From assembly GCA_026671195.1 (NCBI GenBank), contig JAPOHD010000020.1, positions 186,001-250,000 on the forward strand: 64,000 nt of DNA, given 5' to 3'. The position numbers and the translations under genes were made by a program. Of this stretch, positions 1-64,000 are shown in pieces (position 1 is the first letter of the stretch; the number at the start of each line of letters is the position of its first letter). Source of the stretch: Draconibacterium aestuarii (lineage in GTDB: Bacteria; Bacteroidota; Bacteroidia; Bacteroidales; Prolixibacteraceae). The notes beneath the pieces were generated by a model, which saw only the letters and a list, made by a program, of their open reading frames with translations, did not search any database and was not told the origin of the DNA.

Positions 1-1276
1 TTAAATTGTCGATAGCATTGGTTAAATCTGTATAGTTAATTTGAGAAAGCCACCACCAGCTAAGCGAATGAAAGTTGATTTTTTGTTTTAGCCAATTATG
101 TTCTTTATTGAAGTTGTAAAGCATTTTTTGGGCGTCGGCAAAATCGCCGGTAAATTTTATTTCCCAGGGAAACTCTCCGCTTGCCTTTATTTGAATATTA
201 CTACCCGGTTCGACATACAAAGGAATGGTTGGTAAGGCAATGGTAGAACTGGTTTGACCAAATACCAAAAAAACAAGTCCGGCATGCTTCATTTCCGTTT
301 CAATATAAAAGGAATTATCTTCATCTAAAAATACTGTTTCCTGATACAGTTCAGTACCGTAAGGTTTACGCATATAGGCAAGTGTAACTTTTTTGTTTAA
401 TTGTGTTCCTACAGTCCCCGAAATGATTAATCGCGCGCCTTCTTTTTCGTCTATGTTGAGCAACTGTATTTTCTGTTCCTTAAAAACTATATCATAGTAA
501 TTACCATTAACCATCATCCGGTGCTTTGCTGAATCTATCTGAATTTGCTGATATTCTATCAAATATCGATCTTCGTTATTGATTGAATAATTGCGTTCAT
601 AAATCCCGGGCATTTTGTCCCACTGTCTGTTTGTTACTCTTAGAATTGGTTTCTTAAGATCCAGCTTCATATCGTATTCCTGCGGATCGAGTATTTCGCC
701 GTTGACCTGGAAAAGCGACTGAACAAGTTTGGTAATTGAAGGAATTGCAATGGTGTTAAAATCCTCGGTGCGGCGATCTTTTAAGGTTTTGGAAAATCCT
801 TTTTCGTCCAAAATCTTTCGAACTTTTAATAATATTTCAACCCGGTTATCCAGTTTTACTTCGCTGCTTGCTTCGTTAAATTCGTACGTGAAACTTATTC
901 CACACAGCAGGGTTTCGTAAAAATCTTTGTCTTTATTACTGCTACTATAAAAACCATCTTTAAATTCGGGGTATCTATAATCGCGAATCATATATGGTCT
1001 TTCCTGGGGTTTGCGGGCAGTATTTTCGGTGACAGAAACAAACAAGAGCTTCCTATTATTTGTCTTCGAAGTTTGGCAATCTATTTCTAAAATTTTAGTT
1101 TTTATAAATTCATTTAGTTTTTCACCACTTTGGGATTGCAGGTATGTCGATTCTTTAAACCTGTAAATGTATTTGTTACCAGACTGAGGCATCAAAAGGA
1201 AGTTGGAATCCTGAGCAAATAAACTGGTACCGAAAAAACAAAAAATTAAGATCGCAACTAGTACAATTGGTTTCAT
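1..1276 (-). CDS. Exported protein of unknown function, 3' end outside window
   Basis: An open frame runs from an ATG at 1276 to the left edge with no stop, about 425 residues. An in-frame ATG at 1282 is an equally possible start. The first 22 residues are a clear signal peptide (hydrophobic stretch followed by LFAQ), so the protein is periplasmic or outer-membrane associated. The middle part has no motif I recognise. The last visible region, about residues 285-400, reads like the beta-rich domain found ahead of the thioredoxin fold in Bacteroidota TlpA/ResA-like proteins (DUF4369-like; phrases such as ISGTVG, LYVEPGSNI and FTGDFADAQKM). A thioredoxin CxxC domain would then lie beyond the edge, but this is inference. 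The promoter side carries a GAAACGTTTC palindrome at 1372-1381. Confidence 0.7.
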   Translation of the reverse strand, partial: MKPIVLVAILIFCFFGTSLFAQDSNFLLMPQSGNKYIYRFKESTYLQSQSGEKLNEFIKTKILEIDCQTSKTNNRKLLFVSVTENTARKPQERPYMIRDYRYPEFKDGFYSSSNKDKDFYETLLCGISFTYEFNEASSEVKLDNRVEILLKVRKILDEKGFSKTLKDRRTEDFNTIAIPSITKLVQSLFQVNGEILDPQEYDMKLDLKKPILRVTNRQWDKMPGIYERNYSINNEDRYLIEYQQIQIDSAKHRMMVNGNYYDIVFKEQKIQLLNIDEKEGARLIISGTVGTQLNKKVTLAYMRKPYGTELYQETVFLDEDNSFYIETEMKHAGLVFLVFGQTSSTIALPTIPLYVEPGSNIQIKASGEFPWEIKFTGDFADAQKMLYNFNKEHNWLKQKINFHSLSWWWLSQINYTDLTNAIDNL

Positions 1277-1464
1277 AGCCATTGAAATTGTTTTACCCAA
1301 AATTGCCACGAATAATCGGAAATAAAAAGGGAGACTTATTTAATGGTTAAGTTCACTTATTAAACGGTTAGGAAACGTTTCAAACAGGACACACAGCATT
1401 ATTGACTAGTAAAACAGAGGTTATTTTGCCGGCTGTACAATCCTTTATTTTTTCCCTTTAAGAT

Positions 1465-1980
1465 CTATTTCTTCTGAAGCCGCTCCAAAACCAGCGGTGT
1501 AATATTCTCACTTTCGGGTGAAATATAAGCCACCGAACCCGTGCTGACATCTAAAATATAAGTGAATTTGTTGTAGCCTGCGATATTGGAAATTTCCTGG
1601 TTTATATTTTCATACACGGGGCGAATTAGTTCCATGTTTCGTTGCTGCAATTGCTGTTCGGCACTAGCTCTGAAACTTTGAATTTTCTGAGCCAATTCAA
1701 TCAACTCATTTTGTTTTGCCGTTTTAACAAAATCGGAATAACCTGTACTTTCTTCCTCAAAAGCTTTTAGCTTACTCTCATGTTCCGCAATCATATCGGC
1801 GTACACCTCTTCCATGTCTTTTGTTTCCTGTTCCACTACTGCTCTGATACTATCCATGGAAGGATGTTTTTGGGCTAATTCCTGAATATTGACATGACCG
1901 ATTTTTAAAATATTCTGGGCTTTAAGGTTAACTAACGTAGAAAACAGAAGGACGGTACTAAGTAAAATTTTGATCTTCAT
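1465..1980 (-). CDS. OmpH/Skp-family periplasmic chaperone-like protein
   Basis: 171 residues from the ATG at 1980. A longer frame begins with TTG at 2004, but the signal peptide starts naturally at this ATG (MKIKILLSTVLLF, cleavage near LKAQ). The mature part opens with the GHVNIQEL strand typical of OmpH/Skp. A long charged, glutamine- and glutamate-rich helical hairpin follows (about residues 40-115), then a short C-terminal beta segment. Skp-family proteins hold unfolded outer-membrane proteins in the periplasm. Bacteroidota encode several divergent copies, so the exact client is unknown. The gene stands alone, with more than 180 bp on each side. Confidence 0.75.
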   Translation of the reverse strand: MKIKILLSTVLLFSTLVNLKAQNILKIGHVNIQELAQKHPSMDSIRAVVEQETKDMEEVYADMIAEHESKLKAFEEESTGYSDFVKTAKQNELIELAQKIQSFRASAEQQLQQRNMELIRPVYENINQEISNIAGYNKFTYILDVSTGSVAYISPESENITPLVLERLQKK

Positions 1981-2207
1981 ATTATTTGATTTTAGTTTCT
2001 TCAAATTTCAAACAATAAGGCAATCAATTTATACAACAGATGTTAAATCACTCAGCTCTTGAAGTTAAGAAAACAAAACACCACAGCAGTTCAGGTTAAA
2101 TTATGTTTCATATCTAAAAAAACGTTCGCAAACCATCCGCGGATTCTTCCTTCCTGTCAGGAAAAATAACAGAATACACCAAAACGGGATTCCCTGAGTA
2201 CGTAAAC

Positions 2208-2231
2208 AAAAAAAGGACGGAAAAACCGCCC
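2208..2231 (-). terminator. Rho-independent terminator of the 2255-2965 gene
   Basis: On the minus strand GGGCGG and CCGTCC pair around a TTTTT loop (one G-U pair) and are followed by a run of seven T. It sits about 24 bp after the stop codon of the LolA-like gene. Confidence 0.7.
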
Positions 2232-2254
2232 TCTCAATAGTATCATTTTAACTC

Positions 2255-2965
2255 TTAATTTGCAGGTCGTTCAAAAACAGAGTCATCAATATTTTCATTT
2301 AATTTTATTTCATCCATTGTTGTCGTCATAGTACCCATTGGCATAACAGCCTCAATCTTCTTCGACATTTGAATACCTTCAATGTTCTGATACTCTACCA
2401 TTTTGGTTTCAATATCAACTGTTTGCCCCATAGCCTCAACTTTGGCAGTAACTTTATCAATAAGGTAGGTATCCGCGTTGATGTAATAATTTTTAACGGA
2501 GCCGTCTTTATTGGTAAGTTTAACCTGGTAAGCATCTTTCCCGTCGGCCTCAACTTTTCCAATTAGTTCTGCCGTATGGCCCTTTTTTGCGTAATTGTAC
2601 AGCTCGCCTTCCATATCGGCCTGACCAATGGCTTGTTTTAACTCGGCACCTTCCAGGTCCTTCACTCCGGCTCCAACCATTGGATTAATCATCCATCCTT
2701 TTGTACCATCGAAAGCACTGGTGGTTTTCTGTCCCATCACTTCCATATCAACCCTGAATTTATTGGGCTTTTTAATTTTCATATTCATGGGCATGTCCAT
2801 TCCCATCATACTCATTTTGGCCTTAATATCAAAGGTTTTTACATCAGCCATTTTATCATATCCAGTGGCTGCATAATGTTTCTCCAGCACTTTTTCCAGC
2901 GATTGTGCTTGTACTCCAACAAATGCAATTAGCATAAGGGTGGCTAAAATTAAGGTACGTTTCAT
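2255..2965 (-). CDS. LolA-like exported protein (outer membrane lipoprotein-sorting fold)
   Basis: 236 residues with a signal peptide (MKRTLILATLMLIAFVGVQAQ). The mature protein starts with a helix (SLEKVLEKHYAATGYDK) and continues with long amphipathic strands. These include KPNKFRVDMEVMGQK, the pattern of LolA/LolB-like or DUF4292-type proteins that sense or carry lipids. A repeated methionine-rich stretch, MSMMGMDMPMNMKI (residues about 51-64), is striking and could be a hydrophobic or metal-contacting patch. Function is inferred from fold resemblance only. It has its own terminator at 2208-2231 and appears monocistronic. Confidence 0.7.
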   Translation of the reverse strand: MKRTLILATLMLIAFVGVQAQSLEKVLEKHYAATGYDKMADVKTFDIKAKMSMMGMDMPMNMKIKKPNKFRVDMEVMGQKTTSAFDGTKGWMINPMVGAGVKDLEGAELKQAIGQADMEGELYNYAKKGHTAELIGKVEADGKDAYQVKLTNKDGSVKNYYINADTYLIDKVTAKVEAMGQTVDIETKMVEYQNIEGIQMSKKIEAVMPMGTMTTTMDEIKLNENIDDSVFERPAN

Positions 2966-3084
2966 TGTTTGATGTTTTTTTGTTTTTTAAGGTATTTGAA
3001 AAATATTCACAAATATTGGGTGTGAATTAATCTAATAAGTAAGCGTAATTTACAAAAATTACAGGTGAAACAACAAACAATATG

Positions 3085-3753
3085 TTAAAAATAGATTTCG
3101 GCCAAAATATTTTCAAATGAAACACCTCTTTCGATCAACAAATCGCGAACTTCAACTACCATTAAAGGTTTACCACAGATGTAGTATTTTATATCAGGAA
3201 GACGATCAATTTCTGTCAAATACTTCGTTACCCGGCCTGGAATAACACTGCATGATGACTCTCGCGAACAACACCGTACATAATTTTCACCCAAAGCCCA
3301 TTCCAGCTCATCTTCAAAATAGAACTGGTTTAAATACGCCACTCCATGAATCAGTTTTTTATTTTCTGGCGACCCCGAACGAACCATACTGTAAAAAGGA
3401 GCAATCCCGGTTCCGGTTGCAATCCACCAGGCAGGCTCGTCACCACCAACAAAACTGCCGTAAGGTTTCGACACAAGTAATTTATCGCCCGGAATCATAG
3501 CTCCCATTTTAGGCGTTAAAAACCCATCTTCTTTTATATTGAAGAGAATGAAAACTTCATTTTCCTGATTGCCACTGCAAATGCTGTAAATCCGTGGAGG
3601 ATGTTCACTGTCGACACCAATTTTAACTACCTGTCCCGGAAGAAATTCGAAATCTCGCTGAAAGGAAATTACATGAACACCAGGCGAAATCTCTTCGTTA
3701 CTTATAATAAGCTGTTCAAAAAGTGGTGGCTCTATTTTTCTTGAATGTACCAT
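3085..3753 (-). CDS. Ferredoxin-NADP(+) reductase-like flavoprotein
   Basis: 222 residues from the ATG at 3753; a TTG two codons upstream is possible but unnecessary. The FAD domain carries the RxYS motif (RIYS, residues 54-57). The NADP domain carries the glycine-rich ATGTGIAPF (about 112-120), later YICGKP, and ends in the aromatic tail IYF as expected for bacterial Fpr-type reductases. It should pass electrons between NADPH and a ferredoxin or flavodoxin in the cytoplasm. It follows the PHP gene by 9 bp and is probably co-transcribed with it. No redox partner is encoded nearby. Confidence 0.85.
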   Translation of the reverse strand: MVHSRKIEPPLFEQLIISNEEISPGVHVISFQRDFEFLPGQVVKIGVDSEHPPRIYSICSGNQENEVFILFNIKEDGFLTPKMGAMIPGDKLLVSKPYGSFVGGDEPAWWIATGTGIAPFYSMVRSGSPENKKLIHGVAYLNQFYFEDELEWALGENYVRCCSRESSCSVIPGRVTKYLTEIDRLPDIKYYICGKPLMVVEVRDLLIERGVSFENILAEIYF

Positions 3754-3762
3754 CGCCAAAAC

Positions 3763-4869
3763 CTAATTATTCCGGAACGAAAAAGTAACCAGTATATTTT
3801 CAGTCGAATCGGTAAACATATTTTTCACCCGGTAATACACATCAATATTTTGTGCATCATTTATTTCTTCAGAATTTCCGCTGAGAGCCAACGGAGTAAC
3901 ATGATGTGCCTTAAGTGTAATTGTCTCCGGGGCATCAAAACCAACTCCGGGTTGTACCAACTCAAGTTCATAGTCAACATCTGAATTGTTTTTAATATTT
4001 ACTACCTTGTTTTCTTTGTTTGTAAGTTTTAATGCAGCTTTTTTAAAGTCCAGCGAACCAAAAAACAAGGGTTCCAAAACTGACGACTGCCCCATAAGCG
4101 TATTTCCGAAATAAACCGCAGTTCTCCTTTTAAATAAAGCTTCTTTTATCCCACCCAGAGTGCGGCTTTTGGCAAAAACAAGCGTCATTGGCCGGTGTTC
4201 ATCCTCTTTGGTAAGCATTGGTGCATGTACATCGGAGTTTGCAAACACAGTCAGTTTTTTTTCGTTTGCCCAATCCAGTGCTTCAGGATAATAACTGCTG
4301 TGATTATATACCTCAATTCCATGCAGCATATCACTTTTTAAAAGTGCAGAATGCTCATCCCACCAGAGCGTTGTATCCGGTTGTTGCGCCTTCCATCCCG
4401 GATGGTTCCACAAAATAAAAGCTCCCTGGTCGCGTGCTTCTTTTATGGCATCGTTTACATCTTCCCGTTCCAGAAAATTGGCATTGTTTATAAACAAAGC
4501 ATTTAGATGACCGGGAGGCATAGCCCGGGTAATTTCAGCTCCGCGAACCAACAAGATATCCAGTTGTTTCGAAAGTGGTTCAGCAATTTCGTACGAGCGG
4601 TTATGATCGGCAACAATGTCTTTCGAATGAGGTCTGTATTCAATATGGTCTGTAATCGCAATCGCATCCAAACCTTCTTCCCATGCCTCCTGAACACGTA
4701 TTGTTGGCCAAACCGTTCCATCCGAAAAAACGGTATGTATATGAAAATCACACTTTAAAGTAATGTATCCACTAATATCCGGAAGATTAATAACCTTTCG
4801 TGACTGGGCGTCGACGCCTTGCAAAACAAAAAACAAAAACAGAAAAAACAATAACTTTCTTACAATCAT
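3763..4869 (-). CDS. Exported PHP-domain phosphoesterase-like protein
   Basis: 368 residues from the ATG at 4869. The frame extends to a TTG at 4926, but that would put 19 residues ahead of an obvious signal peptide (MIVRKLLFFLFLFF...DAQ). PHP metal ligands are visible: HIH (H43, H45), D50, ITDH (D74, H75), the HPGW block and NSDVH. PHP proteins hydrolyse phosphoesters using two or three metals. The C-terminal 100 residues form a beta-sandwich-like extension. The predicted location is the periplasm and the substrate is unknown. It is divergent from the ROK regulator at 5065 and lies directly upstream of the reductase. Confidence 0.8.
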   Translation of the reverse strand: MIVRKLLFFLFLFFVLQGVDAQSRKVINLPDISGYITLKCDFHIHTVFSDGTVWPTIRVQEAWEEGLDAIAITDHIEYRPHSKDIVADHNRSYEIAEPLSKQLDILLVRGAEITRAMPPGHLNALFINNANFLEREDVNDAIKEARDQGAFILWNHPGWKAQQPDTTLWWDEHSALLKSDMLHGIEVYNHSSYYPEALDWANEKKLTVFANSDVHAPMLTKEDEHRPMTLVFAKSRTLGGIKEALFKRRTAVYFGNTLMGQSSVLEPLFFGSLDFKKAALKLTNKENKVVNIKNNSDVDYELELVQPGVGFDAPETITLKAHHVTPLALSGNSEEINDAQNIDVYYRVKNMFTDSTENILVTFSFRNN

Positions 4870-5064
4870 GATAAAAAGAATTTCATATTTAATTCGACCA
4901 TAAATATCTTGGAAATTAATCAACAATGAAAAATAATTGTATTAATTTTTGTATAGTTTATAAATGAATCGTTAATTTTAAGTGAACAATGCCCCTCTTT
5001 TTAATTTATTTAAAAAGAAACTTGTTTGATATATAAATTATTCTGATTTTTGTACTTATTGATT

Positions 5065-6279
5065 ATGGAAAAACTATTTAGAAATCCGGGAAACCAAAGC
5101 CAGGCAGTTGAACTAAAAAAAACAGCCCACAAAAAACACATTTTAAGGTCGATATACTTTAATGGCCCTCTGTCGAACTCAGAGTTGGCAAAATCGATAA
5201 AACTTAGTACTCCAAAAATTAACAGTCTCTTAGTTGAATTAATCGACGACGGTTTGGTAGAAGAACTGGGAAGAGGAGATTCGAGTGGAGGCAGAAGACC
5301 AAACATTTATGGATTAGTTGAAGATGGTTTTTATGTAGTTGGAATTACCATAAACGTTACCCGCACCATTATTTCAATTTTTAACAGCTGCAATAAAGAA
5401 GTGAGTGGACCTCACTACTTCCCAATCAAAATGCAGTCCGACATTGAAATTTTCAGGCAGGTAAATCAGAAACTGGAAGAAGTTGTTCGGGCAAGCAACA
5501 TAGCACCCGAAAAAATATTAGTGGCCGGAATTGAGCTTCCGGGGCTTATCAATCAAAAAGAAGGTATTAACAAGACCTATTTCCCCGAAGTGAACAACCT
5601 GTTTGCCGAACTGAAAAAGATTTTTGGTATACCCGTATTTTTTAACCACGACTCAAAAGTACGCACCTTTGCCGAGCAACATTTTGGTTTGGCAAAAGGC
5701 AAAAAAAATGTACTTATGCTACAGGTCGACTGGGGTTTAGGACTTGGTATTATAGTAAACGGTCAACTGTACGCCGGGAAATCGGGTTTCTCGGGAGAGT
5801 TTGGACACTTACCACTTGCCGACAACGGTGTATTGTGCGTTTGCGGAAAACAAGGCTGTTTAGAAACTATTGTTTCAGCCAACGCAATTGCAAGGCAGGC
5901 ACGAGAAGGAATAAAAAACGGAAGTTCCTCGTTAATAAAAGAACTGGTAAACGATGATTTAGACAAAATTACTATTTCATCAGTAATAGAAGCTGCTAAT
6001 TCAGGCGACCAATTTGCCATCTCATTATTCTCAAAAGTGGGAGAATGGTTAGGCAGAGGAATAGCTTATCTGATTCAAATTTTTAATCCTGAGCTGATAA
6101 TAATTGGTGGTCAGGTTGCTGTAGCCAACCAGTTTATATTAGCCCCAATACAACAAGCCATTCATACTTTTAGCAACCGCGACATTAGTAACGAAACCGA
6201 GATCAGGTTCTCAGAACTTGGCCCTAAGGCAGGAACAATGGGCGCCGCAGCTTATGCATTAGAGAGAATTTCAAAATAA
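5065..6279 (+). CDS. ROK-family transcriptional repressor (NagC/Mlc type)
   Basis: 404 residues from the ATG at 5065; an in-frame TTG at 5050 is less likely. An N-terminal winged helix-turn-helix (about residues 24-68) precedes a complete ROK domain. The zinc site of ROK proteins is present: H248 followed by C258, C260 and C265 in CVCGKQGCLE. The usual kinase Asp region reads NHDSKV. ROK repressors of this build release DNA on binding a sugar or amino sugar phosphate. It ends 6 bp before the NagB-like fusion gene, so the two form an operon. The natural inference is control of amino-sugar catabolism. Confidence 0.85.
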   Translation: MEKLFRNPGNQSQAVELKKTAHKKHILRSIYFNGPLSNSELAKSIKLSTPKINSLLVELIDDGLVEELGRGDSSGGRRPNIYGLVEDGFYVVGITINVTRTIISIFNSCNKEVSGPHYFPIKMQSDIEIFRQVNQKLEEVVRASNIAPEKILVAGIELPGLINQKEGINKTYFPEVNNLFAELKKIFGIPVFFNHDSKVRTFAEQHFGLAKGKKNVLMLQVDWGLGLGIIVNGQLYAGKSGFSGEFGHLPLADNGVLCVCGKQGCLETIVSANAIARQAREGIKNGSSSLIKELVNDDLDKITISSVIEAANSGDQFAISLFSKVGEWLGRGIAYLIQIFNPELIIIGGQVAVANQFILAPIQQAIHTFSNRDISNETEIRFSELGPKAGTMGAAAYALERISK

Positions 6280-6285
6280 AAATAA

Positions 6286-8592
6286 ATGAAACCGAATTTT
6301 ACCAAGGTTGAAGAAGCATTTTTTCAGGAAACGAATGCCAAAGAAATTTCAACCCGTATCCCGTATATCACTACTGAAAGTTTTCCAAAACTTGGATTAC
6401 TTTCAGCATTAAGTTTTTTAGAATGGGTAAGCGATAATCCCAAAGGTGTGGTTAGTCTTCCAACCGGAAAAACAGCACAATATTTTCTCAATTTTACACA
6501 TTTGTTACTCGAAAACTGGAACAATAAAAAAGGAAAAGACTTACTTGAGAAATATGGCTTGGCTGGATTAAAGAAGCCCGAATTAAACGAACTTACTTTC
6601 GTTCAAATGGGTGAATTCTTCCCCATCGATCCAAAGCAACACAACAGTTTGTATCATATTGCCGTACAACAATATATTGCCGAACTCGGTTTAAACAAAG
6701 AAAAAGCTTTGCTTATTAATTCGGAAGAAATTGAGCTTGCCGAAGGAAAACATTTTACAGAAATCTTTCCCGACTATAAAATCGATTTAACCTTACGTTA
6801 CAGGGAAGCTAAAACGCACCTGGAGCAACTTCAACAGGAATCGATATTTAAAGTTGATAACTGGTGCACAGCCTATGAAGATAAGATCAGGGAAAAAGGA
6901 GGAATTGGGTTCTTCCTCGGGGGAATTGGTCCTGACGGACACATCGCATTTAATACGCGTGGTTCCGACCACTTTTCAACTACCCGCTTAACAAAAACAA
7001 ATTTCGAAACACAGGCAATTACCGCAGCCGATCTGGGAGGAATTGAAGTTTCGCGAAATCGATTAGTAATTACAATTGGCCTGGGCACACTAGGATATAA
7101 TCCGAACAACAAAGCAATTATATACGCAGCCGGTGAAGCAATTGCCGATGTAATTAAAAATTCGCTTGAATTCGAGCAATCGGTTAATTACCCTGCAACA
7201 TCGTTACAAAAACTTAAAAATGCACGTTTCTATTTAACCGAAGGAGCTGCTGTTAAACTGGAAGACAGCGTGGACTGCTACTACAATTGTGGCCCGTGGA
7301 ACCACCAGAAAACGGAAAGAGCGGTAATGGAACTCTGCCAAAAAATCAACAAATTCGGTCCGAAACTGGAACTTGAGGATTTAAAAGCAGATAAATACTG
7401 TAGCATGATTCCGGACTTGAATGAAAATACAGTTCAGTCGGTTATCGATTCCATTCTTGTTAAATTGAAGAAGGGAATGGAAAAGGAAACAAATCAGGTA
7501 TTTTACCACACGGGGCCACACCACGACGATATAATGCTGGGAATTATGCCAACTACCAATCGTCAGTCGCGCGATGCCAGTAACGAATTGCATTTCTCTG
7601 TGCTCACGTCAGGGTTCACTGCAGTAACAAACACGTTTTTGTACGACCTGTTGATTGATACAAAAGACCTGCTTAACCACAACAAAATTGAAATGGTTAA
7701 TTTCCCCGACTTTTTCAAAGATGGTTATAAATACAAATGGGACAAAGATATTTACCATTACCTCGACAACATTGCTGCCCAGGACGCTGAAGAAAAACGC
7801 CGTGGTGTTTGCCACCGTTTAATTCGGGCTCTTGTTTCTATCTGGAAAATTAACACCCAGGATGAACTCAGAGAAACCATTTATGAAATTCTAACCATTC
7901 TGAAAAACAGTTACGACGGTGGTAAAAATCCTTCGAAAGTTCAACGTTTGAAAGGAATGATTCGTGAATTTGAAGAAGAACTGGTGTGGGCGCACTACGG
8001 AATTATGGTGAAAAATGTGCATCACCTGCGCCTGGGTTTTTATTCAGGTGAATCGAACTACGAAAAAGATGTGCTACCCATTCTTGAAGATTTCAGAAAA
8101 TACAAACCAACGGTAATAAGTTTAGCTATGGATCCACAAGGCAGTGGTCCTGACACACACTACAAAGTGTTACAAGCCATTGCAAAAGCCGTTGATGCGT
8201 GGAACAAAGAAGAGGATTTAAGCAATTTGCGTATTGTTGGTTATCGAAATGTATGGTTCAAATACAATCCATGGGATGTGGAAGTTATTGTTCCCGTTTC
8301 GTTAAACTCGCTGGCAACACTCGACAAATCGTTTACCGAATGCTACATTACACAGGTAAATGCTTCGTTCCCGAGTTACCAACTCGATGGTAAATTTAGT
8401 GCATTAACACAACAGGTTTGGTTCGAGCAGCACAAACAAATTCAATTGCTGTTAGGTAAAAATTTCTTTTACCAAAACGAATCGCCACTTTTGAGAGCTA
8501 CACATGGTGCAATTTACCACCGCGAACTAAGTGTTGAGCAGTTTTTAGAGGAATCCTTTAAACTTGAAAAAGCAATGGCAGGTATTTTATAA
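6286..8592 (+). CDS. NagB-like plus PIG-L/LmbE-like fusion protein
   Basis: 768 residues. The N-terminal half (about 1-370) is a glucosamine-6-phosphate deaminase fold with [12 protein letters not shown] at 212-223. The C-terminal half begins with FYHTGPHHDDIMLG (406-419), a variant of the HPDD zinc motif of PIG-L/LmbE deacetylases. Long Bacteroidota proteins of this type are usually annotated as glucosamine-6-phosphate deaminase. Compared with the true NagB at 11278, D141 and H143 are retained here (D217, H219). The D72 position is Gly (QMGEF, G109) and the E148 position is Thr (FNTRGS, T224). Deaminase activity is therefore doubtful, and a deacetylase or other amino-sugar phosphate role is possible. 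It is co-transcribed with the upstream ROK repressor and followed by a terminator. Confidence 0.8.
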   Translation: MKPNFTKVEEAFFQETNAKEISTRIPYITTESFPKLGLLSALSFLEWVSDNPKGVVSLPTGKTAQYFLNFTHLLLENWNNKKGKDLLEKYGLAGLKKPELNELTFVQMGEFFPIDPKQHNSLYHIAVQQYIAELGLNKEKALLINSEEIELAEGKHFTEIFPDYKIDLTLRYREAKTHLEQLQQESIFKVDNWCTAYEDKIREKGGIGFFLGGIGPDGHIAFNTRGSDHFSTTRLTKTNFETQAITAADLGGIEVSRNRLVITIGLGTLGYNPNNKAIIYAAGEAIADVIKNSLEFEQSVNYPATSLQKLKNARFYLTEGAAVKLEDSVDCYYNCGPWNHQKTERAVMELCQKINKFGPKLELEDLKADKYCSMIPDLNENTVQSVIDSILVKLKKGMEKETNQVFYHTGPHHDDIMLGIMPTTNRQSRDASNELHFSVLTSGFTAVTNTFLYDLLIDTKDLLNHNKIEMVNFPDFFKDGYKYKWDKDIYHYLDNIAAQDAEEKRRGVCHRLIRALVSIWKINTQDELRETIYEILTILKNSYDGGKNPSKVQRLKGMIREFEEELVWAHYGIMVKNVHHLRLGFYSGESNYEKDVLPILEDFRKYKPTVISLAMDPQGSGPDTHYKVLQAIAKAVDAWNKEEDLSNLRIVGYRNVWFKYNPWDVEVIVPVSLNSLATLDKSFTECYITQVNASFPSYQLDGKFSALTQQVWFEQHKQIQLLLGKNFFYQNESPLLRATHGAIYHRELSVEQFLEESFKLEKAMAGIL

Positions 8593-8616
8593 CGAAGAAA
8601 AATAAAAATATTTCAT

Positions 8617-8648
8617 AGCCGGAATGCAAAAATGCATCCCGGCTTTTT
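8617..8648 (+). terminator. Rho-independent terminator after the NagB-like fusion gene
   Basis: A 12-position stem (AGCCGGAATGCA with TGCATCCCGGCT, one mismatch) with a four-base loop and a TTTTT tail starts 25 bp after the stop codon. It separates the ROK/fusion operon from the ACP operon. Confidence 0.85.
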
Positions 8649-8838
8649 AACAAAATTCAGTTACTAAAGATATTTTATATTAACTGCTTGTTAAGCATTC
8701 CTCTTATTGTAACATTAATGTCGTTTCATCGTTATAGAAATTTGTAAACCTTTTAAAAAAACAATAATTTTAATAAGCCATCCACATCTAGAAGATATTT
8801 TTTAAAACTATTGATTTCGTTGCAAATAAAATAATCTT

Positions 8839-9078
8839 ATGAACCAAGAAGAAGTTAAACATCGAATTAAGAAAGTAGTTGCAAGTGTTCTAAAACTGGA
8901 CATGTCGGAAATAACCGATAATGCTAATTTTATTTTCGACCTGGGAGCTGATTCAATGCAAAGCATGCTTCTCATTGCAGCCTTCGAGGAAGAATTTGAA
9001 ATAGAAATGGATGTGGACAAAGCCCAGGAAGTACAAACAATAAGCGGAGCTGTTGAATTTATTTCAAGCTATCTTTAA
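8839..9078 (+). CDS. Acyl carrier protein
   Basis: 79 residues, the normal size for ACP, with the phosphopantetheine attachment motif LGADSMQSM; the Ser is S39. The usual DSL is DSM here. No ketosynthase or other fatty acid gene is adjacent. The next gene, 35 bp downstream, is an ADP-forming acyl-CoA synthetase, and NagB follows. This may therefore be a specialised carrier rather than the housekeeping fatty acid synthesis ACP. The family call is firm; the partner enzyme is not known from this sequence. Confidence 0.85.
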   Translation: MNQEEVKHRIKKVVASVLKLDMSEITDNANFIFDLGADSMQSMLLIAAFEEEFEIEMDVDKAQEVQTISGAVEFISSYL

Positions 9079-9113
9079 TAAACGTATCTGTTTAAACTAA
9101 TTACCTATCCAAA

Positions 9114-11249
9114 ATGAAAGATCGGGGCAAGTTGCATCACAAAAATCTTCAGACCCTGTTTTATCCAAAATCAGTTGCAGTAATTGGAACAAACAAGGTA
9201 ACAGGGACAGTGCCGGGCGATATTTTTATAAATATTCTGCATGCCGACCTTCAGGGAATAATATATCCGGTAAGTCCGCGTGAAAAATCAATTGGCGGAG
9301 TAAAAGCCTACAAATATGTAATTGATATTGAAGAAGAAGTAGATCTTGCCGTAATTGTTTTTCCGAGTTCGGTGGCAAAACTGGCTCTCGAACAATGCGG
9401 TCAAAAAGGCATTAAATCCGTTATTATAATTTCTGCCGGTTTTAGAGAAGTTGGTGAAAAAGGCCAGGCAAAAGAAAAGGAACTTTTGGAAATTGCCGAA
9501 AAATACGATATTTCGTTTATTGGCCCCAACTGTCTGGGAGTGATAAATACCGATCCGGTGTCGAGATTAAATGCTTCGTTTGCGCGCAAATTTCCTGCTG
9601 AAGGAAACATTGCTTTTCTGTCGCAAAGTGGCGCACTTTGTACTGCTGTACTGGATTATGCTCAGGCTAAAAATATTGGATTTTCGAAATTTGTTAGCTT
9701 CGGAAACAAGACCGACATTTCGGAAATTGATCTCTTGTATTATTTAATGGAGGACAAAAAAACCAAAGTAATTTTACTTTATCTGGAAGAAATTACCGAT
9801 GGCCCGGGATTAATGAAAGCCGCCAGAGATGTAATTGAAAAAAGCCACAAGCCGATTTTAATCATAAAATCGGGGCGAACTGAAGAAGGCGCTTCAGCAG
9901 CAGCTTCACACACGGGATCGTTAGCAGGTAAAGATGAAATATGCGATGCCGCTTTTAAACAAGCCGGAATAATCAGGTGTGAGAACATTGAAGAAATGTT
10001 TAACATTGCCATTGCATTTGTATACCAACCCGAACCAAAACTCAACCGTATTGCTATTATTACCAATGCCGGTGGTCCGGGAGTTCTTACTACCGATGCT
10101 GCTATAAAATCGGGTATTCATCTCGCACAATTTAGCGAAGAAACTACTTTGGCTCTTAAGCGAAGTTTACCATCAACTGCAAACATTAACAATCCGGTTG
10201 ACGTAATTGGCGATGCACGTGCCGACCGTTATGTTGCAGCCATTTCAGCTGCTTTTAAAGATGAAAATGTGGATGGATTATTTGTGATTCTAACCCCACA
10301 GTCGATGACCGACATTAATACCATTGCCAAAGAAATTGCCACCGTTGCCTCGCAGTTCGACAAACCAATTTATACTTCGTTTATGGGAGAAGCCGATGTC
10401 GCAAGTGGCATCCAAATCCTTCAAAAACATAACATCCCCCATTATATTTTACCCGAATCCATGTGTAAACCATTTATGAAGGTTTATCAGTTTCATCAAC
10501 AAATTAGCAAATCAGAAACAATAACAGAAGCCGCTGCGGTTTACAAATCGAAAGAAGCTAAAAAACGGATTAACTCAGCCCTGAATTCGAATAAAAAGTT
10601 CTTACACGAATTTGAGGCTACACAAATAGTGTCAGAATATAAACTACCGGTTCTAAAAAGCGGACTGACAACTTCGGCTGAAGAGGCTGCCGAAGTAGCT
10701 AAAACCATAGGATTTCCGGTGGTTATGAAAGTAATGTCAGAAAAAATAGTTCACAAATTCGATGTTGGGGGTGTGATCCTGAACATTAACTCTGAAATAG
10801 AAGCAGCAGAGGCCTTTTTAAAAATTACAGACTCAGTACAAAAAATACTACCTGGCATTAAAATTGACGGAATACTTGTTTCAAAACAGGTTCCGGAAGG
10901 ACTGGAAGTTATTTTGGGCATTAAAAAAGATCCATCGTTTGGCGATGTTATCATGTTTGGTATAGGAGGTATTTTTGTTGAAATATTTAAAGATGTAAGT
11001 TTCAGAGTTGCTCCGATTCAGAAAAATGTTGCGTTTGAAATGATTCAGGAAATAAAGGCCTCGAAATTACTACTTGGTGCAAGAGGGAAAAAACCAGCCG
11101 ATATTGAATGCCTGGCTGAAACAATTGTGAAGCTGTCTAATCTTGCCCTCGACAACCCAAACATAAAAGAACTTGATATTAATCCATTAATTGTACTCGA
11201 GCTAGGCAAAGGCTGCTTTGTGGCCGACGCGAAAATAGTATTGAAATAA
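9114..11249 (+). CDS. Acyl/acetyl-CoA synthetase, ADP-forming
   Basis: 711 residues with alpha and beta parts fused. The order is a CoA-binding Rossmann domain (PKSVAVIGTN), succinyl-CoA-ligase-like domains with IGPNCLGV and the phosphohistidine motif AASHTGSLAG (H about 266), and a C-terminal ATP-grasp domain with GFPVVMKV, GGVILNI and ELDINPL. Such enzymes interconvert acyl-CoA, ADP and phosphate with acid, CoA and ATP, often acetyl-CoA to acetate. It is flanked by ACP (35 bp) and nagB (28 bp). A link to acetate from N-acetyl amino sugars is plausible, but no nagA is present in the window. Confidence 0.85.
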   Translation: MKDRGKLHHKNLQTLFYPKSVAVIGTNKVTGTVPGDIFINILHADLQGIIYPVSPREKSIGGVKAYKYVIDIEEEVDLAVIVFPSSVAKLALEQCGQKGIKSVIIISAGFREVGEKGQAKEKELLEIAEKYDISFIGPNCLGVINTDPVSRLNASFARKFPAEGNIAFLSQSGALCTAVLDYAQAKNIGFSKFVSFGNKTDISEIDLLYYLMEDKKTKVILLYLEEITDGPGLMKAARDVIEKSHKPILIIKSGRTEEGASAAASHTGSLAGKDEICDAAFKQAGIIRCENIEEMFNIAIAFVYQPEPKLNRIAIITNAGGPGVLTTDAAIKSGIHLAQFSEETTLALKRSLPSTANINNPVDVIGDARADRYVAAISAAFKDENVDGLFVILTPQSMTDINTIAKEIATVASQFDKPIYTSFMGEADVASGIQILQKHNIPHYILPESMCKPFMKVYQFHQQISKSETITEAAAVYKSKEAKKRINSALNSNKKFLHEFEATQIVSEYKLPVLKSGLTTSAEEAAEVAKTIGFPVVMKVMSEKIVHKFDVGGVILNINSEIEAAEAFLKITDSVQKILPGIKIDGILVSKQVPEGLEVILGIKKDPSFGDVIMFGIGGIFVEIFKDVSFRVAPIQKNVAFEMIQEIKASKLLLGARGKKPADIECLAETIVKLSNLALDNPNIKELDINPLIVLELGKGCFVADAKIVLK

Positions 11250-11277
11250 AAATAGAAATAAGTAAAAATTACTAATT

Positions 11278-12090
11278 ATGAGAATTTTAATTCACGAAAA
11301 CTACCAACAAATAAGCAAATGGACTGCTTACTACATTGCCAATAAAATCAAAACCTTTAACCCGACTCCGGAAAAACCATTTGTGTTGGGTTTGCCAACA
11401 GGATCATCCCCCATCGGAACTTACACAGAACTAATTGAATTAGTTAAACAAGGCGAACTCTCGTTTCAAAATGTGGTAACTTTTAACATGGATGAATATG
11501 TAGGTATTCCTGTTGATCACCCACAGAGCTATCACTATTTTATGGATAAACACTTGTTTAACCACATTGATATTCCACGTGAGAACATTAATGTTCTGGA
11601 TGGGAATGCTGCAGATCTTGAGGCTGAATGTGAAGCGTATGAAAAGAAAATTGAAAGTTACGGCGGAATTCAACTTTTCCTTGGAGGTATTGGCCCCGAC
11701 GGACACATTGCATTTAACGAGCCCGGTAGTTCGCTAAAATCAAAAACCAGGGTTAAAACACTTACTTACGATACTATTCTTGCCAACTCGCGCTTTTTCG
11801 ATAACGACGTAAATAAAGTGCCAAAAACAGCCTTAACTGTTGGTGTCGACACAGTGATGCAAGCCAAAGAAGTAGTTATTATTATTAACGGATACAACAA
11901 AGCACGCGCCTTACAAAAAGTTGTTGAAGAAGGAGTTAACCACATGTGGACAGTTTCTGTTTTACAACTTCACCAAAAAGGTATGATTGTGTGCGACGAA
12001 GATGCGACTATGGAACTTAAAGTAGGTACTGCCAAGTATTTTAAGGATATTGAAAAGACTGAACTGAAAAATTATCCTAAGACCAATTAA
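11278..12090 (+). CDS. nagB: Glucosamine-6-phosphate deaminase
   Basis: 270 residues, close to the E. coli NagB length, with the catalytic residues at the same numbering: D72 (FNMDEY), D141 and H143 (GPDGHIAFN) and E148 (NEPGSS). It converts glucosamine-6-phosphate to fructose-6-phosphate and ammonia in the cytoplasm. The stop codon is followed immediately by the ATG of the DUF4954 gene, so the two are tightly coupled. It is the functional counterpart of the degenerate NagB-like domain at 6286-8592. Confidence 0.95.
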
Positions 12091-14076
12091 ATGTACCGTC
12101 AGCTTTCGCAAGCTGAAATTGAGATACTAAAACAACAGGGATGTGTTGCAGAAAATTGGGAAAATGTTGAAGTAAGTATTTCATTTTCAGCAGAAGGCAT
12201 ATCGAATGTACGATTTGCCGGAAACATTAAACTGGGAACCCAAAGAGGTAAGGTCCAGATTGATGAGGGGATTCTAAAGCCCGCAACAATCAGGAATTGC
12301 TTTATTGAAAACTGTACCATTGGAGAAAATGTTTTTCTTTCCAATGTTGGAAGCCTGATAAATTATAAGTTAGGTAACCAGGTAGTAATCGAAAATGTGG
12401 GATCTGTAGTTGTTTCCGGCAAATCAGCATTTGGTAACGGACACGAAATCGAAGTATTAAACGAAGGAGGAGGACGGGAGCTTCCTGTTTTTGATAAACT
12501 TTCAGCTCAAATTGCTTACCTTCTTGTTATTTACCGCCACAATTCCACCTTAATTGAAAAACTAAAAAAACTGGTTTCAAAGTATGTTGAAACTAAAAGA
12601 TCAATAGTGGGAGAAATTGGTGAAAACTCCATAATACAACATACCAAATCTATAAAAAATGTAAAAATCGGGCCATTCGCAAAAATTATTGGCGCATCAA
12701 AACTTGTGGAAGGCACAATTGACAGTAAACAAGAAGCTCCTGTTTATATCGGAGAAGAAGTTGTTGCCGAAGATTTTATTGTTTTATCCGGCTCAAAAAT
12801 TGATGGCAGCGCAATTTTAACCAGTACTTTTGTTGGACAAGGGGTTAAAATTGGCCGACAGTTTTCAGCAGAAAACACAACACTTTTTGCCAACAGCGAA
12901 GCATTTCATGGCGAGGCATGTAGTGTTTTTGCAGGCCCATACACCGTTACCCACCATAAATCCACTTTGTTAATTGCCGGAATGTTCTCCTTTTACAATG
13001 CAGGCAGCGGATCGAACCAAAGCAACCACATGTATAAACTCGGGCCTATTCACCAGGGAATTGTTGAGCGAGGATCAAAAACAGGATCGCTTTCCTATAT
13101 GTTGTGGCCCTGCCGTGTTGGAGCATTCTCAGTTGTAATGAACAAACATGCGGGTAATTTTGATACAACCGAATTACCTTTTTCATACATTTCGGTAAGC
13201 GATGGAAAAAGTGTACTTACACCAGCCATGAACCTTTTTACCGTTGGCACAGCCCGCGACAGCAAAAAATGGCCCACTCGCGACCGGCGCACCGGGAGTG
13301 AAAAACTAGACCTAATAAGCTTCGAATTATTTAACCCGTATATAATCCAGAAGATTATTGACGGGTCTGAGTTACTAAATAAACTGCACGAAACGACACC
13401 AAAATCAAAGGAATTTGCAAAACACAAGGGTGTTCATATCAATCGTTTAATGTTACGCACCTCAAAGCGTTATTATGATTTGGCTGTCAATGTATTTCTT
13501 ACCAATCAACTTGTAGAAAGATTAAAAGATAAAAGCTACAGCTCGCTCCATGAAATAATAAAACTGCTAAAACCTGCTGTTGAATCTGGTTGTGAAAAAT
13601 GGATTGATCTTCTGGGAATGATCGCCGAAAAAAAAGCAATAAATAACCTTATTGAATTAGTTTGTAATGAAGAAATAAAAACCGTAGAGAACCTGCAGAA
13701 TGGCTTTGTCAAAATACAGAAAGAATCGGCTGAAAGAAGTTATGCATGGAGCATTGCAAAACTAAAAGCGTTACAAAACATTGATGTTTCTCAAATTTCG
13801 AAACAGGAACTGATAACCATAGTTAGCGATTGGAAAACCAACTCAATTAAATTCAAAAATATGATTTTAAAAGATGCTGAAAAGGAGTTTGATCAACTCA
13901 GCAGAATTGGTTTTGGAATTGATGGCGACGATGATACGGAAAACACTGCCGACTTTGAGGCTATCCGCGGAACATACACTAACAATTCGTTTATAATTGG
14001 CCTAAAAAATGAGATTGCAGAAATAGATTCGACTTACACTACAGTGATAAAAAAATTAGAGAAGTTGCCTGAATAA
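12091..14076 (+). CDS. DUF4954 family protein with left-handed beta-helix-like repeats
   Basis: 661 residues, no signal peptide. The first 350 residues show a hexapeptide-like rhythm (IRNCFIENCTIGENV, NVKIGPFAKI, STFVGQGVKIG) like sugar nucleotidyl- or acyltransferases of the left-handed beta-helix class. The C-terminal third is helical and charged. I recognise the overall pattern as the Bacteroidota DUF4954 family, whose reaction is not established to my knowledge. It starts on the base after the nagB stop codon and ends 32 bp before a terminator. This suggests a role in amino-sugar phosphate metabolism. Confidence 0.75.
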   Translation: MYRQLSQAEIEILKQQGCVAENWENVEVSISFSAEGISNVRFAGNIKLGTQRGKVQIDEGILKPATIRNCFIENCTIGENVFLSNVGSLINYKLGNQVVIENVGSVVVSGKSAFGNGHEIEVLNEGGGRELPVFDKLSAQIAYLLVIYRHNSTLIEKLKKLVSKYVETKRSIVGEIGENSIIQHTKSIKNVKIGPFAKIIGASKLVEGTIDSKQEAPVYIGEEVVAEDFIVLSGSKIDGSAILTSTFVGQGVKIGRQFSAENTTLFANSEAFHGEACSVFAGPYTVTHHKSTLLIAGMFSFYNAGSGSNQSNHMYKLGPIHQGIVERGSKTGSLSYMLWPCRVGAFSVVMNKHAGNFDTTELPFSYISVSDGKSVLTPAMNLFTVGTARDSKKWPTRDRRTGSEKLDLISFELFNPYIIQKIIDGSELLNKLHETTPKSKEFAKHKGVHINRLMLRTSKRYYDLAVNVFLTNQLVERLKDKSYSSLHEIIKLLKPAVESGCEKWIDLLGMIAEKKAINNLIELVCNEEIKTVENLQNGFVKIQKESAERSYAWSIAKLKALQNIDVSQISKQELITIVSDWKTNSIKFKNMILKDAEKEFDQLSRIGFGIDGDDDTENTADFEAIRGTYTNNSFIIGLKNEIAEIDSTYTTVIKKLEKLPE

Positions 14077-14107
14077 TACCATTCGAAACGGGATTACATA
14101 AAAAAGT

Positions 14108-14143
14108 AACTACCCACCCTGGTATACAGTGGGTAGTTTTTTT
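14108..14143 (+). terminator. Rho-independent terminator of the ACP-nagB-DUF4954 operon
   Basis: A perfect 10-bp stem (AACTACCCAC with GTGGGTAGTT), an 11-base loop and a run of T follow the DUF4954 stop codon. Confidence 0.9.
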
Positions 14144-14281
14144 GTTGGTAATCCCGAATTGATTAGTGGATAACCACGAGTCGAAAATACATTTTCTTTT
14201 GTTTTGAAACAAACTTTTATGCCTTTGAAAAATGGTTATAAAACAGAAAGTTTGCTGACAATATTATTTTTTGAGAAGAAT

Positions 14282-14470
14282 TTATACGTTCGATTTTTTA
14301 ATGGATTGTATTGGTTTAATCACAACCTCAGCACCACACGAAGGACAAATATAAATTTCGCAGCCGGTACAGGCAAAACAGTTGCTGCATGTTCGGGGCA
14401 CATCGATATTCGAAAACTGAAACCCGCATGCCTGGCATAAATAGATCTTTTCTTTTTTCTGGCCCAGCAT
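14282..14470 (-). CDS. Small four-CxxC zinc-ribbon-like protein
   Basis: 62 residues with eight cysteines in four CxxC pairs: C12/C15, C28/C31, C34/C37 and C42/C45. It has no signal peptide or membrane segment. The arrangement suggests two zinc ribbons or a zinc/iron-binding knuckle. Its ATG overlaps the stop codon of the upstream permease (TAATG), so it is translated as the last gene of the metal ABC importer operon. I do not recognise a named family. A role in buffering or sensing the imported metal is inference from context. Confidence 0.65.
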   Translation of the reverse strand: MLGQKKEKIYLCQACGFQFSNIDVPRTCSNCFACTGCEIYICPSCGAEVVIKPIQSIKKSNV

Positions 14471-15279
14471 TACAGAAATGATTTAATAACCTTTAACCCC
14501 CCAAATATAATTACCAGTGTAAAAATAATGGATGCTCCGGATGGAATGTTCAGAAAATAAGAAATAAACATACCGGCCATTGTTCCGATGAAAGCAAATA
14601 CCGACGATAAAATAAGCAGGCGTTTAAAGTCTTTTGTAAAAAGATTTGCTGTTGCCTGTGGAATGGTTAGTAACGATAATATCAGAATAATACCTACCAC
14701 ACGAATATTCAAAACAACGGTAAGTGCAATTAAAATCATGGTAAGATAATTGAACATAGCCACCGGCAATCCGGCAGTTTGAGCATACTCTTCGTCGAAA
14801 GCAATGTATAGAATATTGCGGAAAAAGAATGTAAAAAATGAAATGATTACCACATTCAGTAATAACATCCACCAAAGTTCTGCTACTGTTACCGTTAGTA
14901 TATTCCCAAAAAGGTAACTCATCAGATTAGGAGTATATCCCGGAGTTAGAAAAACAAAAATAATCCCGAGCGCCATACCCAGCGACCACCAGATAGCAAT
15001 GGACGAATCTTCGCGAATTTGGGCAACCTTTGTAAAAAACTGGATACCAAGAGCCGACATCACTGCAAACAATACGGCACCAAGAAGCGGATTAAATCCC
15101 AGAAAAAATGCCAGACCAATACCTCCAAATGATGCATGTGTAATTCCGCCGCTAATAAAAACAATGCGGCGTGCAACAATGTAACCTCCGATTATTCCGC
15201 ACGAAATACTGGCAAAAACAGCTGCTAAAAGAGCTTTCTGAAAAAAGTCGTAAGAAAACAATTCAATAATGGCGCTCAT
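14470..15279 (-). CDS. Metal ABC transporter permease (ZnuB/MntB family)
   Basis: 269 residues, strongly hydrophobic with about eight membrane segments and the glycine-rich cytoplasmic helix typical of metal-type ABC-3 permeases (VGIILILSLLTIPQATANL). It forms the inner-membrane channel of a zinc or manganese importer. It starts two bases after the ATPase stop codon and overlaps the next small gene by one base. The metal cannot be read from this subunit; the His-containing binding protein upstream favours zinc. Confidence 0.88.
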   Translation of the reverse strand: MSAIIELFSYDFFQKALLAAVFASISCGIIGGYIVARRIVFISGGITHASFGGIGLAFFLGFNPLLGAVLFAVMSALGIQFFTKVAQIREDSSIAIWWSLGMALGIIFVFLTPGYTPNLMSYLFGNILTVTVAELWWMLLLNVVIISFFTFFFRNILYIAFDEEYAQTAGLPVAMFNYLTMILIALTVVLNIRVVGIILILSLLTIPQATANLFTKDFKRLLILSSVFAFIGTMAGMFISYFLNIPSGASIIFTLVIIFGGLKVIKSFL

Positions 15280-15280
15280 A

Positions 15281-16027
15281 TTAATGTTGATGGTGCTTTA
15301 AAATGGTATGTGGAATTTCTCCGTGAGAAATAATTTGAATCGGACAATTATAACCATTAAGTTGTTCCTGGCTTATAACGTTACTCGGATGATAATGCAA
15401 ATTGTTGTTTACGCAGGCAATGGTTTTTACGTGGCTCGAAATCGTACCAATATCGTGCGACACTAAAACAATAGCAATTTTTTCGTTTAAATGGCGCAAC
15501 TTTTCATACAGCTCTCCTTCAAAACGATTGTCAACAAAAGTATCGGGTTCATCCAAAATCAGAAGTTTAGGATCGCTTAACAAAGCACGACATAAAAATA
15601 CCCGTTGCATTTGCCCACCCGAAAGTTCGCCAATGGCCTTGTTTCGAATATCGGCCACACCCATTTCACGGAGCAGATCATCCACCCTTCCCTTCGCCTC
15701 AGTCTTTGCCCTTTTTGTATTTTCCATTATCGATCCCGACAGCACTACATCAAAAACCGTTATCGGAAACTTTCTGTCGATGTGGCGAACCTGCGGCAAA
15801 TAACCAATCGGTTTTTTTCTTCCCCTCAAATCGTGGCGAAATAAAACTTGGCCTTCTTCCGGTTTTAACAATCCTAAAATCGCTTTTAGCAAAGTTGTTT
15901 TGCCTCCACCATTCGGACCAATTACACCCAAAAAATCTCGGTCGAAAATCTCCAGATTCACATGCTGAAGTACCGGTACCTTATCGTAACCAACCGTTAA
16001 ATTTTCTATTTTTAGTAATGGTTCCAT
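15281..16027 (-). CDS. Metal ABC transporter ATP-binding protein
   Basis: 248 residues with Walker A GPNGGGKTT (about 37-45), signature LSGGQMQRV and Walker B LLILDEPD. The last is followed by TFVD rather than the more usual TAGVD. The C-terminal extension after residue 200 includes two nearby His (LHYHPS) and ends HHQH. Its ATG overlaps the stop of the substrate-binding protein gene (TAATG), so synthesis is coupled. It drives the importer with the permease downstream. Confidence 0.9.
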   Translation of the reverse strand: MEPLLKIENLTVGYDKVPVLQHVNLEIFDRDFLGVIGPNGGGKTTLLKAILGLLKPEEGQVLFRHDLRGRKKPIGYLPQVRHIDRKFPITVFDVVLSGSIMENTKRAKTEAKGRVDDLLREMGVADIRNKAIGELSGGQMQRVFLCRALLSDPKLLILDEPDTFVDNRFEGELYEKLRHLNEKIAIVLVSHDIGTISSHVKTIACVNNNLHYHPSNVISQEQLNGYNCPIQIISHGEIPHTILKHHQH

Positions 16028-16902
16028 TAAAAATTTTGAATTAGAATATCGGTCATATTCCTTAAATTATCTTCCCATTCGGGATTTAATGGCCACACCT
16101 GAATAATTTCGCCGCCAATTTCATTTGCAAAAACCCGGGCATGATCCCGATCAAATTCACTTTGAATGTAAATCGTTTTAATATTTTCCTGATGTGCCAT
16201 ATCAACCATGTTTTTCAAATGTTGTGGTGTTGGCTCTTTCCCTCCCGATTCGAGTGAATATTGTTCCAAACCGTACTCGCGTGCATAATACGAAAGGCTC
16301 GGATGAAAAACAATGAACTTCCTGCCTTTATAAGGGTTAAGTTTGTTACTGAGTTCAATATTCAACTCATCACACTCTTTTACAAATCGCATGTAATTGG
16401 CTTTGTACTCAGCTGTTTTTTCGGGTTTTAAATCAATTAATTCATCCAAAATACGTTTTGTCATTTGTTTCACCATAACCGGCGACAACCATACATGCGG
16501 ATCTACACCTTCAATATGAACATGATCTCCATGTTGTTCCATTTTATCAGCGATCAAATCAAGCCCATCGGCTATATTTACCACTTTCATATTTGTATTA
16601 GCCTGTGCTATTTTATCTTTCCACGAATGCTCAAAACCAATGTAACCAATACGAAACCAAACCGCCGAGCGAGAAATATCTTTCAATTGCGAAGGGAGTA
16701 ATGTATAAGCTGCCGGACTCGAGCCCGGAGGAATAAGCACATTAATCTGGAAATCGTCACCCGCAATTTTTTTCACAAACGTTTGTTGCGGTAAAATACT
16801 AACGGTTACAACGTCGCTACCAACTTGTTTCTTCTTACTTTTTTCCGAACCGCACGAAGTTACAACCAAGGCAACTACTAAAAACAAAATAATTTTCTTC
16901 AT
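16027..16902 (-). CDS. Zinc-type ABC transporter substrate-binding lipoprotein
   Basis: 291 residues with a lipoprotein signal (lipobox VVTSC, Cys 17). Metal-ligand regions of the ZnuA/TroA fold are visible: a short His-rich stretch (EQHGDHVHIEG), DPHVWLSP, VFHPSLSYYAREYGL and a C-terminal EFDRDHARVF. The first canonical His of the family (usually in a PHxYEPTP-like block) is absent; here it reads SPAAYTLLP. The nearby GFEHSW could supply a substitute His, which I cannot verify. It is the first gene of the four-gene importer operon. Confidence 0.85.
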   Translation of the reverse strand: MKKIILFLVVALVVTSCGSEKSKKKQVGSDVVTVSILPQQTFVKKIAGDDFQINVLIPPGSSPAAYTLLPSQLKDISRSAVWFRIGYIGFEHSWKDKIAQANTNMKVVNIADGLDLIADKMEQHGDHVHIEGVDPHVWLSPVMVKQMTKRILDELIDLKPEKTAEYKANYMRFVKECDELNIELSNKLNPYKGRKFIVFHPSLSYYAREYGLEQYSLESGGKEPTPQHLKNMVDMAHQENIKTIYIQSEFDRDHARVFANEIGGEIIQVWPLNPEWEDNLRNMTDILIQNF

Positions 16903-16985
16903 GTGTTATAAAATGAATGTTTCAACTTAACAAAAACTATACAAATTTAGTTCTATGTTTATTAAAAAAATACAAATAATCTTGT

Positions 16986-17252
16986 TCACCTATTTTTCTT
17001 CTTTTCTTTAGGAGGTACAGGATCGTAACCATGTGTTCCCCATGGATGACATTTTGAGATACGTTTAGAGGTTAATATAAAACCTTTAATGGGGCCATGA
17101 ATTTTTATGGCCTGAACAGCATATTCTGAACAAGTTGGAACATGCCGGCACGAGGCCGGGGTTAATGGAGAAATTCCATATTTATAAATATAAATCGGAA
17201 TCAATAGAATCCATCCCACTACTTTCACTATTTGTTTTCCTAACCTGTTCAT
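16986..17252 (-). CDS. yidD: Membrane protein insertion efficiency factor YidD
   Basis: 88 residues from the ATG at 17252. The longer GTG-started frame at 17300 adds 16 residues not found in the family. Hallmarks are [19 protein letters not shown] and [17 protein letters not shown], with an N-terminal amphipathic or hydrophobic helix. YidD assists YidC-mediated insertion of inner-membrane proteins. It is not next to rpmH, rnpA or yidC here, unlike the classical arrangement. Confidence 0.93.
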
Positions 17253-17462
17253 TTTTCCCTTTACAAAGCTACAATTTAAATCTATGTGTACGAAACACAC
17301 TAAGTATTAGGAACAAACTGTCTTAAAAAAAGTTAACTCTTGTTTTAATTTAAAATAAATAGGTGTATTACTGGTAATTGTGTTTAAAGAATTGTATAAT
17401 ATTTTTAAATTTGCTGAGCCACAACTTAAAAATATTAAAAACAAGTAAATTAAACATACACA

Positions 17463-18440
17463 ATGAAGAAAGTTGCAATAGGTGTTGATATTGGCGGAAC
17501 AAATACCGCTATTGGGATTGTCGATGAAGCTGGGAATGTAATGGTTAAAGATAATATTACCACTCCTTCTCATGGCGATATAGATCGTTATATTTCGGAT
17601 TTGGCAATAGCTATTCAGGAATTAATAAAATCAGTTAAGCTGTTAAATAGTGAGCTCGAAATTTTAGGAATTGGTATTGGTGCACCAAACGGAAACTACT
17701 ACAGCGGTACTATTGAATATGCTCCCAACTTATCATTCAGAGGAGTAGTTCACCTGGTTAAGCTACTTCGTGCACATTTCCCCGAGATGCAGGCACTTGC
17801 TTTAACTAACGATGCCAATGCTGCGGCTATTGGCGAAATGATATATGGTGGCGCCAAAGACATGAAAAACTTTGTAATGTTTACATTGGGTACAGGTGTT
17901 GGAAGCGGTATTGTTGTTAATGGCGACCTTGTATATGGTCATGACGGATTTGCCGGCGAATGTGGACACACTACACTCATTCCTGGCGGACGTTTGTGCG
18001 GATGTACAGCTCTTGGTCACCTGGAAGCCTATTGTTCGGCTTCGGGAATGAAACGTACAGCTTTTGAGATAATGGTTCAGGATAACGCAACCGACAGTTT
18101 ATTGGCCGACAAATCATTTAACGAACTTGATTCGAAAATGATTTATGAGGCGGCTCAAAAAGGCGATAAAGTAGCACTGGAAGTTTTTGAAAAAACCGGC
18201 GCCTGGTTGGGACAAGGTTTGGCCGACACTGTTCATCACTTGAGTCCTGAGGCGGTATTCTTATTTGGTGGCCCAACAGCTGCAGGCGACTACATTTTCA
18301 AGCCAACCAAAGAAAGCATGGAAAAACACCTGCTCCCTATTTTTCAAGACAAAATTAAAATTCTTCCTTCGCAACTGAAACCGGGTGATGCTGCTATTGT
18401 CGGTGCCAGTGCGTTAGTTTGGAAAGAACTGAACAAATAG
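17463..18440 (+). CDS. ROK-family glucokinase
   Basis: 325 residues, a pure kinase with no DNA-binding domain. ATP motif VDIGGTNTAIGIV opens the protein. The catalytic Asp is D117 in TNDANAAAIGE, followed by GTGVGSGIV and the ROK zinc motif GECGHTT...CGCTALGHLE. It should phosphorylate glucose or a related hexose in the cytoplasm, for example glucose from the maltodextrin locus. It is monocistronic with a strong terminator 28 bp downstream. Confidence 0.88.
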   Translation: MKKVAIGVDIGGTNTAIGIVDEAGNVMVKDNITTPSHGDIDRYISDLAIAIQELIKSVKLLNSELEILGIGIGAPNGNYYSGTIEYAPNLSFRGVVHLVKLLRAHFPEMQALALTNDANAAAIGEMIYGGAKDMKNFVMFTLGTGVGSGIVVNGDLVYGHDGFAGECGHTTLIPGGRLCGCTALGHLEAYCSASGMKRTAFEIMVQDNATDSLLADKSFNELDSKMIYEAAQKGDKVALEVFEKTGAWLGQGLADTVHHLSPEAVFLFGGPTAAGDYIFKPTKESMEKHLLPIFQDKIKILPSQLKPGDAAIVGASALVWKELNK

Positions 18441-18468
18441 GAATACAATAAAAAGTATAATAATTAAG

Positions 18469-18506
18469 GGGCTGTCCATAAAGTAATTTGGACAGCCCTT
18501 CTTTTT
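18469..18506 (+). terminator. Rho-independent terminator of the glucokinase gene
   Basis: A perfect 10-bp stem (GGGCTGTCCA with TGGACAGCCC), a 10-base loop and a T-rich tail follow the stop codon by 28 bp. Confidence 0.9.
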
Positions 18507-18550
18507 GTTGTCCCTTTTTTATGCTCAATTCTGTTTTGTAACTTTACTAA

Positions 18551-20482
18551 ATGGTACGAATTCTTGTCTCAATTCTGTTTATAATCGTCTTTAATCTATT
18601 TGCCCAAGGACAAAATCCGGCGCTTTTAACAGATAAAATTGCCATTCAGGAAAGCCAAAACCACAGGATGAAATCAGCTTTTAAAGAAACCGGCAATTAT
18701 GCTGAAACAGATTTCATTTATCAACGAATGAAGTGGAACATTGATCCAGCAGTTCGGTATATTTCAGGAAAAATCACAACACATTTTAAAAGTAGCGTTT
18801 CAGACCTAACTGAAATCACGTTCGATTTGAGCAGTGCACTTGAGGTGGATTCCATCATTCAGAAAAATAAGAAGATTGAATTTACACATGAAACTGACAT
18901 CGTAACCATACCTCTTCAAACCTCGTTATCAGAAAACCAAATCGATTCTTTAATTATTTACTACAAAGGAGTTCCTCCTGAAACAGGATTTGGATCGTTT
19001 ACCCAAACCATACACGGAATAAATAATACACCAATTATCTGGACACTTTCCGAACCTTACGGAGCAAAAGAATGGTGGCCTTGCAAACAATCGTTGGCTG
19101 ATAAAATTGATTCGATTGACATAATTGTACACTGCCCGGAGATGTACAAAACGGCAAGCAACGGTATTGTTGTTTCAGAAACGGTGAACAACGGAAAACG
19201 AACAATACACTGGCAACACCGCTTTCCAATTACAACCTACCTGGTTGCCATTGCAGTTACCAATTACGAAAGTTATTCCGATCATCTGGATCTGAACAAT
19301 GGCCGACAAATTGAAATACTGAATTATGTTTATCCCGAAGACCTGGAGACAGCCAAAACCCAAACACCGGTAACATTAGAGATAATTGACCTGTTCAACA
19401 ATTTAATAGGCGAGTATCCTTTTGCATCTGAAAAATACGGGCATGCACAATTTGGGTGGCTAGGTGGCATGGAACACCAAACTATGAGTTTTATGGGTTA
19501 TTTCAGTTTTGGGCTTATTGCCCACGAACTGGCACACCAATGGTTTGGCAATTATATTACACTTGGCTCGTGGCAGCACATTTGGCTCAACGAAGGTTTT
19601 GCGACCTATCTTACCGGGCTTGCTCACGAACACCTGGCGGAGGATTATTATTGGGGGGTATGGAAAAATTCTTACAAAAACCACGTAGTAAGCCAACCCG
19701 ATGGTTCCGTTTTTGTGCAAGACACCTCGTCGATTAACCGCTTGTTCGATTCAAGGCTTTCGTATGCAAAAGGTGGTTTTTTGCTGCACATGCTACGTTG
19801 GATTCTGGGAGATGAAGTATTTTTTAATGCACTTACGAATTACTTTGCCGACGAAAAAATTGCGAATGGTTTTGCTCTTACTCAAGATTGGATTACACAC
19901 GTTGAAACTGCAGGCGACACCACCCTAACCGGCTTTTTTAACGATTGGTTTTATGGTGAAGGGTATCCAATTTATACCATTAACTACCAGCAATACCATC
20001 CCGATTCGCTTATCGTTCAACTTTCACAAACCACTTCTCATACATCGGTCGATTTTTTTGAAATGCCGCTGCCGATTCGTGTTTATGCCCCCAACAAAAC
20101 TGACTCAACCGATTTTAGGCTAAACAATACTTATAACCAGCAGATGTTTGTTCTGAATCCCGGATTTAGTGTGGCAGAAATTGTAATTGATCCTGACGAC
20201 TGGATACTTTGTAAAACAGATAATATTGTTGAAACACCAATCATTTTTGCAAAAAACGAAGTTCTGGTTTTCCCTAATCCAACCACAAACAAAGTCAATC
20301 TTAGAATTCCCGGAAATGAATGGATGCTAAAAACAACATTTTATTCAATGAAAGGCGCTTGTGTAGAACAAGTGCTTACCTCAAACGATGAAATCGATAT
20401 TTCGAAACTTCCAACGGGTACCTATTTAATTCAAATTGAAACCAATCTGTCACTCTACTCCAGAAAAATAGTCAAAAAATAA
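18551..20482 (+). CDS. Secreted M1-family metallopeptidase with T9SS sorting domain
   Basis: 643 residues. A signal peptide (residues 1-21) is followed by an M1 aminopeptidase-like body. GGMEHQ is the exopeptidase block, and the zinc site is HELAH (H325, E326, H329) with E348 in WLNEGF. The C-terminal part (about 570-643) is a type IX secretion sorting domain: VFPNPTTNKVNL, a FYSMKG strand, LPTGTYLIQI and a basic KIVKK end. The enzyme is therefore expected to be exported by the T9SS encoded at 25-31 kb and anchored or released at the surface. It would cut N-terminal residues from peptides. Monocistronic. Confidence 0.9.
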   Translation: MVRILVSILFIIVFNLFAQGQNPALLTDKIAIQESQNHRMKSAFKETGNYAETDFIYQRMKWNIDPAVRYISGKITTHFKSSVSDLTEITFDLSSALEVDSIIQKNKKIEFTHETDIVTIPLQTSLSENQIDSLIIYYKGVPPETGFGSFTQTIHGINNTPIIWTLSEPYGAKEWWPCKQSLADKIDSIDIIVHCPEMYKTASNGIVVSETVNNGKRTIHWQHRFPITTYLVAIAVTNYESYSDHLDLNNGRQIEILNYVYPEDLETAKTQTPVTLEIIDLFNNLIGEYPFASEKYGHAQFGWLGGMEHQTMSFMGYFSFGLIAHELAHQWFGNYITLGSWQHIWLNEGFATYLTGLAHEHLAEDYYWGVWKNSYKNHVVSQPDGSVFVQDTSSINRLFDSRLSYAKGGFLLHMLRWILGDEVFFNALTNYFADEKIANGFALTQDWITHVETAGDTTLTGFFNDWFYGEGYPIYTINYQQYHPDSLIVQLSQTTSHTSVDFFEMPLPIRVYAPNKTDSTDFRLNNTYNQQMFVLNPGFSVAEIVIDPDDWILCKTDNIVETPIIFAKNEVLVFPNPTTNKVNLRIPGNEWMLKTTFYSMKGACVEQVLTSNDEIDISKLPTGTYLIQIETNLSLYSRKIVKK

Positions 20483-20491
20483 TTGGTACTA

Positions 20492-20896
20492 CTACCAGTT
20501 AAACCTGATTGTCTGTTTTAAATCGGGGTGTAAACTCTGTGGAACCGGACTGATTCCTGCCACACTTTCAATCAGTTGTTTTTCATCATCGGTATACTCT
20601 TTTTTCGGAAAAGTAAATTCAACTATTACCTCTGCCACTCGACGTGGATCTGATGCCATAATTTTGGTAATATCCACTTCGGTCCCTTCAATATCGATAT
20701 CATTGTCGCGGGCTTTAATTCCCATAATTGTTAAAATACAACTCCCCAAAGCAGTGGCCAGCATATCTGTTGGCGAAAAGTATTCTCCTTTTCCCTGATT
20801 ATCGGTCGGCGCATCGGTAATCACCTTATTCCCCGATTGTAAATGTTCGTTTTCGGTACGAAGCCCTCCCAGATAAATTGTTTTAACAGTTGTCAT
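20492..20896 (-). CDS. OsmC-family protein
   Basis: 134 residues. The central helix carries SPTDMLATALGSCILT (C53), the position of the first conserved Cys of OsmC/Ohr proteins. The second family Cys, normally in a block like KxCPVS, is Ser here (GISPVPQ, S116). Thiol peroxidase chemistry by the usual Cys pair is therefore not possible as written. It may be a non-peroxidase OsmC member or use another thiol. Convergent with the M1 peptidase gene. Confidence 0.85.
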   Translation of the reverse strand: MTTVKTIYLGGLRTENEHLQSGNKVITDAPTDNQGKGEYFSPTDMLATALGSCILTIMGIKARDNDIDIEGTEVDITKIMASDPRRVAEVIVEFTFPKKEYTDDEKQLIESVAGISPVPQSLHPDLKQTIRFNW

Positions 20897-21098
20897 TATT
20901 GTAGTTATTAAATTACTTACTATGCATTTCTCTACTCATAAATATACAATTATTTTCTCCATCTTCTTCTTATCCTTCATCAACACCATTAACATCCATA
21001 TCCAGCCTGCATAAAGTTATTTTAGACGATCTTGTTCAAAAAAAAGGTTACCGTATTACAAACACAGCAGCCCAATTCATTTAAAATTTTCTATCTTC

Positions 21099-21126
21099 GT
21101 GCTACGAATAACAAAAAACGTAACAC
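21099..21126 (+). promoter_or_regulatory. Inverted-repeat operator upstream of the NikR-family gene
   Basis: GTGCTACG (21099-21106) and CGTAACAC (21119-21126) form an inverted repeat, 7 of 8 matching, with a 12-bp spacer. It ends just before the ATG at 21128, so binding would block initiation. A -7-like TATCTTCG abuts it at 21092-21099. The same architecture recurs at 21546-21573. Confidence 0.6.
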
Positions 21127-21127
21127 C

Positions 21128-21529
21128 ATGTCGGTTACAAGATTTGGAGTATCATTAGACGAGGAACTATTAAAGGCTCTTGATGATTATGTCTCGGATA
21201 ATGCATTTGCAAACCGATCGCAGGCCATTCGTCACCTGATTGAAAAAAATATGGTGGAAGAAAAATGGAAATGCGATAATATTGTTGCCGGAGCAGTAGT
21301 ACTGGTATACAATCACGATAAAAAAGAAATACTTAAAAAGTCAACTGACATTCAGTACTATTACAAAGACTTTGTACTCTCGGTTCAGGGCTTTTATTTA
21401 AATAACATAAATTACATGGAAATTATTGCGGTTAAAGGCCCTTCGAAAAAGCTGACTGAAATTTCGGAGAAACTAATCAGCATTAAAGGAATTCAACATG
21501 GAAAACTTGTTATGAGTAAAGCGCAGTAA
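21128..21529 (+). CDS. nikR: NikR-family ribbon-helix-helix regulator lacking nickel ligands
   Basis: 133 residues from the ATG at 21128; a TTG-started extension from 21032 is rejected because NikR starts here. Residues 3-40 are the ribbon-helix-helix DNA-binding domain (VTRFGVSLDEELLKALDDYV, NRSQAIRHLI). Residues 52-133 are the ACT-like ligand domain (EIIAVKGPSKKL, GIQHGKL). An ungapped alignment with E. coli NikR, from memory, places its nickel ligands H76, H87, H89 and C95 on Y77, G88, Y90 and Y96. None is retained. The protein probably responds to another signal. It lies 55 bp upstream of a TonB receptor gene, and both carry the same operator. Confidence 0.85.
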   Translation: MSVTRFGVSLDEELLKALDDYVSDNAFANRSQAIRHLIEKNMVEEKWKCDNIVAGAVVLVYNHDKKEILKKSTDIQYYYKDFVLSVQGFYLNNINYMEIIAVKGPSKKLTEISEKLISIKGIQHGKLVMSKAQ

Positions 21530-21545
21530 TTTTTTTACCTTACGG

Positions 21546-21573
21546 GTAACACGAAACAACAATAACGTAACAC
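21546..21573 (+). promoter_or_regulatory. Second copy of the NikR-type operator, upstream of the TonB receptor
   Basis: GTAACACG (21546-21553), a 12-bp spacer and CGTAACAC (21566-21573). The right half is identical to that at 21119-21126. The left half keeps the GT and ACG ends but not the three middle bases. The site ends 11 bp before the receptor ATG. Confidence 0.55.
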
Positions 21574-21584
21574 GATATCAACTT

Positions 21585-23435
21585 ATGAAGAATCGATTTG
21601 TTCAAATAATTCTTGTGTTTTCATTCTGTTCTATTTTCACGAATGGGCTTTACGCACAAATGCATTTTTCAACTGAAGATACCATTGAAATCAACGAAGT
21701 GATTGTTACCGGAACACAAGTAAAGGTCAACAGAAACAATGTTCCAATGTCGGTATCCGTAATCAACAAAAACCAAATTGAAGAAAGCGACGAATCGGCA
21801 CTATTACCCGTTTTGAATGGCCGTGTACCCGGACTTTTTGTGACTGAACGCGGTGTTACTGGTTTTGGCGTTGCCGCAGGTTCGGCCGGCCAGATTTCTA
21901 TTCGTGGAATTGGTGGTAATCCTACTACCGGCGTTTTAATGCTTATCGACGGCCATCCGCAATTTATGGGCATAATGGGGCACCCGCTACCTGATTCGTA
22001 TGTAGCTTCCGATGTGGAGAAAGTGGAAGTGATACGCGGCCCCGCTTCTGTTCTTTATGGTTCCAATGCCATGGGAGGAGTTATCAACATTATCACCAAA
22101 AAACAAGTGGAAGAAGGCATACATGGAAATACCCGTATTTCATACGGATCATTCAATACGCAGAAATATATGGGTTCTGCCGGATTCAAAAGGAATAAAT
22201 TCAGTGCATTTATTTCGGGTAATCATGACCAAACAGATGGGCATCGGCCTAATTCCGACTTTAAAATCAGCAATGGCTATTTAAAGTTAGGATATGATTT
22301 TAATGAACACTTTTCGGTATCAACCGACTTTAGTCTGGCCACTTTTAAATCATCGGATCCAGGTCCTGATACAATTAATGCTTCGCCAGGAGAAAGTATA
22401 GATATTCTGCGCGGTTACTGGGCGTTTACGCTTCTAAATGAATTTGAAAAAGCATCTGGCGGCCTCAAGGTCTTTTATAATTTTGGGGAACACGAAATTA
22501 CGGATGGATTTCATTCAACTGATCACAATTATGGAATGAACATTTACGAAGCATTTCACCTGTTTAAAGGAAATACAATAACAACCGGATATGATTTTAT
22601 GAATTACGGTGGCCTGGCTGAAAACAAAAAAATAATGGGTGGCCAGGGAATTGTTTTTGCCGACACCACCCTTACCGAACAAGGTATTTATGCCTTAATT
22701 CAACACACCGTTACAGAAAAGCTTACATTTAATGCCGGACTTCGCTATCATCATCACAGCAAATATGGCGGTCAGTGGGTTCCTTCTCTGGGTTTCGCCT
22801 ATGAACTGCAAAAACAAACAATCTGGAAAGGATCTGTATCAAAAGGATTCAGAAGCCCAACCATGCGTGAATTATTTTTGTGGGGACCAAATCCGAATTT
22901 GAATCCGGAAAGTATCTGGAATTATGAAACCGGGTTATCAAAGTCCTTTTTTAATCAGAAAATATATACCGAACTTACACTTTTTATGCTGAAAGGCGAC
23001 AACCTGATTGTGAATACAGGCCCGCCAAATGGTTTACAAAACACAAGCGAAGTATCGAATAAAGGTATCGAATTTACTTTATCTGCGGAAGCGGCCAAAA
23101 ACCTGAATTTAAATGCTACTTACAGCTACATAAATATGGAAAATCCGGTTTATGCTACTCCGGAACACCATCTGTTTTTAAATGCCCGATATCGTCTTAA
23201 AAAGCTTCAATTGTCGGCAAGTTTTCAGCAAATTTCCAATCTGGATAACGATGCTTCGGTCATAGTTAACCTAGAAAGTTACACCCTGGTAAATGCCAAA
23301 GCAACTTATAACTTAACCCGAAACCTGAAAATATTTATCAGTGGTAAAAATTTGCTGAATACAAAATACGAGGTAAACCGTTATTACGATATGCCGGGAA
23401 CTACAGTCTTTTCAGGACTTAACCTGATCTTTTAA
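21585..23435 (+). CDS. TonB-dependent outer membrane receptor
   Basis: 616 residues, the short siderophore/cobalamin-receptor type rather than SusC. Signal peptide (about 1-25), then a TonB-box-like region (TIEINEVIVTGTQ) and a plug domain with SIRGIGG, LIDGHPQ and EVIRGPASVLYGSNAMGGVINI. The rest is a 22-strand-type barrel ending in aromatic GLNLIF. It imports a scarce ligand using TonB energy. Pairing with a NikR-family regulator suggests a metal or metal chelate, but the ligand cannot be read from the sequence. Probably under the operator at 21546-21573. Confidence 0.9.
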   Translation: MKNRFVQIILVFSFCSIFTNGLYAQMHFSTEDTIEINEVIVTGTQVKVNRNNVPMSVSVINKNQIEESDESALLPVLNGRVPGLFVTERGVTGFGVAAGSAGQISIRGIGGNPTTGVLMLIDGHPQFMGIMGHPLPDSYVASDVEKVEVIRGPASVLYGSNAMGGVINIITKKQVEEGIHGNTRISYGSFNTQKYMGSAGFKRNKFSAFISGNHDQTDGHRPNSDFKISNGYLKLGYDFNEHFSVSTDFSLATFKSSDPGPDTINASPGESIDILRGYWAFTLLNEFEKASGGLKVFYNFGEHEITDGFHSTDHNYGMNIYEAFHLFKGNTITTGYDFMNYGGLAENKKIMGGQGIVFADTTLTEQGIYALIQHTVTEKLTFNAGLRYHHHSKYGGQWVPSLGFAYELQKQTIWKGSVSKGFRSPTMRELFLWGPNPNLNPESIWNYETGLSKSFFNQKIYTELTLFMLKGDNLIVNTGPPNGLQNTSEVSNKGIEFTLSAEAAKNLNLNATYSYINMENPVYATPEHHLFLNARYRLKKLQLSASFQQISNLDNDASVIVNLESYTLVNAKATYNLTRNLKIFISGKNLLNTKYEVNRYYDMPGTTVFSGLNLIF

Positions 23436-23560
23436 TCACACCTCAATGGTATCCTAAAATTTGAAATTGAGAATACAATTTTCATTACAGTATTATTGTT
23501 CCAGCGTAATTCAGGTTAAACTGAATATATTATTTAAACGAATCAAGCATCCGAAAAAAA

Positions 23561-24913
23561 TTACTGCTTGGATAATTCATCTCTAAAAGAAGTACGCACA
23601 CATCGGAAACCAATGTATGATTTTGTTGTATCCTGGTATTCGAAAGTACGGGTAGCAGTCTGAATATAGTAAGCCACATCTTTCCACGATCCTCCGCGTA
23701 CAACCTTCCGCTTCATAACCGGTGGATCGTCGGGACGGGCATTGTATTGAATTTCCGGATTAAAGTCATTTATAGTATTGTATCCCGCTTCGTAATAAGC
23801 AGAGGAGGTCCATTCCGCCACATTTCCGGCCATATCGTACACTCCGTATGGGTTCGGATCAAATTCTCCACCCCTCATTGTTGTTGTAGTAGAAGGGCTG
23901 TCTGCAACATAATTTCCACGCAGAGGTTTAAAATTGGCCACAAAACAACCGTTAACATTCCGGGTATAGTAACTACCCCATGGATACATGTTGTTATGCA
24001 TTCCACCACGGGCAGCAACCTCCCATTCTGATTCAGTAGGGAGTCTGAAATCATGAGCCGGTGTTTCATTGAACCGCTCTGATGTAATAGAACGTAATCC
24101 GTTTCGCCAATTACAAAATGCCTTGGCTTGTGTCCAGGTCACACCTACCACCGGATAATCGTCGAAACCTACATGGGAAAAATATTTCTTTGTATAGGGT
24201 TCATTATACGCATAAGTAAAATCACGTATCCAAACCAAGGTATCGGGATAAACAGGAACAGATTCTCGCATTAAAAAAGAACTCCGGTTTTCAATTGGAA
24301 CAAGTTCTCCCTTTTCATTTACAACAGAACCTTCGTATTTTTGTGTTTCGAAGTTGAAACTATTGCTTCGTTTTGCAGCTTGTTTATAATCCACCCAATA
24401 ATATTCGTACACCAATCTTCTTGTGTCAATTTCTTTTTTGTAATTAAAACGGTCCTGTTCCGGAAGATAAAGTTCATCCATTGCCATTTGGTAATCCGGA
24501 TCATTCCACTCAATACGTTCTTCCCAATTAATTTCAGGTTCTTTCAGCGGTGCACCGTATTTATCCTCGGTTATCAGAAAATCATTATACGTTTGTCCCA
24601 GTAATTCTCTGGCCTTTTTGTCTCTTACCCAATATACAAATTGTCGGTACTCATTATTGGTGATTTCGGTATCATCAATCCAAAAGGCTTCGGTTGATAC
24701 CGTTTTGGCTGGGCTCGGTTCATATATTTCATCGTCATTGGGACCAATTGTATACGAACCTCTCGGAATATAGACCATTCCATAAGGAATTGGCTCAAAC
24801 CATTTTTCGGAAGTCCCTTTACCCAGAGTTAAGTATTGGCTGGTAGTATCTTTCTGGCATGAAGAAAAAAGCATCACTGCTGCAATAAATAGATATGTGA
24901 GTGCTTTTTTCAT
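23561..24913 (-). CDS. Second GldK/PorK-like lipoprotein
   Basis: 450 residues with a lipoprotein signal (lipobox LFSSC, Cys 19) and a formylglycine-generating-enzyme-like fold. Shared blocks include PYGMVYIPRGSYTIGP, DDTEITNNEYRQFV, YPVVGVTW, YDMAGNVAEWTSSAY and KSYIGFRCVR. Length and sequence match the gldK at 28445-29791 nearly throughout, well over half identical by eye, so it is a paralogue, not the longer GldJ. GldK proteins form the periplasmic ring of the type IX secretion system with GldN. This copy lies downstream of a terminator after gldN. Confidence 0.85.
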   Translation of the reverse strand: MKKALTYLFIAAVMLFSSCQKDTTSQYLTLGKGTSEKWFEPIPYGMVYIPRGSYTIGPNDDEIYEPSPAKTVSTEAFWIDDTEITNNEYRQFVYWVRDKKARELLGQTYNDFLITEDKYGAPLKEPEINWEERIEWNDPDYQMAMDELYLPEQDRFNYKKEIDTRRLVYEYYWVDYKQAAKRSNSFNFETQKYEGSVVNEKGELVPIENRSSFLMRESVPVYPDTLVWIRDFTYAYNEPYTKKYFSHVGFDDYPVVGVTWTQAKAFCNWRNGLRSITSERFNETPAHDFRLPTESEWEVAARGGMHNNMYPWGSYYTRNVNGCFVANFKPLRGNYVADSPSTTTTMRGGEFDPNPYGVYDMAGNVAEWTSSAYYEAGYNTINDFNPEIQYNARPDDPPVMKRKVVRGGSWKDVAYYIQTATRTFEYQDTTKSYIGFRCVRTSFRDELSKQ

Positions 24914-24970
24914 TTATCTCAAAATCCTGATGATATTTAAGAAACGTATCTTTTTCTTCTAAATTGCTTC

Positions 24971-24998
24971 AAAAAAAAGCCTTATGTTTCCATAAGGC
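24971..24998 (-). terminator. Terminator between gldN and the second gldK copy
   Basis: On the minus strand GCCTTATG and CATAAGGC form a perfect 8-bp stem with a four-base loop, followed by eight T. It is 21 bp beyond the gldN stop codon and 58 bp ahead of the second gldK-like ATG. Confidence 0.9.
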
Positions 24999-25019
24999 CG
25001 CATATAAATCTTCCCTGAA

Positions 25020-25871
25020 TTAATATTCCCAAAGATCTTGTTCGAAATTAAAGATTTTATCTTCAATTTTCTTCGATTCCAACATGGCTTGTTTACCCAA
25101 AAGATAAGAGCTAATGTCGCGGTTGTTATATATATTCGATTCCTTTACAATATAACTGCTAAACATTCTCTTAATAAATACATCGTCGAAAGAATTCTGA
25201 CGCGCCGTATTATAAGGATTCTGAACCAGATTGGTTGCCAATAACCCACGAGCTTCGGGATAGTATACCCAAAACACTTTTTGGCGCTGAACCTGTCCTG
25301 AAGTATCGCCTTCGCGAACATACTCGCGAATTGGGCACAATCCCAATATTCTAACATTCAACGTAGAAGTCTGCTTATCGAAATACCACTCCTCTTTTAC
25401 CATATATTGCTTAATCTCATTGGGTCTGATATCCCCGGCAACAAGAACTTCTGTTTCTTCACCTGTATCAAAGTCGATTTTTTTCTGAGTAGTTGCCTGT
25501 GCCCCAAAAATCTCCTTCACCTGAGCAAAACTCATTGGAATTTTGAAATCATCATCCGTTCTGGCGTCATAAGGAGTAATTTGTCCACTTTCAATCCCTT
25601 GTAACAATAGGTTAATCAAGTTAATCCGGTCTGCAATTTCTATTGTTGGATAATACAACGGGATATTCATTTTCTCGCGCAAATCGATGATACGCCAAAG
25701 TGTTTTCGACCAAAAAACATCTGCTTCCCGAACAGAAACCAACGGCATCGGTTTTTTGGCATAAATATCGTTTTGCTTATAAGCTCCATTTACGATTTGT
25801 GCATTTGTACTTTTGTGTACAAAGCCCATCATAAGTGCAACTATTCCGATATAGACAACTAACTTTCTCAT
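25020..25871 (-). CDS. gldN: Type IX secretion/gliding motility protein GldN (PorN)
   Basis: 283 residues with a signal peptide (MRKLVVYIGIVALMMGF...NAQ). The family core is visible: KPMPLVSVREADVFWSKTLWRIIDLREKMN, PLYYP, and later LGLCPIREY and FWVYYPEAR. GldN binds GldK to form the large periplasmic ring of the T9SS. It begins 6 bp after gldM, in the conserved order K-L-M-N, and ends at a strong terminator. Confidence 0.95.
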   Translation of the reverse strand: MRKLVVYIGIVALMMGFVHKSTNAQIVNGAYKQNDIYAKKPMPLVSVREADVFWSKTLWRIIDLREKMNIPLYYPTIEIADRINLINLLLQGIESGQITPYDARTDDDFKIPMSFAQVKEIFGAQATTQKKIDFDTGEETEVLVAGDIRPNEIKQYMVKEEWYFDKQTSTLNVRILGLCPIREYVREGDTSGQVQRQKVFWVYYPEARGLLATNLVQNPYNTARQNSFDDVFIKRMFSSYIVKESNIYNNRDISSYLLGKQAMLESKKIEDKIFNFEQDLWEY

Positions 25872-25877
25872 ATTTCC

Positions 25878-27488
25878 TTATTTTATTTTAAACGATATCG
25901 GATCGAGATCCCTGACAATTCCATCATCTCCCCGTGCCTTAATATCGCCGATATAAACTATACTATTTACATTTACTCGTTTTAACGCCGCCTTTTGCTC
26001 GTCCGTAAACCGGTTCGATCGGGAAGGATAACGGTTTGTAAAACCTCCTTCGGCACTTGTTTCAATTGTAAACTGAGTAATTGTGTATTTAAAATCGAAA
26101 TCAAAGTCTACCAATACTGCCAATACTCCATCCTGAATTCCCAGAACTTCTTTTCGAATATTACCTCCCGACTGTCCGCCAATCTGCGCAACCGGATCAG
26201 GAACCTTTTTAACGCGCCAACTGGTCGTGTTTATCAACCGTCGTTGACCACCAATAGTGGCATAAACCGAGACTTTTGTTTTTGTCTGATTTGGATCGAG
26301 TTCAGTGGGTTCGATCACATAATTATCTCCCACTTTAGTAATTTTACCATTTGTCATGGTAATGTCCAGATTTTCGTTTGGAATAGCTCCGCCACCCACT
26401 TCAAACGGATTTTTTAATCCCTTGTAAAAAACATTCATTTTTGAGGCCGACATCGTTACTGTTGGCTTAGCCACCTGGTATTCCTGTTCAAAAGGATAAC
26501 TTTTAATAATTCCTCCCGGAGTTTTGTATTTAATAAGTCCACTCCATTTAAATACTCCTGCTCGTTCTGTACTTCCTCTATAGGTAGCTTTTCCATCTTT
26601 TACTTCAACCTCTTTGTTATTAATAAAAATCTGAGGCTGCTGGGTAGTATCTTCGGCTGCTAAGAACACATCGGCCTGGTATGTATCGCCCATTAAAACT
26701 ATATTTGAGTTGGCGATAACCTGTGCCCCAAGTCGGTTAAATTTGAAGGATCCGGCATCAATTTCGGAATACAAGTATTTGGCAATATTTGCTTCCGCAT
26801 TTTTTACATCAATTTGAATCTTTGAAAGTAAAGTTAATACAGCTATCAAAGGTCGATCTTCAAAATGCTCTGACTCCCATGTTTTACGATTACTCTTTTT
26901 ACTTGCTGACTGGATTGGATCTGAAGTATTTAGTTCGCGTGAAATGGTGGCAATTAAATCCTTATCATCTTCGTTTATTAACGAAATAACAAAATCGCGA
27001 TAACTTTCAATCTCTGCTTTAAGATCGTTGGCTCGCTTTTGGGTTACCATTAATTCGGAAGGTGAATTCAAGTCATCTTCTTTTTCAATTTCAATCGTGT
27101 CTCCATCAACAGTAACATGGTAATAATCCTCGCTAGTAACCGGATTTTCTTTGTTTACCACTTTGTAACCTGAATATTTTACCAATTCATCTTTAAGTAT
27201 GGAAACATACTTAATCATTGCTGCTGATCGCGTTTTCAGCTCATCAGCTTTCTTTTTCCATTCGCCAACTTTCGTTGGATTATCAATATACGCCTGTTCA
27301 AACGAAGAATAAATCTGCGCATTTTGCATGTCCACTGCCTTAAGTGTCTGCAAAAGACTCGAGTCAACCACCCTGAAAGCCTCAAGCACCTCTGCCGCAA
27401 CGTTTAACGCCAACATCGCGGTAAGGACAATGTACATCATGTTTATCATTTTTTGCCTCGGGGTCTCCGGGCAATTTTTTGCACCCAT
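25878..27488 (-). CDS. gldM: Type IX secretion/gliding motility motor protein GldM (PorM)
   Basis: 536 residues. The N-terminus is cytoplasmic (GAKNCPETPRQKMINMMY), with one membrane helix (about 14-35). A long periplasmic part of four domains follows, including TPGGIIKSYPFEQEYQVAKP and the FYKGLKNPFEVG block. GldM dimers inside a GldL ring transmit proton-motive energy from the inner membrane to the GldK/GldN ring. The length is typical. It follows gldL by 21 bp. Confidence 0.95.
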   Translation of the reverse strand: MGAKNCPETPRQKMINMMYIVLTAMLALNVAAEVLEAFRVVDSSLLQTLKAVDMQNAQIYSSFEQAYIDNPTKVGEWKKKADELKTRSAAMIKYVSILKDELVKYSGYKVVNKENPVTSEDYYHVTVDGDTIEIEKEDDLNSPSELMVTQKRANDLKAEIESYRDFVISLINEDDKDLIATISRELNTSDPIQSASKKSNRKTWESEHFEDRPLIAVLTLLSKIQIDVKNAEANIAKYLYSEIDAGSFKFNRLGAQVIANSNIVLMGDTYQADVFLAAEDTTQQPQIFINNKEVEVKDGKATYRGSTERAGVFKWSGLIKYKTPGGIIKSYPFEQEYQVAKPTVTMSASKMNVFYKGLKNPFEVGGGAIPNENLDITMTNGKITKVGDNYVIEPTELDPNQTKTKVSVYATIGGQRRLINTTSWRVKKVPDPVAQIGGQSGGNIRKEVLGIQDGVLAVLVDFDFDFKYTITQFTIETSAEGGFTNRYPSRSNRFTDEQKAALKRVNVNSIVYIGDIKARGDDGIVRDLDPISFKIK

Positions 27489-27509
27489 AAGCTTTCCTAG
27501 TTCAGAGTT

Positions 27510-28412
27510 TTACTTTTTGTAACTCATAGCACCCAACATGTTGCCATAAATTTCATTTAAAGCTGCTAAATTTTTGTTGAGCATTTCTGCATTCTCTTTG
27601 TATCTTTTTAGTTCGTCAACCGATGAAGTTAGAACACTATTCATTTCTGAGAGGTCCTCATTAAACTTCTGATTCGCTTTAAATTGCTCTTGAGTTTCTT
27701 GTAACTGACTTTCAAAGCTCGTATTTAAAGAATTCAGATTTTTATTCAACTTCTCCAGATTACCGGCATATTGTTTGGAACTATTCCCGATATGTTCCAG
27801 TTCTCCCGAAATCATCTGTGCCGACTTATCATAAGACGACGAAAGCCGATTCCCTGTTTCGGAGAGTTGTTTGGCTGCTACCGAATACGATTCTACCAAT
27901 GAATCAACTGATTTATTTATAGAGTCGTTGGCACGGTTATTTATCTGAGCAAATGAACTCATCGATTCTGAAGCAGTTCCCATATTTTTGACATACATAT
28001 CGGTTGCCAAAGTAGCTGAAGAAATATCGCTAATTCCCCGTGCGGTGTTACTCAGGTCATTTAAACCTTTTCCTACCTTATCCAGCAAGTCAGGTGTTAA
28101 ATCGTTACTACCCAGCAGTGTTTCCAGACCACCCTTTTTAGTTTGTAAGTCTTCAAAATCATCCAGTTCATAATCCTCCCTTAATTCAGGATAAACCTTA
28201 CTCCATTCAGGCATTTCTGTAGGTGGATCAAAAGCTGACAAAAAGAAAATGAATGCTTCAGTTAGCAATCCAACTGTCAACAATTCACCAGAGTATGGCC
28301 AGTGTTGTAATTTAAATAACGCACCAACCATTACAACTGCGGCTCCCCATCCATAAACATACCCCATGAATATTTTCCAGCGTTTCGACTTAAAAAGTTC
28401 TCCTATGTTCAT
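27510..28412 (-). CDS. gldL: Type IX secretion/gliding motility motor protein GldL (PorL)
   Basis: 300 residues with two membrane helices near the N-terminus (about 14-33 and 43-62). The conserved LFKLQHWPYSGELL link is present, as is a membrane Glu in the second helix (E52), the residue class known to couple protons in GldL. The remaining 240 residues are a long cytoplasmic coiled-coil-like region rich in Ser, Asn and Leu. It partners GldM as the rotary-type motor stator. It lies between gldK (32 bp gap) and gldM. Confidence 0.95.
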   Translation of the reverse strand: MNIGELFKSKRWKIFMGYVYGWGAAVVMVGALFKLQHWPYSGELLTVGLLTEAFIFFLSAFDPPTEMPEWSKVYPELREDYELDDFEDLQTKKGGLETLLGSNDLTPDLLDKVGKGLNDLSNTARGISDISSATLATDMYVKNMGTASESMSSFAQINNRANDSINKSVDSLVESYSVAAKQLSETGNRLSSSYDKSAQMISGELEHIGNSSKQYAGNLEKLNKNLNSLNTSFESQLQETQEQFKANQKFNEDLSEMNSVLTSSVDELKRYKENAEMLNKNLAALNEIYGNMLGAMSYKK

Positions 28413-28444
28413 ATAATTTTGGAATAAAGTTTAACATTTAAAAT

Positions 28445-29791
28445 CTAAAATTCTTCACCAAATGTTGATCGTACACAACGGAAACCAACATATGATTTTG
28501 TGGTATCCTGATATTCGTAATTTCTGGTTGACACCTGCACAAATTGAGAGATGTCCTTCCATGATCCTCCTCTGGTAACTTTTCGTTTCATTACAGGTGG
28601 ATCATCTTTACGCGCATTGTATGTAAATGTAGGATTCAAATCACTAAAATAGTTGTATCCTGCTTCATCGTATGCAGTACTTGTCCATTCTGCTACATTA
28701 CCAGCCATATCGTACAATCCATATTCATTTGGATCGTAACTTCCTACTTTGATAGTGGCAATGGCACCGTCTTCAACATAGTTACCTCGCAGCGGTTTAA
28801 AATTGGCCAAAAATACTCCTTTATCATCTCTTGGGTAATAACCACCCCAGGGATACATCGAAAATTCTTTGCCTCCACGTGCTGCATATTCCCATTCAAC
28901 TTCAGTAGGCAAACGATACTCCATTAAAGTAGGTTCTCCCCTTTCTGTTAAATAATCGGCTTGAATTTTGGTGCGCCAGTTACAAAAAGCATTCACCTGT
29001 TTCCAGGTTACACCAACCACCGGATATTCGTCGAACCCGGGATGAAAGAAATATCTTGTTGCAAGTGGTTCGTTATATGAGTAGGTAAAATCACGGATCC
29101 AACATAAAGTATCAGGATAAACATGCACCTGATCTCGCATCATAAATGAAGACCTGTTTTCGATGGGGACCAAGTCTCCATCTACATTATACACATTACC
29201 TTCGTACCGCTGGGTTTCATAATTATAACTATTGCTTCGTTTGGCCGCCTGATTCAAATCAACCCACCAATATTCAAAAACCAATTTCCGGGTATCAACT
29301 TCCTTTTTCCCAAAAAACCGCTCGTTTTCAGGCAAGTATAAATCTTCCATGGCCATTTGCATATCCGGATCTTCCCAGTCGATTTTCTCGCGCCAATTTA
29401 TTTTTGGAGGATCAATCGGATTTCCATTTTTGTCTTCGGTAATAAGAAATTCAGGGTACTGATCGCCCAACATTCTGCGAGCCATCGATTCTTTAACCCA
29501 ATCAACAAATTGACGGTATTCGTTATTTGTTATTTCGGTGTCATCCATCCAAAAAGGATCCTGTGATACTGTTTTTGTCGGTACTCCCCCACTACTCACA
29601 TCCTGATCGCTAGGCCCGATATTAAAACTTCCTCTTCGAATGTAAACCATCCCATAAGGTTGTGTTTCCTTAAATCGCTGCCTTTTTTGCACCCCAGTTA
29701 ACTCTCCGTTTCCACCGGAACCGCCACCCAGGCATCCGGTAAAACCAAGTGCAATTAAGAATACAACTGCAATTAAAAGTAGTTTCTTCAT
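28445..29791 (-). CDS. gldK: Type IX secretion/gliding motility lipoprotein GldK (PorK)
   Basis: 448 residues, lipoprotein signal with lipobox GFTGC (Cys 20) followed by a Gly-rich linker. An FGE/SUMF1-like fold covers the rest (PYGMVYIRRGSFNIGP, DDTEITNNEYRQFV, YPVVGVTW, LYDMAGNVAEWTSTAY, KSYVGFRCVR). GldK is a structural outer-membrane-anchored ring subunit of the T9SS and is not known as an enzyme. It is first of the K-L-M-N block and lies 112 bp after porP/sprF. A close paralogue sits at 23561-24913. Confidence 0.95.
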   Translation of the reverse strand: MKKLLLIAVVFLIALGFTGCLGGGSGGNGELTGVQKRQRFKETQPYGMVYIRRGSFNIGPSDQDVSSGGVPTKTVSQDPFWMDDTEITNNEYRQFVDWVKESMARRMLGDQYPEFLITEDKNGNPIDPPKINWREKIDWEDPDMQMAMEDLYLPENERFFGKKEVDTRKLVFEYWWVDLNQAAKRSNSYNYETQRYEGNVYNVDGDLVPIENRSSFMMRDQVHVYPDTLCWIRDFTYSYNEPLATRYFFHPGFDEYPVVGVTWKQVNAFCNWRTKIQADYLTERGEPTLMEYRLPTEVEWEYAARGGKEFSMYPWGGYYPRDDKGVFLANFKPLRGNYVEDGAIATIKVGSYDPNEYGLYDMAGNVAEWTSTAYDEAGYNYFSDLNPTFTYNARKDDPPVMKRKVTRGGSWKDISQFVQVSTRNYEYQDTTKSYVGFRCVRSTFGEEF

Positions 29792-29903
29792 AGTTTGTAT
29801 TTTTCTTTATCAGGTCTTCTATCAGATTCGTAAATATACTTATCCGCAATAAAATAATAAAATATTAACGTCTAATCCAAACACGTTTAAACATAAATTC
29901 AAA

Positions 29904-30848
29904 TCACAAGAACCTAATACTCTTATATTTTTGACTCCTATTTCTCTCTATATCAAGAGAATAATTTATAAATATTTCGTGTGATGCGAAACCATTCCTA
30001 CTCATAGCCGATGTAACCAAATCAAACGAATATCCAACTCGCAATCCATTAAATAATTCCACTCCCATCAATATGGCAACCGCATCCTGCACCCGATATG
30101 AAATTCCTCCCCAAAATCGATCGTCGTAAACCACATTTGCGTTCAAATCCATCTGCCACGAAGCCAGATCCGACTTAAACAAAAAAGACGGACGCACTTC
30201 AAATAACGGATCAGCTAGCTTAATATTGTAACCTCCCATTAAATAATAATGCCTTACAAGAAAGTCAGTTGCAACATCGTCGTACTTTACAGCAGCTTGA
30301 TTTAAATGTGTAACCGAAAATCCTGCATAGTACTTATTAGTATAAAGATAAGCTCCTAAACCAACATCCAAAGCCATCTGACTTGCTTCTCCCTGAGGAA
30401 TTGACGCATCCGATTCCGGTGGTGTATACATACCATCCTCCGGGATACTCCAATCTCCATTAATGCTGTAATTAAAAACTCCCGGTGCAATTCCTACTCC
30501 CAAAGTCCCCAAAGAAGTGGTGAATTTGTGCGAATAACTTAGGTTTACCCACATGTTATCGTAAAATCCCCACTGATCGCTTACAATATTAATTCCAACA
30601 CCACCCGGTCCTCCAAACGCATTAACTGCAGCATCAACGCTAAATACAAGCGTCTTGGGTGCACCTTCAACTCCCGACCACTGGTATCGATTTAATATGA
30701 GACCATTAATCGCATTGTCTGCACCTGCAAATCCCGGGTTTACACCTAATTTATAATACATGTTATTGGTGTACTGAGGATCCTGCTGACTATAAGCCGC
30801 GAGCTCTACCATTATCACTAAAAATAAAAAAGAAACAGTTCTTTTCAT
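29904..30848 (-). CDS. PorP/SprF-family type IX secretion outer membrane protein
   Basis: 314 residues with a signal peptide (MKRTVSFLFLVIMVELAAYSQ) and the opening QQDPQYTNNMYYKLGVNPGFAGA typical of PorP/SprF proteins. A beta-barrel-like body follows with many aromatic-ended strands (VNLSYSHKF, FWGGISYRV, GLRVGYSFDL). These proteins act with T9SS cargo, often adhesins carrying type B sorting domains. It heads the porP-gldKLMN cluster, the same order as the P. gingivalis por operon. Confidence 0.92.
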   Translation of the reverse strand: MKRTVSFLFLVIMVELAAYSQQDPQYTNNMYYKLGVNPGFAGADNAINGLILNRYQWSGVEGAPKTLVFSVDAAVNAFGGPGGVGINIVSDQWGFYDNMWVNLSYSHKFTTSLGTLGVGIAPGVFNYSINGDWSIPEDGMYTPPESDASIPQGEASQMALDVGLGAYLYTNKYYAGFSVTHLNQAAVKYDDVATDFLVRHYYLMGGYNIKLADPLFEVRPSFLFKSDLASWQMDLNANVVYDDRFWGGISYRVQDAVAILMGVELFNGLRVGYSFDLVTSAMSRNGFASHEIFINYSLDIERNRSQKYKSIRFL

Positions 30849-30964
30849 ACTCTCTTTTCATCCGGCAAGTTAGCCTTTTTCTATCTCTTCAAAAGAAATA
30901 AAAAAATGTTATTTGTAACAATCTTGTGTTAACAAGGTATGCAAAGAACGGTGTTAAGTTCGGA

Positions 30965-32116
30965 TTATTTTAACAATTCATCAATTTTTTGAACATATTT
31001 TAACCAAAATTCAGGAATTTCGTTGCAACAAGCTTCATTAAACTCCTTTTCCGTGCATGCAATATAAGTAATTTCGTTGGTTATCGATTGCACTTGTAGC
31101 CACCATTGATTGGTTTCAGCATTTTTATAAAAAATAAGTGGCTCATTCAATTCTGCAATTTCGACTTTATTAATATCAAAACCCACTCCTCCGCCTGGCA
31201 ACAAGGTACTTCTTTTCAAAAATCCTTCGATAAAATACCACACTACCTGAGCAGCCAGCTGCACAGATATTTCAATATCCGGAACATTTTCATCAATTCC
31301 AAATAAACCAAACACGTTCAGCCGGTTACCCAATCCGGCGTATTTTGCAAGTTGGCAAGCTTCTTCGCTATGTAAACCATTTGGCATTTTTTTTTCGCTT
31401 GGTGCATCGGTGTGTTTGAAGGCAGCAAAATCAAAAGACAGAAAATCACTGTTTCTAAAAATAGGTTCGGCCACCGCGATATCGTCTCGCAGCTGACCAA
31501 GCCGAATATTGGTATTTATTCCTTTAACTTTTACAAAGTATTCTTCCGGAACATAATGGCTTTGATAGCCCACCAGGCTAAACTGAAAGATGTTGGGCTG
31601 ACTACTAAAAACCCTTGATAAATAATTGCCGGAGTTAAACGGTTCTTTTCCCTTTTTTACGTCGAGAAAAGCATCAATTGTACAAAATGAAAAAAACTTG
31701 TTATTACGATATGCCTGGCATACTCCATAACTAAAATCCTGACTACCTCCCAGAATTACAGTTACTATTCCCAGTTCTTTCAGATAATCAACGACATCGC
31801 GAAGTGCCAGATAATTTCCTTTGTAACTACTGGCTGGTTTTAAATTCCCAAAATCAATAATGTTTACTTTCCCCTGTCCGGCAAGCTGATAGATTTCTTT
31901 TCGTATCCGGTCGGGAACATCGGTAATCTCACAATTGATGTCTTTGCTGCAAAAAGGCACTCCCACAAGCGCAATTTCAATGTGTTTTACATTCCCATCC
32001 CGAAATTTCTGGGTATGCTTTTCAACGTTTGCACCAAAAGAATATTTCCAGTTATACGAAATATCTTTTGCAAATACATCAAAATCAACGGCATCAAAAT
32101 AGGGTTGCAGGTTCAT
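30965..32116 (-). CDS. Arginase/formiminoglutamase-fold protein with degenerate metal site
   Basis: 383 residues from the ATG at 32116; the TTG-started extension to 32149 would begin inside the topA terminator. The fold of ureohydrolases is recognisable, but the manganese motifs are altered. GGxHD reads GGSQD (Q126), DAHxD reads DAFLD (F150) and SxDxD reads SFDFA (A231). Three of six usual ligands are therefore missing. Hydrolysis of arginine- or agmatine-like substrates is unlikely. It lies directly downstream of topA, behind a terminator. Confidence 0.8.
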   Translation of the reverse strand: MNLQPYFDAVDFDVFAKDISYNWKYSFGANVEKHTQKFRDGNVKHIEIALVGVPFCSKDINCEITDVPDRIRKEIYQLAGQGKVNIIDFGNLKPASSYKGNYLALRDVVDYLKELGIVTVILGGSQDFSYGVCQAYRNNKFFSFCTIDAFLDVKKGKEPFNSGNYLSRVFSSQPNIFQFSLVGYQSHYVPEEYFVKVKGINTNIRLGQLRDDIAVAEPIFRNSDFLSFDFAAFKHTDAPSEKKMPNGLHSEEACQLAKYAGLGNRLNVFGLFGIDENVPDIEISVQLAAQVVWYFIEGFLKRSTLLPGGGVGFDINKVEIAELNEPLIFYKNAETNQWWLQVQSITNEITYIACTEKEFNEACCNEIPEFWLKYVQKIDELLK

Positions 32117-32125
32117 TTTTTTTTC

Positions 32126-32165
32126 GTAAAAATAAAGGCAAATGATCAATTCACCTGCCTTTATT
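32126..32165 (-). terminator. Rho-independent terminator of topA
   Basis: AATAAAGGCA (32131-32140) pairs perfectly with TGCCTTTATT (32156-32165), and a short T run follows on the minus strand, just after the topA stop codon. Confidence 0.7.
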
Positions 32166-32167
32166 CT

Positions 32168-34510
32168 TTATTTTTTTCTACCGCGTCGTGCTTTTGGCTC
32201 CGGCGCCTCTTTAATTATTGCCATACAATCATCAAAAGAAAGCTCCCCGGCCTCAACTTTTATGGTTTTTGGTATTTTATAGTTTTTCTTTTTATGCTTT
32301 ATGTACGGCCCCCATCTTCCATTAAGAATCTGCAATTCGGCATCTTCTTCAAATAGTTTCACAACTGCATTCCTGTCTTTTTCCCGTTTGGCTTCAATCA
32401 ACTCAATGGTTCGTTCGATACCTACCGAATATGGATCATCTTCTTTACCCAATGAAACAAATTTGTTGTCGTGACGCACATAAGGACCAAAGCGCCCGAT
32501 GGCAACAGTAACTTTTTTCCCCTCGTATTCACCAACATCTCTGGGAAGTTTAAATAATTCCAATGCTTCTTCCAGAGTTATCGTTTCAATATGTTGCCCT
32601 GATCGTAAACTCGAAAATTGTGGTTTTTCAGCTCCTTCTTCATTTGATGTTTCACCAATTTGAGCCAACGGACCAAAACGGCCGATTTTTACAGAAACTT
32701 CTTTCCCCGTTTTTGGGTCAATTCCCAAAATACGCTCTCCCTTCGATCGCTCGGCATTTTCAAGAGCATGCTCAACTTTCCCATGAAATGGCTGATAAAA
32801 TTTATCGATCATTTCGTTCCATACTTTTTTACCCTCGGCAATGTCGTCGAATTCCTTTTCAACATTTGCGGTAAAATTGTAATCCATTATCAGGTCAAAA
32901 TTCTCAACCAAAAAATCATTTACAACAATTCCTATATCTGTCGGGAAAAGTTTATTTTTTTCAGCTCCTGTTATTTCTGATTTTACTTCTTCTTTTATTT
33001 CTCCTTCGTGTAAGGTAAGAACTGTATATTCCCGTTCAACACCAGGGCGTTCTTCTTTAACCACGTAGTTTCGGTTTTGAACCGTGGTAATTGTTGGTGC
33101 GTAAGTTGACGGACGTCCAATTCCAAGTTCTTCCAAACGTTTCACCAACGATGCTTCAGTAAAACGGGGAGGACGTTGTGAAAAACGTTGCATTGAAATT
33201 ACCGATTTCATTTCCAGTTTATCGTTAACATGTAGCGGCGGAATAATGGTTTGACCATTTCCGTTGTTACTGCCTTCGTCATCGGTTGATTCGATATATA
33301 CCTTTAAGAAACCATCGAATACAATTACTTCGCCTGTGGCCTGAAAGCTCTCGGCTGCATTCGAAACATTTATAGTAACATTGGTTCGCTCCAAAATAGC
33401 GTCGGCCATCTGAGAAGCAATTGTACGCTTCCAGATTAATTCATATAGCCTCTGTTCCTGCGACGATCCCACAACAGTCTCATTGTCCATGTAGGTTGGG
33501 CGGATTGCTTCGTGAGCTTCCTGCGCACCTTTTGCCTTTGTTTTAAACTTACGAATCTTTACATATTTTTCGCCATGAAGTTCTTCGATTTTTTGTTTCG
33601 AAGTATTCAGTGCCAGTTTCGACAAATTCACCGAATCGGTACGCATGTATGTGATTTTTCCACTTTCGTACAAACGTTGTGCAACCGCCATGGTTTGCGA
33701 AACCGAAAAACCTAGTTTTCTACTGGCTTCCTGCTGCAATGTTGAAGTGGTAAAAGGCATTGCAGGTGTTCTTTTCCCAGGTTTTTTAACCACATCGGCA
33801 ACGGTAAACTCGGCTGTTTTACATTTCTCGAGAAAAGCATTTGCCTCGTCGCGTGTTTTAAACCGTTTTGGGAGTTCAGCTTTTAACTCGGTTAAATTTC
33901 CATTTTTATCAGAAACCAAAAAGAAACCGGTTACGCGAAAAGCAGATTCACTTATAAAGTTTCTGATATCGCGTTCGCGCTCCACAATTAAACGCACTGC
34001 CACCGACTGTACACGACCTGCCGAAAGCGAAGGTTTTACCTTTTTCCAAAGCACCGGAGAAATCTCGAAACCAACAATGCGGTCCAACACCCTGCGGGCT
34101 TGCTGGGCGTTTACCAGATTTTCATCAATATCTCTCGGATTTTTGACAGCATGGGTAATTGCCTCTTTTGTAATTTCATGAAAGACAATACGTTTTACAT
34201 TCTCATCCTTCAGTTTCAGCACCTCTTTCAAGTGCCATGCAATGGCTTCTCCCTCGCGGTCCTCATCGGATGCGAGCCATACAGTGTCAGCTGTTTTTGC
34301 AAGTTTCTTCAACTCCGAAACTATCTTTTTCTTATCTGCTGAAACAATATATTTAGGCGTATATTTTTTCTCTAAATCTATACCAAAATCCTTCTTCTCA
34401 AGGTCCCTGATATGCCCCATACTTGAGGTCACAACAAATCCGTCTCCAAGAAATTTTTCAATAGTTTTCGCCTTTGCGGGCGACTCGACAATAACCAGGT
34501 TTTCGTGCAT
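32168..34510 (-). CDS. topA: DNA topoisomerase I
   Basis: 780 residues from the ATG at 34510; a TTG 33 bp upstream is less likely. The TOPRIM domain has VIVESPAKAKTI (E9) and SDEDREGEAI. The catalytic Tyr is Y288 in ITYMRTDS. The C-terminus has no zinc fingers of the E. coli type but several short Topo_C-like repeats (GRFGPLAQIG, GRFGPYVRHD, GRWGPYIKH) and a basic RRGRKK tail, as in other Bacteroidota. It relaxes negative supercoils. Confidence 0.96.
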   Translation of the reverse strand: MHENLVIVESPAKAKTIEKFLGDGFVVTSSMGHIRDLEKKDFGIDLEKKYTPKYIVSADKKKIVSELKKLAKTADTVWLASDEDREGEAIAWHLKEVLKLKDENVKRIVFHEITKEAITHAVKNPRDIDENLVNAQQARRVLDRIVGFEISPVLWKKVKPSLSAGRVQSVAVRLIVERERDIRNFISESAFRVTGFFLVSDKNGNLTELKAELPKRFKTRDEANAFLEKCKTAEFTVADVVKKPGKRTPAMPFTTSTLQQEASRKLGFSVSQTMAVAQRLYESGKITYMRTDSVNLSKLALNTSKQKIEELHGEKYVKIRKFKTKAKGAQEAHEAIRPTYMDNETVVGSSQEQRLYELIWKRTIASQMADAILERTNVTINVSNAAESFQATGEVIVFDGFLKVYIESTDDEGSNNGNGQTIIPPLHVNDKLEMKSVISMQRFSQRPPRFTEASLVKRLEELGIGRPSTYAPTITTVQNRNYVVKEERPGVEREYTVLTLHEGEIKEEVKSEITGAEKNKLFPTDIGIVVNDFLVENFDLIMDYNFTANVEKEFDDIAEGKKVWNEMIDKFYQPFHGKVEHALENAERSKGERILGIDPKTGKEVSVKIGRFGPLAQIGETSNEEGAEKPQFSSLRSGQHIETITLEEALELFKLPRDVGEYEGKKVTVAIGRFGPYVRHDNKFVSLGKEDDPYSVGIERTIELIEAKREKDRNAVVKLFEEDAELQILNGRWGPYIKHKKKNYKIPKTIKVEAGELSFDDCMAIIKEAPEPKARRGRKK

Positions 34511-34668
34511 ATGCTTTCTAATCCGTTCACAAAATTTTTGCAAATTAAAGAAAATGAAACGCTAAGTTCAAAATTTATCGTGCTATTTTTTATTTTCTAT
34601 TTAATTGAAAATGATGAATTTATTTTAAAAAAAATAAAATATTCTTCAATTTCATAACGTTAAAACAA

Positions 34669-34698
34669 TTGTTACGAGTGTAGAATCATATATATTTG
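34669..34698 (+). promoter_or_regulatory. Bacteroidota-type promoter of the penicillin-binding protein gene
   Basis: A -33 TTG at 34669-34671 and a -7 TATATTTG at 34691-34698 (consensus TAnnTTTG) are separated by 19 bp, the usual spacing. The ATG follows 26 bp later. Confidence 0.55.
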
Positions 34699-34724
34699 TT
34701 GCCTTAATAAAATCCACAAAATTC

Positions 34725-37103
34725 ATGGTCGAGAAGAAACTCAATTTTAAAAAATATATCATCTGGTTCTGGTCTATAGTGTTAGTTTTCACTGCATCAA
34801 CTGTTCTGTTCTTCTATTTGATTGCAGAGGGAAGACTAGGATTTATGCCCAGCTTTGAGGAACTGGAAAATCCCAAAAACATTCTGGCTTCCGAAATCTT
34901 TTTTGAAGACGGGAAAAGTCTGGATAAATATTTTATTCATGAAAACCGGACTTTTGTTAGCTACCAAAATCTTCCTCCACATTTAATTGATGCTTTAATT
35001 GCAACAGAAGATGTGCGTTTTTACGATCATTCCGGAATCGACCTCCGTGGATTATTTCGTGTTGTAAAAGGATTGGCAACCGGCAATTCAAATCAGGGAG
35101 GAGGTAGTACACTCAGCCAGCAGCTGGCAAAAATGCTTTTCCCCCGTAGCGGAGTAAGCAGTAAAATGGAACTCGTTCTCCGAAAATTTAAAGAATGGGT
35201 AATAGCCGTGAAACTGGAACGGAGTTACACAAAAGAGGAGATAATACTAATGTATTTAAATAAATACGATTTTCTGAACAATGCTGTTGGAATAAAGTCA
35301 GCCGCAGCAGTTTATTTTAATATCCCACCCGATTCGTTACAACTTCACCAGGCAGCCATGCTGGTTGGAATGGCCAAAAACTCGTCGCTGTTTAATCCAG
35401 TACGCCGACCGGAACTGGTTCAAAAACGTCGCAATGTGGTATTAAACCAGATGGAAAAATATGGTTACATCACAGCTGCAGAAAAAGATTCGGCACAACA
35501 ACTCCCACTGGATTTGGAATATAAAAAAGTAGATTACAAAATTGGTCCGGCGCCTTATTTAAGAGAATATTTACGTTTAACGTTATCGGCCAAAGAACCA
35601 GAGCGTAAAAATTATGCTTCGTGGCAAGAACAAAAATACATCGAAGATTTAGCCGAATGGAAAAATAATCCGCTTTTTGGCTGGTGCAATAAGAATAAAA
35701 ATCCAAAAGGAGAAAATTACAATATATACACCGACGGCTTAAAAATTTACACCACTCTTGACTCGCGAATGCAAAAATATGCCGTTGAAGCTGTGGAACA
35801 ACATCTGCGCTACGACCTTCAACCTTTGTTTGATGGAAGTATGCAAGATCTGAGTAATCCACCATTTGCAAATAATATGGGATCGGAAGAGGTTGAAGGC
35901 CTGCTGAACCGCGAGATAAGAAAAAGCGAACGTTACCGGGTAATGAATCTGGCCGGAAAAAGTTTCGACGAAATTAAAGCGAAATTTAACGAACCGGTTG
36001 ACATGACCGTATTTTCCTGGAAAGGTGAAGTTGACACACTAATGGCACCTATTGATTCGATAAAATATTACCTGCGCTATTTCCGCTCGTCGTTTATGGC
36101 CATGGATACTGAATCGGGAAAAGTAAAAGCTTATGTTGGTGGCCCCAACTATAAGTATTTTATGTACGATATGGTAAAAGACGGGAAACGCCAGGTTGGC
36201 TCAACCGTTAAACCGTTTTTATACACACTGGCCATGCAAAATGGCCTGACACCCTGTACAAAAGTGCCTTATGTAAGTCAGCAATTTCAACAATGGGACG
36301 GAAGTATTTACGAGCCAAAAGATTCGGATGTTGACGAAGAAATGGACGGCAAAATGGTGACCTTAAAATGGGGACTGGCGAACTCGAAAAACCGAATTTC
36401 GGCCTGGGTGTTAAAACAGTTTAATCCGCAGGCTGTTGTTGATGTTATGAAACGTCTTGGAATATACAGCCCTATTGAAGCTGTTAATTCAATGTTCCTG
36501 GGAGTTTCGGATGTTACTTTATACGAAATGGTTGGAGCCTTTAACACTTATGCCAATTTGGGTGTATATACAAAACCCTATTTTGTAACCCGGATTGAAG
36601 ACCGCCACGGGAATGTTATAGCACGTTTTCAACCCGAACGCCACGAAGCAATTGATGAACAAACAGCCTATTTAATGCTGAATTTATTACAGGGTGTAAT
36701 TAACGAAGGAACGGGAATTCGTTTGCGTGGTTCAAACTTGTGGCGTGAAAGAGTGACTCAGGAGTATGGGAAATTTACCATGCCAATAGCAGGAAAAACC
36801 GGAACCACACAAAATCACTCCGATGGTTGGTTTATTGGCACAACACCAAAATTAACTGCCGGTGTATGGACAGGCGCTGATTTGAGAAGCATTCACTTTA
36901 AATCAATTGGCGCGGGACAAGGAGCAAATATGGCACTGCCCATTTGGGGTTACTTTTACAAAAAAGTGCTGGCGGACGAATCGCTGGGAATAAAAGAAGA
37001 AGAAATGGAATTTAAAAAACCGGCGCATTTTGATATAAATCTCGATTGCGACCAACTGGAAAAAAAGGACACTACTCCGACCGAATTTGATGACTTTTTT
37101 TAG
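34725..37103 (+). CDS. Class A penicillin-binding protein (transglycosylase/transpeptidase)
   Basis: 792 residues. One N-terminal membrane anchor (about 12-34), a GT51 glycosyltransferase domain with ATEDVRFYDHSGID (E95, D96) and GGGSTLSQQLAKM, then a transpeptidase domain. The latter shows the SxxK nucleophile (S493, GSTVK), SKN in the second motif and KTGTT in the third. It polymerises and cross-links peptidoglycan in the periplasm. It resembles PBP1A-type enzymes. Monocistronic, convergent with the anti-sigma/TonB hybrid. Confidence 0.95.
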   Translation: MVEKKLNFKKYIIWFWSIVLVFTASTVLFFYLIAEGRLGFMPSFEELENPKNILASEIFFEDGKSLDKYFIHENRTFVSYQNLPPHLIDALIATEDVRFYDHSGIDLRGLFRVVKGLATGNSNQGGGSTLSQQLAKMLFPRSGVSSKMELVLRKFKEWVIAVKLERSYTKEEIILMYLNKYDFLNNAVGIKSAAAVYFNIPPDSLQLHQAAMLVGMAKNSSLFNPVRRPELVQKRRNVVLNQMEKYGYITAAEKDSAQQLPLDLEYKKVDYKIGPAPYLREYLRLTLSAKEPERKNYASWQEQKYIEDLAEWKNNPLFGWCNKNKNPKGENYNIYTDGLKIYTTLDSRMQKYAVEAVEQHLRYDLQPLFDGSMQDLSNPPFANNMGSEEVEGLLNREIRKSERYRVMNLAGKSFDEIKAKFNEPVDMTVFSWKGEVDTLMAPIDSIKYYLRYFRSSFMAMDTESGKVKAYVGGPNYKYFMYDMVKDGKRQVGSTVKPFLYTLAMQNGLTPCTKVPYVSQQFQQWDGSIYEPKDSDVDEEMDGKMVTLKWGLANSKNRISAWVLKQFNPQAVVDVMKRLGIYSPIEAVNSMFLGVSDVTLYEMVGAFNTYANLGVYTKPYFVTRIEDRHGNVIARFQPERHEAIDEQTAYLMLNLLQGVINEGTGIRLRGSNLWRERVTQEYGKFTMPIAGKTGTTQNHSDGWFIGTTPKLTAGVWTGADLRSIHFKSIGAGQGANMALPIWGYFYKKVLADESLGIKEEEMEFKKPAHFDINLDCDQLEKKDTTPTEFDDFF

Positions 37104-37159
37104 AAACCAGCAGGTACCTGCAATGATTTATAACTTGCATGCAGGTTACTCAAAGTCGT

Positions 37160-38920
37160 CTAAAGGCCAACGTGGTCCAGTTCTTCCATTTTCTTCTTAA
37201 GCAACTTCATCGTAACTTTTTTATAATCAGGAATAATTTCCGGCTCATTAGTTATTTCGGTTTCGTTAACAGCTAAAAATATTTTGTTGCCTTCGGTTTT
37301 AAGTGCAACAATTGTAACCTTCTCTCCCAATGGAAGATTTTTAAAAACTATTTTATCGGATTCATTCTTACCGCGAATAATAGATCTGAAACGATGAAAA
37401 ATTACTGACACTATTACTTCATCTGGGTTATTTTCAAGGATGAAAATATTGGTTAATGATTTGTCGCTCTTGTAAAACTTGTCGCAATTAAGCCAGCCCA
37501 ACTGCGTAGCACTAAAAATATAACGGTTAACTTCAGAAGCCTTAATACCATCAAATTTACGTTTTCTGATTTTTTCCTCTAAATCATCAAATTCATTACT
37601 ATTCCGATAAAATCTACTTGCTTCCACATCATATTTCAGTTCTTTCAACTTTTCGTCAAGTTGCTTTGCCCTTCTGATTTCCTCTTCTGTGAGCTCCCCT
37701 TGTTTCGAAGAAAAAGCAACAGGAACGGTATAAGACACGTTAACAGGTTTTCCTCTTTGTTTGCCCGGTTTCCACTTGGGCATTTGGCTCACCAGGTAAA
37801 CAGCAACTTTATCGAGCGTTTTATTCAAGCTTCGGACAACACGTATATTTTTGGTAGCACCGGTGGTATCAACAATAAATGTAACATGCACTTTCCCTTC
37901 AATTTTGTCATTTAGTGCCGAATACGGAATTAGAGCATTTTCAGCTATATACGTTCTCAGTGCTTTGTCTCCCCCTGGGTATTCCGGCATATTTTCAACA
38001 ATAAAAAATACCTCATTCACAGGTTCCGGATTATTATTTGCCATTACATCTATTACAACAACATCATCAGAAACATTTTCATTCGCCAATTGCCAGTCGA
38101 TTACATTGTTTATCTTTTCTCCGTTAAATAAAACCATTCCTTTTTTCTTTTTTGAATAAGGAAATCCTATCAGGAGCTCACGCCCCAGTCTTATCGAACA
38201 GTTTTCTTTCCCTGCTTTCGCTGAAACATGAAGCATTCCTCCGGTTTCCAACAATATATCGCCTGAAATTGTGGACAAAGCAGCCAAAACCATATCGGAT
38301 AATTTATAATACTCTCTTACTGCAATCCTAACATTACCGATTATCTTTTCTCCTGTCTTTTCCAAAACAAACGAATTGGCTTTTATTTCAATTGTAGTTC
38401 CTTCACTGCAAAAAAGTATCGTGTCTTTATCTGGTCGAATAGTAAAAACCTGAGGTTTTTTCTCATGGTATTTCATAATATCGGCCAGCGAAACAGAATC
38501 TTCTGCGACAACAGTTGCGACTTCCTTTGGCTCCGGCTTCTCTATAACAAATACTTCGCTTATAGTTTTTTCTCCTGTGATGCTATCGGCAATATGTGCA
38601 GAATCCATTGTAAGGGTTTCACGACATACAGATGCATCAGCATGCTTCTCCTGATTATTTCGGGTTATAATCCCTGTATTTTTTACATCCGAATTTATCC
38701 AAACCAGAGCAACACCAACAGTAAGTAAAATAACCGTAGCACTAATCAGCAAAGTGTTTAAATAATTTGAAAAGTAATGTTTTAAAGAGCTTTTAGGCTT
38801 TGCATCCGGAAGATTAAAAAGCATTGAACTAACCTCTTCTTCAGCTATTAGCGGAGACTGCGCGATTAAATTACTGAACAATTGCTCCAGTTCATTATTG
38901 GTTAAATCGTTTCCTTTCAT
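37160..38920 (-). CDS. Anti-sigma-like membrane protein with embedded TonB C-terminal domain
   Basis: 586 residues. An N-terminal cytoplasmic segment of about 50 residues is followed by one membrane helix (54-76), as in anti-sigma factors. A large periplasmic part contains a TonB C-terminal-type domain (about 311-403: EYPGGDKALRTYI, GKVHVTFIVD, MPKWKPGKQRGKPV). About 180 further residues have no motif I know. Its ATG overlaps the stop of the ECF sigma gene (ATGA). The likely job is control of that sigma factor by an envelope signal; the TonB-like domain may contact an outer membrane protein. Confidence 0.75.
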   Translation of the reverse strand: MKGNDLTNNELEQLFSNLIAQSPLIAEEEVSSMLFNLPDAKPKSSLKHYFSNYLNTLLISATVILLTVGVALVWINSDVKNTGIITRNNQEKHADASVCRETLTMDSAHIADSITGEKTISEVFVIEKPEPKEVATVVAEDSVSLADIMKYHEKKPQVFTIRPDKDTILFCSEGTTIEIKANSFVLEKTGEKIIGNVRIAVREYYKLSDMVLAALSTISGDILLETGGMLHVSAKAGKENCSIRLGRELLIGFPYSKKKKGMVLFNGEKINNVIDWQLANENVSDDVVVIDVMANNNPEPVNEVFFIVENMPEYPGGDKALRTYIAENALIPYSALNDKIEGKVHVTFIVDTTGATKNIRVVRSLNKTLDKVAVYLVSQMPKWKPGKQRGKPVNVSYTVPVAFSSKQGELTEEEIRRAKQLDEKLKELKYDVEASRFYRNSNEFDDLEEKIRKRKFDGIKASEVNRYIFSATQLGWLNCDKFYKSDKSLTNIFILENNPDEVIVSVIFHRFRSIIRGKNESDKIVFKNLPLGEKVTIVALKTEGNKIFLAVNETEITNEPEIIPDYKKVTMKLLKKKMEELDHVGL

Positions 38921-39471
38921 TTCGCAACTGTTTTAGATTTATTAGTAAAACCACTACTCTTCCTTCCCGATTCCTTATCGACAAGTAACAGTCTTAGTTT
39001 TTCACGACCACGTACCAGTCGATTCTTTACAGCAGCTTCGCTTATGGAAAGATCTTTGGTAATTTCTTTAATCGAAAAACCCATTATATGAAACATTAAA
39101 ATTGTTTCCCGCTGCCCTTCATTAAGTTGATTAATGCATTTATGTAGCAGTTCGTAGTCGTAATATTTTTCGATGGAATCAGATGAAATTCCAATATTAG
39201 AAGACTTAATGTCTGGCTGTTCCCTTAAAATATTCTTCCTGCGTTGTTGCTTCAAATAGGTATTTCGTGCAATCCCAATCAGAAAAAACTGAAAAGCCTT
39301 AAAATCCTTAAGTGTATGAAAGTTTTCAAAGGCCGATGCAAGTGTTTCCTGAACAAGTTCCAGCGCTTTTTCCTCGTTTCCAGCTACCACTCTGCAATAA
39401 GCTGAAAGACGGTGTTGTACAGGTTTGTACAACTGCATAAAATCAGAAACCTTCTGTTTATTGCTATTCAC
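38917..39471 (-). CDS. ECF-type RNA polymerase sigma factor
   Basis: 184 residues from a GTG at 39471; the first ATG would start at residue 12. Region 2 is visible (VQETLASAFENFHTLKDFKAFQFFLIGIARNTYLKQQRR). Region 4 is also visible (LNEGQRETILMFHIMGFSIKEITKDLSISEAAVKNRLVRGREKLR). It directs RNA polymerase to a stress or envelope regulon and is translated together with its probable anti-sigma partner through a 4-bp overlap. Confidence 0.9.
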   Translation of the reverse strand: MNSNKQKVSDFMQLYKPVQHRLSAYCRVVAGNEEKALELVQETLASAFENFHTLKDFKAFQFFLIGIARNTYLKQQRRKNILREQPDIKSSNIGISSDSIEKYYDYELLHKCINQLNEGQRETILMFHIMGFSIKEITKDLSISEAAVKNRLVRGREKLRLLLVDKESGRKSSGFTNKSKTVAK

Positions 39472-39570
39472 AATTTTTGCTCGTTTTTTAAAAGAGTACC
39501 ATTAGCACCAAAAAAGTATCGTTAAAATTTAAAAATCGTTTATTTTTAAAAAACTATATCCTATCCAGAC

Positions 39571-40089
39571 CTAGAACTTATTAATCCTGATCTTCTCAAA
39601 CTGAAGTTCATCGAATGATTTTCCAGCTCTTTCGGTCTCGGCATAACCAACTGTAACAATACTTAAAACCTTGTAATGATCACGGATATTTAGTAAATCC
39701 TGAATATACTCTTCCGAAGAAACCTCATCGGAATAACTTCTTTTTCGTATTTGAATCCAGCAGCTTCCCAAACCAAGAGTTTGAGCCGTTAATTGCAATA
39801 AAACAGAGGCAATGGAACAATCCTCCACCCACACATCGTTTTTGGTTTCATCGGCGCAAATAACAACAGCAAGCGGGGCAGTTTGTAAAGGAGCTACCCC
39901 ATGAGGTTTGCACTCTTTTAATTTCAAAATCAGCTCACGATTATCAATAAAAATAAATTCCCAGGGATTTATATTTTTAGATGAAGGCGAACGCAAAACA
40001 GCCTCTTTTAATAATTCAACTTTTTCAGGTTCAATTAACTGGTTTGTATATTTCCGAATACTTCTGCGTTTTCTTAAAATGTCAATCAT
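39571..40089 (-). CDS. Nitroreductase-family FMN protein
   Basis: 172 residues from the ATG at 40089; a GTG three codons upstream is possible. FMN-binding features are RRSIRKYTNQ at the N-terminus, RSPSSKNINPWEFIFID, and LGLGSCWIQIR. These proteins reduce nitro compounds, quinones or enones using NAD(P)H. Divergent from the amidohydrolase gene. The substrate is unknown. Confidence 0.88.
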   Translation of the reverse strand: MIDILRKRRSIRKYTNQLIEPEKVELLKEAVLRSPSSKNINPWEFIFIDNRELILKLKECKPHGVAPLQTAPLAVVICADETKNDVWVEDCSIASVLLQLTAQTLGLGSCWIQIRKRSYSDEVSSEEYIQDLLNIRDHYKVLSIVTVGYAETERAGKSFDELQFEKIRINKF

Positions 40090-40177
40090 TTTGTTCACTT
40101 TTAGTATTCAAAAATAGATTTCCTATTTCGTGAAAAAAAATTTTATACCTTCAACTTCTCATCTAAACCTTTTTACA

Positions 40178-41239
40178 ATGAGAATCAATCTAATTCTACT
40201 TTCCATTTTCAGTTTTACAGTTATTTCTTGCGGAAACTATTATTCAATGGATGACTTTAAATCGGTCGAAAAAATCGATGCCCATTTTCATATTTATACG
40301 AGTGAAAGTACCGCCGTGGAACAAGCAAAAAAGGATAAGTTTAAGTTACTTTCCATCAATACACACTCCGGAGCTTGTGAACGTGTGATTGAATCCCACC
40401 AGTGGTTACGGAAATTAAACAAGGAGTACCCGGCAGAAATGGAGTACTCCGGCACTTTTTGTATGGATGGATGGGATGAGCCGGGATGGAATGAAAACAC
40501 CATAAACTGGCTTGATCAATGTATTGCAGACGGGGCAAATTCGGTTAAAGTATGGAAGAATATTGGGATGGAATTTCGTGATAAAAATGCGAACCTTGTA
40601 ATGATTGATGATCCGCAATTTGATACTGTTTTTGCCTATCTATCTGAGAAGAAAATTCCGTTGGTTGGACATTTGGGTGAGCCAAAAAACTGTTGGTTGC
40701 CATTAAGTGAGATGACTACCAAAAACGACAGTGGCTATTTCTCACGAAATCCGCAGTACCACATGTACAAACACCCCGAATTTCCAAGCTATGAAGATCA
40801 AATGGCGGCCCGCGACCACATGCTGGATAAAAATCCGGATCTGATTTTTATTGGATGCCACCTGGCCAGTTTGGAATGGAGTGTGGATGTGCTGGCTGAA
40901 TGGCTTGATAAATATCCCAATGCAGCAGTTGACATGGCGGCCCGAATGGGTCAACTTTTCTACCAAACCTGCGAAGACCGCGATAAAGTGCGTGCTTTTT
41001 TTATTAAATACCAGAATCGTATTTTGTACGGAACTGACATTATCGACAGGGGAGGAAACACAGAAGACTTTCACAACAAAATACATGAAACCTGGTTACG
41101 CGACTGGGAATACCTGGCAACCAGGAATAAGATGACCAGCAGTTTAATCGACGGCGAATTTAGGGGACTTCAGTTGCCAAAAGAAGTAATCGATAAAATC
41201 TATTCGTCGAATACAAAAAGATGGTATAAAAGTTTTTAA
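40178..41239 (+). CDS. Amidohydrolase-family lipoprotein (Amidohydrolase_2 fold)
   Basis: 353 residues from the ATG at 40178, which begins a lipoprotein signal (lipobox VISC); the GTG-started frame at 40130 is rejected. Metal and active-site blocks are HFH in KIDAHFHIY, VGHLGEP, IGCHLASLEW and a late YGTDI. This fits TIM-barrel hydrolases or decarboxylases of the amidohydrolase_2 type. It is probably anchored in the periplasm. It ends at a hairpin shared with the convergent esterase gene. The substrate cannot be deduced. Confidence 0.82.
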   Translation: MRINLILLSIFSFTVISCGNYYSMDDFKSVEKIDAHFHIYTSESTAVEQAKKDKFKLLSINTHSGACERVIESHQWLRKLNKEYPAEMEYSGTFCMDGWDEPGWNENTINWLDQCIADGANSVKVWKNIGMEFRDKNANLVMIDDPQFDTVFAYLSEKKIPLVGHLGEPKNCWLPLSEMTTKNDSGYFSRNPQYHMYKHPEFPSYEDQMAARDHMLDKNPDLIFIGCHLASLEWSVDVLAEWLDKYPNAAVDMAARMGQLFYQTCEDRDKVRAFFIKYQNRILYGTDIIDRGGNTEDFHNKIHETWLRDWEYLATRNKMTSSLIDGEFRGLQLPKEVIDKIYSSNTKRWYKSF

Positions 41240-41243
41240 ATAA

Positions 41244-41274
41244 AAAAGATTCCAGCTTTTTGCAGGAATCTTTT
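41244..41274. terminator. Bidirectional-type terminator between amidohydrolase and esterase genes
   Basis: AAAAGATTCC (41244-41253) pairs perfectly with GGAATCTTTT (41265-41274), with two further inner pairs and a TTTTT loop. Both flanks are A/T rich, so it can serve the convergent genes on either side. Confidence 0.75.
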
Positions 41275-41299
41275 CTATATCAATTTGTAATAAACACCA

Positions 41300-42469
41300 T
41301 TAAAAATTCAGAAATTTCATCACTTCCTTATCACCCTGCAAGGCACCTTCAGGAATAGGATTGGCTTCTGAAAAAACCTTTAAATCATCGGGAGGCAGCA
41401 CTGTAACGAAATCTTCCTTGTATCCATTATCGTATGGAATATTATTCATATTCAATTTCAAATGCCTTCCGAAGAAATTATAAGCTGCTGTACGTTTTGA
41501 ATAGCCATAATCGTGTTTTTCGCATGGCAAATGAACATTTTCCACCTTATGCTCGGCATCGTACAACGCATATACTTTTTGAATATAAGGGTACTCAATT
41601 CTGGGTGTATTACTGGTCCAGTCGGCACCGTCAGATATAAGCAGCAAAGGTCGCGGAGCGCATAAAGCAGCAATTTCCACATTATTGGTCTGATGATTTT
41701 TACTTTTATGAACCGGCATTCCGCTTTCGCAAACACAACCTCCAAAAAAATGCGCCGACACCTGAACCACAGGAACCGAAACTTTAATCCGGTCGTCGAT
41801 TGCAGTTAGCATAAAAGTTTGTGTTCCTCCACCCGATCCACCTGTAATTCCAACACGTTCACTGTCAACATCGGGGCGCGACAACAGATAATCCAAAACA
41901 CGCTTGCTGTTAAAGGTTTGCAACAACAGAGCAATGGGCATTCTGTGGGTTACCTGTTTCGACTCGGCATAACCTACCATATCGTATGCAAAAACCACTG
42001 CTCCCATGCGCGCAAAAACGGCACTTCGTGTCTGAACATCTGCATACAAACGTTTATCGGCTGCATGTCCGTGCGGGCATAAAATTGCGGCACATTTGTC
42101 TTTTTTGCCAACAGGTCGGTAAATATTACCTGTAATATAAAATCCGGGGAAACTCTCGATGGCAATATTCTCAACTATATAACCATCCATTTCGCGGGCA
42201 TTTCTTATTATCGGATTAAAATTACCTTCTACTTTTGGCATTTTATCCAACTGCATACCCGTTACAATCCCTTGTCTTATTTGTTCTGCTCTTTGCTCCC
42301 ACGAGTTCCTGTCATCCCATTTTTTACTGAATTCCTTCATCATCAGGTTTGCTTCGTCCTCGGTCCAGTGACGTCCCTGACAAAGCATATTCTCCTGACT
42401 GAATGAATGAAATTCCAGGCATAGAAAAATGAGTGGCAAAATGATTTTAACACCTTTCAGAATATTCAT
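41300..42469 (-). CDS. Exported alpha/beta hydrolase (acetylxylan esterase-like)
   Basis: 389 residues from the ATG at 42469 with a signal peptide (MNILKGVKIILPLIFLCLEF...FSQ). The nucleophile elbow is GITGGSGGGTQ (S212). APRPLLLISDGADW provides the acid region, and the catalytic His is likely in LPCEKHDYGYSK. It resembles the acetylxylan esterase/dienelactone hydrolase superfamily of Bacteroidota glycan loci. It is last of the four-gene operon starting at 45898. Confidence 0.8.
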   Translation of the reverse strand: MNILKGVKIILPLIFLCLEFHSFSQENMLCQGRHWTEDEANLMMKEFSKKWDDRNSWEQRAEQIRQGIVTGMQLDKMPKVEGNFNPIIRNAREMDGYIVENIAIESFPGFYITGNIYRPVGKKDKCAAILCPHGHAADKRLYADVQTRSAVFARMGAVVFAYDMVGYAESKQVTHRMPIALLLQTFNSKRVLDYLLSRPDVDSERVGITGGSGGGTQTFMLTAIDDRIKVSVPVVQVSAHFFGGCVCESGMPVHKSKNHQTNNVEIAALCAPRPLLLISDGADWTSNTPRIEYPYIQKVYALYDAEHKVENVHLPCEKHDYGYSKRTAAYNFFGRHLKLNMNNIPYDNGYKEDFVTVLPPDDLKVFSEANPIPEGALQGDKEVMKFLNF

Positions 42470-42512
42470 TTTCAGAAATATGTATGTTATCAAACTACAA
42501 TGATCGGCTTAG

Positions 42513-43385
42513 TTAAGCTCCAATCATTTTATTGAAGATATCCAGTTGTTCTTTCATTGCAGCAATTCGGTCGGCAGGAGTTGTACGGGCTTCAAGTAAA
42601 ATCCAGCCGTCGTATTTCATTCCGACAAATAAATCTATCAGCTGCTGATATGGATATTCTCCTACATTTAATTCGCGAATATGAACAGTATCGCCCAAGT
42701 ATTTTTTTACCGAGTTGAAGTTTGCCTCAAGTCCGGGTGGCAATAAATCCTGATCATTACAGTTCCAGCACATTTTTACGCTTTTTTCAGTAACCTGATC
42801 AAAAATTGCTTTCATATTTGGTATTTCCTGCGACACATTACCATGCACCTCCACACGGACTACCTGCCCCAGATCTTTTGCAGCTTTACCAACTTCGTTT
42901 AGTGAAGCAGCAATTTGTGCAATAGTTTTTTCTCTGGGTACTTCTGTCGGAATACCATTGGGTTTTACCTTAACTCCGGTTGCACCAATATCTTTGCATA
43001 ATTTTAAATACTCGATTGTATCCTGAATATTCTTTTTTACACGATCCTGATCTACGTGATGATAATCGAAATTCGATCCGTACCCAACGCAAGTCACAGC
43101 ACTATCGGCGAAACGTTTTTTCACTTCCAGTCGCTCCTTTTGACTTAATGAAGCCTCCACTCCATGTGCATGTTCAGTTCGAAGCTCAACACCCATAAAA
43201 CCGGCTTTTTCGCATTTGGCAATCAATGTTGGCAAGTCCCAGTCTTTCCCCCACTGGTAAGTTACCAAACCCAATTTCATTGTCGATTTTCGTGGCATTG
43301 CCTGCATTGTCATCGGATTAATTACACTTAGTCCGGCACCTGCGATCAGGCTTTTTTGAATAAAACTTCTGCGTGATTGATTCAT
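42513..43385 (-). CDS. Exported sugar phosphate isomerase/epimerase-like TIM barrel
   Basis: 290 residues with a twin-arginine signal (QSRRSFIQKSLIAGAGL). The body is the xylose-isomerase-like/AP-endonuclease-2 TIM barrel: KLGLVTYQWGKDW, GVELRTEHAHG, VRVEVHGNVS, KMCWNCNDQD, GWILLEART. Such proteins isomerise or epimerise sugars or act on 3-keto sugars. Tat export implies the substrate is handled folded in the periplasm. Third in the operon, 24 bp after the DUF6807 gene. Confidence 0.82.
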   Translation of the reverse strand: MNQSRRSFIQKSLIAGAGLSVINPMTMQAMPRKSTMKLGLVTYQWGKDWDLPTLIAKCEKAGFMGVELRTEHAHGVEASLSQKERLEVKKRFADSAVTCVGYGSNFDYHHVDQDRVKKNIQDTIEYLKLCKDIGATGVKVKPNGIPTEVPREKTIAQIAASLNEVGKAAKDLGQVVRVEVHGNVSQEIPNMKAIFDQVTEKSVKMCWNCNDQDLLPPGLEANFNSVKKYLGDTVHIRELNVGEYPYQQLIDLFVGMKYDGWILLEARTTPADRIAAMKEQLDIFNKMIGA

Positions 43386-43409
43386 ATTCTGTTGATTTAC
43401 TTTAGCTTT

Positions 43410-44453
43410 TTACATACCGGCATATTCGTCGGCCAGTTTATTAATTTGATCATCAGTTAAATTCTCACCAGCCACAACCAATCTGTATTTAAAGGTAACT
43501 GAGTCGCCTTTTTTCATACTAAAATTAAGTTCTTTATCGCCGTTTGAGAATATTTTTTGTCCCAAAGTATTCGCAGCAAACAACCCATAATCGCGGGCGT
43601 GCCAATAAGTTGGATACCCCACATTATTGGGGTGATCAATAATAACCAGCGAAACAGGTTCTCCGTTTATTTCACTTGATAGTTTCATCCAGCGGCAACG
43701 GGTTCCCCAAACTTTACCTCCTTCAATACCATCTGCACTTCTGTAATTTCCTTTTACATAGGTATTATCCATTTTCTTAACCTCTGTAACTACTCCGTGA
43801 GAATCCATTAATTTAGTTGGTTTGTCTGTTGGCAATTCCAGTTCGCGGGCCATACGAATTGCAAACATTCCTTCTTTATTATCGGTGAATTTTACTTCAT
43901 CGATCAGGGCTTTTAATGTTGTTGTACGATCAATGATACGAAGGTTTTCTTTTGCTGTAAAAGTAAATTTTGTATCATCAGAAAGCATGGATTTGTTGTC
44001 CGGAGATTTCCACACCGACTCGGTTTCCAAAACAGCTTTTCCTTTTCCGCTTTTGGCCTGTTTTACCGACTGATGGAAAATGGTTCCAAAGCCATCTTTT
44101 TTCTCGGCAGGAATCGCCTCTGAGTTATTCCAAAAGTCAAGACCATTAACATCTCCGTAATTTAACCAGATACCCACATGATGCGGATGATCGGTTCGAT
44201 CGCCTTCTTTATTTTTCATTGGGTAACTACGTGTAAGCACATTACCTTCGGGCGATATAACCGGCCACAATACCGGTTTCATAATGTTGTCAGGGTAAAT
44301 GTATGATGTAAACAATTTTCCATCAATGTTCACATCTATTTTTTTTGCTGCTTCGTCTACCTTTACATCAATAGTTTGCTGTGAATAACAATTGCTAAAA
44401 AGCAGTGATGATCCGGTTGTTATTGCCATTATTACAAGTGTTCTAAACTTCAT
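43410..44453 (-). CDS. DUF6807 (PmoA-like) exported protein
   Basis: 347 residues with a signal peptide ending in SNCYSQ. It carries the family blocks SYIYPDNIMKPVLWPV, DHPHHVGIWLNYGDVNGLDFWNN and NNVGYPTYWHARDYGLFAANTLG. The family is often labelled PmoA but is found in carbohydrate loci of Bacteroidota and Planctomycetes next to Gfo/Idh/MocA genes. The reaction is not established to my knowledge. The conserved DHPHH cluster could bind a metal. Second in the operon. Confidence 0.8.
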   Translation of the reverse strand: MKFRTLVIMAITTGSSLLFSNCYSQQTIDVKVDEAAKKIDVNIDGKLFTSYIYPDNIMKPVLWPVISPEGNVLTRSYPMKNKEGDRTDHPHHVGIWLNYGDVNGLDFWNNSEAIPAEKKDGFGTIFHQSVKQAKSGKGKAVLETESVWKSPDNKSMLSDDTKFTFTAKENLRIIDRTTTLKALIDEVKFTDNKEGMFAIRMARELELPTDKPTKLMDSHGVVTEVKKMDNTYVKGNYRSADGIEGGKVWGTRCRWMKLSSEINGEPVSLVIIDHPNNVGYPTYWHARDYGLFAANTLGQKIFSNGDKELNFSMKKGDSVTFKYRLVVAGENLTDDQINKLADEYAGM

Positions 44454-44560
44454 AGTATATTCTCGTTATTTTTCATTTACAGAAATGCAAAGTAACCTCT
44501 GAGCAGTTACAGTGCATTTCAATATAATTTGAATGATTAATTTGCTTAAAGAGTCAGCTG

Positions 44561-45898
44561 TTAAACAATACCTGGCACCTCAAATCCTTTTCGGTAGTTC
44601 CTGGTAAGCATTTTATCTGCTTCCACATCGTTAACAAACTTTTCGGCCTGCGGATTAAATGTAAGTACTCGTCCAAGACGATAAGCTATGTTTCCAAGAT
44701 GCGCCAGACCAGAAGAAAGGTGTGCTGTTTCAACCGGACCATTTAAAATAGTTTTATCGTGTTTACGAACCGCTTCAATAAAATTGGCAAAGTGTCCGTC
44801 GGTACCACCTGCACCTCTGTCCATACCCGACGCTGCAATACCTCCATCGTCGCCTGATTTACCGGGAACCCTGTCCCTGCCTAAGTACGATTTGTATTTA
44901 TCGTAACCATCAACTACAATAATTCCTTTATCGCCGTAAAAAATATTACCCACAGTTGCCCCTTCTTCAGTATTGGTGCACCAAGGACGAACTTCGAACT
45001 GGATAATTTTATCTTCTTCGGGATAATGGTAAATTGATGTTAACACTTCGGGTACTTCTTTGCAATCGTCCCAAAGAAACTTACCACCCATTGAAGTAAT
45101 TTTTGTTGGTAAACCAACATCCAATCCCCACATACATAAATCTGTTTCATGGATTCCCTGGTTACCTACATCGCCATTCCCGTAATCCCAATGCCAGTGC
45201 CAGTTATAATGAACCAGGTTTTTGGTAAATGGTCGTTTAGGTGCCGGCCCCGTCCAAAGATCATAGTCCAAACCATCCGGAACTGCAGAAAATCCCTGGT
45301 CGCCAATGTCGCCCCTCCAGCGGAAAACCAAACCACGTGCCATATATACACGGCCAATGTAACCATCGCGCATTAACTGAATTGCTTCGTTAACGGCCGG
45401 TGAGCTGCGTAACTGTACACCATGCTGTACAATACGATCGTATTTTTCTGCGGCTTCAACCATTTTACGGCCTTCCCAAATATTATGAGATCCCGGCTTT
45501 TCAACATAGCAGTCTTTTCCTGCCTGACACGCCCAAATTACGGACAAAGCATGCCAGTGGTTTGGTGATGCAATACTTACTACATCAATATCTTTATTAT
45601 CCATCACACGACGCAGGTCTTGTTCTAGTGCCACATCGTCGCCATACTTGTCTTTAAAGCTTTTTTGACGTTCTTTTAGTAAAACCATATCAGGATCGCA
45701 CAAAGTGGTAACCTGTACATTATCCTGTGCCATAAGTCCCTGGATATGACTCTTACCTCTACCATTCACGCCTAACACAGCAGCGTTTATACGGTCGTTT
45801 GCACCAAAAACTTTTGCCGAAACAATTGTAGGCGCAACAATTGCTGCCGAACCTGCAGCAGCAGTTTTTTTGATAAATGATCTTCTAGATTCTTTCAT
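44561..45898 (-). CDS. Exported Gfo/Idh/MocA-family oxidoreductase
   Basis: 445 residues with a twin-arginine signal (ESRRSFIKKTAAAGSAAIV). The nucleotide-binding motif is AAVLGVNGRGKSH, the VEKPGSHN loop contains the conserved Lys-Pro, and a YGNGDVGNQGIHETD block provides probable active-site His and Asp. These enzymes oxidise or reduce sugars with a tightly held NAD(P). It heads the operon to 41300, and an operator palindrome lies 39 bp before its ATG. Tat export suggests periplasmic sugar oxidation. Confidence 0.88.
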   Translation of the reverse strand: MKESRRSFIKKTAAAGSAAIVAPTIVSAKVFGANDRINAAVLGVNGRGKSHIQGLMAQDNVQVTTLCDPDMVLLKERQKSFKDKYGDDVALEQDLRRVMDNKDIDVVSIASPNHWHALSVIWACQAGKDCYVEKPGSHNIWEGRKMVEAAEKYDRIVQHGVQLRSSPAVNEAIQLMRDGYIGRVYMARGLVFRWRGDIGDQGFSAVPDGLDYDLWTGPAPKRPFTKNLVHYNWHWHWDYGNGDVGNQGIHETDLCMWGLDVGLPTKITSMGGKFLWDDCKEVPEVLTSIYHYPEEDKIIQFEVRPWCTNTEEGATVGNIFYGDKGIIVVDGYDKYKSYLGRDRVPGKSGDDGGIAASGMDRGAGGTDGHFANFIEAVRKHDKTILNGPVETAHLSSGLAHLGNIAYRLGRVLTFNPQAEKFVNDVEADKMLTRNYRKGFEVPGIV

Positions 45899-45936
45899 TT
45901 TATTGATTTATGTTGATTTAAATTGAAATTTCGCAC

Positions 45937-45950
45937 CGTTAACGTTAACG
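45937..45950. promoter_or_regulatory. Operator palindrome upstream of the Gfo/Idh operon
   Basis: CGTTAACGTTAACG is a perfect 14-bp palindrome with the central ACGT common in LacI-family operators. The surrounding 18 bases (CCGTTAACGTTAACGACA) occur identically at 51807-51824. It lies just downstream of a -7-like TATTTTTG on the minus strand (45956-45963), a repressor position. Confidence 0.75.
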
Positions 45951-45955
45951 ACACT

Positions 45956-45963
45956 CAAAAATA
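45956..45963 (-). promoter_or_regulatory. -7 promoter box of the Gfo/Idh operon
   Basis: On the minus strand the bases read TATTTTTG, matching TAnnTTTG. No -33 box stands at ideal spacing (a TTTG is 23 bp away), so the call is tentative. Confidence 0.35.
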
Positions 45964-46231
45964 TTAACTTTATTCCGAAGAACTAACAAAATTCGTATGC
46001 CTTTGAGCATATTATCAATATTCACTGATTTGCAAAACGCAGAAATTTACACCTGAATAAAACTCAACAAAAGCTAAATTGTATTGTAACCTTCATTCCT
46101 GATGCAATTTTTATTTTTTCCAAAAATCAAAGTCATTGAATTGTTACCAGAGATATTCCAGGGATCAACAGCGTCAATCCTGAGTTTTTAGCACCTCCTG
46201 TTCTGTTAATAATCAACGAATAAAAGAGCAA

Positions 46232-46270
46232 AGAAAGAAAAGGATTACACTCATTTGAATGTAACCCTTT
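46232..46270 (-). terminator. Terminator of the susC-susD unit
   Basis: On the minus strand an 11-position stem (AAAGGGTTACA with TGTAATCCTTT, one G-U pair), a 10-base loop and a TTTTCTTTC tail lie 65 bp after the susD stop codon. Confidence 0.75.
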
Positions 46271-46334
46271 CCGATTCTATCTAACCAAACCATTTAACCC
46301 AATTCGGATTAAATAATCTTATGAAAAAACGTTA

Positions 46335-48347
46335 CTATTCTCCTCCGGTATCCCCGATAGCTTCCATTGGATCTACGTTAGGAGCTCCGGCAGGCTGAAC
46401 AACATGAGTTAATGGCTCAATATTATCTTCAGCACCATCATAACCGGTTGTCTGGTTTAAAACAGCACCAACGTTACCAATTAAGTAAGGCTCATAAACA
46501 GGCCAGAAAATATGTTTTGGATCCATGGTGTATTTTGTTGTAGGATAAGTCGACCAAGGCACTTCATCCCTGAAGAAGTTGCTTTTCTCTGTCACTCTGT
46601 CATAATAGAAACTACCTGCCGAAAGTGATTTTTCAATATCGGATCCAGATATTGAATAAGAATGTCCTTTATACGACTTTCCTGTTTTCGCATAAATTAC
46701 CGACATACGTACCAATTCATCGTGGCGATATTCTTCACCATAAAGTTCACGGTTCCGTTCATCAAGAATTGCTCCTACACCTTCCTCCTGTACATCGGAA
46801 GCAGTGTACATATATTTGGAATTTGCACGTGTGCGAATAACATTTATATCATCGGCTGCACTCTGGTATTTATCTTGCCAAAATCTTGCTTCAGCCCTTA
46901 CCAGATACGCTTCAGCTTCCCGGTAAATATACATGTCGGCCTTACCACCGTCCTGGCGTTTTACCTGATCTTCTTCGTTTGGGGCAAAGAACTTATAGAA
47001 CGGATACCCATAAAAACAGCGGATTGAATCTTCACACAGCAATGTTCCTTCGTGATAAAGTTTAACCGGAGTTCCGTACCATTCGGTACCTTTCAGGTCT
47101 TTATTATCATAAATAGCCATATCCATATCAAACCAGTTACCACGTTTGTGGCGGTAATCCTGCCAATCTGTTTCGCCATTAAAGTGCCATATTTCGTATT
47201 GCGAATAATTGGTTGGGCGACAGAATCCCTGTCCACGGCCCCATTTATGCATTTGTTTCGATTTTGAGTTTTGATCGATGTTGATACCTGTTACTGTTCC
47301 TGTTGGAGGTGCTTTAACTCCTTTGTTTGTACTATACAGGTTCGGTCCCCACGCCCTTACACGTGCACTTCGTCCCTGATTACCATCAATAAACGCCTTG
47401 TTTACAATCGAGAATATGCCTTCCGGATTTTGCGCTCTTTGACTGTTTGCGGCCTGATGCAATAAATTAATTGGATCGGCAGGTTGTTTACAGTCGAACC
47501 CGTCAAGTGTCTCTCCGGTAAAAGGATTCTCGTTATTTCCTACCATCACATAATCAACATCTACGTCATCAGCAGTAAACAATCTCGATTCAGGATCGTC
47601 AATAACGGTGGTCATCAAAGCTTCTGCTTCCGCAAATTTTTTGTTCAGCATGTAATATTTTGCGAGCAAAATTCGGGCTGCATCCACCGGAGGTTGTCCA
47701 ATTGGAAGTTCGCTTTTTTTCTTCATATGTTGAACTGCATATTCAAGGTCATTAATCATCTGATCCCAGATGCCTTGCATATGAAAAGCCTTAAAATCCT
47801 GTTTTGCTTCTGTTACAACATTCAAAGGGAAAGCTACATTCCCAAATTCCATAGTTAACTGCATATACCAGAATGCACGCATAAAATAAGCACTTCCCAA
47901 AAGGTGGTTTCTTTCGGTATCGTTCTCGGCATCTTCCCACTCGGGAACATCGATATAGTCAATTACCGTATTCGCATTTTTGATTTGGTAATAGCCTTCG
48001 CGATAAAAAGAGAGCATACGCCCGGCATCGTTATCCCTCGAGTTAATAGGCGTAGCATAAGTTCGCATATCAGCTCCGGGAGAATCGGGTTTATCGGTTG
48101 CTCCCATTACTGTTGCTTCACTCATACTCGAATTAAACATCAATTCGCGGGTATCGCCGTTCCATTGATTAAACAATCCTTTAATAGATGCATCGAGAGC
48201 AGTTTGCAATCCTGCCGCATCAACAAATGTATTCTCAGGACTTAAGGTTGACAAAGGAGCTTCTTGCAGAAATTCATCTTTACAAGATATGTTAAAGGCC
48301 AGTAAAAATATAAATACCAGACCTGTTATATTCCTAATTTTTTTCAT
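46335..48347 (-). CDS. SusD/RagB-family glycan-binding lipoprotein
   Basis: 670 residues, long for SusD. Lipoprotein signal with lipobox NISC. SusD features are EAPLSTLSPENTFVDAAGLQTALDA near the start, SAYFMRAFWYMQL, AARILLAKYYML (TPR-like helices) and a late YLVRAEARFWQ...INVIRTRAN. It caps the SusC receptor at the cell surface and binds oligosaccharide. It follows susC by 55 bp. Confidence 0.92.
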   Translation of the reverse strand: MKKIRNITGLVFIFLLAFNISCKDEFLQEAPLSTLSPENTFVDAAGLQTALDASIKGLFNQWNGDTRELMFNSSMSEATVMGATDKPDSPGADMRTYATPINSRDNDAGRMLSFYREGYYQIKNANTVIDYIDVPEWEDAENDTERNHLLGSAYFMRAFWYMQLTMEFGNVAFPLNVVTEAKQDFKAFHMQGIWDQMINDLEYAVQHMKKKSELPIGQPPVDAARILLAKYYMLNKKFAEAEALMTTVIDDPESRLFTADDVDVDYVMVGNNENPFTGETLDGFDCKQPADPINLLHQAANSQRAQNPEGIFSIVNKAFIDGNQGRSARVRAWGPNLYSTNKGVKAPPTGTVTGINIDQNSKSKQMHKWGRGQGFCRPTNYSQYEIWHFNGETDWQDYRHKRGNWFDMDMAIYDNKDLKGTEWYGTPVKLYHEGTLLCEDSIRCFYGYPFYKFFAPNEEDQVKRQDGGKADMYIYREAEAYLVRAEARFWQDKYQSAADDINVIRTRANSKYMYTASDVQEEGVGAILDERNRELYGEEYRHDELVRMSVIYAKTGKSYKGHSYSISGSDIEKSLSAGSFYYDRVTEKSNFFRDEVPWSTYPTTKYTMDPKHIFWPVYEPYLIGNVGAVLNQTTGYDGAEDNIEPLTHVVQPAGAPNVDPMEAIGDTGGE

Positions 48348-48402
48348 TTCTTAATTCTTTTTCAGTTAATAACTTTCTTTAATTTATAAACTTAGCTTCT
48401 TA

Positions 48403-51400
48403 TTAGAATGAAAAGTCCACACTAAAAGAATAGGTCCTTGGCATTTCTCTTTCTGATTCAGGATCTCCAATGTTCCATTTGGTAAACACGGCAACATTAT
48501 CGATGTTAAAAGCAATGCGGGCACGGCTTATTTTAATGCCTTCAAGAAGTTCAGTTGGAAGGTTATATCCTAAAGCAATATTTTGCAAACGGACATATGA
48601 TTTTGGTTGCCAATAATTAGCACCTCCCAAATTAATCGAGTTAATTCTGGCGGCATCGTTTATAGGATTAGTTGGTAACCAATACGGCATGTCAAACCAG
48701 TTATGGTTTTTAATGTATTCCTGTCGGTTGTTAAACGGGAAATTTGATCCTCCTTTATATCCTAATTTTGCCAGGAATATTACACCAAAATCAAAGCCTT
48801 TATACTCCACATCATTTCTGAAAGTAGCATACCAGGGATTGTCGCTAAGCCCCTGAAAAACCTTATCATCGGAGTTAATTACTCCATTATCATCCTGATC
48901 AACATAGCGGAAGTCGCCGGGATACAAACCAAATTTCGCCGCTTCAGCTTCTTCTCCAATCTGGTAAACACCATCCAGTTCGTAATCCCAAATTACATCT
49001 TTACTTTCGCCAATAAACCAGCCGTTATCAATATCATCTGGCTCTTTCATAACAGTATTTCCATTCGCATCAGTAACTGCAATTTTTTCTCCGGTTAACG
49101 ATATAATTTCATTTTTGTTATAGGCAATATTTAACTGGCTTGTCCAGCTAAATTCAGATGACTCTATATTTATTGTATTGATTGACAATTCGAATCCTGT
49201 GTTTTTTAAACTACCAACGTTTGTAGTAATACTCGGGAATCCGGTAACGGTTGGCAACTTTTTATCCAGCAACATATCGTTGGTTTTCGATGAATACACA
49301 TCAAGCGAACCTCTAAGTCTTCCATCCCACATACCGTAGTCGATACCCAGGTTAAAAGCCTTATTTTTTTCCCATGCCAGTTCGGGATTGGCCATTCGGT
49401 TGATATAGAGATACGGGGCCACAAAGTAACCGCCATCGTAGTTCAGGTATTTATTGTCGCTTAATCGTGCATATGCTGCATACGATCCCAAACCACTACT
49501 ATTACCATTAACACCCCAACTGGCACGTAATTTCATAAAAGTTAACCAGGTTGGTCGTTCTGCCATAAATGCTTCGTTGGTAATGTTCCATGCTGCCGAA
49601 ACCGATGGGAAAGTTGCATAAACATTATCTACTCCAAAACGTGAATAACCATCGCGACGTACCGAAGCAGACAAATTGTAACGGTTGCCAAAAGCATAAT
49701 TTATACGTCCCATCAGGGCATTACGCGTAATTACCTCATCTGTAATACTTTCATCCGGATGTTCTAATGTTGGAATAAGTCCAAACACCATCCCATGATA
49801 TCCAAGAGCCTCTGTTGGTGAAAAATTTGAAGCCCCTGCAAATGTTTCCCACATTTGGTTTTTTTCTGCGTTTAGAAGCCCTGTTGCACTAAAACGGTGT
49901 TCACCAAATTCTTTGTCCCAATTTAAAATGTTATCCCATTGCCACTCAAAACTTTCATTATGATGTCTTCTTGCATAACCTCCGTGCGACCATCCCGGAT
50001 TACCGCTATCTTCATAATAAAATCTTTTTCTGAAGTCTAAACGTGTAGTCATCCTTGATGTAAGTTTAATTCCAAACGGAAGAGACAATTTCGCATACAT
50101 TGTAGGAAATATTCTGTAACGGTCGTATTTCCGTGTTATCCATGCAGGATTCAGATAGGGATTGCTACGGTTTGAACCTGAGCTGTTTTCACGGAGATAT
50201 TCTCTTGGGAAACGATCAGGATATGTACCTGAATCCGGAATAGTTTCATCTGTCCAAACAATATTTTCCCAGGGTGAATCGTAAGGCGAAGCAGTACGAT
50301 AGCCACCGCTACCAATTGCTTCATCTCCTTCGTCCTGGTATGTAAAGTTGGCATTTACACCCATATTCAAGAAATCGGCAACTTTCACATCAAGATTTAA
50401 CCGTGAAGTAAATGACTTATAACTTTCACCAACCTGCACTGATTCACTATCGATGTATCCAAGTGACCAATAATAAGAAACGGTATTGGTACGCCCTGAA
50501 ACACTAACATCGTAATCTTGTCTTAAGCCAGTGTGAAAATAGAAATCCTGCCAGTCGAATTCTCTTCCTGCCAGAAAATTTTCTTTTTCACTTCCATCCA
50601 AACCAAAAGCATCGAGCCAGGCAGTTGTAATTACAGTAGGGTCTGTTTCGCCGGGAATACCATTTGCTTGCAACCAATCTGACTGGTATTCGGAAGGAAC
50701 ATTCTCATATTTATCAAATTTAGACCAGGGATCAAGGGTCAGGCTGTTAATGGCCTCATTCATATCGGTTAACCATCCTGTCACTTCATCACCGGCTTTA
50801 AACGCGTGCATCCTTTTTGCCCCGGTTACAACACCTAATTTTGCACCTACTCTCACAACCGCTTTCCCAAAGGCACCTTTTTTAGTGGTAAAAACAATTA
50901 CCCCGTTTGATGCACGTGATCCATAAATAGCTGCTGCACTGGCATCTTTTAAAACGTCGATACTTTCAACGTCGTTTACATTTATTTCAGCAATGTCGCC
51001 GTTAAAAATAACCCCATCCAAAACAATAAGTGGCCTGTTGGCATTGTTTTCGTCATTATCATTGGCTTTAATTGTATTGTCTCCACGGATATTAAAATCG
51101 GGAGTATTTTTTGCATCTGTACTGTACCCAACTTTTAATCCGGGAACAGCAGAACGAAGCATTTCCGATACACTTGCAGGCTGGTATTTTTCCAACTGCT
51201 CTGCACTGACGTTTACTACCGAACCGGTTAAGTCTTTTTTCCGGGCGGTACCATAACCAATTGCAACCACCTCATCGAGACCGATGGCGTCAGTTTGCAT
51301 TGTCACATTAATTACTGTTTGATTACCAACAACAATTTCCTGCGTTTTCATTCCTACAAACGAAAATACAAGAGTAGCATTTTCAGGTACATCCGAAAGA

Positions 51401-51627
51401 ATGTATGTACCGTCGGGCGTTGTTACTGTTCCGATGGCCGTACCTTTTACAATCACAGTTAATCCGGGAATTGGAGCCCCATCATTTCCGGTTACAGTAC
51501 CCGAAATGTTTTTGGTTTGGGCGAATACTCCAAGTTGAGATATAAGAAGAATCCCAACTAACAATAGCTTTGGCAAATGCATAAAGCATGCACCCTGCAA
51601 AGAATTTTGCGTTGCGCTTTTTTTCAT
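48403..51627 (-). CDS. SusC/RagA-family TonB-linked outer membrane transporter
   Basis: 1074 residues. After the signal peptide comes a carboxypeptidase-regulatory-like domain (ISGTVTGNDGAPIPGLTVIVKG). A TonB box with DEVVAIGYGTARKKDLTGSV, the plug (FNIRGDNTI, PLIVLDGVIFNG, VLKDASAAAIYGSRASNGVI) and a large barrel ending in aromatic SFSVDFSF follow. It imports oligosaccharides together with SusD. The operator palindrome is 181 bp upstream of its ATG, leaving a leader of about 160 bases. Confidence 0.95.
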   Translation of the reverse strand: MKKSATQNSLQGACFMHLPKLLLVGILLISQLGVFAQTKNISGTVTGNDGAPIPGLTVIVKGTAIGTVTTPDGTYILSDVPENATLVFSFVGMKTQEIVVGNQTVINVTMQTDAIGLDEVVAIGYGTARKKDLTGSVVNVSAEQLEKYQPASVSEMLRSAVPGLKVGYSTDAKNTPDFNIRGDNTIKANDNDENNANRPLIVLDGVIFNGDIAEINVNDVESIDVLKDASAAAIYGSRASNGVIVFTTKKGAFGKAVVRVGAKLGVVTGAKRMHAFKAGDEVTGWLTDMNEAINSLTLDPWSKFDKYENVPSEYQSDWLQANGIPGETDPTVITTAWLDAFGLDGSEKENFLAGREFDWQDFYFHTGLRQDYDVSVSGRTNTVSYYWSLGYIDSESVQVGESYKSFTSRLNLDVKVADFLNMGVNANFTYQDEGDEAIGSGGYRTASPYDSPWENIVWTDETIPDSGTYPDRFPREYLRENSSGSNRSNPYLNPAWITRKYDRYRIFPTMYAKLSLPFGIKLTSRMTTRLDFRKRFYYEDSGNPGWSHGGYARRHHNESFEWQWDNILNWDKEFGEHRFSATGLLNAEKNQMWETFAGASNFSPTEALGYHGMVFGLIPTLEHPDESITDEVITRNALMGRINYAFGNRYNLSASVRRDGYSRFGVDNVYATFPSVSAAWNITNEAFMAERPTWLTFMKLRASWGVNGNSSGLGSYAAYARLSDNKYLNYDGGYFVAPYLYINRMANPELAWEKNKAFNLGIDYGMWDGRLRGSLDVYSSKTNDMLLDKKLPTVTGFPSITTNVGSLKNTGFELSINTINIESSEFSWTSQLNIAYNKNEIISLTGEKIAVTDANGNTVMKEPDDIDNGWFIGESKDVIWDYELDGVYQIGEEAEAAKFGLYPGDFRYVDQDDNGVINSDDKVFQGLSDNPWYATFRNDVEYKGFDFGVIFLAKLGYKGGSNFPFNNRQEYIKNHNWFDMPYWLPTNPINDAARINSINLGGANYWQPKSYVRLQNIALGYNLPTELLEGIKISRARIAFNIDNVAVFTKWNIGDPESEREMPRTYSFSVDFSF

Positions 51628-51807
51628 AAGTCAAATGTTTAATAAAGTTTTGTTTAGTTTTAAAAATACGAGTGATTACAACTCACGAAAAGTAAGTTGT
51701 TCTAAGAATGATTAGTCCATAGGCAATTAATTTTGATTTATACCACAGTTTAGTTCAAAACGTTAACACATAACCTACTATACATTTATGAAATGAATCC
51801 AAATTAC

Positions 51808-51821
51808 CGTTAACGTTAACG
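51808..51821. promoter_or_regulatory. Operator palindrome upstream of susC
   Basis: The second exact copy of CGTTAACGTTAACG, identical to 45937-45950 and with matching flanks. On the minus strand a -7-like TAATTTG follows directly, so a bound repressor would sit in the promoter. Confidence 0.75.
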
Positions 51822-51931
51822 ACAACTAATATAAATACATTATTTTTTTTTAACAATTATTTAACGTCGTTTTTTGTGAAATTTTTTCGAGCAGGCTCAC
51901 ATCCTATTGATAATCTTGTTTTTACACTCCA

Positions 51932-51965
51932 AATAAAATCAAAAGGCCGGTTAAAACCAGCCTTT
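51932..51965 (-). terminator. Terminator of the maltodextrin operon
   Basis: On the minus strand AAAGGC and GCCTTT plus inner GGTT/AACC pair around a two-base loop with one mismatch, followed by a T-rich tract. It lies about 108 bp after the stop of the GH13 lipoprotein gene. Confidence 0.55.
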
Positions 51966-52073
51966 CTTAAATCAACTTAAACCTAAAACTAACCAAAATT
52001 TAAGCCATCGCCACAATGAATATCTCCTAATTTCACATACATATATTAATGCAAATTGGCAATTCCTACATTT

Positions 52074-53930
52074 CTACAATTTTAATATCAACGATTCCAA
52101 ACCCACCATTTTAATATCAATAATTGCCGTTCCATCTTCCACCTGCAACTCAAAATTCGGATTACCTGACAACTGATCGGTGAGTATGCATTTTCCATTT
52201 TTAAGCTTCAATTCTTTTACAGTTTCTTCATCCAGTTTTAACTGAAATTTATGACCCGAATCGTCAAAATTGCTCACAATGATTAACTGTTCATCCTCAT
52301 TCCAACGCACAAACGAAAAGATTTTATCGGTGTAACCTTTTGTATTTTTTCGGTTGTAGGAATGGATTTCTCTGTACTCACCCATTAATGCCGCAGAGTG
52401 GGCAGAGAATTTCAACAATCTTTTATAAAAAGTATGTAATTCCTTTTCTACCGGAGTTGACTGCCCTCCATCAAAAGTTCCATTGTTCATCCAGCGTTGG
52501 TGCGCCGGAACACCGCAATAATCAAAAATAGAAGTGCGTGTTTCACTTCCAAATCCCATATTTTCGTCGCCGGGCTCACCCACATTCTGCCCAAAATATA
52601 TCATCGTTGGCGAAGTACTCAGACAAGTTGAAACGACCATGGCCGGCTTCCCTTTTTCTGCGCTTCCGGCAAAATCGTTGCTGGCAATTCGTTGCTCATC
52701 ATGGTTTTCGAGGAAATGCAACATATGGTGCTCAATGTCTTTCAAACCATCGTAAATGGCAGTCAAATGATCAGTACTTCCATGCCCCTGCATGATGTGT
52801 TTTAAAGTATCGTAAAGTTCCACCTTGTCGTAGAGGTAATCCATTTTCCCTTTATGAATGTAATCGCGGTACAAAGCCGGATTATACACTTCTGCCAAAA
52901 GAAAAGCATCAGGATTTTTCATTTTTAGTGTTGAATTCATGTAGCTCCAAAACTCCACCGGAACCATTTCTGCCATGTCGTAGCGAAAACCGTCAACTCC
53001 TTTTTCCATCCAGAAAAGTGCAATATCGAGAAACTTTTGCCACGAATCCGGAACATCTTTTCCTTGCCAGAACTCAAAATGGGCTTTGTAATCTTTTGTA
53101 TCATAATCGTCGGGCAAAACATCAAAATCGTAACTCCCATCAGGTTTTACTCCATAGTTAACTTTTACAGTTTCGTACCAGTCGTAAAAATTGGGTTGTG
53201 CCAGGCGCGATCCGTTCCCTGTCCATTTTGCCGGATTTTCATCAAACCAATCGTCTGCTAATAGATGTTTCTCTCCACCAAGCGGCCGATAACCATTTAA
53301 ACTTTCGGGCACTTTAAATGCTTCGCCCGGTATGTAATAGAAATTATTGTGGCGTTTGTATTCTACTGAAATATCGTCGTTTTCACCAAAATCATTAACT
53401 CCTTCTGGTTTTGACAGAGACTGATAATTACGTGCCACATGGTTGGGAACGATGTCGATGATCACTTTCATTCCGTGTTTGTGTGTGCGTGCAATCAAAG
53501 CCTCAAACTCCTCCATCCGCTTCGCCGGATCAACTGCCAAATCAGGATTAACATTGAAGTAATCTTTTACCGCATAAGGCGAACCTGCACGGCCTTTTAC
53601 CACATCTGGATCATCATTCGAAATTCCGTATTTTGTATAATCGGTAATCACACAATGATGCGGAACTCCCGTGTACCAAATGTGTGTTATTCCCATCGAT
53701 TTTAAGGTATCCAGTGCTCTGTCGGTAAAATCGTTGAATTTCCCCACTCCGTTTTCTTCAATGCTTCCCCAGGACTTGTTTGTTGTATTGGTGTTTCCAA
53801 ACAGGCGGGTAAAAACCTGGTAAACCACAAATTTGCCTTGTGGAGATTCCGGCTGAACAGGCGCTTGTTTTTGAGAGGGTTGGCAGGAAATAATTCCCAG
53901 TACGATAATAAGTAAGGTTAGCTTTTTCAT
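52074..53930 (-). CDS. GH13 alpha-amylase family lipoprotein
   Basis: 618 residues with a lipoprotein signal (lipobox GIISC, Cys 16). GH13 regions in order: DIVPNHVARN, FRYDMAEM with nucleophile D318, LLAEVYNP with general acid E347, and FLENHDEQ with the transition-state Asp. The QVFTRLFGN opening matches Bacteroidota alpha-amylases of starch loci. It is probably anchored in the outer membrane to cut alpha-glucan. It is last in the operon, 149 bp after the preceding GH13 gene, with a repeat element in that gap. Confidence 0.92.
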   Translation of the reverse strand: MKKLTLLIIVLGIISCQPSQKQAPVQPESPQGKFVVYQVFTRLFGNTNTTNKSWGSIEENGVGKFNDFTDRALDTLKSMGITHIWYTGVPHHCVITDYTKYGISNDDPDVVKGRAGSPYAVKDYFNVNPDLAVDPAKRMEEFEALIARTHKHGMKVIIDIVPNHVARNYQSLSKPEGVNDFGENDDISVEYKRHNNFYYIPGEAFKVPESLNGYRPLGGEKHLLADDWFDENPAKWTGNGSRLAQPNFYDWYETVKVNYGVKPDGSYDFDVLPDDYDTKDYKAHFEFWQGKDVPDSWQKFLDIALFWMEKGVDGFRYDMAEMVPVEFWSYMNSTLKMKNPDAFLLAEVYNPALYRDYIHKGKMDYLYDKVELYDTLKHIMQGHGSTDHLTAIYDGLKDIEHHMLHFLENHDEQRIASNDFAGSAEKGKPAMVVSTCLSTSPTMIYFGQNVGEPGDENMGFGSETRTSIFDYCGVPAHQRWMNNGTFDGGQSTPVEKELHTFYKRLLKFSAHSAALMGEYREIHSYNRKNTKGYTDKIFSFVRWNEDEQLIIVSNFDDSGHKFQLKLDEETVKELKLKNGKCILTDQLSGNPNFELQVEDGTAIIDIKMVGLESLILKL

Positions 53931-53961
53931 GATTTTGGTGTTCAGATAATACGAATAAAAA

Positions 53962-54067
53962 CTGTCATTTCGAAGGAAAAATGACTGAGAATTGAAAATC
54001 AGCGGAGCTAAATCTGTTTAAATGATGGAGATTTCCCACCTACGTTCCTCAGGTTTCGAAATGACAG
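53962..54067. repeat. MITE-like inverted-repeat element between two GH13 genes
   Basis: A 106-bp unit is bounded by perfect 13-bp terminal inverted repeats: CTGTCATTTCGAA at 53962-53974 and its complement at 54055-54067. Internal CTGAG and AAATCT words are also mirrored at unequal spacing, giving an imperfect hairpin. It encodes nothing. I recall similar CTGTCATTTCGA-bounded intergenic repeats in many Bacteroidota genomes. Confidence 0.7.
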
Positions 54068-54079
54068 CTACTTCTAAAT

Positions 54080-55918
54080 TTACTTACTCAACTCAACAAT
54101 AACTGCCGATTTTGCAGGAACATTAATTTCTGAAATATCAGAAATTGTTTTACCGGAAATGATTTCCTTTCCGCTTTTATATCCTGAAATTACTTCATTA
54201 AAACGATTGGTTGTAATGGTTTTTGCTTCAGCGTTTTTATTCAGAATAACCATCACGGCCTCATCTTCGGTGTAACGGAAGTAGGTATAGGTTCCATCTT
54301 CAGGAATAAAATGCATTAGTTTTCCGTCGTGAATTACACTTGCTGTTTTTCTCCAGTTTTGAATGGCAGAAACATACTTCTGTATCGCTTTGGCCTCATC
54401 ACTCAATCCTTCTCCGGTAAATGCATTTACTTTGTCGCCTTCCCAACCGCCGGGAAAATCTGCCCGAATATCACCGTGCTCACTTCCATCGTGTCGCATC
54501 AGAATCTCTGTTCCATAATAAATTTGTGGAATTCCGCGTGTTGTCAGAAAAAAGGCCAATCCTATTTTAAGCAAATCAACATCTTCTCCAACCTGCACAT
54601 AAAAACGCGACATATCGTGGTTATCGGGGAAAATAGTCAGGTTGCCGGCATCGGGATATTGAAAATCGTTTGAAAGTGCTTCATAAATCTGAATCAGCCC
54701 GTAATCCCAACTTTCTTCATTTTTTAATCCCTGAGCAACCGCACTTTGTAATGGAAAATCCATCATACTTGGTGCATAGTTTTTATATCCGTCTGCATTG
54801 TATTTTCCTTTTTGCCAGTACGAAACAATGGCAGGATTCATGCTCCACTCTTCACCAACTACATTAAAATTCGGATACTCTTCCAACAATTCATTTGTCC
54901 AAACCGACATCATATTTTTATCGGGATACGGCCAGGTATCTTGTCTGATTCCTTCCAAACCAACATATTCAACCCACCAGATACTGTTCTGAATCAGGTA
55001 TTTTGCCAAAAATGGATTTTTCTGATTCATATCGGGCATTTCTTTTACAAACCAACCGTCAACCATTCCCCGAACATCAACTTCCGATGCATGCGGATCC
55101 TGATTCAGCGTCCTACGATGATTGGTAATTTTAATTTCCGGATAGTTATTAATCCAGTCTTTCATTGGCATATCGTACATCCACCAGTGTTCAGACCCAC
55201 AGTGGTTAAAAATAAGGTCCATAATCAATTTCATACCCCGTTTATCCAATTCCCGTTTTAATTCGACGTACTCCTCATTGCTCCCGTAGCGAGGATCAAC
55301 CTTGTAAAAATCGGTGCAGGCATAGCCGTGGTACGATGCCTCAGGCATGTCGTTTTCCAATACCGGATTTAACCAAACTGCTGTGTAGCCCAAATTCTGC
55401 AGATAATCCAGTGAATTAATTATTCCGCGCAAATCGCCTCCATGACGTCCATAGTTGTAGCTCCGATCCATACCTTCTTTCATGCCTTCCACTTCGTCGT
55501 TGCCCGTGTCGCCATTTACAAAACGATCAGGTGTAATCAAACAAATCACATCCGAAGGATTAAAACCCTCACGATTAGCAGAATTCTCCTTTCGTTCCCA
55601 AAGTTCGTACGAATAAGAAGCGGCAACCTTTTTACCGGTCGTAAACTGTATTTCGAATTTTCCCGGTTTTAAATCTTTTCCCAGTTTTAAATCAACAAAA
55701 AGGTAATTCGGATTTTCGACTTTGGTTACCGAAACCAGTTCAATTCCGGGATAGTCGAGCGATACATCGGCAGTTGAAATGGCTTCGCCATAAACCAGTA
55801 ACTGCAGGTCGGGTGATTGCATTCCGGCCCACCAGTTTGGCGGCTCGACACGCTCAACATTTTGAGCTACAACATTCAAGGCAATCAGGATAATAAATAA
55901 AGTAACTATTTGCTTCAT
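54080..55918 (-). CDS. GH13 glycosidase (cyclomaltodextrinase/neopullulanase-like)
   Basis: 612 residues with an ordinary signal peptide (MKQIVTLFIILIALNVVAQ), so probably periplasmic. An N-terminal beta domain (VEPPNWWAGMQSPDLQLLVYG) of the cyclomaltodextrinase type precedes the catalytic barrel. The barrel has DLIFNHCG, GIRQDTWPY (nucleophile D327), VVGEEWSM (acid Glu) and FPDNHDMSR. It resembles SusA-type neopullulanases that trim maltodextrins in the periplasm. It starts 16 bp after the GH65 gene. Confidence 0.92.
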   Translation of the reverse strand: MKQIVTLFIILIALNVVAQNVERVEPPNWWAGMQSPDLQLLVYGEAISTADVSLDYPGIELVSVTKVENPNYLFVDLKLGKDLKPGKFEIQFTTGKKVAASYSYELWERKENSANREGFNPSDVICLITPDRFVNGDTGNDEVEGMKEGMDRSYNYGRHGGDLRGIINSLDYLQNLGYTAVWLNPVLENDMPEASYHGYACTDFYKVDPRYGSNEEYVELKRELDKRGMKLIMDLIFNHCGSEHWWMYDMPMKDWINNYPEIKITNHRRTLNQDPHASEVDVRGMVDGWFVKEMPDMNQKNPFLAKYLIQNSIWWVEYVGLEGIRQDTWPYPDKNMMSVWTNELLEEYPNFNVVGEEWSMNPAIVSYWQKGKYNADGYKNYAPSMMDFPLQSAVAQGLKNEESWDYGLIQIYEALSNDFQYPDAGNLTIFPDNHDMSRFYVQVGEDVDLLKIGLAFFLTTRGIPQIYYGTEILMRHDGSEHGDIRADFPGGWEGDKVNAFTGEGLSDEAKAIQKYVSAIQNWRKTASVIHDGKLMHFIPEDGTYTYFRYTEDEAVMVILNKNAEAKTITTNRFNEVISGYKSGKEIISGKTISDISEINVPAKSAVIVELSK

Positions 55919-55934
55919 TTTATTTTCATTTATT

Positions 55935-58244
55935 CTATTTCTTAAACTCCTTTATTTCATTTCCTTTTATCCGATACTCCTCCCCCCAAATCGTTACAGG
56001 AACTTCTATTTCAGAATGATTTAGAATGCTGAAAATACTCGCGGTTTTTGTAACTTCAAGGTGAGCTCCTCCAAAATCAATTCGGAAAGCATACGATTTC
56101 CATGATTCCGGAATAAACGGATTAAACGTTAAACGGCCATTCACAACTCGCATTCCTCCAAACCCCATTACAAACGACATCCAGGTACCGCCCATACTTG
56201 TAATGTGCAGCCCGTCTTCCGTGTCGTTGTTGTAGTCATCCAAATCGAGACGTGCCGTACGCAAATACATTTCGTACGATTTTTTCTGGTAGCCAATTCT
56301 GGCGGCTAATATGGAGTGAATACAAGGCGAAAGTGAAGATTCGTGAACCGTTAGTGGCTCATAAAAATCGAAGTGAGACTTTAATTCCTCCGAAGTAAAA
56401 TTCTCCTGAAACAAATACAGACTTTGCAAAGTGTCGGCCTGTTTAATATAGGGCGAACGTAAAATCCTGTCCCACGACCATTTTTGGTTGATCGGTAAAT
56501 CTTCTTCTGAAAGTTCAGCAACCGGAGTCAGGTCTTTGTCTAAAAATCCATCCTGCTGAAGATATATTCCGCGTTTCTCATCGCGCGGATAATACATTTT
56601 TTCAATGATGTCTTTCCATTGCTCGGTTTCGGTAAGCTCGTTAAACTTCCATTTTTTTACCATTTCTTCGAATAAAAACGGAAATTCCTTTTTGAGGTAA
56701 TCAATTACTTCAAGCGTATATTTTAATGTCCACACAGCAATGTAACTGGTATGGAAGTTATTGTTTACGTTGTTTTCGTACTCGTTTGGTCCGGTAACAC
56801 CAAGCATCACATACCTTTGTTTTTCGGCCGACCAATTCACTCGCTGACTCCAAAACCGGCTGATTCCCAAAAGCACCTCAAAACCAGTTGGTGCCAGATA
56901 TTCTTTATCGCCGGTGTAATTTATATAGTCGTAAATGGCATAGGCGATTGCCCCGTTCCGATGAATTTCTTCAAAAGTAATTTCCCATTCGTTGTGGCAC
57001 TCTTCTCCGTTAATGGTAACCATCGGGTACAATGCAGCACCATTTTTAAAACCTAATTTTTCGGCGTTTTCAATGGCCTTTTGCAAATGTTTATGACGAT
57101 AAACCAACAAGTTTTTCGACACTTTTTGCGGTGCAGTGCTCAGGTAAAAAGGCAAACAATAGGCTTCGGTATCCCAATACGTAACACCACCGTACTTTTC
57201 TCCGGTAAATCCTTTTGGTCCGATATTCAATCTTTCATCTTCGCCCGAATAAGTTTGGTTGAGTTGAAAAATATTAAAACGAATGCCCTGCTGAGCAGCA
57301 ACGTCGCCTTCAATCTTAATATCGCTGGTTTTCCATTTCCCCAACCATCGGTTTTTATGGCTTTCAAACAAAGCATCGTAACCGGCATCAACTGCCAGAT
57401 CAATTGCTTCTTTAGTCCTCTCAACCAGGTTCTCTTTTTCGTAATAAAGGGACGAAACAGTTGCCGATAACTTCTCAACAACTATCTCACCCCCCTCACT
57501 CACCTTGACCTTTTGTAATGCCTCAACATATTTCTCTTTATCTCTATTCGAAATTTTTGAATCTACCTTTTCGCCATTTTTTAGCAGCTGAAACCACATT
57601 CCGGTACACACCTGAAATTCGGTTTTTAGCGTTTCAACTGTCAGGTAGCCTTCTGCTCCGCCAACAGCTCTCGAAACTTCAACCCAAAACTTTTCGTCGT
57701 AGTTTGAGTCCTCGTTTACAACATCGCCGTCGAGAAATGGACTTACCTCAATTTCACCTGAAAAATTCAGTGCTTTAACTGTGTAGCGGATAGCGCCGAT
57801 TTCGGTTGCCGCAACGCTCACAAAACGGTGCGAACAAACTTCAATCTGGTTCCCGTTTTTTAATTCGGCCACAAAGCGTCGCGAAAGCAAACCATGTTGC
57901 ATATCCAGTTCGCGTGTGAACGACAAAACCTTTGCCGTAGCCAGATCGAGCTCTTCGCCATTTATTTTAATTCCAATTCCAATCCAGTTGGTTGAATTAA
58001 TAATTTTGGCGAAATACTCCGGATAACCATTTTTCCACCAACCCACGCGTGTTTTATCGGGATAGTAAATTCCGGCAACATAAGTACCGTTCATTGTATC
58101 TCCGGAATACTTTTCCTCGAAGTTGGCACGCTGGCCCATTTTCCCGTTCCCGATGCTAAACAGACTTTCGGAAATACGGTTGAGTTCAGGTTTAAAACCC
58201 TCCTCGATTATCTTCCATTCGTGATGAATAACGTAATTCTTCAT
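55935..58244 (-). CDS. GH65 maltose phosphorylase-type glycoside phosphorylase
   Basis: 769 residues, no signal peptide, hence cytoplasmic. Family features are FKPELNRISESLFSIGNGKMG at the start, the block GEECHNEWEITFEEIHRNG (about 412-430, including the general-acid Glu) and the late TEDGLHITSMGGTW. The enzyme splits maltose with phosphate into beta-glucose-1-phosphate and glucose. It follows the transporter by 19 bp. The beta-phosphoglucomutase that usually partners it is not in this stretch. Confidence 0.92.
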   Translation of the reverse strand: MKNYVIHHEWKIIEEGFKPELNRISESLFSIGNGKMGQRANFEEKYSGDTMNGTYVAGIYYPDKTRVGWWKNGYPEYFAKIINSTNWIGIGIKINGEELDLATAKVLSFTRELDMQHGLLSRRFVAELKNGNQIEVCSHRFVSVAATEIGAIRYTVKALNFSGEIEVSPFLDGDVVNEDSNYDEKFWVEVSRAVGGAEGYLTVETLKTEFQVCTGMWFQLLKNGEKVDSKISNRDKEKYVEALQKVKVSEGGEIVVEKLSATVSSLYYEKENLVERTKEAIDLAVDAGYDALFESHKNRWLGKWKTSDIKIEGDVAAQQGIRFNIFQLNQTYSGEDERLNIGPKGFTGEKYGGVTYWDTEAYCLPFYLSTAPQKVSKNLLVYRHKHLQKAIENAEKLGFKNGAALYPMVTINGEECHNEWEITFEEIHRNGAIAYAIYDYINYTGDKEYLAPTGFEVLLGISRFWSQRVNWSAEKQRYVMLGVTGPNEYENNVNNNFHTSYIAVWTLKYTLEVIDYLKKEFPFLFEEMVKKWKFNELTETEQWKDIIEKMYYPRDEKRGIYLQQDGFLDKDLTPVAELSEEDLPINQKWSWDRILRSPYIKQADTLQSLYLFQENFTSEELKSHFDFYEPLTVHESSLSPCIHSILAARIGYQKKSYEMYLRTARLDLDDYNNDTEDGLHITSMGGTWMSFVMGFGGMRVVNGRLTFNPFIPESWKSYAFRIDFGGAHLEVTKTASIFSILNHSEIEVPVTIWGEEYRIKGNEIKEFKK

Positions 58245-58263
58245 CTTTCCTTATCTTCTAAAT

Positions 58264-59778
58264 TTAGTTATTTGATGCTGCAACATCTTTCACAAACAAT
58301 ACCATTACTGCAGCAATAATCATTGACACTCCTCCCAAAACAAGTGCTAAAATCGACTGTCCTCCAAATAAATCCTGGACGATAAATCCGAGGATTGTAG
58401 CTGCCAGAATCTGTGGAATTACAATAAAGAAATTGAAAATTCCCATGTAAATTCCCATTTTATGAGAAGGCAGCGAGCCGGTTAGAATTGCGTAAGGCAT
58501 AGATAAAATACTTGCCCATGCAATACCTACTCCAATCATAGAAAGAACCAACCAGTTCGGATTGCTGACCAGGTAAACCGATGCCAGACCGATACCTCCT
58601 ATAACCAAACAAATAAAGTGTGTGATTTTACGATTTGTATGTTTTGCCAAAACAGGCAAAGCAAACGCTATAAGGGCCGCAACTCCGTTGTATATCCCAA
58701 ACAAAACGGTAACCCAGTCGGCACCATCGTTATACACTTGCGATTGTGGATCGGAGGTCCCATAAATATGACTGGTAATTCCCGAAACAGCATAAATCCA
58801 TAAAGCAAACAAACCAATCCATGTAAAAAACTGAACAATGGCCAGTTGTTTCATCGTCGAAGGCATTCGGAGTAAGTCGGAAAAAATTTCAACCAGGGCG
58901 TTCTCTTTTTTGTCTTCTGATTTTGTAATGTAAGCAAGAAGCATCAGTAAAAGAAAGAGCAGTAAGATGCCACCCAATATGTATAAATTTTTATCCAGCT
59001 GAAACCGGTACGTTAATCCGACAATTGCAAATCCTAATAAGCCGAATATTCCACCAACTTTAAGGAAGCTTGTTTTAACAACAGGCTCTTCTTTATAACC
59101 CGCCGATGCCAACGTTGTTTCTTTTTCTTCCTGAACAAATTTCTCCATTTGCTCAGGAGGATATTCTTTTGTAGAAAAAACCGTCCATAAAATGGCAAGG
59201 AAAAAAACGACAGCACCAATATAAAACGACCATTTTACAGATGGAGGAATCATTCCTTCGGGTGCCGTGTTTGGGATATTGAGCCAGTTGGTCATTACCC
59301 AAGGAAGAACCGAACCAACAACGGCCCCGGTTCCAATAAAGAAACTTTGCATGGCAAATCCCTGGGTGCGTTGCTCATTGGGAAGCATATCGCCCACAAA
59401 AGCCCGGAAAGGTTCCATCGAAATATTAATGGAAGCATCCATAATCCAGAGCGTGCCGGCTGCCACCCATAATGCGGGCGAATTTGGCATGAGCAAAAGG
59501 GCCAGCGAAGCAAAAATGGCTCCGAATAAAAAGTAGGGTCGTCGTCTTCCAAGTCTGTTCCAGGTTTTATCGCTCATGTGCCCTATAATAGGCTGGACAA
59601 TTAATCCTGTTACCGGTGCGGCAATCCACAAAATGGGTATGTCTTCAACATTGGCCCCAAGCGTTTCGAAAATTCGGCTGACATTGGCATTTTGTAAGGC
59701 AAATCCAAATTGAATGCCCAAAAATCCAAAGCTCATATTCCATATCTGCCAAAAACTCAGAGTGGGTTTTTTACTCAT
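58264..59778 (-). CDS. MFS maltose/oligosaccharide transporter (GPH/SLC45-like)
   Basis: 504 residues with about 12 membrane segments and the signature GRRRPYFLFGA after helix 2. The N-terminal SFWQIWNMSFGFLGIQFGFALQNANVSRIFETLGA is typical of the maltose permeases of Bacteroidota maltodextrin loci. It moves maltose or small maltodextrins across the inner membrane. First gene of the leftward operon, preceded by a promoter at 59888-59920 and an operator at 59978. Confidence 0.9.
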   Translation of the reverse strand: MSKKPTLSFWQIWNMSFGFLGIQFGFALQNANVSRIFETLGANVEDIPILWIAAPVTGLIVQPIIGHMSDKTWNRLGRRRPYFLFGAIFASLALLLMPNSPALWVAAGTLWIMDASINISMEPFRAFVGDMLPNEQRTQGFAMQSFFIGTGAVVGSVLPWVMTNWLNIPNTAPEGMIPPSVKWSFYIGAVVFFLAILWTVFSTKEYPPEQMEKFVQEEKETTLASAGYKEEPVVKTSFLKVGGIFGLLGFAIVGLTYRFQLDKNLYILGGILLLFLLLMLLAYITKSEDKKENALVEIFSDLLRMPSTMKQLAIVQFFTWIGLFALWIYAVSGITSHIYGTSDPQSQVYNDGADWVTVLFGIYNGVAALIAFALPVLAKHTNRKITHFICLVIGGIGLASVYLVSNPNWLVLSMIGVGIAWASILSMPYAILTGSLPSHKMGIYMGIFNFFIVIPQILAATILGFIVQDLFGGQSILALVLGGVSMIIAAVMVLFVKDVAASNN

Positions 59779-59887
59779 AATAACAGTTTTTAATTTAGTT
59801 ACGCTGTAAATTTTCTAATAGGAATTACAGCAAATGGAACTTTGCCGTTGAAATAGAAGTGGGAGTAAAATGTTGATTTTGCCGGAA

Positions 59888-59920
59888 CAAATATAAAGGA
59901 GAAAAAACAACAAATCCAAA
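59888..59920 (-). promoter_or_regulatory. Promoter of the maltodextrin operon
   Basis: On the minus strand a TTTG (59917-59920) and a TATATTTG (59888-59895, TAnnTTTG) are separated by 21 bp. The transporter ATG lies 110 bp downstream. Confidence 0.5.
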
Positions 59921-59977
59921 TTTCAACTTGCACAGCTCCCCTTCAAACAGGCTGACAATAAACGCAAAGGGTTATTT

Positions 59978-59987
59978 CAAACGTTTG
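59978..59987. promoter_or_regulatory. LacI-type operator upstream of the maltodextrin operon
   Basis: CAAACGTTTG is a perfect 10-bp palindrome with a central CG, followed by CA, so it extends to AAACGTTTGCA on one side. It is upstream of the -33 box and shares its core with 61250-61261. Confidence 0.65.
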
Positions 59988-60068
59988 CAGAGAGCAAAAC
60001 ATTTTTTTACAACATATTTTCGGAATGCTACAAAAATTCCTGACTCCTTCAGAAAAATTGGGAAAAAA

Positions 60069-61082
60069 TTATAGGGACGACCCCCGCACGATGAGGTTTG
60101 CATCTAAAACTTTTGTTTCGAAGGGATATTCATCGTCTTCCGATGTAATCCGTTTTAATAACATCTCGGTGGCAATGGTTCCCATTTCGTAACCATGCTG
60201 GTCAACAGATGTTAATGTAGGATCTGTAATTCCGGAGAACCGACCATCCGAAAATCCAACTATGGCAATCTCGTCGGGGATTTTAATGCCCCGCTTCTGA
60301 ATGGTTTGCATGGCACCAATGGCAGTAAGGTCGTTTGTAGCAAACAATCCATCGAACTTTTTACCGGTGTTCAACAACTTCATTATAGCCAAACGCGCTT
60401 TTTCAAACGAGTCTGCTTCAATAATCAAATCTTCATCCACATCCAAACCGGCTTCTTTTAAAGCTTTAATGTAACCGTCTTTACGCTGCTTGCCTATCAA
60501 CAATTTTTGTGGCCCCGCAAAGTGAGCAATGTGTTGACGCCCGCTGTCAATTAAATGACGGGTTGCCCGGTAAGCTGCATCAAAATCATCAATAATTACC
60601 TGGTCGGCCTCTAAACCGGGGACAATCCGGTCGTAAAATACCAGAGGAATATTATTGTTGCGCAAGTTGTAGAAATGACTAAAATCTTCGGTTTCTTTCG
60701 AGACAGATACCAAAATCCCATCGACACGACTGGCCAGCAGAGTTTTTGCATTGGCCACCTCGCGCTCGTACTTTTCGTTGCTCTGGCAAATAATTACATT
60801 AAATCCGGCATCGTAAGCCACATCTTCAATTCCACTAATTACCGATGAAAAAAAATAGTGTACAATTTCCGGGATAATAATTCCGATAGTATTGCTGCGG
60901 CGTTGTTTTAAACTTAGTGCCACGGCGTTGGGTTGGTAATTTAGTTTCTTTGCCAACTCGTTTACAGCACGTTTCGTTTCCGCACTAATGTCGGGATGAT
61001 CTTTAAGGGCACGCGATACTGTTGATGCTGAAATTTTCAGCTCACGGGCTAAATCTTTTATGGTAATAAGTCCGCTCTTCAT
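60069..61082 (-). CDS. LacI-family transcriptional regulator
   Basis: 337 residues. The N-terminal helix-turn-helix and hinge read ITIKDLARELKISASTVSRAL and YQPNAVALSLKQRRSNTIGIIIP. A periplasmic-binding-protein-like sugar-sensing domain follows (SRVDGILVSVSKET, FDGLFATNDLTAIGAM, FSGITDPTLTSVDQ). It lies between the maltodextrin operon and a divergent susC gene. Both of those have a CAAACGTTTG site upstream, the class of operator LacI proteins recognise. It is likely the locus regulator, responding to maltose or a derivative. Confidence 0.92.
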   Translation of the reverse strand: MKSGLITIKDLARELKISASTVSRALKDHPDISAETKRAVNELAKKLNYQPNAVALSLKQRRSNTIGIIIPEIVHYFFSSVISGIEDVAYDAGFNVIICQSNEKYEREVANAKTLLASRVDGILVSVSKETEDFSHFYNLRNNNIPLVFYDRIVPGLEADQVIIDDFDAAYRATRHLIDSGRQHIAHFAGPQKLLIGKQRKDGYIKALKEAGLDVDEDLIIEADSFEKARLAIMKLLNTGKKFDGLFATNDLTAIGAMQTIQKRGIKIPDEIAIVGFSDGRFSGITDPTLTSVDQHGYEMGTIATEMLLKRITSEDDEYPFETKVLDANLIVRGSSL

Positions 61083-61436
61083 TGTAAAATATCGACCGCT
61101 AACAACCGGTAAAGTTTAATTGGTTCCCATTACTTTTTTGTCTAACAACAAAAATAGACATTTAAACCAATTAAATATCAAGTTTCATCATTTTAAAGCA
61201 CCCAACCAGTAACCACCTGTTTTATAACATATTGAGTGCAAACGTCACCGCAAACGTTTGCATAAAACCAAGTGTTAAAAAGCGTGAAGTTTTATTAACA
61301 TTTGTTATACATTCGCCTGTCGAATTTTGTTTTTGTTGAATACGAAGTACCTGTAATGTGTTGATATTTTGCCAATTAAAACATTAAAGAGAATTTAACT
61401 AAAACAAATAAAATTCAATAACTAATAACATTTAAA
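61083..61436. other. 354-bp divergent regulatory region between lacI-type gene and susC
   Basis: It contains the GCAAACGTTTGC operator (61250-61261) and a nearby partial site TGCAAACGTCA (61238-61248). A -7-like TACATTCG lies at 61308-61315. The remaining sequence is AT-rich leader without recognisable elements. Confidence 0.6.
61250..61261. promoter_or_regulatory. LacI-type operator upstream of the rightward susC
   Basis: GCAAACGTTTGC is a perfect 12-bp palindrome. A second, incomplete copy (TGCAAACGT) lies 12 bp to its left, suggesting two binding sites. It shares the CAAACGTTTG core with 59978-59987. Confidence 0.7.
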
Positions 61437-64000
61437 ATGAGGATTATTCGTAAAAACCTTAAAGTTGTCTTGTTTTTAGTTGCCTTACTCAGCTACAGTA
61501 TGAGTTATGCGCAGGTAAAAACAATAACAGGTAAAATTACCGATGCCGATAACGGCGAGCCTTTACCTGGTGTTACTATTGTAGTTAAAGGAACTACACA
61601 AGGTACTATTACCAATTTTGACGGAGATTACACCATTGATGTAGAAGAAGGTCAGTCATTGGTCTTTTCTTTCATTGGTTACACACCCCAAGAACTTGTA
61701 GTTGGTACTACATCAATACTTAACTTACAGTTGGCCCAGTCAATGGAAAATCTGGAAGAAGTTGTTGTAATCGGTTATGGACAAGTAAAAAAAGAAGATG
61801 CAACCGGTTCGGTTACTGCTGTTAGAGCTGAAGATTTTAACAAAGGAAACATTACTTCGCCACAGGATTTATTGGTAGGTAAAGCTTCGGGGGTTGTTAT
61901 AACCTCGGCTGGCGGTGCACCTGGATCAGGATCAACAATTCGTATTCGTGGTGGATCGTCGCTTAACGCATCAAACGACCCGTTAATTATTATCGACGGA
62001 ATTCCGATTGCAAACGACGATGTTTCGGGCGGTTCCAACTTCCTTGCCTTTGTTAATCCAAACGACATTGAATCGATGAGTGTTTTGAAAGATGCTTCGG
62101 CAACTGCTATTTACGGTTCGCGTGCATCGAATGGTGTAATTATTATTACCACCAAAAAAGGAAGAGCCGGAAGGCCCACCCAAATTAACTACGACATGAA
62201 TACTTCGGTTTCCACTCCAATTAGATATGTCGATGTTTATTCCGGAGACGAAATCAGGCAACTTGCCAGTACCAGACCGGAAATATTCCCGGTTGAATCG
62301 TACGACAAACTATGGAATGCAAATACAAACTGGCAAGATGAAATCTTCCGTACATCAGTTTCGCAAGACAATAACTTTAGCATTTCAGGATCATTAAAAG
62401 ATGTTCCTTACCGTGCTTCGGTTGGCTATTCAAACCAAAATGGAATTCTGAAAAATACTTCTATGAAAAGGTTAACCGGAACAATTAGTGTTGATCCGAT
62501 TTTGCTTGACGGCGATTTAAGAGTGAACCTGAATGTAAAAGGAATGACTACTGATAATAATTTCGGAGATTCAGGTGCGATTGGTTCAGCAATAAGCATG
62601 GATCCAACAAAACCTGTTTACGATAGCAATTCAGCAATATCAAGCCGCTCGGCAGGTTATTTCCAGTGGGAAAACTATGGTGCTAATCTTGGTACGCCAA
62701 ACCCGGTTGAACAACTAATGGTTGTTGATAATAAATCGAACGTTAACCGTGTGGTTGCCAATGCACAATTCGATTACAAACTACCTTTTATTGAAGGTTT
62801 ACGTGCCAATTTAAACCTGGCCACTGACCAATCGAAAGGAGACGGACACAATAACCGCCCTGTAACTTCTCCTTCAACCCTAACCGGAGAAACAGTGGGA
62901 ATGACCAGTACATATTGGTCGGAAAATTCTAATGATCTTTTTGAATTCTATCTGAATTATAAAGCCGAAATGGCATCTATTAAAAGTGTGCTCGATGCAA
63001 CAGCCGGTTATTCGTGGCAGCATTTTCAACGAGAAGGAGGTGACTATAGACTAGGAATTAGCCAACCCACTTCATCTTTCATTACAGAAAACTATCTGGT
63101 TTCATTTTTTGGTCGTGTTAACTACTCGTTAGCCGACAAGTATTTGCTCACATTTACACTTCGGAACGATGGTTCTTCTCGTTTCCAGGGCGATAACCAG
63201 TGGGGTTTATTCCCATCGGCTGCTTTTGCATGGAAGATTAAAAATGAAAACTTTTTAAAAGATGTTGACGCCGTATCGAACTTAAAACTTCGTTTGGGCT
63301 GGGGTGTTACCGGTCAGCAAGACATTGGTAACGACTATCCTGCACAGGCAACATACATCGCATCTTCAGGAGGTTCGTGGTACCCGATTAACGGAGAGTT
63401 TTTGCCAACGTTACGACCCAATGCCTACGACCCCGATATTAAATGGGAGGAAACAACTACGCAAAACATCGGTTTGGACTTTGGTTTTATGGATGACAAA
63501 ATCTCAGGATCGATCGACGTTTATAAACGTGTAACCGACGATCTGTTAAACGAAGTTACCATTCCAACCGGAAGTAATTTTTCAAACACCTTATTAACCA
63601 ATGTGGGTAGTTTGGAAAACAAAGGAGTTGAACTTTCGATTGACTGGAGAGCTATCGCACAAAAAGACATGATGTTGAATTTAGGTTTTAACATTTCGTA
63701 CAACGATAATAAAATCACAAAACTGTTGCTGAACGACAATGAAGATTATATCGGAATTTTGTACGGAGACGGAATGACCGGAACCAAACAAGTTACACGT
63801 GTTGGTTACCCGGCCTACTCATTCTTTGTAAACCAACAGGTTTATTATCCAAACGGAACACCGGTTGAAGGAATGTATGTTGATATTTCCGGAGAAGGAG
63901 GTACTGTAAATGGCGACAACGACGACAAATACATTTACCACAATCCGGTAGCCGATGTATTAATTGGTCTTTCAGCCAGCTTTAAATACAAAAATTTCGA
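61437..64000 (+). CDS. SusC/RagA-family TonB-linked transporter, 3' end outside window
   Basis: An open frame from the ATG at 61437 to the right edge gives about 854 residues of a protein expected to be about 1000. Order: signal peptide ending SYAQ; carboxypeptidase-regulatory-like domain (ITGKITDADNGEPLPGVTIVVKG); TonB box with EEVVVIGYGQVKKEDATGSV; plug (IRIRGGSSLNAS, PLIIIDGIPIA, VLKDASATAIYGSRASNGVI); barrel strands. It should import maltodextrin across the outer membrane, given the divergent GH13/GH65/MFS operon and the shared operator. The SusD partner is expected beyond the edge. Confidence 0.95.
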   Translation, partial: MRIIRKNLKVVLFLVALLSYSMSYAQVKTITGKITDADNGEPLPGVTIVVKGTTQGTITNFDGDYTIDVEEGQSLVFSFIGYTPQELVVGTTSILNLQLAQSMENLEEVVVIGYGQVKKEDATGSVTAVRAEDFNKGNITSPQDLLVGKASGVVITSAGGAPGSGSTIRIRGGSSLNASNDPLIIIDGIPIANDDVSGGSNFLAFVNPNDIESMSVLKDASATAIYGSRASNGVIIITTKKGRAGRPTQINYDMNTSVSTPIRYVDVYSGDEIRQLASTRPEIFPVESYDKLWNANTNWQDEIFRTSVSQDNNFSISGSLKDVPYRASVGYSNQNGILKNTSMKRLTGTISVDPILLDGDLRVNLNVKGMTTDNNFGDSGAIGSAISMDPTKPVYDSNSAISSRSAGYFQWENYGANLGTPNPVEQLMVVDNKSNVNRVVANAQFDYKLPFIEGLRANLNLATDQSKGDGHNNRPVTSPSTLTGETVGMTSTYWSENSNDLFEFYLNYKAEMASIKSVLDATAGYSWQHFQREGGDYRLGISQPTSSFITENYLVSFFGRVNYSLADKYLLTFTLRNDGSSRFQGDNQWGLFPSAAFAWKIKNENFLKDVDAVSNLKLRLGWGVTGQQDIGNDYPAQATYIASSGGSWYPINGEFLPTLRPNAYDPDIKWEETTTQNIGLDFGFMDDKISGSIDVYKRVTDDLLNEVTIPTGSNFSNTLLTNVGSLENKGVELSIDWRAIAQKDMMLNLGFNISYNDNKITKLLLNDNEDYIGILYGDGMTGTKQVTRVGYPAYSFFVNQQVYYPNGTPVEGMYVDISGEGGTVNGDNDDKYIYHNPVADVLIGLSASFKYKNF

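Follow-up and report, generated by a model that had tools for sequence, protein, structure and literature searches.

NikR repressors, as described in E. coli, Helicobacter and Pyrococcus, share a ribbon-helix-helix (RHH) and ACT-like fold. They are tetramers with a metal site at the dimer-dimer interface, and the high-affinity nickel ligands of the E. coli protein are taken here to be H76, H87, H89 and C95. ACT-type domains are also known to bind organic ligands. Import and synthesis of vitamin B12, another metal cofactor, are controlled by cobalamin riboswitches. According to the available part of PMC545781, the NikR signal of delta-proteobacteria is GTGTTAC-N13/14-GTAACAC together with rearrangements of it.

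The locus studied here lies in a 64,000-nucleotide stretch (the window) of the Draconibacterium aestuarii genome. Its regulator resembles the NikR repressors in fold and, judged by its predicted operators, shares the halves GTGTTAC/GTAACAC with the delta-proteobacterial system, but differs from them in having lost all four nickel ligands and in its predicted targets, namely a TonB receptor and, in relatives, the synthesis of the nickel-pincer nucleotide (NPN). As with cobalamin riboswitches, a single control element would govern how a metal cofactor is imported or made; unlike them, that element is a protein that descends from a metal sensor, and its predicted cofactor is NPN. The features concerned are the following:

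21099..21126, + strand: predicted operator GTGCTAC-N14-GTAACAC, ending one base before the regulator start codon, with one mismatch to GTGTTAC-N14-GTAACAC and with halves conserved in congeners
21128..21529, + strand: NikR-like regulator of 133 aa without nickel ligands (Y77, G88, Y90, Y96), from homology and alignment
21546..21573, + strand: predicted operator GTAACAC-N14-GTAACAC, a direct repeat before the TonB gene and the sole exact GTRWYAC-N14-GTRWYAC match in the genome
21585..23435, + strand: TonB-dependent outer-membrane receptor of 616 aa (Pfam TonB_dep_Rec_b-barrel and Plug), predicted target of the regulator from gene order

A NikR fold without nickel ligands

The RHH and ACT-like architecture of NikR is present in the regulator, which matches NikR_C at 72.7 bits (Pfam, RHH_1 being marginally below its cut-off) and passes the cut-off of NF003381 (NCBIfam). 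A structure search matched 2bj9 and 2bj7 across residues 1-133, with ACT domains also among the fold matches, and the C-terminal domain of the AlphaFold monomer (mean pLDDT 81.7, pTM 0.57) superposes on nickel-bound NikR. In the alignment, the columns of the four E. coli ligands hold Y77, G88, Y90 and Y96, which bears out the original prediction that all of them are gone. That prediction would have been called into question by His or Cys ligands lying elsewhere in the protein, and none were seen in the alignment column table. Columns 63, 64 and 93, which are 91-95% His in ligand-keeping rows (defined by H/H/H/C at the four ligand columns), are H63, D64 and N93 in the window regulator, and the ligand-less groups are mostly non-His there. 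C49 is invariant across the 66 ligand-less rows tabulated. A single fixed replacement motif was ruled out, as the lineages differ (Y-G-Y-Y, K-S-Y-I, I-R-I-H, Q-Q-Y-C and others).

Gene decay, which had already been denied in the prediction, was ruled out by the complete reading frame and by dN/dS values of 0.01-0.03 where computable, most pairs involving the window sequence being saturated at synonymous sites. The C-terminal domain of the ligand-less regulators is under strong purifying selection and has many invariant residues. Hence, although the only known effector site has been lost, it is very improbable that the protein has lost its sensor function and become a ligand-independent repressor or DNA-binding protein.

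Distribution of the ligand-less regulators

Of 61 genomes (the window genome and its relatives), 40 carry NikR_C, with 43 matches in total; 30 of these loci were read as a set, the others only where their sequence was retrieved, and the 30 hold 27 ligand-less and 3 H/H/H/C regulators. A scan of genome contigs, referred to as the named loci and made of the best 80 of 411 relatives, gave 53 ligand-less and 27 H/H/H/C regulators, and LarC and LarA searches covered 50 of these 80 loci. A broader order sample, drawn evenly, consisted of 295 order-level genomes with a completeness of at least 90%. A NikR match was present in 77 of them, and 77 NikR rows from 73 genomes were readable (22 ligand-less, 55 H/H/H/C); seven loci failing the ORF rule were read separately, and weak matches to NikR_C only (G060, G154, G295, G381) were omitted.

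A tree was built from 138 non-identical rows and the Pyrococcus NikR after removal of the four ligand columns, the seven separately read loci being absent from it. On this tree, at least five changes of ligand state are needed. The window regulator sits in a ligand-less clade of 48 rows with support of 90/90, the alignment being short and many forks being without resolution. A clade with this pattern, which had been proposed as a check, exists in Bacteroidota.

Gene neighbourhood

Among the 27 ligand-less loci of the 61-genome set, the next gene encodes a TonB receptor in 21 and is larE in 6. The genetic linkage to a TonB receptor is therefore as stable as first supposed, the receptor directly following the regulator in 21/21 of the non-lar loci. 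In the larE context, the genes that follow are larC, larB and a UreH-like permease gene, i.e., the NPN pathway. All 12 lar-linked rows of the 138-row set are ligand-less, as compared with 0/64 H/H/H/C rows, and no lar-linked NikR with its nickel ligands kept was found among those read. Both contexts are mixed within the ligand-less clade of the Paludibacter group (lar at L081 and L082; TonB at L083, L084, L086, L089, L093, L094 and L098). The Mangrovibacterium and Sunxiuqinia genomes (L103, L118, L153) retain the regulator and have LarC, and a search of these three for a TonB receptor of the window receptor's family found none.

CbiM-type transporter genes adjoin only H/H/H/C regulators among the loci read, and a CbiO-like ATPase gene is also located behind the TonB gene at the ligand-less locus L123. 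In three further loci (L297, L310, L318), CbiM/CbiQ/CbiO-type transport genes are joined to lar genes in one operon, which is another link between nickel uptake and NPN synthesis.

Predicted operators

In the 6.37 Mb window genome, the one exact match to GTRWYAC-N14-GTRWYAC is in the gap between the regulator and TonB genes, and 10 of the 14 matches in six congeners are at the same locus; with the pattern reversed as a control, the window genome had 0 sites and the six congeners together had 3. When two mismatches were allowed, a site was found in this gap in 38/39 ligand-less and 16/16 H/H/H/C TonB-linked named loci. Both predicted sites of the window (21099-21126 and 21546-21573) are of the NikR type, their halves matching the signal and rearrangements given for delta-proteobacteria in the accessible part of PMC545781. 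On the basis of sequence, the ligand-less group is thus predicted to retain the operator of NikR, with a 14-base spacer between GTGTTAC/GTAACAC halves, in line with the operator conservation initially claimed. The ligand-keeping NikRs of Bacteroidia, located beside CbiMNQO, UreH-like permease or TonB genes, resemble the ligand-less ones in tree, in operators and, for some, in the TonB family, but differ by their H/H/H/C residues and by their lack of lar linkage.

A ZnuA/ABC_tran/ABC-3 metal ABC transporter is encoded at window positions 14470-16902 on the - strand, about 4 kb upstream of the regulator; the exact operator pattern has no match at its genes. On the other side, positions 23561-30848 (- strand) hold a gliding/type IX secretion-like set recognised by eye from the ORF list (GldK-like twice, GldL, GldM, GldN, PorP/SprF-like).

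Operator-like sites before distant lar operons

Seven genomes with a ligand-less NikR have an examined lar operon with no adjoining NikR (L285, L286, L064, L065, L320, L321, L068). An operator-like site (0 to 2 mismatches, N14) was found upstream of larE in 7/7 of these genomes as compared with 0/26 genomes with an H/H/H/C NikR and 0/8 without NikR (0/34 together), the mismatch threshold having been raised from 1 to 2 after weaker sites were seen (at 1: 4/6, or 4/7 with L068; controls 0 at both), two duplicate H/H/H/C loci having been removed (28 to 26) and L068 having been moved from the regulator-beside to the not-beside class after inspection. The background of such sites, with at most two mismatches and three spacings, is 0.14 per kb. 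The Fisher value of 4e-8 overstates independence because the seven genomes come from few lineages: G010 and G031 share one site position and sequence type, and the sites of G076, G080 and G090 are at -44/-45. At L068, what appears by eye to be a cut-off nikR-like start precedes the lar genes.

Two of the seven genomes, G010 and G031, carry a Y/G/Y/Y regulator of the window type beside TonB and a single NikR_C match each; in both genomes, TonB and lar are thus predicted to be under one regulator of this type. NikR_C copy number was searched outside G076, G080, G086 and G090, and extra NikR copies are possible in those four.

An NPN-dependent enzyme and the lar pathway

In the window genome, listed as 100% complete with 0.88 contamination, a profile search found no LarC, and LarE gave only sub-cut-off matches (best 37.8 bits vs a cut-off of 150). 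LarE above the cut-off is present in 14/61 genomes, namely the 13 LarC-bearing ones and the incomplete G014. The genome has one LarA-like gene (C4:236343-237623), which adjoins a PdxB-family gene and a sugar-acid-kinase-like gene, the latter scoring below its cut-off. Its product belongs to NF052594, nickel-dependent putative hexonate epimerase (667.4 bits vs a cut-off of 500), and its NPN-binding and catalytic residues R44, H74, H151, K161 and H177, equivalent to R75, H108, H174, K184 and H200, are invariant in the alignment. The H174 equivalent is followed by E-V, as reported for GntE enzymes in the available part of PMC11770544. As judged by the absence of LarC and LarE, this putative NPN enzyme is seemingly without its cofactor pathway. 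Among the genes searched for, the window genome offers no other nickel client. The converse, genomes with larB, larE and larC yet no larA, is mentioned in the accessible portion of PMC11796402.

This distribution was compared across genomes. LarC accompanies TonB-linked ligand-less vs H/H/H/C regulators in 0/21 vs 8/9 cases for the named loci, 1/16 vs 10/20 for the order sample and 2/20 vs 0/1 for the congeners. LarA is present with the TonB-linked ligand-less regulators in 13/21 named loci, 6/16 of the order sample and 19/20 congeners; the congener calls were made with Pfam PF09861, and absences among them, such as that in G022, are unsure because this profile scores the window genome's enzyme at just 31 bits. 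In the order sample, a ligand-less NikR was found in 5/20 LarA+/LarC- genomes vs 11/241 with neither gene (Fisher 0.004, kinship ignored). On supported branches, the tree-corrected pair tests had just 3 to 5 pairs, too few for adequate power, and no pair ran contrary. No NikR match was found in 12 of the 20 LarA+/LarC- genomes, and two more (G286, G350) have an H/H/H/C NikR beside TonB.

The 11 order-sample genomes with a ligand-less NikR and neither LarA nor LarC (nine of the Q/Q/Y/C type, two others) are in keeping with another explanation, in which the regulator responds to some unrelated small molecule, e.g., an imported compound or a pyridine nucleotide that serves as a precursor, and its association with lar stems from a common precursor or from another logic of regulation. 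The varied residues at the former nickel site and the ACT domains among the fold matches point the same way. This explanation is considered rather improbable, as lar linkage, like the operators of distant lar operons, goes with ligand-less regulators only. Q/Q/Y/C-type NikRs (K or R first in two) of genomes that lack LarA and LarC adjoin TonB at L211-L215, L218-L221 and L156.

The TonB receptor

Among NCBIfam models, the receptor has its best E-value with TIGR01779 (TonB-B12), from which it could be a vitamin B12 receptor and the regulator could serve cobalt or B12 supply. However, the score is 161.3 bits vs a cut-off of 599.7, no Rfam family, cobalamin riboswitch included, was found in window positions 14000-30000, and the operator before the receptor gene is of the NikR type. 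We regard a role in B12 supply as most improbable.

In TonB trees, the receptors of ligand-less and H/H/H/C regulators are intermixed, and the substrate is therefore not readable from the receptor itself. In ligand-keeping relatives, the receptor likely imports a nickel chelate. This could extend to the window if the regulator has a different site with which it still senses a metal, nickel or other: it shares its operator, fold and TonB family with the ligand-keeping NikRs, the TonB trees are mixed and C49 is invariant. On the other hand, the four ligands and most of the surrounding His are gone, their replacements vary by lineage and, with LarC and LarE missing, the known pathway would not let the LarA-like enzyme make use of free nickel. 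Metal sensing and nickel chelate import are accordingly judged unlikely for the window.

The presence of the TonB family failed as a separate indicator of genomes with LarA but no LarC, as it was found in 4/12 LarA+/LarC-/NikR- genomes (one a partial match of 396 bits) vs 5/12 controls without LarA, LarC and NikR. In three such LarA+ genomes (L273:4353-11601; L275:4115-9879; L276:2629-7936), it is accompanied by an ECF-S-like membrane gene and a phosphoribosyltransferase gene, with DUF362 and NapH-like ferredoxin genes in two of them, and the L273 cluster is tail-to-tail with the operon of a LarA-like gene. These are possibly NikR-free salvage clusters; the control G054, without LarA, also has an ECF-S-like gene beside TonB. 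Near the TonB/NikR loci, a nucleoside hydrolase gene recurs; two long copies were checked (L108:6883-8337, L278:8254-9738), and in both the hydrolase is fused to an FmdE domain. The gene was dropped as support for nucleotide salvage, since it goes mainly with ligand-keeping NikRs (15 H/H/H/C loci, some from the same record twice; 2 ligand-less, from one record; 2 without NikR).

Proposed role

The window regulator may well be a repressor of NikR descent that has lost its nickel site and answers to the NPN pool, the TonB receptor salvaging NPN or a precursor. Against this reading stand the ligand-less regulators, mostly Q/Q/Y/C, of genomes with neither LarA nor LarC, the LarA+/LarC- genomes with no NikR or with an H/H/H/C NikR beside TonB, and the failure of TonB presence to follow LarA. 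It would bind its operators as NikR does, its effector would be NPN and the effector-bound form would repress. In relatives it would control the larE/larC/larB synthesis operon, adjacent or distant, through the same operator; in the window organism, it would control the receptor, whose cargo would be NPN or a precursor. A Ni2+-sensing repressor over NPN synthesis would switch synthesis off when nickel is abundant; a sensor of the finished cofactor would give feedback over NPN synthesis or import. The initial suggestion of a re-purposed sensor is supported; among its proposed signals, the lar context favours an organic one, either an organonickel cofactor or an intermediate of the pathway, over a redox signal or a different metal. 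More tentatively, NPN could be a traded vitamin, which non-makers take up by way of a dedicated TonB receptor, either as such or as the base or nucleoside, while a NikR descendant senses the finished organonickel cofactor.

To our knowledge, no NPN importer or NPN-sensing regulator is known, and the window case, if true, would be the first. The name LarR is not free for it because it is used for the unrelated regulator of the lar genes of Lactobacillus plantarum. In the literature searched, which included few subscription journals, nothing was found that links NikR with lar genes, or TonB or uptake with NPN, and the available parts of PMC11796402 and PMC7583248 do not mention a case of LarA without LarC/LarE or NPN import.

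What the window regulator has in common with NikR is its fold and its DNA-binding side; its sensing side and its predicted regulon set it apart. A metal sensor has apparently turned into a cofactor sensor without giving up its operator, and homology-based annotation as NikR should hence not be equated with nickel sensing. Across a whole bacterial group, an annotated nickel regulator becomes a predicted cofactor regulator. This would provide a genetic handle on NPN supply and might explain how LarA-type enzymes can function in genomes without LarC and LarE.
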